From: a virus
IMG/VR virus record: IMGVR_UViG_3300044681_000388
Coordinates: 1-39,404 of that record
Strand: one strand, 5' to 3'
Length of the DNA: 39,404 nucleotides
Of this stretch, positions 1-39,404 are shown piece after piece; position 1 is the stretch's first letter, and every line of letters begins with the position of its first letter. The notes under the pieces were generated by a model. It was not told where the DNA came from, did not search any database, and saw only the letters and a program-made list of their open reading frames with translations. Both the position numbers and the translations under genes were made by a program.

Positions 1-595
1 ATTCCATTGGCGTGATTGACAGATATGGGTCAAGCGGATGTGGTCGTCGAACCCAACAAACATCTTCTGGCTTGAGGGTTACCTTTGTTCCGTTGCGCAT
101 ATCAACTTCATAGCCAGAAACAAATTTTCTGGGGTCTGGAATTGGTGCTGTGTGTTGTGGGGGGAGGAGATGGAGACCAATGATGCGACCATCACGTCCC
201 CGAACTTTTTCTATGAAGGCACCCCTACTGCTCATGAGCAGTTGCGATGAAAGTCTGTATCTAAAGACGAACGAGTTTTCGCCCATGTTTGTTTTTGAGT
301 TCAGTAGTTCAACAATTGTTTCGTCTGTTGTGACTATTTCTCCACGCTGATCATTGTCTTTGCGAAGCATGACTGGCAGGCGAGCCTGATTGCCGGCGAT
401 TGCATCAATACAGCGGAAAACCCATGTGACTTTTTGGATTCCCTCTCGGTATGCACGCTCGATATCCCAGCCATCCCGATACGGCTTTCCAGCACGACCA
501 GCATCAAATGCGATTGGGGCACCAGCGTTCAAAATTGATTTTTCTTCAATTCCGCTACGGATGTCCTTATTGGCGAACCCACTATTCCATGCCAT
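1..595 (-). CDS. HK97-type phage portal protein, N-terminal 198 residues (runs off left edge)
   Basis: The minus strand is open from an ATG at 595-593 to the window edge for exactly 198 codons, with an in-frame TGA just upstream of the start. The portal is the dodecameric ring at the capsid vertex through which DNA is packaged and to which the neck attaches. The fold order matches the HK97 portal family (Phage_portal): an N-terminal helical part with WVFRCIDAIAGNQARLPV (about residues 58-75), the 'LLNSKTN' segment (98-104), a helix with 'SSQLLMSSRGAFIEKVR', a 'GRIIGLHLLPP' strand, and 'WVRRPHPLDPY' (181-191) followed by SITPME, which corresponds to the usual 'r.p.....y.g.splea' stretch. The start overlaps the stop of the small upstream gene by one base (TAATG). 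The C-terminal half lies outside the window. The gene is opposite in strand to the terminase, which is unusual. Identification is from motif recall; I am fairly sure. Confidence 0.85.
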   Translation of the reverse strand, partial: MAWNSGFANKDIRSGIEEKSILNAGAPIAFDAGRAGKPYRDGWDIERAYREGIQKVTWVFRCIDAIAGNQARLPVMLRKDNDQRGEIVTTDETIVELLNSKTNMGENSFVFRYRLSSQLLMSSRGAFIEKVRGRDGRIIGLHLLPPQHTAPIPDPRKFVSGYEVDMRNGTKVTLKPEDVCWVRRPHPLDPYLSITPME

Positions 596-771
596 TATTC
601 AGACCCCAACAAATATCCGAAAATTCCGCAAGTGACCCCTCCAACTATGAAGCCCGCTGGTGGGAAAATTAGAAATGAACCGACTGTCGTCCCACCAACA
701 AATAAAACCATTAGACCATTTGCTGCGGATGAGCGGGTCAAGTACTTCCCGAGTTTTGATAATTTGTCCAT
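595..771 (-). CDS. 58-aa small membrane protein upstream of the portal
   Basis: A 58-codon reading frame starts at ATG 771-769 and ends at TAA 597-595, sharing one base with the portal ATG, so the two are almost certainly translationally coupled. After a short basic N-terminus (MDKLSKLGKYLTR) the protein has two hydrophobic stretches, about residues 19-36 and 38-56, each rich in glycine (LMVLFVGGTTVGSFLIF and GFIVGGVTCGIFGYLLG), so it probably forms a helical hairpin in the membrane. I do not recognise a family. A holin-like or membrane-anchoring role is possible, but so is a simple unknown accessory protein. Support comes from the stop/start overlap, the coherent hydrophobic pattern and its fit in the space between portal and terminase. 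The Shine-Dalgarno sequence is weak. Confidence 0.6.
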   Translation of the reverse strand: MDKLSKLGKYLTRSSAANGLMVLFVGGTTVGSFLIFPPAGFIVGGVTCGIFGYLLGSE

Positions 772-844
772 CTAGACCGTCACCCTAGCAAAAGTAAGAC
801 TCAAACCATAGTACATTATTGGTGTTCACGAGATTGCGGAAACC
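772..844. promoter_or_regulatory. Divergent intergenic region between the portal and terminase operons
   Basis: This 73-base gap separates two operons that point away from each other, so promoters for both directions are expected here. Minus-strand TACTAT and plus-strand TACATT/CATTAT sequences around 803-813 could serve as -10 elements, but no convincing -35 box is paired with either. The promoters are inferred from gene layout rather than clearly seen. Confidence 0.35.
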
Positions 845-2149
845 ATGACAGACTGGAAATCAATTTTAGAATACCTCCAGCCCAAAGAACCGTCATTCTG
901 CCCTGAGCAACCTTCCATAACTCAAAAAGTGTTTTTGAGAACATACGCATTGGAAGCATTGTTCGGTGGTGCTGCCGGTGGAGGTAAATCTTCTGCGTTG
1001 TTGATGGCTGCGTTGCAATATGTCGATGTGCCTGGCTATTCGGCGATTCTTTTCCGCCGTACTTACGCAGACCTCGCCCTTCCGGGAGCGTTGATGGATC
1101 GTTTCAGGTCGTGGATTTCGCAATATGACGATGTCCACTGGAATGCAAACAGTTATGTTGCGACATTCCCATCTGGTGCACGTATTTCGTTTGGCTACTT
1201 GAACAATCAAAATGACTTTCTTCGTTATAAAGGTTCAGAATTTCAGTTCGTTGGCATGGATGAGGTGACGGAAATTCGTGAATCTGATTACAGGTATTTG
1301 TTCTCTCGGCTCCGCCGTCCTGCCAGTGGCGAACTTTCCAAAGTCCCCCTACGGATGAGGGCGGCGTCAAACCCAGCCCCCAACTGGGTGAGGCAACGGT
1401 TTATCGTTGAGGGCAAGCAAGAAAGTAGAATTTTTGTACCTTCCTTCCTTACTGATAACCCTGGAATTGATGCAGAGTCATATCGTCAGGCGCTTTCTGC
1501 TCTAGATCCGATTGAACGGCGAAGGCTTGAAATGGGTGACTGGTGGGCTACAACGCTCGGAACCCTATTTGACAGAGCCAATTTCCCGATAATTGATTAC
1601 ACGGAGTTGCCCCAGATGACCAGTTCCACACGGGTGGTCAGGTACTGGGATTTGGCTTCAACTGAGCCATCAAGCAGTAATCCTGACCCCGACTGGACGG
1701 TTGGGACGATGATGCTGTTTGATAATGGAATTGCTTATGTCTTGGATGTCCGTAAAATTCGGGCAAAAGCAGACAAAGTTGAGGCATTTATTGCAAGAAC
1801 AGCGGAAGAAGATGGCAAAACAGTGGCGATTCGCATGGAACAGGAGCCTGGTTCTTCGGGCAAGGCTTTGGTTGACCAGTACGCCAGATATGTGGTTCCG
1901 GGCTGGGATTTGCAGGGGGTCAGGCCGACTGGTGACAAGGTGACGAGAGCAAGACCTTTCGCTGCCGCCGTAGCCAACGGTAATGTTCGACTGGTTAGGG
2001 GTCCGTGGATTACCGACTGGTTGGATGAGTTTTCCTCCTTTCCCGAGGCATCCAGCCATGACGACCAAGTTGACTCCGCTGTTGGGGCATTCGTATTTTT
2101 AACGGGATTGGGGTTGCCACAAAGGGGACGCGTCAGTATCATCGTCTAG
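845..2149 (+). CDS. terL: Terminase large subunit (packaging ATPase-nuclease)
   Basis: A 434-aa DNA-packaging motor. The ATPase domain has a Walker A motif GGAAGGGKSS at residues 41-50, a Walker B FVGMDE at 135-140 with the catalytic glutamate at 140, and a coupling motif AASNP at 173-177. The C-terminal RNase H-like nuclease shows the acidic residues expected: YWDL at 267-270, DPDWTVG at 281-287, EQEPGSSGK at 332-340 and HDDQVD at 405-410. The length fits terminases of the Terminase_6 type. The motor cuts concatemeric DNA and pumps it through the portal, which here is encoded on the other strand. ATG at 845 is the first start, with a weak upstream GCGGAAA. No small terminase subunit is recognisable; the HTH protein downstream might be considered but is short. 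Confidence 0.95.
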   Translation: MTDWKSILEYLQPKEPSFCPEQPSITQKVFLRTYALEALFGGAAGGGKSSALLMAALQYVDVPGYSAILFRRTYADLALPGALMDRFRSWISQYDDVHWNANSYVATFPSGARISFGYLNNQNDFLRYKGSEFQFVGMDEVTEIRESDYRYLFSRLRRPASGELSKVPLRMRAASNPAPNWVRQRFIVEGKQESRIFVPSFLTDNPGIDAESYRQALSALDPIERRRLEMGDWWATTLGTLFDRANFPIIDYTELPQMTSSTRVVRYWDLASTEPSSSNPDPDWTVGTMMLFDNGIAYVLDVRKIRAKADKVEAFIARTAEEDGKTVAIRMEQEPGSSGKALVDQYARYVVPGWDLQGVRPTGDKVTRARPFAAAVANGNVRLVRGPWITDWLDEFSSFPEASSHDDQVDSAVGAFVFLTGLGLPQRGRVSIIV

Positions 2150-2162
2150 CGAGTACCAATGT

Positions 2163-2176
2163 TGCCCGAAAGGGCA
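2163..2176 (+). other. Small RNA hairpin with GAAA tetraloop after terL
   Basis: A perfect 5-bp stem (TGCCC pairing with GGGCA) encloses a GAAA tetraloop between the terL stop (2149) and the next start (2190). No T-run follows, so it is not a standard intrinsic terminator. It may stabilise or pace the mRNA upstream of the HTH gene, whose AGAAAGG ribosome-binding site follows directly. The stem is seen; the function is inferred. Confidence 0.35.
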
Positions 2177-2189
2177 GAAAGGCTAGAAG

Positions 2190-2444
2190 ATGAAAATCAA
2201 GAAAGTATCCAAGACGCAACTACGCAAAGCGTCAGAAAATAGCAGTGCTGTTATTGCAAATTGGTTGCGAACAAATCGCCTGAAGGCTGACTTGTCGCAG
2301 GCCCAACTTGCAGACCTTGCTGGAATTGACAGGAAGACTGTCAATCGTATTGAGAACGGTCATTTTTCTCCGAACATTGACACGATGACACGCGTCGCTG
2401 TAGTCTTGGGCAAGAAAACACCATCCATCCCACTACATATCTAG
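2190..2444 (+). CDS. Small XRE/Cro-type helix-turn-helix protein
   Basis: An 84-aa protein whose residues about 32-75 form a canonical XRE helix-turn-helix: LSQAQLADLAGIDRKTVNRIENG, followed by a hydrophobic third part (TMTRVAVVLGKK). Members bind operator DNA, usually as dimers, and act as repressors or toxin-antitoxin antidotes. The lysine-rich N-terminus (MKIKKVSKTQLRK) may also touch DNA. It lies 40 bases downstream of terL, on the same strand, and 16 bases before the next gene, so it is probably cotranscribed with the recombination genes. It could regulate that block or the divergent promoter region; nothing here shows which. A small-terminase role is possible but less likely, because the resemblance is to XRE regulators. 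Confidence 0.8.
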   Translation: MKIKKVSKTQLRKASENSSAVIANWLRTNRLKADLSQAQLADLAGIDRKTVNRIENGHFSPNIDTMTRVAVVLGKKTPSIPLHI

Positions 2445-2460
2445 ACCAAGCGAGGCAACT

Positions 2461-2979
2461 ATGACTATTGAACCGTGGGAACAGTCTGACGCAACAGCGC
2501 CACTGACTGACTTCCGTCGGGCAATCATGGACTTGGGTGACCATGTGCGGAAAATTGCTGACAGCGACAACGAGAACGATGTTATTGATGTTCTCGTGTT
2601 GCTTCATGCAATCAAAGCGGAAATCGGATTTGTTTTTTCTGAGTACCAAACATTGGTGACAGACAAAATTCCAGATTCTTCTATGGTTCGTGCCTCGAAC
2701 GGTCAGACGATTGAAAAGAAGATTGGCAATGACCGCCGTTCATGGGAACATGAAAAACTTACTAGCGAAGTTTTGCGTCGTCTAAACGAAATGTCTATTG
2801 ACATGGATACCGGCGAGGTAGTCATGTCCTCACAGCAAATAGCACTCAAACTGCTTGACTATCTGCAACCTTCGTATTGGCGAGTTAAGGAACTGGCAAA
2901 ACTCGGAATTAACGCAGACCAATACTGTGAACTTGGAGAACTCAAGAGCAGCATCATCATCAGAAAGGTTGATAAGTAA
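2461..2979 (+). CDS. Hypothetical protein upstream of the Rad52-like annealer
   Basis: A 172-aa protein I do not recognise. The start has a good GAGG eight bases upstream. It is acidic in its N-terminal half and largely helical; the middle (WEHEKLTSEVLRRLNEM) and the segment after it (SSQQIALKLLDYLQP) read as amphipathic helices. The C-terminal part contains WRVKELAKLGINADQYCE. The stop overlaps the start of the Rad52-like gene by one base (TAATG), and small partner genes in this position are common in phage recombination blocks, so a role in DNA recombination or replication is a reasonable guess from context only. Confidence 0.75.
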   Translation: MTIEPWEQSDATAPLTDFRRAIMDLGDHVRKIADSDNENDVIDVLVLLHAIKAEIGFVFSEYQTLVTDKIPDSSMVRASNGQTIEKKIGNDRRSWEHEKLTSEVLRRLNEMSIDMDTGEVVMSSQQIALKLLDYLQPSYWRVKELAKLGINADQYCELGELKSSIIIRKVDK

Positions 2980-3668
2980 TGAGTAACCTATACCAGCAAC
3001 TTTCCGAGGCATTTCCTCAGGAAATGGAAAAGACCGTAAATAAGAGCGGTACGGTTTTGACATATGTGCCAGTTAGCGAAATCATTAATCGACTAAACAA
3101 AGTTCTCGGTGTTGATAAGTGGTCATTCACCATCGTCCGTTGCGAGCGTGATGCAAACGACCCAGACTTTGTCGTTGCACATGTCCGCATTGACTGGTAC
3201 CAAACCGAGTCCGCCTGCGTGTCTCGTGATGGTTTCGGTGGACAGAAAATCAAGCGCAAGAAGGATGGAACCATTATTGATCTTGGTGACGAGTTCAAGG
3301 GCGCCATCTCTGATGCATTGAAGAAGTCAGCACAAACACTCGGTGTCGGTTTGTACCTTGCCAGAAGCGAGGATGCAATGGAAATTGAGCAGGCTATTGA
3401 GGCAAGCGCCCAAGCACAAAAAGAAACTGGGTCGCCAAAGTATTTCCAAGTAAAGGAAATGTTTGATGGTTTGAGCGAGGAAAAGAAACGAGACGTCAAA
3501 AAGTTCTGGTCCGATTACAGCGGTGGAACATCAAAGCCGTTGTCCAAAATGGTTGACGATGAACTTGATGTAATTCTGTCTGAAATAGTCCGATTGCAGT
3601 TTGACGGAGCAACCCGCATTGACCCAGCGAATGGTGCAGGCACGGACGAAAAAGCAAACGACGACTGA
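2979..3668 (+). CDS. Rad52/Rad22-family single-strand annealing protein
   Basis: A 229-aa protein whose first roughly 130 residues match the Rad52/Rad22 annealing domain: a helical start (YQQLSEAFPQEM), VSEIINRLNKVLGVDKWSF near 33-51, beta strands (VVAHVRIDW), then the family's most typical stretch, DEFKGAISDALKKSAQTLG followed by VGLYLAR (about 103-128). These proteins bind single-stranded DNA as rings and anneal complementary strands during phage replication and recombination. The C-terminal 90 residues are charged and probably flexible, as usual for partner-binding tails. The gene overlaps the previous one by one base and is followed one base later by a RecB/Cas4-like nuclease, which could supply the single-stranded substrate. 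The family call is from motif recall. Confidence 0.82.
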   Translation: MSNLYQQLSEAFPQEMEKTVNKSGTVLTYVPVSEIINRLNKVLGVDKWSFTIVRCERDANDPDFVVAHVRIDWYQTESACVSRDGFGGQKIKRKKDGTIIDLGDEFKGAISDALKKSAQTLGVGLYLARSEDAMEIEQAIEASAQAQKETGSPKYFQVKEMFDGLSEEKKRDVKKFWSDYSGGTSKPLSKMVDDELDVILSEIVRLQFDGATRIDPANGAGTDEKANDD

Positions 3669-3669
3669 C

Positions 3670-4425
3670 GTGCTGACTGCTCCGGATTACCTATCGCCTA
3701 GTTCTATTTCAACATTTCATCAATGCCCACTGAAGTACAAGTACTCACGGATTGACGGGATAAAGGAGCCGCCGACAGAAGCGACGCTTATGGGCACATT
3801 TGTCCACGAAGTATTGGAGGGTTTTTATTCACTTGCTCCGAGTGATAGAACCGTCCACTCCGCCAGAACGCTTGCGTCATCGGCATGGCAGAACTACGAG
3901 AAGGATGCATCAATAGTTCTTCGTGGCAATGTTGATTCCATCAGGGCTATGCGGTGGAGGGCATGGTGGTGTATTGAGAAGTTGATGGCGATGGAAGATG
4001 TCGCCGAGGTTCATTTTGATGGGATTGAAACTGAACTAAACGCCGAAATTGATGGAGTCAAAATCAAGGGTTTTGTTGACCGCTGGCATTTTGATGGGGA
4101 TTCGATTGTCATTGGGGATTATAAAACTGGGAAAGTTCCCCGAGAACCGTACAGAGATGACAAGTTTGACCAATTGTTGATTTACGGAATTATTTTGAGT
4201 GAATCAATGGGTAAGGAGTTGAAGTCCGTTGAACTTCTGTACATAGGGCATGGTCAGAAACTTTCCAAAACCCCAACCGGCGAAGATATCGCAAGAGTTA
4301 AAAAAATGATTGTTGATACACGGGCAGAGATTGACAAACGGTGCCAAACGGAGGTATTTGAGGCTCGTCCGAGTATGCTGTGCAACTGGTGTTATTTTAA
4401 AAAAACATGTCCTGAGTGGAGTTAG
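3670..4425 (+). CDS. PD-(D/E)XK nuclease, RecB/Cas4-like, with probable Fe-S cluster
   Basis: A 251-aa nuclease of the PDDEXK_1 (RecB/AddB/Cas4) type. Seen in order: LSPSSISTFHQCPLKY with cysteine 19, GTFVHEVLEGF with the catalytic histidine, KGFVDRW, then IGDYKTGK (the D-x-K active site), QLLIYG (the QxxxY motif), and CNWCYFKKTC near the end (cysteines 238, 241, 247). One N-terminal plus three C-terminal cysteines is the arrangement that holds a 4Fe-4S cluster in Cas4 and AddB. The product probably resects DNA ends for the adjacent annealing protein. I chose GTG 3670, one base after the previous stop; an in-frame ATG at 3601 would overlap that gene by 68 bases and add 23 residues. The start is uncertain, the family is not. 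Confidence 0.88.
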   Translation: MLTAPDYLSPSSISTFHQCPLKYKYSRIDGIKEPPTEATLMGTFVHEVLEGFYSLAPSDRTVHSARTLASSAWQNYEKDASIVLRGNVDSIRAMRWRAWWCIEKLMAMEDVAEVHFDGIETELNAEIDGVKIKGFVDRWHFDGDSIVIGDYKTGKVPREPYRDDKFDQLLIYGIILSESMGKELKSVELLYIGHGQKLSKTPTGEDIARVKKMIVDTRAEIDKRCQTEVFEARPSMLCNWCYFKKTCPEWS

Positions 4426-4432
4426 TTAAAAA

Positions 4433-4957
4433 ATGAATGATGATGCATTTGCGCGTTTGGTCGCTGATGAGGTCAAAAACAAAGCAACCGGTGAGGAAGT
4501 TGCCTATCTGTTGTTGCCAGAGAACTGGTCTAGGTGGCAACGTGCGCTTAAATCACTTATTGACAATCTGAACTCGCAGCGAAATTCCATTATTGAAAGC
4601 GAACGCTCAGCAATCAATAAATACAAGCACCTTGGAGATGAGGGCGTTGTCATCATTTCTGAACTGAACGCAAACTTTGAAGATCGCCGCAGGAAGATTG
4701 AGCGCTTTACTTTCTTCGTTGAGCAAAAATACGATGAAGTAACCCGAAAGATTGCCACAAATACTGAAGAGATTGATAAGCGTGTCGGTATGGTCGGTTT
4801 CTATCGCCGAGCAATAGAGAAGCATCGAGAGTTGATGAAAGAGTACGAACTTGACTCAACGGACATTGATGATGCTCTTTGGGCTGCGCTTGATGGACGC
4901 TGGGAATTTGACGACATTACAGAAGAAAGCGCATACGAATCCCTAGACAGGGACTAA
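4433..4957 (+). CDS. Hypothetical coiled-coil protein (actinophage-like)
   Basis: A 174-aa protein of unknown function. The N-terminus (GEEVAYLLLPENWSRWQRAL) leads into long charged helices (about residues 40-130) with heptad-like spacing, including NLNSQRNSIIESERSAINKY and ERFTFFVEQKYDEVTRKIA. The end is acidic. It resembles uncharacterised proteins often found beside recombination or replication genes of actinobacteriophages; that is recollection of the 'ENW.RW..AL..L..NL..Q' pattern and not a functional assignment. It starts 7 bases after the nuclease stop, with GGAG upstream in the end of that gene. Function is unknown. Confidence 0.75.
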   Translation: MNDDAFARLVADEVKNKATGEEVAYLLLPENWSRWQRALKSLIDNLNSQRNSIIESERSAINKYKHLGDEGVVIISELNANFEDRRRKIERFTFFVEQKYDEVTRKIATNTEEIDKRVGMVGFYRRAIEKHRELMKEYELDSTDIDDALWAALDGRWEFDDITEESAYESLDRD

Positions 4958-4966
4958 TGTTTCTTC

Positions 4967-6100
4967 GTGACACGTCAACGACTATTCCTTGACATTTCAT
5001 GTGTTGATGCGGCAAGGCAACGGATTCGCCATGTTTACGACACATTTGACACTGTTTGTGTTCAGTTTTCTGGCGGTAAAGATTCGACTGCCATTCTTTA
5101 TCTGGCGAAAGAAGTTCACGAAGAACGAAATCTGGGTCCTGTAAAAGTTATTTTTCGTGACGAAGAGATGGTCAGTCCGTCGGTTGTTCGTTTCGTTGAG
5201 AAGGTAAAGAATTATGACTGGGTTGATATGGAGTGGTATTGCCTTCCGTCCGGTCAGGAGGTGTGGGTTCTTGGTCGCCGTGAGTACGCGATGCTCTGGT
5301 CTCAGGCACGGAAAGAAGACGGTCGGCTAGTAAGAGATATGCCCGAGTGGGCTATCAGGGCTGAGCATTTCGGTTTGGATCCAGCAAAACCCTCGCCAAA
5401 ACTTGTTGACCATTACACGATGCAGGGGAAGAAGGGGAGGACGGCGTTTATTACTGGTGTGCGCGCCAATGAGTCAATGGTTCGCTACAGGTCGTGTGTT
5501 CAAAAGTTGCATGAGAACTATATAGTCGCACCGTTCATGATGCCGAAATCAATTCCCCTGAGGTTTGCAAAAGTTATTTACGACTGGACAACCGAAGATG
5601 TTATGAAGTTTCTGATTCACGAACATAACGCCGAGTACTGCGAATACTACGACCTTGCCGAAATGACTGGAAGTAATTCTCGTGTTGGCATTCCACTTCA
5701 CTCTGTCGCTATTAGGAGGATTGGGGATGTTGTCGCCACGGAGCCAGAATTTTACGATGACCTTGTCAGGTGTTTCCCGCAAATTGATGCGCAGAGGAGA
5801 TATTGGAAGTATTTTGACATTGAGAGTTTGATTGCGAACTATGCGTCAAACGGATGGGACGGAGTGCGTGATTGCATTGAAGATAACATGTTGACTCCGG
5901 GGCTGAAGCAGGATGCTATGAAGTTTGCTTCTGATTTTAGGAAGAAGCGCGCAGTTGACCCGTTTGGTTTTCCGCTTGAGTATTTGATTCGAACACTTTT
6001 GTTGAATGAGTTTCATCAATCAACCCCTACGCCAGTAGGTCCGAAAACAAGGGCACACACAATGAGAATGAAGGCAATTGAGTCTGGGGAGGACTATTAG
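4967..6100 (+). CDS. PAPS reductase-like ATP pyrophosphatase (DUF3440/IbrA-like)
   Basis: A 377-aa member of the adenine-nucleotide alpha-hydrolase (PP-loop) superfamily. The PP-loop SGGKDS is at residues 35-40 after strand VCVQF, and ITGVRANESMVRYRSC holds the second nucleotide-binding segment. PAPS reductases reduce activated sulfate; the DUF3440/IbrA and DndC branches use the same fold for less understood or DNA-modifying chemistry. The length, and the 'TEDVMKFL' segment followed by an extended C-terminal helical region (RKKRAVDPFGFPLEYLIR), fit the longer IbrA-like branch better than a housekeeping sulfate-assimilation enzyme. It starts with GTG at 4967 (an ATG at 4957 is out of frame), and its stop shares one base with the ParB-like gene. 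The exact reaction cannot be told. Confidence 0.82.
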   Translation: MTRQRLFLDISCVDAARQRIRHVYDTFDTVCVQFSGGKDSTAILYLAKEVHEERNLGPVKVIFRDEEMVSPSVVRFVEKVKNYDWVDMEWYCLPSGQEVWVLGRREYAMLWSQARKEDGRLVRDMPEWAIRAEHFGLDPAKPSPKLVDHYTMQGKKGRTAFITGVRANESMVRYRSCVQKLHENYIVAPFMMPKSIPLRFAKVIYDWTTEDVMKFLIHEHNAEYCEYYDLAEMTGSNSRVGIPLHSVAIRRIGDVVATEPEFYDDLVRCFPQIDAQRRYWKYFDIESLIANYASNGWDGVRDCIEDNMLTPGLKQDAMKFASDFRKKRAVDPFGFPLEYLIRTLLLNEFHQSTPTPVGPKTRAHTMRMKAIESGEDY

Positions 6101-6648
6101 TGAATGTCGTAACTGTTCCGCTTAGTTCGTTGAGGGCACCGAGTTGGGGGTCAACATATCTTCTTCGTCCTGACAAAACGCTTCTTCGTATATCGCTCGT
6201 TGAATCTGGGTGGTTACAACCTTTGGTTGTGCGACTTGATGACCAGACAATAATTGATGGAACGAAAAGGTGGGATATTGCCTGCTCGGACGACAAGTTT
6301 TTGTCCAAGTTTGGTTCCGATGTCCCCGTTGTTTACCATGATGTTGACGAGATTGATGCGATGATTCTTCATGTGCGCCTGAATAGGGCTAGGGGGAATG
6401 TTCACCCGGTCGGTCTTAGCGCAATCATGAAGAAGATTGTTTACTCAGGGAAATACGACGATAAAGATTTGTCAAATATCTTCGTAATGGGTGATGACGA
6501 GGTTGACCTTTTGCTTTCAAGCGGTTTGCTCAAGAATAAGAACTGGGCAAAGTATGAGTATTCCCGAGCATGGGTTCCGATTGAGGTTCCGAAGGGGGCT
6601 GATGCTGGAACATCGTTTATAGAGCGACCACCTAATCCCGATAGGTAG
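6100..6648 (+). CDS. ParB-like N-terminal domain protein (IbrB-like partner)
   Basis: A 182-aa protein starting with a GTG that shares one base with the preceding stop (TAGTG). Residues about 5-75 form a ParB/sulfiredoxin-like domain: 'ESGWLQPLVVR' (35-45) then the box I signature IIDGTKRWDIA (51-61). A box II-like stretch LHVRLNRARGNVHPVGL (90-106) follows, then a helical region (KDLSNIFVMGDDEVDLLLSS) where ParB proteins carry a helix-turn-helix. ParB-fold proteins bind nucleotides and DNA. In E. coli, IbrB (ParB-like) works with IbrA (PAPS-reductase-like) as a regulator pair, and the coupling here is the same. It is not a partition protein in any obvious way, as no ParA is nearby. Confidence 0.8.
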   Translation: MNVVTVPLSSLRAPSWGSTYLLRPDKTLLRISLVESGWLQPLVVRLDDQTIIDGTKRWDIACSDDKFLSKFGSDVPVVYHDVDEIDAMILHVRLNRARGNVHPVGLSAIMKKIVYSGKYDDKDLSNIFVMGDDEVDLLLSSGLLKNKNWAKYEYSRAWVPIEVPKGADAGTSFIERPPNPDR

Positions 6649-6664
6649 TTTTAGACCCACTTTC

Positions 6665-6692
6665 TTGAAATGTGGTAAAGTCGTTGTAGTTT
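6665..6692 (+). promoter_or_regulatory. Probable promoter for the neck/tail gene block
   Basis: A -35-like TTGAAA (6665-6670) and a -10-like TAGTTT (6687-6692) are 16 bases apart in the 60-base gap between the ParB-like gene and the arginine-rich gene. The -10 is imperfect but resembles TAGTAT at 20496, and this is the first real gap after a chain of coupled genes. An AGGGG ribosome-binding site follows at 6699-6703. Confidence 0.5.
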
Positions 6693-6708
6693 CTTTTCAG
6701 GGGTGAGT

Positions 6709-7089
6709 ATGCCACGACCGCGTTTCACGGAAGATATTGAATTCCGCACAGATGTCAATACGGCTGGTGATGTAATTCGTCGTGCCCGGTTTGTTGCGCG
6801 TCCTAGGCGTGTTGGCGGAAGGACTGTTCCTGGAAATGCGCGATACTACCGCCGACGACAGCAGGAACTGTTGGCTGGCCGTCGTGCCGCCCAACGAGCA
6901 GCAAGGGGTGCAAGACGGACACGTGCGACTGCACAAAGGGCTGGGCGTCGCGCTGGTAATCCTCGTGCCGCTGGTGGTGGTCGTCGCACTGTTACGCCTC
7001 GTGGTCGGGGTGGTGTGCGTGGAGCGCTGGCTCGTGTTGCTCGGGGTATTGCCAACCGTCTTGAGAGACGCCGTACCCGCCGTCGTTGA
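6709..7089 (+). CDS. Arginine-rich, lysine-free basic protein (protamine-like)
   Basis: A 126-aa protein with 39 arginines and no lysine. The first 25 residues are ordinary and partly acidic (FTEDIEFRTDVNTAGDVI); the rest is arginine with alanine and glycine (for example GRRAAQRAARGARRTR and RLERRRTRRR). I chose ATG 6709, six bases after AGGGG; a GTG at 6703 overlaps that site. The composition points to nucleic-acid binding. Placement at the head of the neck gene block suggests a virion role such as DNA condensation or contact with DNA at the connector, but this is inferred. The local base composition is richer in G+C than its neighbours because of the CGT/CGC codons. I recognise no family. 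Confidence 0.75.
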   Translation: MPRPRFTEDIEFRTDVNTAGDVIRRARFVARPRRVGGRTVPGNARYYRRRQQELLAGRRAAQRAARGARRTRATAQRAGRRAGNPRAAGGGRRTVTPRGRGGVRGALARVARGIANRLERRRTRRR

Positions 7090-7103
7090 TCGGGAGGTGA
7101 ACC

Positions 7104-7730
7104 GTGCTGGTTACGGTTTCTGAGTTACAAAAATATATGGACATCCGGTTTTCAAGCCGTCAGGAAGAGGCTGCCGAGTATGTCATAGAAGGCTTGCAAA
7201 GTGAGTTAGAGGCATATTTGCGTCGACCAGTTGAAGTTAACAACTATGTCGAAACATATGTGATGGACAACAATCATGTTGGTGTTCCAATGTCATCTTT
7301 CCTTTACAACTATGACGATGTCGGAACGCATGAAATGATGAATGTTGCCCAACCGCCAGTGACTGTTTATTTGGACAACTCTCCAGTTGCATCTGTTAAC
7401 TCGGTTAAAATTGTGCACCCGAACGATGCAACCGAAATAACACAGGTTGAAGGTCGTGACTACATTGTCCGTAAATACGGGATTGATTTGTATACCGCTT
7501 TTTCGAACGACAAAGTTATTGTTGATTATGAGGCTGGTCTTGATGGGGAAAACATCAAGATGTTCAAGTTGATGATTCTGCGTGCTGGGACACGAGAGAT
7601 GCAAAATATGCATGACGATGTTGTCGGAGTGAAAGACCTTGAAACACGAAATGTTGCTCCACTTGAAACGGGATTTTTGGAAAAAGAACTTCTCGCAGTT
7701 AAGCGGTGGCGTCGAAACAGAATAGCCTGA
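7104..7730 (+). CDS. Head-tail connector / adaptor protein (gp6-like)
   Basis: A 208-aa protein beginning at GTG 7104 with GGGAGG upstream. It starts like head-tail connectors of the HK97 gp6/SPP1 gp15 type: VTVSELQKYMDIRFSSRQEE, with EYVIEGLQSELEAYLRRPVE as the next helix. A beta-rich middle part (VTVYLDNSPVASVNSVKI) and a 'KVIVDYEAGLDGENIKMFK' segment followed by 'MILRAGTREMQNM' complete the pattern common to these adaptors. It would form a ring under the portal. It is the first recognisable structural gene on this strand and precedes the Mu gpG-like gene by one base. The call rests on motif pattern and order. Confidence 0.72.
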   Translation: MLVTVSELQKYMDIRFSSRQEEAAEYVIEGLQSELEAYLRRPVEVNNYVETYVMDNNHVGVPMSSFLYNYDDVGTHEMMNVAQPPVTVYLDNSPVASVNSVKIVHPNDATEITQVEGRDYIVRKYGIDLYTAFSNDKVIVDYEAGLDGENIKMFKLMILRAGTREMQNMHDDVVGVKDLETRNVAPLETGFLEKELLAVKRWRRNRIA

Positions 7731-7731
7731 C

Positions 7732-8190
7732 ATGACTGTTGAAGTGCGTGTACGAGTTTTTGCTGAAGCGGCTATCCGGCGTATGCGCGATATGGAGCGC
7801 AGGTCTAAGGATTTCAGACCAGTTCTCAGATGGGCGAAGCGTGAAATTGAAAAAGCAAACGCCCGAAACTTTGCTGCCAGCGGACTTCCTGTTGGTGGGT
7901 GGGCACCGCTTGATGCAAGGTACGCAGCGTGGAAAGCAACAAACTTTCCTGGACGCCCAATCATGGAAGTGAACGGCAGGTTGGCGGACAGTCTTACGAG
8001 GCTGGATGGTCCGGTGAACAAAATACGGTTGAAGTCGGCAGAGTTTGGCACCGATGTGGAATACGCAAAGTTTCATCAGTACGGAACAAGCAGGATGCCG
8101 AAGCGTCAAATTGTTTATGAGCCAAAGGGTTTTGCGAGGACATTGGCAGAGCACACTGGCGAGTATGTTGTTTATGGGCGGTTCCGATGA
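7732..8190 (+). CDS. Phage virion morphogenesis protein (Mu gpG-like, tail completion)
   Basis: A 152-aa basic protein of the phage virion morphogenesis type (Mu gpG/P2 S-like). Characteristic parts are the helical N-terminus, 'WAPLDARYAAWKA' (about 57-69), 'LADSLTRLDGPVN' and especially EYAKFHQYGTSRMPKRQIVY near residue 105-125, which matches the 'ya.iHqfG....iPaRpfl' signature. Such proteins act at the head-proximal end of the tail or neck. It sits between the connector and the tail-terminator-like gene, and its stop overlaps the next start (ATGA). Confidence 0.8.
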   Translation: MTVEVRVRVFAEAAIRRMRDMERRSKDFRPVLRWAKREIEKANARNFAASGLPVGGWAPLDARYAAWKATNFPGRPIMEVNGRLADSLTRLDGPVNKIRLKSAEFGTDVEYAKFHQYGTSRMPKRQIVYEPKGFARTLAEHTGEYVVYGRFR

Positions 8191-8774
8191 CAGAGTTAAT
8201 GCAGGGCGCACAATTCGCCAAAGCGTATGTAAATAATTACCTAAACGCTGACTTACCGTCTCGTTTAGTTAAGTATCGCAGCGGGTGGAATCTTGACGAC
8301 CGTGAACTGCCGAATCCAGAACTTTTCCTCACATACGAGCCGATTGCTTTGGATCACTGGCCGACGGTAATAACTGTCGCTATTTCAACGAATCGCTTTG
8401 AGAGGTTGATGCTTGGCGCGGAGGGCGACCCCCTTTACAGAGTTAATTACAACATGAGGACATATATCTGGACGAAAACAGAGGGTTCAGAAGAAGTGAC
8501 CCTTATGCGAGACAGATTGACAACCGTACTTCGTTCGGCATTGCTTGACAGACCCTCTCTTAATCGTCATGACGCGACATATGGATGTGATGCCCAGATT
8601 GATGAAGAAAGTCTCACCGAAGAATTTTCCGACTTGACCCTAATCAAGGGCGACCGCGTCTTGGCGGGAGCATATTTAGGGTATGATTTAATGTTGACAG
8701 AAGTTATTTATAGAGACCAAGTTGGTAGTCTCTCGGAAATCAGTACAGAAGTATATAACCTTCGTGGAGAGTAG
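8187..8774 (+). CDS. Probable tail terminator / tail completion protein
   Basis: A 195-aa protein that overlaps the previous gene by four bases. It has a helical N-terminus (AQFAKAYVNNYLNADLP), then alternating beta strands (TVITVAISTNRFERL, YRVNYNMRTYIWT) and a helix with MRDRLTTVLRSALLD, an arrangement typical of tail-terminator proteins that cap the tail tube. The closing part (YDLMLTEVIYRDQVG) is compatible. No diagnostic motif fixes the family; the assignment leans on position, between the gpG-like gene and the sheath, where myophage genomes keep this function. Confidence 0.55.
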   Translation: MTELMQGAQFAKAYVNNYLNADLPSRLVKYRSGWNLDDRELPNPELFLTYEPIALDHWPTVITVAISTNRFERLMLGAEGDPLYRVNYNMRTYIWTKTEGSEEVTLMRDRLTTVLRSALLDRPSLNRHDATYGCDAQIDEESLTEEFSDLTLIKGDRVLAGAYLGYDLMLTEVIYRDQVGSLSEISTEVYNLRGE

Positions 8775-8780
8775 TTTCAG

Positions 8781-9209
8781 ATGCGTGTTATAACGGATAA
8801 AACATTTGGTGGTGAAGACGGGATGGTTCGTATTTGGAACCAGACTGCTGGCCTCGTACAAGTTACGCCAGATGGTCATCTGTTGGGCGCCCATCAGTCT
8901 GCTTGGGTTGACGACAATGAGACTGTTCAGCACCTGATTGAAATCAACCATGTCGTAGTTACTGCTGGGACATCAAAGAAAACCGCAAAAAAAAATACAA
9001 AAGCCAAAGCAAAGCCGATAGACCAGCCCCAGAAAGATACCTCAGAGGTTCTTCCTGTTGTCCTGGAGCAAGACCCTGAGGTAACTCAGGTTAATGAAAC
9101 ACAGCAAGAAACAGCAACAACTGATAATACTGCAATACTTGACAGTTTTGTTTTGGATAGTTCGCCTATCGCAGACAATACTGAAAGTGTTTCAGTCGAG
9201 AACATCTAA
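8781..9209 (+). CDS. Hypothetical protein with a lysine linker and acidic low-complexity tail
   Basis: A 142-aa protein not recognised. The first 60 residues look folded and beta-rich (GMVRIWNQTAGLVQVTPDG). A lysine-rich linker follows (SKKTAKKNTKAKAKP, about 66-80), and then about 60 residues rich in D, E, T, Q and S that are probably disordered (for example VTQVNETQQETATTDNTA). The linker is encoded across a run of nine A, a place where polymerase or ribosome slippage could occur. It lies just before the sheath gene and just after the terminator-like gene, so a small virion or assembly role is likely, but nothing shows which. Confidence 0.65.
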   Translation: MRVITDKTFGGEDGMVRIWNQTAGLVQVTPDGHLLGAHQSAWVDDNETVQHLIEINHVVVTAGTSKKTAKKNTKAKAKPIDQPQKDTSEVLPVVLEQDPEVTQVNETQQETATTDNTAILDSFVLDSSPIADNTESVSVENI

Positions 9210-9221
9210 CTAATGTATACT
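9191..9221 (+). promoter_or_regulatory. Possible promoter for the sheath/tube pair
   Basis: A -10-like TATACT at 9216-9221 lies in the 62-base gap before the sheath gene. A -35 candidate TTCAGT begins at 9191, inside the end of the previous gene, but its 19-base spacing is long. The major tail proteins are needed in bulk, and the terminator after the tube gene (11233-11257) would close such a transcript. Confidence 0.4.
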
Positions 9222-9271
9222 CGCTGTAAGCAATATTTCCTGAGTTGCATCAAGACGACGGAGGATGCCGG

Positions 9272-10732
9272 ATGCCCGGAGTAACAATTTCCACAGCAGT
9301 TCGCACAGGTGCGGTTAATACAGGTGTGGCGCCAGCCGCTACCTTCTTCGTCGTCGGTGAGACGACACGAGGAATCGACACTGAAGCAGTTCTCGTTACA
9401 TCACTTGAGGATTACGAGACCAAGTTTGGCGCTCATACCACTGGTCAATACACCTGGTACTCACTCCGAACATTCTTTGAAGAGGGCGGTGTCAACGCCT
9501 ATGTTGGCCGCGCAACAGCAAGCGATGCGGTTGCTGCAAGTGCAGCCCTTCTTGACAGCACATCTGGTGCTGGTCTGACGTTGACAGCGGTCGGCGATGG
9601 ATCATGGGGAAATGACCTCGAAGCCGTCGTTACTGTTGACGGTTCTGAGTTCACACTAACTGTCTCATACGAAGGTAGTGAAATTTTCTCTGGCACATAC
9701 ACAAGTCTTTCGGGTGCGCTTACGGGAATCAACTTCTCAAGCGGTGCAGCAAACTATTTCACCGCTGCTTACACGGTTGGTGCAGACCCGACTGAAACAC
9801 TTGAAGCAAATGCTGGCGAGGCGTTCACATCTGGCGACAACGGAACAATTGCGAAGTCGGACTTTGTTTCTGCTCTTGATTTGTTCAGCGCCGAACTTGG
9901 CTCTGGCTGTGTTGCGGCACCTGGTGTCGTGACTGGTTCGTCGGACGACTCTGTGTACACGGGATTGCGTGAGCACGCAGTGGCAATGAACCGAATTGCG
10001 CTTTGCAGTTTCTCAACTGGGACATCGCTTTCTGGCGCACGTTCCGCTTCGGAGGCATACACCGGAACAGAGGGTCATGAGCACATGGCTTTCTATCACC
10101 CGTGGGTAGTGATTCCTTCTGGAACTGTTACCGTCAGCATTCCGCCCGAGGGCTATGTCGCTGGCGCACGTTCGCGCTCGCACAACCAAGTTGGTCCGTG
10201 GCGAGCATTCGCTGGCGTGAACTCTGAGGCTCAGTTTGTCTCTGGTCTCGACATGTCTGTCAGCCGATCCGAGGGAGACCTCATGGAGGCAGCACGTGTC
10301 AATCCGCTCCGTGTAATCAACGGACGCGTTCGTATCTACGGCGCACGGTCACATTCAACTGTCACCGAGCAGTGGCGTTTCATCACTGCACGAGACACAA
10401 TCAACTACATTGTTGTTGAGGCTGAGAAGCGTCTTGAGGATCTCGTGTTCTCCACAATTGACGGACGTCAAACACTGTTTGCAAACATCATCAATGCTTG
10501 CCAAGCAGTTCTTGAGCCGGTTCGCATCAACGGTGGATTGTACGAGGGCTTTACCGCCGATGGTCGCCGAATTGACTACGGATACACGGTCAAGTGTGAT
10601 TCTTCAATCAACCCGCTTTCGCAACTTGAGGCTGGCACGGTGAGGTGCCGTGTTGGTGTACGAGTTTCGAGCGTCGGTGACAAGATTGAAGTTGAACTCA
10701 TCAAGTCAAACCTCACAACAGCATTGGCATAA
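9272..10732 (+). CDS. Contractile tail sheath protein
   Basis: A 486-aa sheath subunit, whose hexamers surround the tube and contract at infection. The N-terminus has the family pattern: MPGVTISTAV, then GVAPAATFFVVGETTRG, and later LRTFFEEGGVNAYVGRA. The C-terminal third, which carries the conserved sheath core, shows RVNPLRVINGRVRIYGARS, RFITARDTINYIVVEAEKRL and the closing 'GTVRCRVGVRVSSVGDKIEV', all expected for Phage_sheath_1 proteins. ATG 9272 is chosen because GGAGG (9260-9264) is seven bases upstream; an in-frame TTG at 9245 would place that site inside the gene. Its codon use looks more polished (C-ending codons) than its neighbours, as expected for an abundant product. Confidence 0.92.
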   Translation: MPGVTISTAVRTGAVNTGVAPAATFFVVGETTRGIDTEAVLVTSLEDYETKFGAHTTGQYTWYSLRTFFEEGGVNAYVGRATASDAVAASAALLDSTSGAGLTLTAVGDGSWGNDLEAVVTVDGSEFTLTVSYEGSEIFSGTYTSLSGALTGINFSSGAANYFTAAYTVGADPTETLEANAGEAFTSGDNGTIAKSDFVSALDLFSAELGSGCVAAPGVVTGSSDDSVYTGLREHAVAMNRIALCSFSTGTSLSGARSASEAYTGTEGHEHMAFYHPWVVIPSGTVTVSIPPEGYVAGARSRSHNQVGPWRAFAGVNSEAQFVSGLDMSVSRSEGDLMEAARVNPLRVINGRVRIYGARSHSTVTEQWRFITARDTINYIVVEAEKRLEDLVFSTIDGRQTLFANIINACQAVLEPVRINGGLYEGFTADGRRIDYGYTVKCDSSINPLSQLEAGTVRCRVGVRVSSVGDKIEVELIKSNLTTALA

Positions 10733-10744
10733 CGGAGGAAGTAA

Positions 10745-11230
10745 ATGGCACGCCCAGTTCTTTTTAAGAACCTCGCTACACAGCGTCAGGTTGTCGCAAA
10801 GATTACACCGAGCAACGCTGGTGGTGACCTTCCGACGTTCCCCGACTACTTCACACAGGTGAGTGGTGGTGAAATCACAGCCGCTGTTGAAAAGGTTTAC
10901 CACGGTGGCGACATTTTCCCAGAGACCCTGTGCGCTCCTTCGGAAATTGGTGACGTAACACTTACTGGCTACCTGTCCGCAGATGCCGATTTCTTGAGCC
11001 GTCTCCAGCAGTTGCGCCAGATGGTCGGTCGTGTCCGCTACAACATTGATGTCCATGTGTTTGACTGCGATATTGCTGTTCCTGGCGCTGACCGCTCTTA
11101 CACGAATGCGCTTCTGGTTGGTTTGACAGAGCCCGACGGTGATGCCACCTCGGGAACCCCTGCAACCTTTGCGATGACTTTCAGCATCTCAACGGTTTCG
11201 GTGGCTCGTAACCCGCTCGCCGCTGGCTGA
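10745..11230 (+). CDS. Tail tube protein
   Basis: A 161-aa protein directly after the sheath gene, with GGAGG ahead of ATG 10745. It is beta-rich, with a long loop region and the strand pattern of tube subunits (GEITAAVEKVYHGGDIFPE, IGDVTLTGYLSADADF, LQQLRQMVGRVRYNIDV, PATFAMTFSISTVS). The tube is the inner channel for DNA. Length and the order sheath, tube, chaperones, tape measure are standard for myophages. It is followed by an intrinsic terminator, consistent with high expression of the sheath/tube pair. The call rests mainly on position and strand pattern. Confidence 0.85.
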   Translation: MARPVLFKNLATQRQVVAKITPSNAGGDLPTFPDYFTQVSGGEITAAVEKVYHGGDIFPETLCAPSEIGDVTLTGYLSADADFLSRLQQLRQMVGRVRYNIDVHVFDCDIAVPGADRSYTNALLVGLTEPDGDATSGTPATFAMTFSISTVSVARNPLAAG

Positions 11231-11232
11231 TA

Positions 11233-11257
11233 AACCCCCTTTCGGGGTTCCATTTTT
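11233..11257 (+). terminator. Intrinsic terminator after the tail tube gene
   Basis: A 6-bp stem AACCCC/GGGGTT (11233-11238 and 11244-11249) with a five-base loop is followed by TTTTT at 11253-11257. It begins two bases after the tube stop. Partial termination here would separate abundant sheath and tube transcripts from chaperone and tape measure, which are needed in small amounts. Confidence 0.75.
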
Positions 11258-11286
11258 GATGGCATGGCTGTGTTAGTGTTGCCCGC

Positions 11287-11796
11287 ATGAGCAACGACTT
11301 TACTTTCACAAGCGGAAATAATGCTGATGCCGAGGCTGCGGATAGCAATGTCCTGAATCAGTTGAAGGCGGTTATTCAGAAGACCACGAAGCGTGAGGAT
11401 ATCTTCATTCAGGTTCCTGAGCGTGACGGTGTTCTTGTCCGGGTTTCACCGAATATCACGCAGAACCAGTTGCGTGCATGGCGTCGTAACGCTGGAGATG
11501 ACACGAAGAAGGGTTTGGATACCCTGAAGTTTTCGTGCAACGTTATTGCTGCCACGTGCACTGGCATCATGATTAACGATGAGATTGTCACCAACGACAT
11601 GGGTGTTGAGGTGACTTTTGCTTCTCAGGAAATCATGCAGATGACTGGTACTTCGCGTCCGCACCCAGATTGTGTTCAAGCATTTTTTGGTTTGGAGCCA
11701 CACATTGAGGCGGCGGCTGTCGCCATCATTGAGGCTTCTGGATATGGTGACGCAGTTGAGGCTGTGGACCCTACGAAGAGGTCTTCGGAGAACTAG
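11287..11796 (+). CDS. Tail assembly chaperone, short form (gpG-like)
   Basis: A 169-aa acidic protein between tube and tape measure, the normal place for the tail assembly chaperone. Domain content is helical with one small beta part: LNQLKAVIQKTTKREDIFIQ, RVSPNITQNQLRAWRRNAG, FSCNVIAATCTGIMINDEIV, PDCVQAFFGLEPHIEAAAVA and IIEASGYGDAVEAVDPTKRS. Chaperones of this kind coat the tape measure during tail growth. The same gene is extended in the -1 frame by a 70-residue reading frame that has no start of its own (see next entry), which strongly supports the G/GT type of organisation. Confidence 0.82.
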   Translation: MSNDFTFTSGNNADAEAADSNVLNQLKAVIQKTTKREDIFIQVPERDGVLVRVSPNITQNQLRAWRRNAGDDTKKGLDTLKFSCNVIAATCTGIMINDEIVTNDMGVEVTFASQEIMQMTGTSRPHPDCVQAFFGLEPHIEAAAVAIIEASGYGDAVEAVDPTKRSSEN

Positions 11797-11972
11797 TCAG
11801 CGACGACCGCATCAAAATTGCGGCTCGGCTCGGAGACCTCTTTCATTGCGACCCGATTAAGTTGCTTGACTGTGATATTGATGAATGGCTGATTCGCCTT
11901 GCCTGTGCTAAAGTTATAGAGCAGGATAGAGAAAAACAGGAAGCAGAAGCAAAGCGTCAATCCAAACGCTGA
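11760..11972 (+). CDS. Tail assembly chaperone -1 frame extension (gpGT-like, programmed frameshift)
   Basis: The -1 frame relative to the chaperone is open from 11760 (just after an in-frame TGA at 11757-11759) to TGA 11970-11972. It encodes EEVFGELVSDDRIKIAARL, then GDLFHCDPIKLLDCDIDEW, LIRLACAKVIEQDREKQ and a basic end, which is the standard character of the T part in lambda-like G/GT pairs ('...W.i....A...ieq...'). No ATG, GTG or TTG lies near its beginning, so it must be reached by a ribosomal shift between 11760 and the zero-frame stop at 11796. No classical slippery heptamer is present; a C-CCT proline codon near 11768-11771, where the tRNA could re-pair on CCC, is one candidate. The extension is seen; the shift site is inferred. 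Confidence 0.75.
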   Translation, partial: GCGPYEEVFGELVSDDRIKIAARLGDLFHCDPIKLLDCDIDEWLIRLACAKVIEQDREKQEAEAKRQSKR

Positions 11973-12016
11973 TTCCGCTGGAGCGCTCAATATCCGTCTA
12001 ATCAACGGAGATATGT

Positions 12017-15000
12017 ATGGCACGAGAGCGCGTAGTTATCAATATCGAGGTCAACTCGGATATTGCGACGATTGAGGCTACCCGTGCGGCTTTGGAGCGT
12101 CTTACTAAACAAAACCGTGACCTTAACGACGAGTATGACCGTCATAAGAAACGCATCACGGAAGTAACTAAAGAGAACAAGCGCCTTAACCGTGATAGTG
12201 ACATGGTTGGCAATTCGTTGCGCAATCTTGGTAAGCATACGGCGACATCCAGTAGGCGGTTTGCCGGTTTGCGTAAGTCTGTTTTGAGTTTGCGTAAGGA
12301 TATTGGAACACTAATTAGCGCTTTTGGTGGAATGATTGGGGTTGTAAACAAACTTTCTTTGATTGAGATTCCTCTTCTCGCTCTCGGCATGGCTGGCATA
12401 ACGTCCTTGTTTAAGAGTGGTACAGGGTTTGTGAACCTTTATAGAGCGGCGATGAGTTCGCTTGCGTACACCGCTGCTGGCGTCGGTGTTGCTGTCACCA
12501 CGGTTATATCTGCATTGCGTGAGTTCCAGTCAGTTCAATTTGCGCCAATGTACGTGGATGGTGCGATAAATACCGAGGATCGTTTTGCTGCTGCGTCTGG
12601 GGCGATGCGAATGTTTGTTGATAATACGAGACTTGCTGTTGTTGGGTCCGAGTCGCTTCAGAAGGCTTTCGGTACTTTGAGTAAACAGAAGCCAGTGACT
12701 GGTGGAACTGTTGCTGCGTTTGAGGGCTTGATGAATATTGTCGCCGGTAGCGGTGGGGATATTGGGAAGGGAAGCGAGAAACTTGCAACATTTTTGGCGC
12801 AGGTTCAAAAGGGTGGACTCGGGAGTGCCGCTTCAGCAGCCAAAGACCTTGGTCCTGACTTTGAGAAAATCATTAAAGAAGCGCAAGCGCTTGGTTTAAA
12901 GACATCTGACGAGTTTTTTAAGGCGGCTGCTGACGGTGCTCTTGGTGAGACTTTTCAGAAGAAATATGCGGGCCAGTTGGATGCTCTTAACGACACCCTG
13001 ATTGGTCGTTTTAAGACTGCTTTACAGAGCACAAAAAATCTTTTGGGCGATATTGGTGACCAGTTTCTGCAGCCTACTGGTGAAGCGGTAATCAAGATTC
13101 AGAGGATTATTGAGCGGACGATACTGCAACTTACTCCCATGTTGCGTCAGTTCGGAACCGACACATTTTTGGGTGATGTCGTTAATCTGATTGACAAGGT
13201 ATCTGTCAAGTTTGTTGGTTTGATGAATAAATATCTTGGTACCACTCCAGGTTTGTTTGAAAAACTTGGCGAATACATGGATGCGATTGGTAAAAGGTTT
13301 GAGAAGGTTCAGGATTGGGCTCGACAGTTTGTTGATGCTGGTCAGTTAATTACAGACAATTTTATTAAACCGATTTTTGAAGGTTTGATGGACAAGTTTG
13401 GTGGAGGAATGAATGTTCTCGCTAGTTTGGTTGAGGCTAATGCGCCGTTGCTGAGGTCTCTCGCTGACAGCATTGTTGATGTTATTGCTGCAATTGGTGA
13501 GTACGGGAACATGCTTAAAGAGGCGTTTATTGCGGTCATTCCGCTTCTCAATGTTTTCTTGAAGGTCACTGAAAAGATTTTTTCTATTTGGACGAAAATA
13601 AGTAAAGGTTTGTTGAGTGTTTTCGGTGGTATCGGTGGTGGTATCGGTAAGGCTCTTGCTGCTGTTCCTGTTCTATATGGCTCACTTATTCTTTTCAGTC
13701 GTTTTTTCAAAGTTTTTGGCGGAATGTTCGGGAAAGATATGAGCATTAAGGCGAACAATGTTTTCGTCAACGGTAGAGGTATTGGTGGTGGGCCGATGGG
13801 TGGACCTATGGGTGGCCCAGGCGGAAGGCCTATGGGTGGACCTGGGATACGAGGTCGAATGGGGTACTCATACAACCTTGCACGTAACAGTGGTGTGGGG
13901 ATAGCGAGGTCTGCTCAGGCGGGTTTGCGATCTGGTTACGCTGGCGTAAAAGGTCTTGGTGGTTCTGGGGCATTCAACCAGTTGTACGGCTTGGGGAATA
14001 TGGGTTTGATGCTCGGTGGAACTGCCTTGATGGGTGCTGGTCAAAAAATGGGTGGGACATCAACTGCTGGTGGAGCAGCGCTCACTGGTTTGGGTGCGGC
14101 AGCAAATCTTGGCGCAGCGGGTTCAATGCTTGGTTTGGGGGAATTGACATTTGGTACTGGAAGTGCAGTCGGTACCGGCGCAATTCTTGGTGGCGCTGCC
14201 GCTATCGGCGGAGGTTATGCGGCTGGCTCGTATATTGGTTCTAAATTCACAGATGATTCCGTTAGGTCGCGCGCAATGTCAGCAGCGACATCAGCGGCAG
14301 TTGGCGCTGCAATCGGAAGTGTTGTTCCTGGAATCGGAACTGCGGTTGGTGCTGGATTGGGTGCTGTTGTCGGTGGTGCTGTTGGGTATTGGAAGGCTGG
14401 CGCGGCGCGTAGAGATGCACGCAAAGCAGCAAAAGGCGTCATGGACAACTTTTTCATGGAAACAGAAGACGCATTCGCGGCTGGAGATGTTGAGAAACTG
14501 AAGGCCCAACTTGAAGGATTGAACGCCGAAATCGCCAAAGCAGCAACTGGCGATATTGACTACTACAACAAAAAGATTGACGAGCAACGCAAAAAGATTG
14601 ACGAAACAGCAAAACAGATTGATAACTATTCAAGGAACGCTGATCTTGCTGAAAGAATGTTTGGGAAGAGCACCGATGCGTTGAACAAACTAGCCGAAGA
14701 AGCCGGCATCAATGTGCGCGACAAGGTTCTTAATTTCACTGAAATGCTGAAACTTGTTGGGAAAACTTCCGAGGAGCAGACTCGACTGGTTAAGCAATTT
14801 TGGGGAACTCTCGGCGGTCAGGCTCTTGGTGGTGCGCTCGGAAAACTTGACAAAATCAGGGAGCGTCGAGATACACAAAACGCTCTGGATGCTTCACAGG
14901 CGTCGCTTTTGGGTGGAAATGTTTCTGGCGAGAATCTTCTTTCTTTCGTTGAAAATCAAATCAAGTTCTCTACGGCGGAGTACGGAGAATTGGGTGGTTT

Positions 15001-15496
15001 GGCTAATGCCTATGAATCAATCATTGCTGGTTTGTCTGGTGAAACCTTGGGCAAACTTGATGATAAAACAAAAGAAAAGTTGATGGCGCTTGCCAACGAC
15101 ATACTCGACCCAACAGCGTTGGTCAAATCAATGGATCAGGAAATGCTTGCGACAATGGTCGGCGGTGCGAGTGCGCTTGCTGGTATGTCTTCGTCAGACA
15201 TACTTTCTTTGGTTAATCAAAAGATGAAGACAGATCCGAACTTCCTTGCGAATTTCGGCGCATATCAAAGTCGAAATAACATGACTCAAATGAATGCAAT
15301 GATTACTGGTCAGGGTGGCATTGTTGGCGCTTCGTCTCCGTATGGTTTTATGCCTCAGATTACGGTGAATGTCAATGCTCCGGTAATTGACCCAGAAGTT
15401 GTTCGTCAGATTCGCCTAGAACTTGAAGCATCGTTGCGCACGGCAAGGGAAAAGGGTGGCACCTTCACTGGTGGTGCAGGGACGTTTAGGCGTTAA
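12017..15496 (+). CDS. Tape measure protein
   Basis: A 1159-aa protein, the longest in the tail block apart from one fibre, with GGAG ahead of ATG 12017. Its length sets tail length. Residues 1-75 form a coiled coil (KQNRDLNDEYDRHKKRITEV). Several hydrophobic segments follow (LIEIPLLALGMAGITSLF; LAYTAAGVGVAVTTVISAL), then helical repeats, a glycine/proline/methionine linker near 589-615 (GGGPMGGPMGGPGGRPMGG), and glycine-zipper membrane-like segments (AAVGAAIGSVVPGIGTAVGA and GLGAVVGGAVGYW, about 755-795). The C-terminal third is helical and charged. The hydrophobic segments could insert in the host membrane during DNA entry. No peptidase or lysozyme domain is seen. Confidence 0.92.
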   Translation: MARERVVINIEVNSDIATIEATRAALERLTKQNRDLNDEYDRHKKRITEVTKENKRLNRDSDMVGNSLRNLGKHTATSSRRFAGLRKSVLSLRKDIGTLISAFGGMIGVVNKLSLIEIPLLALGMAGITSLFKSGTGFVNLYRAAMSSLAYTAAGVGVAVTTVISALREFQSVQFAPMYVDGAINTEDRFAAASGAMRMFVDNTRLAVVGSESLQKAFGTLSKQKPVTGGTVAAFEGLMNIVAGSGGDIGKGSEKLATFLAQVQKGGLGSAASAAKDLGPDFEKIIKEAQALGLKTSDEFFKAAADGALGETFQKKYAGQLDALNDTLIGRFKTALQSTKNLLGDIGDQFLQPTGEAVIKIQRIIERTILQLTPMLRQFGTDTFLGDVVNLIDKVSVKFVGLMNKYLGTTPGLFEKLGEYMDAIGKRFEKVQDWARQFVDAGQLITDNFIKPIFEGLMDKFGGGMNVLASLVEANAPLLRSLADSIVDVIAAIGEYGNMLKEAFIAVIPLLNVFLKVTEKIFSIWTKISKGLLSVFGGIGGGIGKALAAVPVLYGSLILFSRFFKVFGGMFGKDMSIKANNVFVNGRGIGGGPMGGPMGGPGGRPMGGPGIRGRMGYSYNLARNSGVGIARSAQAGLRSGYAGVKGLGGSGAFNQLYGLGNMGLMLGGTALMGAGQKMGGTSTAGGAALTGLGAAANLGAAGSMLGLGELTFGTGSAVGTGAILGGAAAIGGGYAAGSYIGSKFTDDSVRSRAMSAATSAAVGAAIGSVVPGIGTAVGAGLGAVVGGAVGYWKAGAARRDARKAAKGVMDNFFMETEDAFAAGDVEKLKAQLEGLNAEIAKAATGDIDYYNKKIDEQRKKIDETAKQIDNYSRNADLAERMFGKSTDALNKLAEEAGINVRDKVLNFTEMLKLVGKTSEEQTRLVKQFWGTLGGQALGGALGKLDKIRERRDTQNALDASQASLLGGNVSGENLLSFVENQIKFSTAEYGELGGLANAYESIIAGLSGETLGKLDDKTKEKLMALANDILDPTALVKSMDQEMLATMVGGASALAGMSSSDILSLVNQKMKTDPNFLANFGAYQSRNNMTQMNAMITGQGGIVGASSPYGFMPQITVNVNAPVIDPEVVRQIRLELEASLRTAREKGGTFTGGAGTFRR

Positions 15497-15498
15497 TT

Positions 15499-16290
15499 AT
15501 GGCTACTACTGTAACTGCGTGGGTCCGCATAAACCCTGCCCTGACAAATGCTTCAGCATTAACACAAAATGATTCAGTGCAGAATGTTGTCCCACTTATT
15601 ATTCGTCTTCTTCCAGCAACACCAGACCAAATTGCAGAAGATTTCCAACTTCCATACAACCCGTTGCAGGTTACTTACGGTGATCTATCTGATGAGGTTA
15701 CGCAAATTGCGCGACCTGGAACTACACCGATTATTGCTTTCAAGTCACATCGGTTGATGACTGTTGACTTTTCGTTCATAGTTGCGCAACCAGGCGACGG
15801 GCTTGCCACGAGTGTTGATAGTTCTTTGCAGAATTTGCGTAAATTTGCTGCGAGCAGTAATAGGGTTATTTCTTTACTCAATTTTGATTCGTTGACAAAC
15901 ACGCCTTTTGTTTTCCGTAATTCCACTCAGGAACGTCTTACTGATGGACTGTTTTTCAATATTGTTTCTCTTGAAATTCAGAGTGTCAGAAGGAACAAAA
16001 ACAATGAGATAACTCAGGCGAATGTCAACATTAGTCTCGTTGAAAATAGGAATCCGCTGATTAATGTTGCGTTCATTCCGCCACTGAAGTACACAAAAAA
16101 ACCAGGAAAATGTTCTAATAAAAAGTATCGGCGGAATAATCCGGGGAAATGCCCCAAGAAGACCGAGAAGGTTACCTCTCCTTCGCAGTCTGAATTGTCA
16201 AGAGCGACGGCTGCAAATAATGCCTATGCGCAAAAAGATGGATTTACGCGATGCTTCTTTAACGCAGATGGATCAATGGTCTGTTCCTGA
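15499..16290 (+). CDS. Baseplate/tail protein after the tape measure (gp53/XkdP position), Cys/Lys-rich C-terminus
   Basis: A 263-aa protein starting two bases after the tape measure stop. The first 190 residues resemble the beta-rich N-terminal part of LysM-type baseplate proteins (XkdP/T4 gp53 role), with 'YNPLQVTYGDLSDEVTQIAR', FKSHRLMTVDFSFIV and a long stretch of strands (FRNSTQERLTDGLFFNIVSL). A LysM domain is not apparent. Instead the C-terminus has a lysine/cysteine-rich repeat (KPGKCSNKKYRRNNPGKCPK) and ends with CFFNADGSMVCS; the four cysteines could form disulfides or bind metal. Its stop overlaps the hub gene start (TGATG). The baseplate role is inferred mainly from order. Confidence 0.6.
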   Translation: MATTVTAWVRINPALTNASALTQNDSVQNVVPLIIRLLPATPDQIAEDFQLPYNPLQVTYGDLSDEVTQIARPGTTPIIAFKSHRLMTVDFSFIVAQPGDGLATSVDSSLQNLRKFAASSNRVISLLNFDSLTNTPFVFRNSTQERLTDGLFFNIVSLEIQSVRRNKNNEITQANVNISLVENRNPLINVAFIPPLKYTKKPGKCSNKKYRRNNPGKCPKKTEKVTSPSQSELSRATAANNAYAQKDGFTRCFFNADGSMVCS

Positions 16291-17276
16291 TGATTACTTC
16301 CGATGTTCTTTCGATACAAAACCACGATACTTTGCAGAAAGTGGAATTTGCACAAGCGGTGACTGAATTGCGTGTAAATTATGACATCAATGGGTGTTCG
16401 CAGTTAACCGTGAACGTTGCTGATTACAAAATGCGAATGTGGGATAACAACTATTTCCAAGTGAGCACACCAGTTTTGTTTAAGGGTGAACGATTTCGCA
16501 TAGCATCAACCGAAATTTCGCAGGCTGATGGTGAATATGTAAATGTTAAACTGGAAATTCGCACTGAGGCTGTGCAAAAAATGAAAGAAGACAAGACGCC
16601 ACAGTCCTACAGATCGTCAACTGGTTTTGAATTTGCAAGAAAGGTGGCAAACAAGTTTGGACTTGAGCCGATAATTCAGGAGGTCGCTGGTGTAAAACAG
16701 GCGACAATCAAAGTAAAAGAAAAAAACAATAAAGAGTCTGTTTGGGATGTCCTGCAAAGATCAGCGCAAGATATCCAATTCATGTGCTTCGTTGCGGATG
16801 GAAGATTGTTTTATGCGTCACCGCAGTGGCTTCTTGGAAGATGGGGGTTGGAGTCAACGCCTGGTGCGACATTCGAGGTGTATAGGGGTAAAACAGAAAA
16901 ACGCACCCTTCTGTATGTTCCTTTGATTTACCCCGCAGACCCCAAGTTGAACTATTTCTTGTTGCAAATGCCCAATATGCGAAGGTCTGAAGACTCACCG
17001 AAGGAGTCGGAGGGGACGGCGCAATTGTGGGCTGGTGACCGCTACGAGGAGGGAATTGGAAGCGCCTACAATCTTCGTGCCGGAATGACGGTTGTTGTGT
17101 ATGGGATTAGTGGATTCAATCAAGCATATTTAGTCACCTCAGTTGATTACCAGTATGGTGTTTCGGAACCCGTCGAAGTTGCTTTTGCTACTGTGTCCAA
17201 GTTGGCTCCTGCCGATAAAGCAAAAATTGACGAAAAGGTTTCTGAGGTAACTGTAATCTCGGGTACTGGAGGATGA
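16290..17276 (+). CDS. Baseplate hub protein (XkdQ / gpD / T4 gp27-like)
   Basis: A 328-aa protein whose order of parts matches tail hub proteins: a beta-rich first half (DINGCSQLTVNVADYKMRMW; FKGERFRIASTEISQADGEY), a middle with FEFARKVANKFGLEP and 'VWDVLQRSAQDIQFMCFVADG', then RLFYASPQWLLGRWG and a final strand-rich part with GMTVVVYGISGFNQAYLVTS. This is the classic gpD/XkdQ pattern of a protein that forms a ring under the tube and holds the spike. It overlaps the upstream stop by one base and is followed by the spike-like gene. Confidence 0.8.
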   Translation: MITSDVLSIQNHDTLQKVEFAQAVTELRVNYDINGCSQLTVNVADYKMRMWDNNYFQVSTPVLFKGERFRIASTEISQADGEYVNVKLEIRTEAVQKMKEDKTPQSYRSSTGFEFARKVANKFGLEPIIQEVAGVKQATIKVKEKNNKESVWDVLQRSAQDIQFMCFVADGRLFYASPQWLLGRWGLESTPGATFEVYRGKTEKRTLLYVPLIYPADPKLNYFLLQMPNMRRSEDSPKESEGTAQLWAGDRYEEGIGSAYNLRAGMTVVVYGISGFNQAYLVTSVDYQYGVSEPVEVAFATVSKLAPADKAKIDEKVSEVTVISGTGG

Positions 17277-17277
17277 T

Positions 17278-17691
17278 GTGGTTGTAAATTTGAACGACGG
17301 TTTTGAAAACTTTCAGCGTGCAGATTCGCTTCAGAGAATTGACATTGATTTTTCGTCCATACACATCGGCGTCGTCACCGCTGTTAGGTCAGCCACGAAC
17401 ACCGTTTTTGTGAAGATTCCAGCAATCAATGAGAATGCCGAACTGGGTCCCTTCAAGTGCCTTCAACCTTTTACAAATGTTGTTGAAACACCCGTCAAGC
17501 AGACATTGACGACAACATCTGGCTCTGACCCTGACGGTGGAACCTTTCTTACGAGTGCAAGTTTGAGTTCCACCACAACAGACATTCAGGGTGTCTACGG
17601 TACTCTTAATTTGCCAAGTGTGGGCAACCGTGTTTTGGTCGTATTAATGAATAACTCGTTTGATGAAGGTGCGGTGATTGGAAAACTATGA
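17278..17691 (+). CDS. Baseplate spike / OB-fold protein (gpV or gp5 N-terminal-like)
   Basis: A 137-aa protein starting with GTG 17278; nearby ATGs are out of frame. 'IHIGVVTAVRSATNTVFVKI' and 'LPSVGNRVLVVLMNNSFDEG' frame an OB-fold of the kind found in gpV and T4 gp5, which connects hub and central spike. The usual triple-beta-helix needle is absent, so the spike tip may come from another protein. Its stop overlaps the gp25-like start by four bases. The fold assignment is from pattern and order. Confidence 0.68.
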   Translation: MVVNLNDGFENFQRADSLQRIDIDFSSIHIGVVTAVRSATNTVFVKIPAINENAELGPFKCLQPFTNVVETPVKQTLTTTSGSDPDGGTFLTSASLSSTTTDIQGVYGTLNLPSVGNRVLVVLMNNSFDEGAVIGKL

Positions 17692-17990
17692 ACACACTAA
17701 GACTCCCCATCCGTTTTAAGACAAATTATTCAATGGAAACTATTGCGGATAATACTGACGAGTACTACGCAGTCCTATTGGCAGACTCTCTCCGCATTGA
17801 GCCTGGCGAACTTCCAATCAGCACATCTTTTGGCGTTCTGGACCCATCATTTGAATACCAAACGCCCCTAAAGGCGGTGCAAAATGCCGCCCGCCATATC
17901 CCAGAAATTTCTATAACAAATGTTTCGTCTAAACTGGATAATACGGGAAAAATCCTGCTCAAAGTTGATTTTACGATTAAGGAATCCTGA
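17688..17990 (+). CDS. Baseplate wedge protein, gp25-like (GPW/XkdS type)
   Basis: A 100-aa protein with the features of gp25-like wedge subunits: a strand (TLRLPIRFK), a helix region with 'DEYYAVLLADSLRIEPGELP', GVLDPSFEYQTPL, and the closing ISITNVSSKLDNTGKILLKV with VDFTI. gp25-like proteins start sheath assembly and join it to the baseplate. It is coupled to the spike gene before it and shares one base with the gpJ-like gene after it, the conserved order in myophages. Confidence 0.8.
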   Translation: MNTLRLPIRFKTNYSMETIADNTDEYYAVLLADSLRIEPGELPISTSFGVLDPSFEYQTPLKAVQNAARHIPEISITNVSSKLDNTGKILLKVDFTIKES

Positions 17991-19165
17991 TGGCTTCACC
18001 AGATTTTTCAAACTACATTGACCTAACACTCTTTGATACGACGGCGAACACTATCTACAATGACGCCGTTGAGTATGCAAAGACATCTTTTCCAGAGTTT
18101 TCCCCACGTGTCGGAACAGTTGAAAATGCGATTCTTGAGGCTTTTGCTCACGCGTCGTTTAATTTGACCTCCACCATCAATCGTCTACCCGATGGATTGA
18201 TGGAGGGGTTGCTCAAACTTATGGGCTTTTCTAGAATTGAAGCAACACCGGCTTCTGGCGTTATTGAAATTGAGGTGACAATCAATACTGGCGTCACGAT
18301 TTCTGCTGGGACAATAGTTTCCTATGATGTTTTTGATACTGGTGGCGTACTCACACAGTATCTTTTTGAAACAACCGAAGATTTGACGATTGCATCTGGA
18401 AACACCAGCGGAACAGTAAATGTCGTTGCTGTTGCTACCGAGGAATACCCAGATATACCAGTCCCACAGTCACTCACGCTCGTTTCAACAACACCGTATG
18501 TTTTTCAAGTTGAGTTGCAAAGCCTCAGTACGGTAGGAACGAATACAGAATCTGATGAAGAGTATTTTAATCGAGCAGTCAGGTATCTTGCCTCCTTGTC
18601 AACCGCAATTGTTACAGCAAACCAAATGACAAATTATGTTTCCGTGACATATCCAACGGTTTCACGATTTAAGGTTTACGATTTGACGGATTCTTCGGAT
18701 ATGGATTTCACTGCAGCAGATGCCGCCGGAGAGGTAACAGTTGCATTATGTGATAGTGCTGGCGACCCCATTGAAACTGAGCAAAAAGCAATAATCCAGT
18801 CGGATATTGAATCTAGGGTTGTTGCTGGGTTGAACATAAATCTTTATGACATGCAGACATTTGATGTTGATGTAACCGCAACAGTTGTGGTTGAAAGTAA
18901 CTATTCAACGGCGACAGTTTCTCTTGCGGTATCGGAGGCTATTGAGAATTATCTTTCGATTAGCGGATGGGACTGGCAACAAGGTATTTCACAGCAACGC
19001 CTCTCCGCAATTGCGTCAAGGGTTCCTGGTGTTTCGTACATCATGTCTGCGTCTTCGTCGCTGCCAACATCGGTGCCAGATTTGGCGACTGAAAGTGCTG
19101 GCGATATAACTATTCTTGAAAAAGGAGCAATTCCAATAGGCTCATGCACAACAACGGCGGTTTGA
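17990..19165 (+). CDS. Baseplate J-like protein (wedge, gpJ / gp6-like)
   Basis: A 391-aa protein of the Baseplate_J family. The N-terminal helical part has 'VGTVENAILEAFAHASFNL'. The middle shows the hallmark beta domains: ATPASGVIEIEVTINTGVTI, SAGTIVSYDVFDTGG, FETTEDLTIASGNTSGTVNV. 'TESDEEYFNRAVRYLASLST' and 'FKVYDLTDSSD' follow, then the C-terminal 'VEVTATV'-like region (FDVDVTATVVVESNYSTATV) and VSEAIENYLSISGWDWQQG. The protein forms the baseplate wedge that triggers sheath contraction. The order gp25, gpJ, gpI is as in P2 and Mu. Confidence 0.88.
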   Translation: MASPDFSNYIDLTLFDTTANTIYNDAVEYAKTSFPEFSPRVGTVENAILEAFAHASFNLTSTINRLPDGLMEGLLKLMGFSRIEATPASGVIEIEVTINTGVTISAGTIVSYDVFDTGGVLTQYLFETTEDLTIASGNTSGTVNVVAVATEEYPDIPVPQSLTLVSTTPYVFQVELQSLSTVGTNTESDEEYFNRAVRYLASLSTAIVTANQMTNYVSVTYPTVSRFKVYDLTDSSDMDFTAADAAGEVTVALCDSAGDPIETEQKAIIQSDIESRVVAGLNINLYDMQTFDVDVTATVVVESNYSTATVSLAVSEAIENYLSISGWDWQQGISQQRLSAIASRVPGVSYIMSASSSLPTSVPDLATESAGDITILEKGAIPIGSCTTTAV

Positions 19166-19166
19166 T

Positions 19167-20453
19167 GTGCTGTCAACAGTAAACTATATTGATGCTTCTG
19201 AGCGAAAGTTTATCGAACCGGGGTATTTCGCAACACTCTCTGGCGGGCTATGGAATTCTGACGCCACGATTTCTGCAGACCCAATAACATACCAAGATTT
19301 TTCCTTCGGCTCAATTTTTGTTGATGCAGTTGCTGAATCTGAAACAACTTACAACATTTGGTCTAACCCAGCGACAGACATCCCATCGCAATATGCAATC
19401 ACGCTTGATGTAGAAAATACTGATTATATTGAGGCATTTTGCTGGGTTCGTCCAACCAAAAATTGCACCATCTCAATTAGTACGCAGTTAACAGAAGTGT
19501 ACCTTGACGAAACGACGAACGATTTTATGCTTTCTTCTGATTCAGAAGATGTTTATCAGGGGGCGACTGGTAACCATACGATTGCCGTCGGTATTGCTGA
19601 CGAACCAATATGGCATTTGGTAAAAGCAAAACTGATTCAAATCCCGTCTGACGATGCACAATATTCAATTGGTTTAAAGATTAGCGCAGTATTTGATGAC
19701 GAAACATCTCCTGGCGAATTGAACATTTCGCGCCCGACAATTATCAGAACACACGCAATTTTTTTCAACGAAGCATTACAGGAAACGTATATCTTTATCC
19801 CCGATGTTTTCTTGGATCGAGATACTGCAGATTTCACATCCAATGAGGTGACATACCCATTGATGCGTTTGATTGATGTTGCTACAGATACGGCGCACCA
19901 TGTTGCCCAAAAAATTGACGAAATTCAATATCTGGATATTGAATCAGGATTTGACAGCACTGATTCGGAAACATATAGCACACTTATCAACCCGTCGTAT
20001 TCCGATGTGCCGACACTTGAATGGCTTTCGCAGTTTAGGGGACGAAATCTTGTTGTGACATATGAACCGTCAACTGAAGGTGAGGAGTGGCAACAATTTG
20101 TTCTTGACAGTTCAACACTTGACGGAACAGATGTTATTGCGACCGCGACACCGTCAACATCTGGTATTTCTGGAGGTGTTGAAGAGTATTTCAGATGGCA
20201 GGTACAAACAGGGAATTACGGTCACAATGCAGGGACAATCAGCGCAATGATTTCTGCTGTTCAACTTTTTTTGACTGGAGAAAAAACCATCAACTACTCC
20301 ACTACCCCGACAAACATATACATTGAAACAAGTATCACTGAAACATACGGGTCGGATGACTTAAGTATTGGCGATGCTAATCCTTACATTCTTGAAATAA
20401 TTGAGCCTGCACGACCTCTTGGTATGACAGTTACACATGTATTAACTGCTTAG
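19167..20453 (+). CDS. Baseplate protein, tail protein I-like, with an added N-terminal beta domain
   Basis: A 428-aa protein starting at GTG 19167. Residues about 1-190 look like a beta-sandwich domain, possibly carbohydrate-binding (FATLSGGLWNSDATISADPI, IEAFCWVRPTKNCTISISTQ). The C-terminal half looks like tail protein I: 'IPDVFLDRDTADFTSNEVTY' with LMRLIDVATDTAHHV, then PTLEWLSQFRGRN, RWQVQTGNYGHNAGTISAMI, and 'YILEIIEPARPLGMTV' at the end. gpI links the baseplate wedge to the fibres. The extra N-terminal domain is not in ordinary gpI and may bring a receptor- or fibre-binding function. It follows gpJ as expected and ends this transcription block. Confidence 0.68.
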   Translation: MLSTVNYIDASERKFIEPGYFATLSGGLWNSDATISADPITYQDFSFGSIFVDAVAESETTYNIWSNPATDIPSQYAITLDVENTDYIEAFCWVRPTKNCTISISTQLTEVYLDETTNDFMLSSDSEDVYQGATGNHTIAVGIADEPIWHLVKAKLIQIPSDDAQYSIGLKISAVFDDETSPGELNISRPTIIRTHAIFFNEALQETYIFIPDVFLDRDTADFTSNEVTYPLMRLIDVATDTAHHVAQKIDEIQYLDIESGFDSTDSETYSTLINPSYSDVPTLEWLSQFRGRNLVVTYEPSTEGEEWQQFVLDSSTLDGTDVIATATPSTSGISGGVEEYFRWQVQTGNYGHNAGTISAMISAVQLFLTGEKTINYSTTPTNIYIETSITETYGSDDLSIGDANPYILEIIEPARPLGMTVTHVLTA

Positions 20454-20473
20454 ATATTTACTTTCATATTTGA

Positions 20474-20501
20474 TTGGCATAAAAAGGTAAACTTGTAGTA
20501 T
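20474..20501 (+). promoter_or_regulatory. Promoter before the small-gene/fibre block
   Basis: TTGGCA (20474-20479) and TAGTAT (20496-20501) are 16 bases apart in the 67-base gap after the gpI-like gene, and GGGAG (20512-20516) precedes the next ATG. This is the clearest sigma70-like promoter in the window. It would drive the small gene, the holin candidate and perhaps the fibres. Confidence 0.65.
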
Positions 20502-20520
20502 CCCTAAAGACGGGAGAAAT

Positions 20521-20787
20521 ATGGACGATCAAGAAAACATTGACGATCCAGCAATCGTTGAAGTTGACCCCGAAATGGATGAATTGCGCAAGGTATTGCG
20601 TAATACCATGTCGGAAAAACTCATAACGAATTTCGTCATTATTGCCGAAGTTACCGATGAGGATGGTCAATCGCTGTCCCTGTCCGTATCTGACAGCATT
20701 ACGCCATGGCTGGCGTATGGGATGATTAACAGCGCTCTGGCGATGCTAGGGTCTGGAGAATACCAATTCCCTTCAACGGAAGAATGA
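20521..20787 (+). CDS. Hypothetical small acidic protein
   Basis: An 88-aa acidic protein with a strong ribosome-binding site. The first 20 residues are mostly D and E; a helix (MDELRKVLRNTMSEKL) is followed by strands (ITNFVIIAEVTDEDGQSLSL) and 'WLAYGMINSALAMLGSGEY'. The strand-then-helix pattern with 'TPWLAYGMINSAL' occurs in small phage and actinophage proteins of unknown function. It is the first gene behind the 20474 promoter and is followed by the holin candidate. Function unknown. Confidence 0.65.
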   Translation: MDDQENIDDPAIVEVDPEMDELRKVLRNTMSEKLITNFVIIAEVTDEDGQSLSLSVSDSITPWLAYGMINSALAMLGSGEYQFPSTEE

Positions 20788-20795
20788 GGCTAATA

Positions 20796-21032
20796 ATGGA
20801 TAAAAACATCAAAATGAACCTTGGTGACCAGGCGGTTAAGGGTGCAGTTCTCGGCGCTCTTGCGTACTTTGGCGACGCTTTCGGTTTGGATGCCACGCAG
20901 GTTGCGGTCGCCATGCCGGTTGCACTGACAATCCTCGCTTGGGTTTCTACGAAGATTGGTGACAAGGGCACGACAGTCTTGTTCCGTGTTGTCAAGCAAG
21001 CGGCAGCAGCACAGGCAAAGAAAAGCAAGTAG
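20796..21032 (+). CDS. Small membrane protein, holin candidate
   Basis: A 78-aa protein when started at ATG 20796, which has GAGG upstream; an ATG at 20784 in the same frame overlaps the previous stop and adds four residues. After MNLGDQAVKGAVLGALAYFG there is one strong hydrophobic segment, QVAVAMPVALTILAWVSTKI (about 38-57), and a basic, lysine-rich C-terminus (KQAAAAQAKKSK). Size, a single strong helix and a charged tail suit a class II/III-type holin, and it sits after the baseplate genes, but no endolysin is beside it in this window. It could also be another small membrane protein. Confidence 0.5.
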   Translation: MDKNIKMNLGDQAVKGAVLGALAYFGDAFGLDATQVAVAMPVALTILAWVSTKIGDKGTTVLFRVVKQAAAAQAKKSK

Positions 21033-21058
21033 TTTCAAGCCACGCGCATTTGCTACCT

Positions 21059-21088
21059 TATACTTGTAGACGACACAAAATGTCGTCT
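21059..21088 (+). promoter_or_regulatory. -10-like box followed by an 8-bp inverted repeat
   Basis: TATACT (21059-21064) is followed after three bases by a perfect inverted repeat, AGACGACA and TGTCGTCT (21068-21075 and 21081-21088) with a five-base loop CAAAA. No T-run follows, so it is not a normal terminator. It is placed where a transcript would begin, 19 bases before the fibre-cluster gene at 21107, so it could be an operator or a 5' mRNA hairpin. No convincing -35 is present. Confidence 0.5.
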
Positions 21089-21106
21089 CCGAGTGTGGGG
21101 TAGTAA

Positions 21107-21457
21107 ATGCTTGCTGGAAGGTACAACATAGTCTGTGACCAAGGGTCAACCTTTCAAAGGGTCATAGAGATTAAAGGTTTAGACAATTCTATTCTCAACC
21201 TTTCTGGATACACAGCCAGAATGCAGGTTCGTCGAGAAATTGACTCAACAACTACGCTGATTGAACTGACCACAGAAAACGGTCGAATCACCATTTACCC
21301 ATCCCTTGGAACGATTGAACTCAATCTCACCTCAACCGAAACTGCGGAACTGGCACGGGGCGGCTATTACGACTTGGAGATAATTGACACCTCCAGTGGG
21401 GATGTCCAGAAAGTACTTCGTGGAGAGTTCAGGCTTGAAAAAGAGGTCACCCGATGA
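21107..21457 (+). CDS. Hypothetical virion-associated protein (fibre-linked beta domain)
   Basis: A 116-aa beta-rich protein with the pattern of small phage proteins near tail fibres: 'YNIVCDQGSTFQRVIEIKG', 'LNLSGYTARMQVRREIDST', and 'YYDLEIIDTSSGDVQKVLRG'. I recall the 'G..f.r.i.....g.pi.L.gytarmqvR' motif as frequent in phage fibre clusters, of unknown biochemical role. It opens the adhesin block behind the 21059-21088 site. Its stop overlaps the next start (ATGA). Confidence 0.65.
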   Translation: MLAGRYNIVCDQGSTFQRVIEIKGLDNSILNLSGYTARMQVRREIDSTTTLIELTTENGRITIYPSLGTIELNLTSTETAELARGGYYDLEIIDTSSGDVQKVLRGEFRLEKEVTR

Positions 21458-21663
21458 CCACTCCAACACCCATCACTATTGGCGTGACTCTCCCTGATGG
21501 AAATTTTAATGCTGTAGTTGAAGATCAGAGAAACATTGTAACCATAAACGAAGAAACCCCCAATACGGTTATTGTTACCGTGCCAGGGATAAACGCCTCA
21601 ATTTATAGTGCTTCTATTGTTTACGGTAGCGGTGCGCCTTGGACTATTGAGGTTGAAATCTAA
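21454..21663 (+). CDS. Hypothetical 69-aa protein
   Basis: A 69-aa protein between two overlapping gene junctions (ATGA at its start, TAATG at its end), which makes it very likely to be translated. It is beta-strand-rich (ITIGVTLPDGNFNAVVEDQR, NTVIVTVPGINASIYSASIV) with no charged cluster or motif. It probably belongs to the fibre assembly, as its neighbours do; no function can be assigned. Confidence 0.6.
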   Translation: MTTPTPITIGVTLPDGNFNAVVEDQRNIVTINEETPNTVIVTVPGINASIYSASIVYGSGAPWTIEVEI

Positions 21664-22013
21664 TGCCCACATACATTCCGTCCGATTACGGCAATATCGG
21701 AGATATTTACATTGATGTTGAGACCGGAGATTTCTACGGTCCGAAGACTGAGAGTGGTTGGCCAGATACACCATTTTTTACGGCTTTAACATCTGTAACT
21801 GTTGATGCGGCGGTTCTAAATGACCGACATGTACATAGCCAACCAGTGGCGAGTGCTACTTGGGTGATTACCCATGCACTCGGAGGACGGCCATCAGTAA
21901 CGGTCGTTGACTCTGGTTTGACGAAAGTATACGGGGAAATAGTGTATGATAGTGACACACAAGTAAGAGTTATTTTTTCGGCTCCTTTCAGCGGTTTCGC
22001 GTATTTAACGTGA
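21663..22013 (+). CDS. Tail fibre-associated protein with 'HxLG.RPSV' domain
   Basis: A 116-aa protein. The N-terminus (YGNIGDIYIDVETGDFYGPK) is the short 'G.iY.d..tGdfYGPK' unit common in collagen-like phage fibres. The C-terminal part (HVHSQPVASATWVITHALGG then RPSVTVVDSGL and FSAPFSGFAYLT) is a small domain frequent at the ends of phage fibre and adhesin proteins. It is probably a virion decoration or fibre tip unit. It overlaps the previous gene by one base. Confidence 0.65.
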   Translation: MPTYIPSDYGNIGDIYIDVETGDFYGPKTESGWPDTPFFTALTSVTVDAAVLNDRHVHSQPVASATWVITHALGGRPSVTVVDSGLTKVYGEIVYDSDTQVRVIFSAPFSGFAYLT

Positions 22014-22021
22014 GGTAAATA

Positions 22022-23314
22022 ATGGCGCAAAAGTTCCTAACAAACCTTGATCTTAACCAGAACCAACTGGTTAATGCAACATTTGAGGTTCTTGCAACCG
22101 ACCCCAGCAGTGGGAACTTTGAGGGTCGCCTTATTTACAACTCCACCGAAGACACAATCAAGGTTTATTCGGGTTCAGCATGGCGGAAAATGCTCCATGA
22201 CGTCGTTGCTGGTGGCTCTTATACTGATGCGCTCACGATTTCTGAATCCAATGGGCAGATAACACTCACCCTAAACCTTGCTGACACCGACAGCGCTGGT
22301 CTTCTTTCAAGCACATTCTGGAATGACCTCAATGATGCGACCTCTGCTGCTACGGCAAGCAAACTCGTCAAGCGCGACGCCAATGGAAATATCAGCGTTG
22401 CCGACCCGACATCTGATTCGCATGCCGCAACCAAGGGCTATGTTGATGCCGCTCGTTCTGGTCTGGATGTTAAGCAGTCTGTTCGTGTTGCGACAACGAG
22501 CGCAATCAATATTGCGACAGATTTGGAAGACGGCGACACCATTGACGGTGTCACCCTTGCGACTGGTGATCGAGTCCTTGTCAAGAACCAGAGCACTGCC
22601 TCAGAAAACGGCATCTATGTTGTCGTCGCTTCTGGTGCGGCAAGCCGCTCAACGGATGCAGACAGCAATGCTGAAGTCACGGCAGGAATGTTCACCTTCG
22701 TTTCTGAAGGTTCAACCAATGCTGATTCGGGATGGGTTCTTACTACCAATGACACAATCACGCTTGGGAGCACCTCTCTTGACTTTGCACAGTTCTCTGG
22801 TGCTGGTCAAGTAACAGCAGGTGACGGTCTAACTAAGACCGGCAACACCCTTGATGTTGTTGGAACAACCGACAGAATCACAGTAAATGCTGACAGTGTT
22901 GATATTGCATCTACTTATGTTGGTCAATCAAGCATCACCACGCTCGGCACAATTTCCACGGGAACATGGGAAGCCACGGATGTTGGTGTCGCACATGGTG
23001 GTACTGGCGCCTCCACTGAATCTGGTGCCAGAACAAATTTGGCTTCTGCGTCGTCGGAAGCATCAGGTCGAACAACGAGCACACCGACACTTTCTCGTGT
23101 TTCCAAGCAGGGTTGTGCTGCGAGCGTGGGCGGTGTTTCAACAACGACCGTAACCCACAACTTCAACACTGTTGATGTCGTTGTTCAAGTTTACGAAGTT
23201 GCAACTGGCGCCACGGTAATCGGTGATGTAACACGAGCAAACTCAAATACGGTGTCAGTTGTTCTTAACGGAACTATTAGCGCGAACGACTACACCATCG
23301 TCGTCACGGGCTAA
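22022..23314 (+). CDS. Tail fibre protein
   Basis: A 430-aa fibre protein. It begins MAQKFLTNLDLNQNQLVNA, followed by the W-rich mini-module 'FEGRLIYNSTEDTIKVYSGS' AW. The middle has a domain common in phage fibres, with AARSGLDVKQSVRVATTSA, DGDTIDGVTLATGDRVLVK and QSTASENGIYVVVASG, then 'TDADSNAEVTAGMFTFVSEG'. The C-terminus has 'CAASVGGVSTTTVTHNFNTV' with VVVQVYEVATG, a beta-sandwich found at fibre ends. The region is threonine- and serine-rich throughout. It is the first large adhesin gene, likely receptor-binding or attached to a branching fibre. It shares its first five residues with the next fibre. Confidence 0.78.
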   Translation: MAQKFLTNLDLNQNQLVNATFEVLATDPSSGNFEGRLIYNSTEDTIKVYSGSAWRKMLHDVVAGGSYTDALTISESNGQITLTLNLADTDSAGLLSSTFWNDLNDATSAATASKLVKRDANGNISVADPTSDSHAATKGYVDAARSGLDVKQSVRVATTSAINIATDLEDGDTIDGVTLATGDRVLVKNQSTASENGIYVVVASGAASRSTDADSNAEVTAGMFTFVSEGSTNADSGWVLTTNDTITLGSTSLDFAQFSGAGQVTAGDGLTKTGNTLDVVGTTDRITVNADSVDIASTYVGQSSITTLGTISTGTWEATDVGVAHGGTGASTESGARTNLASASSEASGRTTSTPTLSRVSKQGCAASVGGVSTTTVTHNFNTVDVVVQVYEVATGATVIGDVTRANSNTVSVVLNGTISANDYTIVVTG

Positions 23315-23320
23315 TATCAA

Positions 23321-23352
23321 CATTGGCTTCGAGGAGCCAATGACAATATAAC
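23321..23352 (+). promoter_or_regulatory. 8-bp inverted repeat overlapping a promoter-like sequence
   Basis: CATTGGCT (23321-23328) and AGCCAATG (23335-23342) form a perfect stem with a six-base loop in the 55-base gap between two fibre genes. No T-run follows. TTGGCT (23323-23328) and TATAAC (23347-23352) are 18 bases apart, so the stem covers a possible -35. It may therefore be an operator, an mRNA hairpin or a weak terminator. The stem is seen; the role is inferred. Confidence 0.45.
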
Positions 23353-23369
23353 CGAAAGCGATTGAGGTC

Positions 23370-25715
23370 GTGGCGCAAAAATTTACTGTACCTATCACTA
23401 TCAAGCAGTTGGCGTCTGCTGGCTCAGATGCGCTCACGGTTTTTGTAAACGGTGAAGTTTACGGTCGCGTAAAAATTGAGGCTGGCGGTCGCTTATCGTG
23501 GAGCGACGGCACTGGTGTCTATGACACAAATCTTTATCGTGATGGCGCAAATACGCTCGCCACTGACGACATCTTCAAGGCGCTCACGGCACTGGTTTCT
23601 CCGACAACCAATGGTGCTCCGTCGGTAAGCGTCCCAGATGGAGCGATTGCGGTTGATAACACAAACAACCGCCTATATTTCAGGTCAAACTCAACATGGC
23701 GTGTTGTTGAGGGTGGGGCAACGGTTTCCGCAACTGCTCCAAGCAACCCACTCGAAGGCGCTCTGTGGTTTGACACTAGCGATGACACGCTTTATATCCG
23801 TCAGGGAAGCGCATGGGTTGTCGCTGGAGGTGGCGGTGCTTCGGTAGAGGTTGGAGCAACTGCCCCTTCTTCCCCCAGTGAGGGGGATATGTGGTGGGAT
23901 TCCAACCTTCTTGAACTTTTCATTTACTACTCGTCAGCCTGGGTTCAGGTAACACCAAGTAGTGAATATTTTGACCTAGCAGACCTTGGCGACGTTTCCA
24001 GCACACCGCCAACAAATGGTCAAGTCCTCGTATTCAATAATTCAACTGGTGAGTATGAGCCGACAACTTTATCCACTAGCAGTTCACTTGATGGGCTAAC
24101 CGACACAACATTAACCAGCCCAACATCTGGGGAATTCCTTAAGTACAACGGAAGCGCATGGGTTAATGATGCAATTGACCTTGGAACAGACACAACAGGT
24201 AATTATGTTTCCGATGTAAGCGGAGGAACAGGTGTCACGGTTACCCACACACCAGGAGAAGGATCAACGCCATCGGTGGCGATTGGTCAGGATGTTGGGA
24301 CAACAGCGGACGTAACTTTCAATACGGTCACCGCAGACCTCACGGGGAATGCTGATACGGCAACTGCTCTACAGACTTCCAGGACGATTGAACTTACTGG
24401 TGATGTAACCGGTTCTGCATCGTTTGACGGAACAGCAAATGCGACATTGAGTGTCACGATTTCGTCCGACTCTGTCGCCCTCGGCACAGACACGACAGGT
24501 GACTATGTTCAGAACCTCGTCGCGGGTACTGGCGTCACGCTTGGTGCAAACTCGGGTGAAGGCGCAACACCAAGCATCGCCATCGGTCAAGATGTCGGAA
24601 CAACAGCCGACGTCACGTTCAACACCGTAACTGCCGACCTTACGGGTGACGTGACTGGAAATGCCGACACAGCAACCGCTCTTGAAACGGCACGGATAAT
24701 TGAACTTAGTGGAGATGTTTCTGGCTCGGCATCATTTGATGGAACATCAAACATCAATATCTCAACGATTGCAAATACTGCAAGCGTTGCAATTGGTGAA
24801 CTTAATGGTGTTGTAATTGATACGCCACTGCCCTATCAGGGTTTGATGTATGACGGAACAAATTGGGTCAACAGCAATATCCCGAATACTTATCTTGTAA
24901 GAAACAATACTGGTTCAACTTTGCTGAAGGGAACCCTGGTTTCCGCTTCTGGTGCAGAACCTAGTGGAAGAATTGATGTTCAACCCCACGAAACAACAGG
25001 TCTTCAGGACTCAGAACTTCGTGTAATGGGCATTGTCACAGCAAACATCAGCAATGGTGTTAATGGCGAAGTGATGAGTTTTGGAACACTTACCAATGTT
25101 GATACAAGAGGCAATGTTGAAAGCGCACTTGCAGTGGGAGATGAGACCTGGGCTGCTGGTGACATTCTCTATGCCCACCCAACCGTTGCTGGCAAGTTAA
25201 CCAAAGTAAGACCAACCCATGACTTGGCTGTTGCATTCATAACCATACGACACGCATCGTCTGGACAAATTGCAATAAGAATTATCCCAGGAAACAATCA
25301 CCTTGAATGGATGCACGATGTTTCATTGACATCAGCATCAGTAGGAGACTTCCTCAAGTACGACGGAACCTCCTGGGTGAATGACCCAATCAATCTTGGC
25401 ACCGACACCATTGGTAACTATGTGTCAGGTATTTCTGCTGGCACGGGAATAACCGTTACCCACACTCCTGGTGAAGGTTCTACAGCAACAATTGCAGTAA
25501 CCGCAAATACTTATCAGCCATCATTAGTTGTTTCTGACACGCTTCCATCAAGCCCAGTATCTGGTCAGTTCTGGTATGAATCTAATACTGGCAGAACTTT
25601 TGTGTACTACGACTCCTACTGGGTTGAAATCGGTGGACAGGGTGGACCACAGGGCCCTGCTGGGTCGGGTGGCGGCGGAGATTCAATATCGGCATTTCTT
25701 TTGATGGGAGCGTAA
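23370..25715 (+). CDS. Long tail fibre with LGTDTTG repeats and collagen-like end
   Basis: A 781-aa protein starting at GTG 23370 with TTGAGG upstream. Residues 1-100 are a domain with VPITIKQLASAGSDALTVFV. Then come two W-rich mini-modules ('APSNPLEGALWFDTSDDTLY', 'APSSPSEGDMWWDSN'), and a third near the end ('LPSSPVSGQFWYESNTGRTF'). The fibre repeats begin LGTDTTGNYV, LGTDTTGDYV and LGTDTIGNYV and contain TVTHTPGEGS, IGQDVGTTADVTFNTVTADL and DADTAT-like blocks. Three KYNGSAWVND-type linkers precede them. The end is collagen-like (GGQGGPQGPAGSGGGG). It is probably a trimeric fibre shaft with receptor-binding modules. Confidence 0.8.
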   Translation: MAQKFTVPITIKQLASAGSDALTVFVNGEVYGRVKIEAGGRLSWSDGTGVYDTNLYRDGANTLATDDIFKALTALVSPTTNGAPSVSVPDGAIAVDNTNNRLYFRSNSTWRVVEGGATVSATAPSNPLEGALWFDTSDDTLYIRQGSAWVVAGGGGASVEVGATAPSSPSEGDMWWDSNLLELFIYYSSAWVQVTPSSEYFDLADLGDVSSTPPTNGQVLVFNNSTGEYEPTTLSTSSSLDGLTDTTLTSPTSGEFLKYNGSAWVNDAIDLGTDTTGNYVSDVSGGTGVTVTHTPGEGSTPSVAIGQDVGTTADVTFNTVTADLTGNADTATALQTSRTIELTGDVTGSASFDGTANATLSVTISSDSVALGTDTTGDYVQNLVAGTGVTLGANSGEGATPSIAIGQDVGTTADVTFNTVTADLTGDVTGNADTATALETARIIELSGDVSGSASFDGTSNINISTIANTASVAIGELNGVVIDTPLPYQGLMYDGTNWVNSNIPNTYLVRNNTGSTLLKGTLVSASGAEPSGRIDVQPHETTGLQDSELRVMGIVTANISNGVNGEVMSFGTLTNVDTRGNVESALAVGDETWAAGDILYAHPTVAGKLTKVRPTHDLAVAFITIRHASSGQIAIRIIPGNNHLEWMHDVSLTSASVGDFLKYDGTSWVNDPINLGTDTIGNYVSGISAGTGITVTHTPGEGSTATIAVTANTYQPSLVVSDTLPSSPVSGQFWYESNTGRTFVYYDSYWVEIGGQGGPQGPAGSGGGGDSISAFLLMGA

Positions 25716-25718
25716 ATC

Positions 25719-26045
25719 ATGCCAACGACATACAAAGTACTAGGACAGTCGAATCCAGTAGCGGCATCAGATACAACTCTGTACACGGTTCCGGCTGCCA
25801 CTTCTACGGTCATCTCAACGATAAATGTTGCGAATCTTGGGACCTCTGGAACGTTCCGTATTGCGGTACGTGTTGCTGGTGCTTCCATTGCGAATGAGCA
25901 CTATCTCGCATATGACGTACCCCTGAATGCAAACGACTCGATTGCTTATACCTTGGGAATAACACTTGCCGCGACCGATGTGGTCACGGTTAGAGCGTCC
26001 AACACCTCATTTGCGTTTAACGCTTTTGGAAGCGAGATTTCGTGA
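25719..26045 (+). CDS. Small beta-sandwich virion protein, copy 1 of 3
   Basis: A 108-aa beta-rich protein (SNPVAASDTTLYTVPAATST, STINVANLGTSGTFRIAVRV, EHYLAYDVPLNANDSIAYT, GITLAATDVVTVRASN). The 'vp.n.s........l.a.D.v.v.as' arrangement recurs in the proteins at 31783 and 35083. Small proteins of this kind are common in fibre regions of aquatic phages; role unproven, perhaps as connectors or fibre-tip units. It starts three bases after the previous fibre's stop, and its end overlaps the next gene by four bases (GTGA). Confidence 0.62.
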   Translation: MPTTYKVLGQSNPVAASDTTLYTVPAATSTVISTINVANLGTSGTFRIAVRVAGASIANEHYLAYDVPLNANDSIAYTLGITLAATDVVTVRASNTSFAFNAFGSEIS

Positions 26046-28027
26046 TAACAAGGTCTTCTGCCCTTCCGCTAATTGCGGGTAGTGGTAAGTCCTATAACGC
26101 CGTGCCCGATAACTATGATGCTACTCCAGAAACTTGGGTGCGTCCATCCGACTGGCTGAGTATAACTACGCCAAGCGCAAATGAAAATAAGTTCGTAGGG
26201 TTAGTTGCCGTTTATGAAAACTCCACGAACTACATAGCACTTAACTTTTCTGCCACTGGCGGCTATACGGTCGACTGGGGCGACGGCTCAGCGCCAGTTA
26301 ATGTCGCAAGTGGGACAAAGGCTCAATACAACTATTCCTATTCATCACTGAATTCTGGTACATACTCCGCTCAGGGTTATCGTCAGGCAATAGTTACCGT
26401 GACGCCAACTACACCTGGTCAGGCGTTCACTTCGGTTAATCTCGCACTACGACATGGCGACATTGGCGCATCAGTAAGCGGAAACAACAATTGGCTGGAT
26501 ATTGCAGTATCGGCACCGAGCGCCACGCAAGTAATCTTTGCCACAACCCCTGGGACTTCGGGTGCGTCGTGCTCGATGCCGCTACTTGAGCACATCAATG
26601 TGGTTTCCCATGCAAGAACATCTTATATTTCGTTTTTTGCAAACTTGGAAACGCTCAAGTCTGTAGAACTTGCTGATTATGGAAACTGCACATCACTTGA
26701 ATTAGCGTTTTACTACTGCCGTCATCTACTATCAGTGCCCCAAATAAACACACAGTCATGCACTTCTTTTGACAGAACATTTCTTAATTGTTACTCACTT
26801 CGCAGTATACCTTTTATGAATACATCAGCGGCTACAACAATGTATCAAACTTTTTACGGTTGTCAGTCGTTGTCATCCGTCCCCTTGTTCGATACCGCAT
26901 CCGTTACAAGCATGTATGGCATGTTTTCTTACTGCAAGTCACTGGAATCTGTTCCTTTGTTTGATACGGCTTCGGTGACGAGCATGGGCACCATGTTCAG
27001 TGACTGTTATTCGCTTAAAACTGTCCCACTGTTTAATACTGCTTCGGTGACGAGCATGAGCAACATGTTTAATTCATGTCACGCCATAAAGAGTGTCCCA
27101 CTGTTTAATACTGCTTCGGTGACGAGCATGTCTTACATGTTCAGTGACTGTTATTCGCTTAAAACTGTCCCACTGTTTAATACCGCTTCAGTGACGAACA
27201 TGACTTACATGTTTGATGGATGTCAGACACTTACCGATATCCCACTGTTCAATACTGCGTCGGTTACGAACATGGCGTCTATGTTTGCTAGTTGTCATAG
27301 TTTGATTAATGTGCCACTGTTTGATACTGCTTCGGTGACGACGATGTCTGGCATGTTTTACAACACCTGGTCGCTGCGTACCATCCCGCAATTCAACACA
27401 TCAAATGTGACAATCATGTCAACCATGTTTCAGGGTTCCAATGTAGTGGTTATTCCAGAATTGCAAACGGAAAATGTCACAACATTCAGCAATATGCTCG
27501 CTTCGGCGTCCAATGTGCAGAGAATTAATGGGTTGAATTTATCCAAGACAGCAAACTCATCCGGAGGCAATCTTGGCTCAAGTGCACTCAACAACCTTGC
27601 GAGTGCCGTTCTCACTGGAATGCGCTTTAGCCAGTCAAATATTTTTGTAAACGGAAACATGGGGGCATCAGAACTTGACGGAATATATACTGCGCTCGCA
27701 GTTTTGAATCCAAATGTCACTAATGCCTCTGGCAACGGCACTACTGTTACTTACACGGTCAGCGATATCTCCGCATTCGTAGCGGCTCGAACCGTAACAA
27801 TGACTGGGATATCCCCATCTGCGTACAACCTCACTAACGTAACGGTCGCTTCCGTCGATACTGCCAACAGCACATTTACCGTGACGAATGCCGCAACAGG
27901 AACTTATGTATCTGGTGGTGTTGCCGCAATACAAGACAATAGGACAGTCGTTGTCAGCGGAAACCCTGGGACAGCAAGCGACAACCCAAGCATTGCAACG
28001 AATAAGGGATGGACGGTAACGGGATGA
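26042..28027 (+). CDS. BspA-like leucine-rich repeat adhesin (DUF285 type)
   Basis: A 661-aa protein starting at GTG 26042. Residues about 55-190 are a beta-rich N-terminal domain (VGLVAVYENSTNYIALNFSA; GGYTVDWGDGSAPVN). Residues 193-456 are eleven units of exactly 24 residues, and a shorter twelfth, with the BspA/DUF285 signature (SMSNMFNSCHAIKSVPLFNT). BspA-type repeats mediate surface binding in bacteria and protists. Position 10 of the unit is cysteine in nine consecutive units, which would stack as a ladder. The C-terminus has a beta-domain (NASGNGTTVTYTVSDISAFV, ARTVTMTGISPSAYNL). In a phage this is most likely a receptor-binding or virion decoration protein. Its stop overlaps the next start (ATGA). 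Confidence 0.85.
   Translation: MITRSSALPLIAGSGKSYNAVPDNYDATPETWVRPSDWLSITTPSANENKFVGLVAVYENSTNYIALNFSATGGYTVDWGDGSAPVNVASGTKAQYNYSYSSLNSGTYSAQGYRQAIVTVTPTTPGQAFTSVNLALRHGDIGASVSGNNNWLDIAVSAPSATQVIFATTPGTSGASCSMPLLEHINVVSHARTSYISFFANLETLKSVELADYGNCTSLELAFYYCRHLLSVPQINTQSCTSFDRTFLNCYSLRSIPFMNTSAATTMYQTFYGCQSLSSVPLFDTASVTSMYGMFSYCKSLESVPLFDTASVTSMGTMFSDCYSLKTVPLFNTASVTSMSNMFNSCHAIKSVPLFNTASVTSMSYMFSDCYSLKTVPLFNTASVTNMTYMFDGCQTLTDIPLFNTASVTNMASMFASCHSLINVPLFDTASVTTMSGMFYNTWSLRTIPQFNTSNVTIMSTMFQGSNVVVIPELQTENVTTFSNMLASASNVQRINGLNLSKTANSSGGNLGSSALNNLASAVLTGMRFSQSNIFVNGNMGASELDGIYTALAVLNPNVTNASGNGTTVTYTVSDISAFVAARTVTMTGISPSAYNLTNVTVASVDTANSTFTVTNAATGTYVSGGVAAIQDNRTVVVSGNPGTASDNPSIATNKGWTVTG
26618..27409 (+). 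repeat. Eleven tandem 72-bp units coding for BspA-like repeats
   Basis: Units begin at 26618, 26690, 26762, 26834, 26906, 26978, 27050, 27122, 27194, 27266 and 27338, all exactly 72 bases apart without indels. Units 26978 and 27122 share 47 identical bases over 26993-27039 and 27137-27183, 144 bases apart. The outer units are more diverged. The repeat can grow or shrink by recombination or slippage. Confidence 0.85.
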
Positions 28028-28218
28028 GCGCTGGATTCTACAAATATGAAGACCAAAACCTTTATTTTGGTGCGAACTATGTTCTCAATGCCGACTACGA
28101 GTTGCGTAAAGAAACAAAAGATGACCACACCTACCCTGTGGACGGCTGGTACTGGTTTGACTCGCAAGAAAAAGCACACGAGTTCTTTGGAATAGATGAG
28201 GAAAACAATGGCAATTGA
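28024..28218 (+). CDS. Small fibre-linked hypothetical protein
   Basis: A 64-aa protein whose ATG at 28024 overlaps the previous stop (ATGA). An in-frame ATG at 28009 is possible but lies deeper in the adhesin gene. The composition is aromatic and acidic (GFYKYEDQNLYFGANYVLNA; YPVDGWYWFDSQEKAHEFFG), a pattern I associate with small proteins beside fibre genes in aquatic phages, sometimes suggested to be fibre assembly chaperones. It ends 11 bases inside the next fibre gene. Function not proven. Confidence 0.62.
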   Translation: MSAGFYKYEDQNLYFGANYVLNADYELRKETKDDHTYPVDGWYWFDSQEKAHEFFGIDEENNGN

Positions 28219-31200
28219 TTTTCCAAACTCGCCATCTTTGAACGATACACATACAGTCGATTCAAAAACCTGGCTGTATGACGGTGAAAAGTGGGTTCTT
28301 TCTGCGGAAATTACTCTCGGCACTGATACAACAGGCGACTACGTTGAGTTGCTCGTTGCTGGAACCGGAGTTACCCTCTCTAACAATTCTGGGGAAGGCG
28401 CCACCCCGACAGTCGCAATCGGCCAAGATGTTGGAACGTCAGCCTCTGTAACTTTTGCTGAGTTGACCACAACTGCAGACGTAACCGTGGGGGGGAATCT
28501 TACGGTCAACGGAACAACGACAACCCTTAATACGGAAACGCTTTCCATTGAGGACAATATCATTGTTCTAAATAGCAATGTTTCGGCTTCACCATCAACC
28601 AATGCTGGAATAGAAGTTGAACGTGGGACATCTGACAATGTTGCTATTAGGTGGAACGAAACAACCGACAAATGGGAACTAACAAATGACGGTTCATCCT
28701 ACGGTGTAATCGCTGAACTTGGCACTATTGCTCTTGGCACAGACACCACGGGCAACTACATGGTGGACCTTGCTGAGGGAACTGGTGTCACCATCACCCA
28801 CACGCCAGGTGAAGCATCAACTGGAACAATCGCAATTGGTCAAGACGTTGGAACAACGGCAGATGTAACTTTCAATACCGTCACGGCAGATGTGACTGGT
28901 AACCTGACAGGCAATGTCACGGGCAACGCCGACACTGCCACCACACTGCAAACTTCCCGAACTATTTCGTTGGGTGGAGACCTTTCGGGTTCTGCTTCCT
29001 TCAATGGCTCGGCTGATGTAACTATCACCGCAACTATTGGTGCAGACTCTGTTGCTCTTGGTACTGATACGACAGGTAATTACGTTCAGAATCTTGTTGC
29101 TGGCACGGGCATAACACTCACCAATAACACTGGTGAAGGTGCGACACCGACAGTTGCGGTTACTGCCAACACCTACGAAGCATTTGGCGCTGTCGCCACC
29201 CACGAATCCGACACAACGAACATTCACGGAATAACAGACACCGCCGCACTCGTCACCTTGGCTGGAACGCAGACACTCACGAATAAGACGCTCACTAGCC
29301 CTGTCATCACTGGCGTGTCTCCGCAAATCACCCTTGCTGGAGATTTGACTGGCTCAGTAACCCTGACCGACCTTGGAAACGGAACACTTACGGCAACTAT
29401 TGCTGCCAATTCTGTCGCTCTCGGAACCGATACAACTGGAAACTATGTCAACGATGTAACCGCAGGTACGGGTGTCACCGTTACACATACACCCGGTGAA
29501 GGCTCCAGCCCGACTATTGCGATTGGGCAGGCAGTTGGAACGACAAGCAACGTTACCTTCAACACTGTTACAGCCGACCTGACTGGTGATGTAACTGGCA
29601 ACGCAAGCACCGCAACGACACTCGCTACAGCACGGACGATTTCACTCGGTGGCGACCTAAATGGTTCGGCATCCTTCGACGGCTCAACCGATGTAACAAT
29701 AACAGCGACAATCGGTGCCAACTCCGTAGCCCTCGGAACAGATACGACAGGAAATTACGTCAACGATGTCACTGCTGGCACTGGTGTCACCGTTACACAC
29801 ACACCAGGGGAGGGCTCTAGTCCAACCGTCGCAATCGGTCAGGCAGTAGCCACATCCGACAGCCCGACATTCGCAGGCGCAACTCTTGATGCCGTCCAAA
29901 TCGGAATCACCGCCGCTGGTGAAATCGACACATCGTCTGGCAACCTCACGATTGACTCTGCTGGCGGAACTGTCACGGTTGACGACAACCTGATTGTTTC
30001 TGGCGACCTCACCGTCTCTGGAACGACAACGACGGTAAATACCGAGACAATCAATCTGGCCGACAACATCATCACGCTCAACAGCAACGAGACTGGAACC
30101 CCGAGCCAAAATGCAGGCCTTGAAGTTGAGCGTGGTACTTCAACGAATGTGCAACTGCGCTGGAACGAAACCAGCGACAAGTGGGAACTTACCGCCGACG
30201 GCTCAACGTATTACGACATCGCTACCGAGTCGTATGTAAATGCACAGACAATCACATCGTTGGATGACATTGGCGATGTAACAATCACCTCTGCTACTTC
30301 GGGAGATTTCCTGAAATGGAACGGTACCGCATGGGTAAATGACCCAGTGAACTTGGGTACCGACACAACTGGAGATTATGTCGGTTCTCTCGTTGCCGGA
30401 ACCGGTGTCACCCTCACGAATAACTCAGGTGAAGGTGCAACACCGACCGTGGCAATCGGTCAAGCCGTTGGCACAACTGACAATGTCACATTCAACACCG
30501 TTACGGCAGACCTAACTGGCAATGCTGATACGGCGACAGCACTAGCAACCTCACGAACAATCTCTCTCGGTGGAGACTTGTCTGGTTCTGCATCTTTTGA
30601 CGGTTCTGCAGATGTAACCATCACCGCCACGATTGGAGCAAATTCTGTTGCTCTCGGAACGGATACCACCGGAAACTACATGGGGGATGTCTCTGCTGGA
30701 ACGGGTATCTCTGTAACGCACACACCAGGCGAGGGTTCCACGGCAACGGTTGCACTCAATGCAACATTGGACAACCTCAGCAATGTGAACGCACCATCAC
30801 CTTCGGATGGTCAGTTCCTCAAGTATGTCTCTGCCTCTTCTGAATGGCAACCAGCGGCAATCCCCACCATCAACAACCTTGACGACGTTGGCGATGTAAC
30901 CATCACGTCCGCAACATCGGGTGATTTCTTGAAGTGGAACGGTTCAGCATGGGTTAACGACCCAGTGAACCTTGGAACCGACACCACGGGCGATTATGTG
31001 CAATCACTGGTCGCTGGAACAGGCATCTCTCTTGCCAACAACTCTGGCGAAGGTGCGACCCCAACGGTAACACTGAACGCAGCGATTGATGACCTTTCCG
31101 ATGTGTCTGCGGCAGCCCCAACGAGCGGCGATGTTCTTTCTTGGAACGGTTCTTCGTGGGTATCGTCTGCTCCGTCAAGCGGTGCATCACTCACGGTTTC

Positions 31201-31771
31201 TGCAACAGCGCCATCGTCCCCATCTGAAGGTGACATGTGGTTTGAGTCCGATACTGGTCGGACATACGTGTACTACGACAGCGCATGGGTAGAAATTGGA
31301 GCCATTTCCGCAGGTTCTCGTGTCTCAATTTCTGCAAACGCACCGTCCAACCCGACGGCTGGAGACACATGGTTTGACTCAGATACTGCTCAAACCTTCA
31401 TCTACTACGACAGCCAGTGGATTGAAATTGGTGCCTCGGCAATGGCTGCCACAGTTGCTGGAACAGCCCCAAGCAATGCGATTGCTGGTCAAATATGGTT
31501 TGACTCTGACACTGGCGGCACATACGTTTATTTCAACTCCACATGGGTAGAGGTTGGTGCATCTGCCCTTGACACACTCCTCAACACGATTGAGGCAAAG
31601 GGCGACATCCTTGTCGGAACCGCAGACAATGCGGTAGACAACCTGACGGTTGGCTCAAACGGTCAGATTCTTGTGGCAGACTCAGCGGAGGCAACTGGTC
31701 TAAAATGGGAAACGCCAAACTACGCATCAACAGGTAAAGCCATCGCAATGTCGATTGTGTTTGGTTCCTAG
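28208..31771 (+). CDS. Giant repeat tail fibre (1187 aa)
   Basis: The largest gene here. ATG 28208 follows GAGGA; an in-frame ATG at 28196 overlaps the previous gene more and lacks a site. It begins MAIDFPNSPSLNDTHTVDSK with TWLYDGEKWVL, the shared docking-like mini-module. Eight fibre repeats follow, each starting LGTDTTG, with TVTHTPGEGSSPT, FNTVTADLTGDVTGNA, TARTISLGGDL and FDGSADVTITATIGANSVAL. Two longer units contain INLADNIITLNSNETGTPSQ. Linkers 'DIGDVTITSATSGDFLKWNG' occur twice. The C-terminus has three W-rich modules ('APSSPSEGDMWFESDTGRTY' and similar) and a unique end, ATGLKWETPNYASTGKA. Probably a long fibre shaft. It ends 12 bases before the next start. Confidence 0.85.
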   Translation: MAIDFPNSPSLNDTHTVDSKTWLYDGEKWVLSAEITLGTDTTGDYVELLVAGTGVTLSNNSGEGATPTVAIGQDVGTSASVTFAELTTTADVTVGGNLTVNGTTTTLNTETLSIEDNIIVLNSNVSASPSTNAGIEVERGTSDNVAIRWNETTDKWELTNDGSSYGVIAELGTIALGTDTTGNYMVDLAEGTGVTITHTPGEASTGTIAIGQDVGTTADVTFNTVTADVTGNLTGNVTGNADTATTLQTSRTISLGGDLSGSASFNGSADVTITATIGADSVALGTDTTGNYVQNLVAGTGITLTNNTGEGATPTVAVTANTYEAFGAVATHESDTTNIHGITDTAALVTLAGTQTLTNKTLTSPVITGVSPQITLAGDLTGSVTLTDLGNGTLTATIAANSVALGTDTTGNYVNDVTAGTGVTVTHTPGEGSSPTIAIGQAVGTTSNVTFNTVTADLTGDVTGNASTATTLATARTISLGGDLNGSASFDGSTDVTITATIGANSVALGTDTTGNYVNDVTAGTGVTVTHTPGEGSSPTVAIGQAVATSDSPTFAGATLDAVQIGITAAGEIDTSSGNLTIDSAGGTVTVDDNLIVSGDLTVSGTTTTVNTETINLADNIITLNSNETGTPSQNAGLEVERGTSTNVQLRWNETSDKWELTADGSTYYDIATESYVNAQTITSLDDIGDVTITSATSGDFLKWNGTAWVNDPVNLGTDTTGDYVGSLVAGTGVTLTNNSGEGATPTVAIGQAVGTTDNVTFNTVTADLTGNADTATALATSRTISLGGDLSGSASFDGSADVTITATIGANSVALGTDTTGNYMGDVSAGTGISVTHTPGEGSTATVALNATLDNLSNVNAPSPSDGQFLKYVSASSEWQPAAIPTINNLDDVGDVTITSATSGDFLKWNGSAWVNDPVNLGTDTTGDYVQSLVAGTGISLANNSGEGATPTVTLNAAIDDLSDVSAAAPTSGDVLSWNGSSWVSSAPSSGASLTVSATAPSSPSEGDMWFESDTGRTYVYYDSAWVEIGAISAGSRVSISANAPSNPTAGDTWFDSDTAQTFIYYDSQWIEIGASAMAATVAGTAPSNAIAGQIWFDSDTGGTYVYFNSTWVEVGASALDTLLNTIEAKGDILVGTADNAVDNLTVGSNGQILVADSAEATGLKWETPNYASTGKAIAMSIVFGS
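28315..31060 (+). repeat. Protein-level fibre repeats (8 LGTDTTG units) with synonymous divergence
   Basis: The LGTDTTG signature occurs at about 28315, 28733, 29057, 29420, 29732, 30353, 30653 and 30971. Protein sequences are nearly identical between units, but the DNA differs at many third codon positions. In the pair 29414-29536 and 29726-29848, 24 of 41 codons differ synonymously and one changes the amino acid (isoleucine to valine). Confidence 0.85.
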
Positions 31772-31782
31772 GAGGATAATTT

Positions 31783-32136
31783 ATGACAGCACCAAACATT
31801 GTCGGAGTCACGACCATCACTGGTAAGACTGCGGTCCTTGTGGTCACCACGAGTGCGACGGCTATCGTGGAGAATACTGCCGCAAGCGGCAAGGTATTCA
31901 AGGTGAACGCTTTGTATGTTTCCAACGTTGACGGAGCAAATGCCGCTGACGTGAACGTTGATATTTACCGTTCTTCTACGGCATATCACATTGCCAAGAC
32001 GGTTTCGGTTCCAGCAGATTCAACGTTGGATGTAATTTCCAAGTCTATTTATCTTGAAGAGGGTGATTCCCTGCGTCTCACTGCATCGGCAAACTCAGAC
32101 CTTGAGGCAGTCTGCTCGTACGAGGAGATTAGTTAA
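31783..32136 (+). CDS. Small beta-sandwich virion protein, copy 2 of 3
   Basis: A 117-aa protein with a strong GGAGG ahead of ATG 31783. Beta-rich segments ITGKTAVLVVTTSATAIVEN, VFKVNALYVSNVDGANAADV, DIYRSSTAYHIAKTVSVPA and SIYLEEGDSLRLTASANSD repeat the plan of the proteins at 25719 and 35083 ('...tv.vpads.ldv..k.iyl.egd.l...as'). This family often sits beside fibre genes in aquatic phage genomes. It comes between the giant fibre and the first polyglycine adhesin, so it may bridge them. The role is inferred. Confidence 0.62.
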   Translation: MTAPNIVGVTTITGKTAVLVVTTSATAIVENTAASGKVFKVNALYVSNVDGANAADVNVDIYRSSTAYHIAKTVSVPADSTLDVISKSIYLEEGDSLRLTASANSDLEAVCSYEEIS

Positions 32137-32138
32137 TC

Positions 32139-33089
32139 ATGGGTCGTAGGGGCGGTCGTATTGGACCATATCAATCAGTTGGTATTTCGTCAGCATCTGG
32201 TATTTGGGATTTGGCTACTGTTCAACAGGAAAGAGGTCGAAACAACTGGGCTGGGTCAACAATTGCAATTGAGTACTTAGTCATTGCTGGAGGGGGTGGT
32301 GGTGGAAGTAGACACTCTGGCGGCGCTGGTGCTGGTGGGTATCGTTCATCCGTAGTTGGTGAATCATCTGGTGGTGGGGCAAGTGCAGAAGCAGTATTTA
32401 ATGGACTTCCTGGTTCAACGTATTCAATAACCGTAGGTGGCGGAGGTGCCGCAAATACAAATGGCGGTGCGGTCGGTCCTGGCAGTGCTGGTGCGAGTAG
32501 CAGTTTTTCAACAATTTCATCAGTTGGCGGCGGAACTTCTGGTATCGGTTGGCAGACTGGTGGTTCTGGTGGTTCTGGTGGTGGCAGTTCTGGTGCTGGA
32601 ACAGCAAATCAAGGATATGCGGGAGGGTCTGGTTCTGGCGGCTACTATGCCGCTGGTGGCGGTGGTGCTGGTGCTGTCGGAGGGAATACTCAGGGCGGAC
32701 CGCAATACGCAGGAAACGGCGGCGCTGGTTTAAATTCTTCAATAACTGGTTCTTCCGTTGGCAGAGCAGGCGGTGGCGGTGGCGGTTCATACGTTGGAGA
32801 AGGTGCTGGCGGAAATGGAGGCTCGGCAACGCACGGTGGCGGGGGTGGCGCTGGAGCAAATCGTTTTCCTGCATCGGCTGGCACGGCAAACACTGGTGGC
32901 GGTGGTGGCGGCGGTGGTGGAAGCGGCGGAAGCGCTGGTGGAAACGGTGGTTCTGGTGTGGTGATTTTGCGTTGGTCAACGTCCTACAGCGCTGCAACAT
33001 CAACAACAGGTGCATCAGTCACATACAACAACGGCGCTGGCGGTTACCACGTATACACATTTAATGCTTCGGGCTCTATCACGCTTTAG
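32139..33089 (+). CDS. Glycine-rich adhesin, polyglycine domain 1
   Basis: A 316-aa protein. N-terminal docking region (MGRRGGRIGPYQSVGISSAS), then IEYLVIAGGGGGGSRHSGGA with GAGGYRSSVVGESSGGGASA. Next is a long glycine/serine/alanine region made of short GGG runs separated by turns. It ends SGVVILRWSTSYSA, then GGYHVYTFNASGSITL. This is the plan of polyglycine type II adhesins such as gp38 of Salmonella phage S16 (Gly_rich_2 class), where packed glycine helices hold variable receptor-binding loops. Likely a fibre-tip adhesin. Start two bases after the previous stop. Confidence 0.78.
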   Translation: MGRRGGRIGPYQSVGISSASGIWDLATVQQERGRNNWAGSTIAIEYLVIAGGGGGGSRHSGGAGAGGYRSSVVGESSGGGASAEAVFNGLPGSTYSITVGGGGAANTNGGAVGPGSAGASSSFSTISSVGGGTSGIGWQTGGSGGSGGGSSGAGTANQGYAGGSGSGGYYAAGGGGAGAVGGNTQGGPQYAGNGGAGLNSSITGSSVGRAGGGGGGSYVGEGAGGNGGSATHGGGGGAGANRFPASAGTANTGGGGGGGGGSGGSAGGNGGSGVVILRWSTSYSAATSTTGASVTYNNGAGGYHVYTFNASGSITL

Positions 33090-33099
33090 CACTATGTTC

Positions 33100-33105
33100 T
33101 ATAAT
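33100..33105 (+). promoter_or_regulatory. Perfect TATAAT -10 box before the 33137 gene
   Basis: TATAAT lies in the 47-base gap after the first glycine-rich adhesin, 32 bases before the ATG of the 33137 gene. No convincing -35 box is present at 16-18 bases upstream, so it is only a candidate promoter. A CAGGAGAG ribosome-binding site follows (33122-33129). Confidence 0.4.
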
Positions 33106-33136
33106 GTAAGCACAGAAATCACAGGAGAGTAAAGAA

Positions 33137-33505
33137 ATGGCTCATTTTGCCCAAATCAATGCCGACAACGTGGTGACACAGGTAATCGTCGTCTCAAACG
33201 ATGATTGCGCTGGTGGGGACTACCCGACGAGCGATGCACCTGGTGCGGCATTCTGCAACAATCTGCTCGGTGGCACATGGAAGCAAACCTCATACAACGG
33301 AAACTTCCGCAAGCGTTACGCAGGAATCGGTTACACATTCAATGCCGACCTTGATGCGTTCATTGCCCCACAGCCCTATCCCTCTTGGACGCTGAACGAA
33401 GAAACTGCCGACTGGGAAGCGCCCGTGGCACGACCAGCAGAAGGCATGTGGGCATGGAATGAAGCGAATCAGGAGTGGGATGAAGTCGCATCGCCAGGGG
33501 CGTAA
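33137..33505 (+). CDS. Conserved cyanophage-like virion-region protein
   Basis: A 122-aa protein with a strong CAGGAGAG. It matches a small protein I recall from marine and freshwater cyanophages: AHFAQINADNVVTQVIVVSN, FCNNLLGGTWKQTSYNGNFR, KRYAGIGYTFNADLDAFIAP, and 'QPYPSWTLNEETADWEAPV'. Aromatic spacing W-Y-W is repeated to the end (MWAWNEANQEWDEV). It is frequent beside fibre genes, with unknown function; suggested to be structural. The protein ends three bases before the next GTG. Confidence 0.75.
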   Translation: MAHFAQINADNVVTQVIVVSNDDCAGGDYPTSDAPGAAFCNNLLGGTWKQTSYNGNFRKRYAGIGYTFNADLDAFIAPQPYPSWTLNEETADWEAPVARPAEGMWAWNEANQEWDEVASPGA

Positions 33506-33508
33506 CCC

Positions 33509-34702
33509 GTGGCGCTCTCGTTCCCTGCTAATCCTTCGGTAAACGACACATACACGGAGGGAAGCCGTACCTGGAAATGGAACGGCACTAAGTGGGAACT
33601 TGTCATCAGCACGCTTGTTGCTGGTTCGGTATCTACTGCTGAGATAAACAACGGCGCTGTCACTACGGCAAAACTTGCAAGTGGTGCTGTTACATCAGCA
33701 AAAGTTGGCTCAGATGTAAACGTGGTTACAGTTTGCACCAGTTCGACAAGACCTGGCTCACCATTTACTGGTCAAGCAATTTTTGAGACCGATACGAACA
33801 AGATGAAGGTATGGCTTGGGAGTCAGTGGTCACTAGGCACACAGCATTTCACTCCTGTAAATATTGAGTACCTAGTCATTGCTGGTGGTGGCGGCGGCGG
33901 GGCATGGGCTTCTGGAGTAATAAATGGCGGTGGTGGTGGTGCTGGTGGATACAGAAACTCGGTAAGCGGTGAAACAACTGGTGGTGGCGGTCCTGCCGAA
34001 AACACATTGAACATCGCCGCAGGAACATATGCGATAACTGTCGGAGGTGGCGGTGCTGCAGGGCGAGGCAAGGGTGTAGATAGTTCTATTTCTGGACCTG
34101 GAATTACAACAGTCACCGCAGAAGGGGGCGGTGGGGGCGGTGATGCATATGTGGCTTATGCTGGCGCATCTGGTGGTTCTGGTGGCGGTGGCGGTGGAAC
34201 TTCTGCTGGCGGTCAGGCTGGCGGGGCAGCAAGCACTTCTCCAACGCAGGGATATGCAGGGAATGCCAGTATTGCAAATTATTGGGCTGGCGGTGGAGGC
34301 GGTGCTGGTGGTTTGGGTGGAGTGGCTACACAAGCCGCTGGTGGAAACGGCTTGAGCAGTTCTATTACTGGTACGGCTGTAATGCGGGGCGGCGGTGGTG
34401 GTGGTGGTTCCAATACTACAAGAGGTGCAGGCGGTTCAAGCAATACTGCTGGAGGTGGTCGAGGCTCATTAAATGGCGATGCACTTTCTCTTGCTGGAAC
34501 TGCAAACACTGGCGGTGGTGGTGGCGGCGGCTCTGGCGATGGTGGAAAGGGTGGTGGTTCTGGAATCGTTATTATTCGCTACTTGACCGCTGATGCGAGC
34601 GCCTACACAATCACAGGCGGAACAAAGGTTGTTGGTCCAGCAGGAGCAACTTCTTACACAGTTCACACATTCACGTCTAGTGGAAGTTTGGTGGTGGCAT
34701 AA
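33509..34702 (+). CDS. Tail adhesin: W-rich modules plus polyglycine domain 2
   Basis: A 397-aa protein starting at GTG 33509. It begins with the shared mini-module MALSFPANPSVNDTYTEGSR (TWKWNGTKWELV), a spacer STAEINNGAVTTAKLASGAV, and a second module, SSTRPGSPFTGQAIFETDTN with KVWLGSQWSLG. Then IEYLVIAGGGGGG opens the polyglycine domain, with GAGGYRNSVSGETTGGGG and TLNIAAGTYAITVGGGGAAG. It ends SGIVIIRYLTADASA and YTVHTFTSSGSLVVA. The layout is docking module, link and adhesin, so it is probably a receptor-binding tip. Its stop overlaps the next start (TAATG). Confidence 0.78.
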   Translation: MALSFPANPSVNDTYTEGSRTWKWNGTKWELVISTLVAGSVSTAEINNGAVTTAKLASGAVTSAKVGSDVNVVTVCTSSTRPGSPFTGQAIFETDTNKMKVWLGSQWSLGTQHFTPVNIEYLVIAGGGGGGAWASGVINGGGGGAGGYRNSVSGETTGGGGPAENTLNIAAGTYAITVGGGGAAGRGKGVDSSISGPGITTVTAEGGGGGGDAYVAYAGASGGSGGGGGGTSAGGQAGGAASTSPTQGYAGNASIANYWAGGGGGAGGLGGVATQAAGGNGLSSSITGTAVMRGGGGGGGSNTTRGAGGSSNTAGGGRGSLNGDALSLAGTANTGGGGGGGSGDGGKGGGSGIVIIRYLTADASAYTITGGTKVVGPAGATSYTVHTFTSSGSLVVA

Positions 34703-35079
34703 TGGCTATCGATTTCCCCAACTCCCCCACAAACGGCGACCTGTTCTCTGCTGGTGGCAAAAACTGGCAGTACAACGGCACCGCTTGGGTACTACAAGGC
34801 ATCGTCCCCTATGTACGGCTCCTAGATGACGTAGGTGACGTAACAATCACCTCAGCAACGTCGGGGGACTTCCTTAAATGGAACGGATCGGCGTGGGTTA
34901 ATGACACCATTCCGACTATCAACAACTTGAACGACGTAGGTGACGTAACGATTACCTCTGCCGCATCTGGAGAGTTTCTCAAATGGAACGGAAGTGCTTG
35001 GGTCAATGCCGTCGCCTCCACCGATGTAATGACAGACACCAAGAATGCGGCAATAATCACTATGGATATAGGAGCGTAA
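34702..35079 (+). CDS. Short fibre/docking protein with DVGDVTITSA repeats
   Basis: A 125-aa protein overlapping the previous stop by one base. It begins MAIDFPNSPTNGDLFSAGGK with NWQYNGTAWVLQ (docking mini-module), then two copies of 'DVGDVTITSATSGDFLKWNG', the same linker unit that appears in the giant fibre at 28208. The last residues (TKNAAIITMDIGA) resemble the ends of other fibres. It looks like a cut-down version of the giant fibre: docking module and linkers without the shaft. Possibly a fibre attachment part or a remnant of module shuffling. Confidence 0.7.
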   Translation: MAIDFPNSPTNGDLFSAGGKNWQYNGTAWVLQGIVPYVRLLDDVGDVTITSATSGDFLKWNGSAWVNDTIPTINNLNDVGDVTITSAASGEFLKWNGSAWVNAVASTDVMTDTKNAAIITMDIGA

Positions 35080-35082
35080 GTT

Positions 35083-35421
35083 ATGGCAGTTGGCGACAGA
35101 ACAGAGGCGCGGCTCGGCGGCCCAACACAGTTGGATACGTCGACCACGACGATTTGCACGGCTGCGTCCGGTTACGCCGAAATCATCAAGCAAATCATCA
35201 TCACGAACACTGACACGGTGGACCGCACGTTCAGTCTTGCCATTGGGTCGGCTGCGACGGCGGCAAACAGAATCATTTCTCAGTTGCCCATTGGCGCCAA
35301 CGACATCATGGTTATGGACACTGCTTTGGTGTTGTATGAAACTGAAACCCTTGAGGGTCTTGCTGATGCTGCGAGCGTCGTGAATGTCACGGCGATTGGC
35401 TGGGAAAAGCAGGTTTCGTAA
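35083..35421 (+). CDS. Small beta-sandwich virion protein, copy 3 of 3
   Basis: A 112-aa protein of the same plan as those at 25719 and 31783: STTTICTAASGYAEIIKQII, ITNTDTVDRTFSLAIGSAA, ISQLPIGANDIMVMDTALVL and TLEGLADAASVVNVTAIGW. The 'n.D......l.v......l..la..a' order matches the siblings more than their residues do. It precedes the third polyglycine adhesin, as the 31783 gene precedes the first. Role unknown. Confidence 0.6.
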   Translation: MAVGDRTEARLGGPTQLDTSTTTICTAASGYAEIIKQIIITNTDTVDRTFSLAIGSAATAANRIISQLPIGANDIMVMDTALVLYETETLEGLADAASVVNVTAIGWEKQVS

Positions 35422-35424
35422 ACC

Positions 35425-36375
35425 ATGGGCGTTTCCACACCGTATGGCGTTCAAGGTCTGAAGAACTATGTAAGAGTCACCAAGCCTACGAGCATTGAAT
35501 ATCTGCTTGTTGGCGGTGGTGGAGCAAGTAGTGCTTCGAATGGTGGTGGCGGAGGTGGTGGCGGTGTTCTGTCTGGAACTACATCTGTTACTGGCGGTTC
35601 TGCATACACAATAACTATTGGTGGTGGCGGGTCTGGTGCTGGTTCAACTGGAGCAAATAATGTCAAAGGCAATGACGGGTCAGACACGATTGCTTTTTCT
35701 TTGACTGCTGGTGGCGGTGGTGCAGGCAACAGCCTAAACAACAGCGCTGGTGGTTCAAATGGACGAGCAAGCAATGGTTCTGGTGGCGGTGGGTCGTTGA
35801 CAAACAACGGTACAACTGCTGCTCATAATGCTGGTTCTGGAAATGGAACAGGGAAAAACGGAGGCGCTGGATTTGGCGACGCTGGTTCGGGTGGCGGAGG
35901 TGGTGCTGGTGTTGCTGGAACTGCTGGCACATCAACAACTGGCGGTGCTGGTGGAAATGGTGTTCAAAATTCAATAAACGGAACAAACTTGTACTGGGCT
36001 GGTGGTGGCGGTGGGACAAGTAATGGAACTGCAGGGAATGGCGGTCTTGGTGGTGGAGGTGGCGGAGCAACCAATATTGGAACACCTGGTCAAGGCGGTG
36101 GGTCGGCACTTAACTCTGGCGGCAATGGTGGTACTGGTACTGGGAATGACGGCGGAAACGGCGGAGACAATACTGGTGGAGGTGGTGGTGGGTCTGGTTG
36201 TCAGATGAATGGCACAGCATCGGCAATCGGTGCAAACGGTGGTTCTGGTGTAGTAATTATCAAATATCCAGATATTTACGATGCTGCAGCCTCTACGACT
36301 GGTTCTGCATCGCTGAGCACGGTAAACGGATACAAAATATATACATTCACAACTAGCGGAAGCATCACCTTCTAA
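35425..36375 (+). CDS. Glycine-rich adhesin, polyglycine domain 3
   Basis: A 316-aa protein beginning MGVSTPYGVQGLKNYVRVTK followed by SIEYLLVGGGGASSASNGGG and SVTGGSAYTITIGGGGSGA. The remainder alternates GGGG runs with asparagine/serine/threonine turns (NSLNNSAGGSNGRASNGSGG), closing with SGVVIIKYPDIYDAAA and NGYKIYTFTTSGSITF. The loops are asparagine-richer than in its siblings, so a different binding specificity is likely. Its stop overlaps the next start (TAATG). Same polyglycine type II helix plan as the others. Confidence 0.78.
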   Translation: MGVSTPYGVQGLKNYVRVTKPTSIEYLLVGGGGASSASNGGGGGGGGVLSGTTSVTGGSAYTITIGGGGSGAGSTGANNVKGNDGSDTIAFSLTAGGGGAGNSLNNSAGGSNGRASNGSGGGGSLTNNGTTAAHNAGSGNGTGKNGGAGFGDAGSGGGGGAGVAGTAGTSTTGGAGGNGVQNSINGTNLYWAGGGGGTSNGTAGNGGLGGGGGGATNIGTPGQGGGSALNSGGNGGTGTGNDGGNGGDNTGGGGGGSGCQMNGTASAIGANGGSGVVIIKYPDIYDAAASTTGSASLSTVNGYKIYTFTTSGSITF

Positions 36376-38144
36376 TGAGTATCTCAGGCGCACGTAAACC
36401 ACGACTCGCCACAGAGTACGGTATTGCATCCGGTGGTACAGAATCAGATATCACCGTTTCTGGTGTCTCGTACAAACTTCATACATTTACGGCAACAGGT
36501 ACGCTTTCGGTTACTCAACCCGGTTGGTTTGATGTGCTCGTTTTTGCTGGTGGCGGTGGCGGTGGTGGAACATCAAGCACCCTTTCCGCTGGCGGAGGTG
36601 GTGCTGGTGGTTTATTGTCAAGCACGGTATATCTATCTGGAAATACAACTATTTCTATTGGTGGCGGAGGTTCTGGCGGACAGGGTGGTGCAACATATAA
36701 CAGTGAGGGGTCATCAAGTGTTATTGGCTCTTACCTATCTGTAGCAGGTGGTGGCAGGGGTGCAGACTCAAACAATGTTTGGGGTGCAAACTTTGCAAGC
36801 AGCGGCGGCTCTGGTGGTGGCGGTCTTGGCAGGCAAGATGGTGGAAGTTTTGGCACCCATGCTGGAGCGTCAATGGCAAACAATGTCAGTGGGCAGAGTG
36901 GTGGAACTGGTTCAACTGGTAGCGGCGGCGCTTCTGGTGGTGGAGGCGGGGGTGGTTTTGGGGCTGTTGGGTCAAACGGAACAACGGCTGTTGGCGGTGC
37001 TGGGGGCTCTGGATATGATGTCTCAACATTTATTGGTGGCTCAACCCTCTATAGGGCAGCAGGTGGAGGAGGGGGAGGGACAACAACTGGCGGTGCTGGT
37101 GGTTCTTCTATCGGCGGTGCTGGTGGTTCAAATACTGTTGGGGCAAGTGCATCCTCAAATACTGCTTCTGGCGGAGGCGGTGCAGGTGGTGGAGCAACAA
37201 GAGCAGGTGGTAACGGTGGTTCAGGAATCGTCTATATCCGCAGAAGAGTGTCTGGTTCTGCTGTGGGAACATTGACGTATCAGGCAATTTTGAACAGCGT
37301 TGAATATCTAGTAATCGCTGGCGGCGGCGGTGGTGGTGGACGACATGGCGGCGGTGGTGGTGCAGGCGGATATCGTTCGTCGGTGGGTGGAGAATCTTCT
37401 GGTGGCGGTGCTTCTGCTGAAGATAAATTAGTTTTAACTGTTGGAACTACATACTCAATAAGTGTTGGTGCGGGCGGACCTGGCGGTACTGCGAACAATA
37501 ACGGAACACTCCCTAGAGCAACATCTGGTAGCAACAGTTCTGCTTTTGGTATTACATCAACTGGCGGCGGTGCAGGTGGAAACGGAAATATTGCTGGTGA
37601 AGCGAATGGAATCACCGGCGGTTCTGGTGGTGGCAGTGTTCCGTCTGGAACCGGTGCCGCTGGTACTGCGAATCAGGGGTATGCGGGAGGAAATGGCGGC
37701 AGTACATATCTCGGTGGCGGTGGAGGTGGTGCATCTGCTGCTGGTTCAAATTACTCTGGTTCGACTGCAGGCAATGGTGGAAATGGAGTTGCATCAAGCA
37801 TCACTGGTTCTTCTATAACTCGTGCCGGGGGTGGCGGAGGTGGCGGATGGACTGGCAACACTGCTGGAACTGGCGGTTCTGGTGGTGGTGGTGCTGGTGT
37901 TGCCAACTCTGGAACAAAAGCAACAAGTGGCACTGCCAACACTGGTAGCGGTGGCGGAGGTGGGGGCACAGACTCTGCCCCGAATGGCGGTGGTGGTGAT
38001 GGTGGCGCAGGTGTCGTCATCGTCCGTTACCCGACAACAAACGCCACTGGTCTATCGGTAACTGGCGGAACGATTACAACATCGGGCAGTTACACCATTC
38101 ATACATTCAATGCAAGCGGAACCTTCACGGTGGCACGGGCATGA
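36375..38144 (+). CDS. Double polyglycine adhesin, domains 4 and 5
   Basis: A 589-aa protein made of two tandem adhesin domains. It begins with a non-glycine N-terminus (SISGARKPRLATEYGIASGG) and a strand SYKLHTFTATGTLSV. The first domain opens FDVLVFAGGGGGGGTSSTLS and closes GGSGIVYIRRRVSGSA. The second opens VEYLVIAGGGGGGGRHGGGG, has GAGGYRSSVGGESSGGGASA, and closes 'GAGVVIVRYPTTNATGL' then IHTFNASGTFTVARA. The second domain is very similar to the one in the 32139 gene (YRSSV.GESSGGGASAE), so it is probably a recent duplicate or transfer between adhesins. The fusion gives one polypeptide two binding tips. Confidence 0.78.
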   Translation: MSISGARKPRLATEYGIASGGTESDITVSGVSYKLHTFTATGTLSVTQPGWFDVLVFAGGGGGGGTSSTLSAGGGGAGGLLSSTVYLSGNTTISIGGGGSGGQGGATYNSEGSSSVIGSYLSVAGGGRGADSNNVWGANFASSGGSGGGGLGRQDGGSFGTHAGASMANNVSGQSGGTGSTGSGGASGGGGGGGFGAVGSNGTTAVGGAGGSGYDVSTFIGGSTLYRAAGGGGGGTTTGGAGGSSIGGAGGSNTVGASASSNTASGGGGAGGGATRAGGNGGSGIVYIRRRVSGSAVGTLTYQAILNSVEYLVIAGGGGGGGRHGGGGGAGGYRSSVGGESSGGGASAEDKLVLTVGTTYSISVGAGGPGGTANNNGTLPRATSGSNSSAFGITSTGGGAGGNGNIAGEANGITGGSGGGSVPSGTGAAGTANQGYAGGNGGSTYLGGGGGGASAAGSNYSGSTAGNGGNGVASSITGSSITRAGGGGGGGWTGNTAGTGGSGGGGAGVANSGTKATSGTANTGSGGGGGGTDSAPNGGGGDGGAGVVIVRYPTTNATGLSVTGGTITTSGSYTIHTFNASGTFTVARA

Positions 38145-38172
38145 AATCGTTTATCATTGAGGTGAGGTAATC

Positions 38173-38832
38173 ATGCCGTTTTCTTCAGTTTTGGGCGCAT
38201 CATCGGTCATCAAGCCGGGTGTCTGCACATCCTCGACACGCCCTTCTGTTCCCTATGAGGGGCAGTTGATTTACGAGACCGACACGGATTTGCTGAAGTC
38301 GTGGAACGGTTCGTCGTGGGTGACGATGGCCCCATCTTCAAGTGTCTATGGAAATGTGCTTCAGACAGTCATGTACAAAGCGCCAATCACGACCGCAACA
38401 ACAACCAGCACATCTTATGTTCAGAAAACCGATTTTGACTTCAGCATAACGACAGTAGGCGCTAACTCTGTATTTCTTTTATACGGTTGGATGAAACTTC
38501 AAACCTCATACAACTTTGCCCTGCACAAACTAACTGCGACCACCAGTGCAGGGACAGTAACAGTTCTTGAATGTCCTGCCGCGTATGACCGTGGACCGTT
38601 TGCTGGAAATCCTGGTGGTGAGTTCTTCTACTGGTCACCATCATATGCCGCATCAACATCGGTGGCGTTTGACTGGTATTATCGAGCAGGATACGGTGGG
38701 ACGGCAGATTCAACTGGAATTCTTACCGCACAAGGTCTTTCCGTCAATGACACCAACTCAAACAAGTGGAACCAAAATGTTATTGTCCTTCACGAGATTG
38801 CACCATCGGGTGCGATAACCTTCCTGCCATGA
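38173..38832 (+). CDS. Fibre protein with W-rich docking module and C-terminal beta domain
   Basis: A 219-aa protein with AGGTGAGG near its start. It has the mini-module 'STRPSVPYEGQLIYETDTDL' with SWNGSSWVTM (about 20-52), nearly the same as the second module of the 33509 gene. The rest is a beta-sandwich domain (TSYVQKTDFDFSITTVGANS, VFLLYGWMKLQTSYN, FFYWSPSYAASTSVAFDWYY) ending VNDTNSNKWNQNVIVLHEIA, typical of virion and fibre tip domains. It probably attaches by the module and binds by the C-terminal domain. Confidence 0.68.
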   Translation: MPFSSVLGASSVIKPGVCTSSTRPSVPYEGQLIYETDTDLLKSWNGSSWVTMAPSSSVYGNVLQTVMYKAPITTATTTSTSYVQKTDFDFSITTVGANSVFLLYGWMKLQTSYNFALHKLTATTSAGTVTVLECPAAYDRGPFAGNPGGEFFYWSPSYAASTSVAFDWYYRAGYGGTADSTGILTAQGLSVNDTNSNKWNQNVIVLHEIAPSGAITFLP

Positions 38833-39008
38833 TTGCCACACATCAACAAATTGTTCTTGCTCTTATTTCTGTTCGCCCAGGTGCCCAATGGACTCTTGAG
38901 GGGGAAATGTTTGACTCATCCAATCCGCTTCCCCTGGAATGGCATGATACTGAGCAAAATCGCCCATCCGATGCAGAAGTGTTTGATGCGATTACTGGGG
39001 GTGAATAA
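38829..39008 (+). CDS. Small XkdW-like tail assembly chaperone candidate
   Basis: A 59-aa protein whose ATG overlaps the previous stop (ATGA) and whose stop overlaps the next ATG (TAATG). The pattern LISVRPGAQWTLEGE, PLPLEWHDTEQNRPSDAEVF and DAITGGE resembles the short XkdW-like proteins found near fibres (small 'P.a.W.l......W.d.....ps..ev.aa' proteins). They may help fibre folding. I am moderately sure of the resemblance, not of function. Confidence 0.58.
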   Translation: MIATHQQIVLALISVRPGAQWTLEGEMFDSSNPLPLEWHDTEQNRPSDAEVFDAITGGE

Positions 39009-39196
39009 TGCCTATTGACTTTCCTGGCTCCCCATCCACTGGTGACCACTACTCCTACGACGAGCGCACATGGCGATGGGACGGCTCTACATGGCGATTG
39101 GTGGTCAGTGGTACCATTGACTACAACATTGACGGGGGTGGAGCCACCACCGTTTATGGTGGGCAAAGCGTGATAGACGGCGGAGGCGTAGCGTAA
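39008..39196 (+). CDS. Short docking-module protein
   Basis: A 62-aa protein that begins MPIDFPGSPSTGDHYSYDER with TWRWDGSTWRLV, the full docking mini-module, followed by only 27 more residues (SGTIDYNIDGGGATTVYGGQ and so on). It has coupled starts on both sides. It may be a docking cap or spacer, or the N-terminal remnant of a larger fibre. The following gene starts one base after its stop. Confidence 0.6.
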   Translation: MPIDFPGSPSTGDHYSYDERTWRWDGSTWRLVVSGTIDYNIDGGGATTVYGGQSVIDGGGVA

Positions 39197-39404
39197 ATGG
39201 CTGTAAGAATTCAGTTCAGGCGAGGCACTGCCTCAGAGTGGACCTCTGCTAACCCGACCCTCGCACAGGGCGAGTTTGCCCTAGAGACGGACACCGGCTA
39301 CTACAAGGTTGGTGACGGTTCCACAGCGTGGACGTCTCTTGCCTATGGGGGCACACAAGGTCAGCCAGGTACAAACGGAACAAATGGTCTTGATGCAGAG
39401 TACG
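39197..39404 (+). CDS. Fibre protein with Mtd-N-like domain and collagen-like repeats (truncated by right edge)
   Basis: The first 69 codons of a gene running off the right edge; ATG 39197 follows the previous stop directly. The start (MAVRIQFRRGTASEWTSANP, TLAQGEFALETDTGYYKVGD, GSTAWTSLAYG) fits the Mtd N-terminal/fibre docking domain, seen in major tropism determinants and many fibres. It then turns to Gly-X-Y triplets (GTQGQPGTNGTNGLDAEY), a collagen-like stalk. The receptor-binding end is outside the window. Confidence 0.8.
   Translation, partial: MAVRIQFRRGTASEWTSANPTLAQGEFALETDTGYYKVGDGSTAWTSLAYGGTQGQPGTNGTNGLDAEY

Follow-up and report, generated by a model that had tools for sequence, protein, structure and literature searches.

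Conserved tail-fibre modules with saturated synonymous sites, shared among environmental phages

We have analyzed the repeat-bearing fibre genes of a 39.4 kb viral record, a marine tailed-phage contig that carries a sheath gene; this whole stretch of 39,404 nucleotides is referred to here as the window. Upstream of the fibre genes are a tail sheath gene (at 9245) and a baseplate wedge gene (at 17990), which places them in a tail and structural gene cluster. A megablast search with the window gave no match among isolate phages. The giant gene A holds the repeats noted in an earlier sequence-only reading of this DNA, and several of its stretches match tail-fibre families with which it was compared (PHROGs 356, 9729, 7389 and 23820). 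The Rad52-type annealer proposed in that reading does exist, as a Pfam match in the left part of the window. The genes concerned are as follows.

2979-3668, plus strand: annealer of the Rad52/22 family (PF04098, E 7.5e-11)
3601-4425, plus strand: PD-(D/E)XK nuclease (PF12705, E 1.2e-31), overlapping the annealer gene and a possible partner exonuclease
23370-25715, plus strand: fibre gene C, 781 aa, upstream of gene A and with the same module types
28196-31771, plus strand: giant tail-fibre gene A, 1191 aa (ORF; PHROGs tail fibre / minor tail protein, best E 3.8e-37)
34702-35079, plus strand: short fibre-like gene D; a third module, DDVGDVTITSATSGDFLKWNGSAWVND, occurs twice in it and is present in genes A and C too

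A glycine-rich C-terminal domain (phrog_2295) is common to four other genes (32139-33089, 33509-34702, 35425-36375 and 36375-38144), which form a second paralogous adhesin-like set in the window. Positions 4967-6100 hold a phosphoadenosine phosphosulfate reductase gene, likely an auxiliary metabolic gene.

Two modules were resolved by profiles (HMM) in genes A and C. The B1 module (LGTDTTGNYV...AIGQAV) spans 39 aa and the B2 module (VTFNTVTADLTG...VTITATI) about 55 aa; gene A has 8 copies of B1 and 3 of B2, gene C has 3 of B1 and 2 of B2. Their positions are listed below.

24180-24296, plus strand: B1, gene C (HMM)
24312-24467, plus strand: B2, gene C (HMM)
24480-24596, plus strand: B1, gene C (HMM)
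24612-24764, plus strand: B2, gene C, with a sharp mosaic junction within it at 24668 (HMM)
25395-25508, plus strand: B1, gene C (HMM)
28316-28432, plus strand: B1 copy 1, gene A, 39 aa (HMM)
28733-28849, plus strand: B1 copy 2, gene A, with the right mosaic junction relative to L008 at its start (HMM)
28865-29047, plus strand: B2 copy 1, gene A, about 55 aa (HMM)
29057-29170, plus strand: B1 copy 3, gene A (HMM)
29420-29536, plus strand: B1 copy 4, gene A, first member of the pair cited in the earlier reading
29552-29722, plus strand: B2 copy 2, gene A (HMM)
29732-29848, plus strand: B1 copy 5, gene A, second member of the cited pair (HMM)
30353-30469, plus strand: B1 copy 6, gene A (HMM)
30485-30643, plus strand: B2 copy 3, gene A (HMM; also matched to Dec directly by phmmer, E 1.2e-5)
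30653-30766, plus strand: B1 copy 7, gene A (HMM)
30971-31087, plus strand: B1 copy 8, gene A (HMM)

B1 and B2 were found in dozens of environmental phage contigs and in some bacterial or archaeal MAG contigs. The family set comprised about 600 candidate stretches, and 79 viral loci were kept. Pfam and NCBIfam searches gave no hit to the module that passed the cut-off, and a tblastn search of phages with the bare module gave no match, probably through masking as low complexity. The analysis points to B1/B2 as a fibre module that is widespread, and strictly conserved, in phages from the environment. B1 also occurs in long open frames of L182, L185, L187, L211 and other MAG loci, on contigs binned as Patescibacteria/Saccharibacteria and others; these are candidate viral contigs or host surface proteins.

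Genes A and C encode tail-fibre proteins built from B1 and B2, most likely forming a trimeric beta-structured shaft. This role is likely because B2 matches the C-terminal stalk of the phage L decoration protein Dec (6e3c): the B2 profile aligns to Dec residues 90-134 with E 6e-10. As a monomer, Dec lacks structure in this segment, for which a trimeric three-stranded beta-helix based on T4 gp34 has been modelled (PMC6449081). The homology to Dec is confined to B2, at the profile level and for the single sequence of copy 3, and a search for a solved relative of B1 found none. An AlphaFold monomer model of B1-B2-B1 was poor (pLDDT 67, pTM 0.26), so that the proposed shaft fold is taken from the sequence similarity of B2 only. 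Dec differs in being a capsid decoration protein with a single such segment, whereas here the segment recurs along the fibre, alternating with B1.

A close relative, the 114 kb contig L007/L008/L009, served for comparison. A single L008 gene of 1931 aa joins the start of gene C to the C-terminal part of gene A, and the intervening part of the window is substituted:

24668-28745, plus strand: segment replaced in L008 by other fibre sequence of about 1.4 kb; includes the BspA-like gene (26042-28027)

About 4 kb, BspA-like gene included, thus separates two fibre genes that are fused in L008. Within a B2 module, at position 24668, identity to L008 is lost abruptly, and it returns where a B1 module begins, at about 28727-28745; these breakpoints place the recombination junctions inside modules, in register. 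Among other contig pairs, both partners had the same type of module at 15 of 39 junctions; compared with a background module coverage of 26%, this is not a significant enrichment. Upstream of the fibre genes, synonymous divergence from L007/L008 is 0-0.02 in genes up to 16290, rises to 1.3-2.1 in the baseplate genes (17990-20453) and returns to 0 at 21107-23314. This jump within 15499-23314 is a sharp allelic replacement of the baseplate block.

The sequence-only reading had described the fibre units as almost identical in protein with most third positions changed, and its count for the pair at 29414 and 29726 (24 synonymous differences and 1 replacement in 41 codons) is exact. Near-identity is not the general rule, as protein identity is 65-90% for most pairs of units; the cited pair is the most extreme, and its full alignment of 84 codons contains 24 replacements. 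Independent draws from the gene's own codon usage predict 26.6 +/- 2.9 differences for the cited pair and 24 of 40 are observed. The 24 differences thus amount to full synonymous saturation and to no more than chance, with dS about 2.2 and, at that saturated dS, a dN/dS of 0.006. Pooled over all B1 pairs of the window, synonymous divergence reaches 0.968 of expectation, compared with 0.940 against other phages. The contrast drawn earlier to the BspA-like gene stands, although "near-identical DNA" was too strong for the latter, whose units match at 75-83% with exact runs of at most 48 bp.

The proposal that the scrambling is itself selected, since it would prevent the deletion of units by homologous recombination via the phage's Rad52-type annealer, can be judged against the same kind of null. 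Gene A contains 3 repeated 15-mers, where synonymous shuffles give 4.3, and its longest exact internal repeat is 17 bp against 16.4 in codon shuffles. Its codon diversity lies within the range of the window's other genes, and its non-repeat parts behave alike. The 17 bp repeat is shorter than the 23-27 bp minimum segment of Red-beta (PMC3945230), the annealer is encoded nearby, and the number of units is the same as in L008 over 1017 aligned codons, all of which would suit selection against deletion; the agreement with the shuffles and the ordinary codon choice of the cited pair argue against it.

The 79 loci allow the same comparison across the family. Within-gene B1 pairs stand at 0.92-0.95 of the saturated expectation at every protein identity. 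Compared with pairs drawn from unrelated contigs, the within-gene values are 0.932 against 0.921 (protein identity at least 70%), 0.926 against 0.910 (80%) and 0.916 against 0.880 (90%); the excess is only 1-4 points, with bootstrap intervals that overlap or touch. Nor are adjacent units more scrambled than distant ones, as the two differ inconsistently (0.936 against 0.920 at identity of at least 80%, 0.908 against 0.936 at 60-80%). For the units of 55 fibre genes, codon shuffles predict 7.1 pairs with an exact shared run of at least 18 bp; 27 are observed, the longest runs reaching 32-35 bp, and this excess is the opposite of avoidance. The one isolate phage available as an assembly control, S-CBS4, has too few units, with observed/expected ratios of 0.73 (1 B1 pair) and 0.85 (16 B2 pairs, pooled). 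Selected scrambling failed every test able to show it: synonymous differences do not exceed those of random codons, nor meaningfully those between unrelated phages, exact runs are not in short supply, and adjacent units are not scrambled more than distant ones. We consider it very improbable. An attractive idea, naturally selected codon scrambling, is thus removed by a simple null that can be used for any repeat gene.

Orthologue comparison gives the same picture. Over 1017 codons aligned to L008, gene A has dS 0.59 and dN/dS 0.033 (0.030 within units, 0.026 outside), values that reflect purifying selection. Ordinary genes compared with the same relative mostly give dN/dS of 0.019-0.083 where dS is informative (for example 0.032 for the gene at 16290-17276 and 0.019 for that at 33137-33505); higher values, up to 0.36, come from a few genes that are adhesin-like or aligned only in part. 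Scrambling is accordingly not peculiar to the repeats, as ordinary non-repeat genes, at 0.02-0.08, are like the units; this is the outcome that the sequence-only reading had itself named as a refutation. The units align to L008 without gaps throughout the 1017 codons, and thus no unit has been gained or lost.

Modules are also shared between phages at the protein level while their DNA differs. The 39-aa peptide of B1 copy 4 is identical in 8 contigs, the window included, and is encoded by 7 DNA versions that differ at 16-27 of 39 codons. The unit most closely related to a given one sits in another phage in 304 of 330 cases. The units might alternatively be recent duplicates homogenised by gene conversion, as some within-gene pairs are highly identical in protein. 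This was rejected, with next to no probability left to it: conversion would copy codons too, yet synonymous sites are saturated, and the nearest relatives of the units lie in other phages.

The reading that we favour, at a probability of about 0.85, is that these are very old and tightly constrained fibre-shaft modules, saturated in their codons and exchanged among phages. It agrees with the first of the two explanations offered by the sequence-only reading, ancient units under strong protein-level selection, which is borne out by the saturated paralogues, the orthologue dN/dS of 0.03 and the identical modules in unrelated phages. Strict amino-acid selection on very old modules would hold the protein fixed while synonymous sites drift to saturation. 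The copies within a gene are not recent tandem duplicates, but modules that circulate among phages by mosaic recombination, some exchange junctions falling inside modules and in register; the annealer may drive this exchange. Any resistance of the repeats to deletion would be a by-product of divergence. The saturated divergence may incidentally stabilise the array, because Rad52-like phage recombinases tolerate divergence and Red-beta requires the minimum segment given above (PMC3945230). The mechanism is an ordinary one. Tail fibres are often fast-evolving, which sits awkwardly with the strict constraint on B1.

Several known systems are similar in part. Modular phage tail fibres share the PHROGs tail-fibre matches and the mosaic exchange of parts between phages; the literature searched gave no description of module identity coupled to saturated synonymous sites in unrelated phages. 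In protein repeats that evolve by birth and death, orthologous repeats are strongly conserved, as here, and copies are reported to diverge faster after duplication (PMC5120217), whereas the cited pair exhibits no such acceleration and young copies are absent. Repetitive genes have also been codon-scrambled by engineering (e.g. PMC12365220), and the products resemble these units in having the same protein repeats with different codons; here the divergence agrees with passive saturation, and no designed or selected excess was detected.

The puzzle that is left is a measurable one: young within-gene copies of a module are almost never seen. Among within-gene B1 pairs of at least 80% protein identity, 1 of 133 (36 genes) lies below 0.6 of the expected synonymous divergence, and among B2 pairs of at least 80% identity 0 of 28 has a young synonymous divergence. 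A young relative of a B1 unit was found in another contig for 159 of 336 units and in its own for 2. As the unit pairs are non-independent, such counts do not amount to formal probabilities. In the same collection, BspA-like LRR genes keep many young pairs, at 0.17-0.36 of expectation (0.17 at identity of at least 90%), which come mostly from few contigs. No clean single-unit deletion or duplication was found in 57 contig pairs of close relatives (34 kb aligned), a method that complex events escape.

The near absence of young B1 and B2 pairs, set beside the young pairs of the LRR genes, could mean that codons are not selected but that identical copies are lost while still young, through deletion by the annealer or through selection against unstable genomes, so that only diverged copies persist. 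Rare duplication of whole modules explains the missing pairs equally well, and both fit the data; the few contigs behind the LRR pairs weaken that comparison. Metagenome assembly could moreover collapse exact recent copies, and such collapse would hide exact copies but hardly those of intermediate age. Some fibre genes also retain near-identical short arrays (e.g. VTGN and TAELNILDGVTSS runs), over spans of at most 158 bp. On balance we regard such removal as unlikely. A more speculative extension, which we hold to be quite unlikely, is that in phages with relaxed-fidelity annealers fresh internal duplicates are never retained by fibre genes, which lengthen only by importing, from other phages, codon-diverged versions of the same module; synonymous divergence would in that case filter what can enter the repeat architecture, and individual codons would not be selected. 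In the fibre ORF of L051, near-identical 39-bp tandem repeats (VTSSTAELNILDG) are present at about 2184-2366 of the ORF, and fresh short-period arrays thus do persist in this fibre family.
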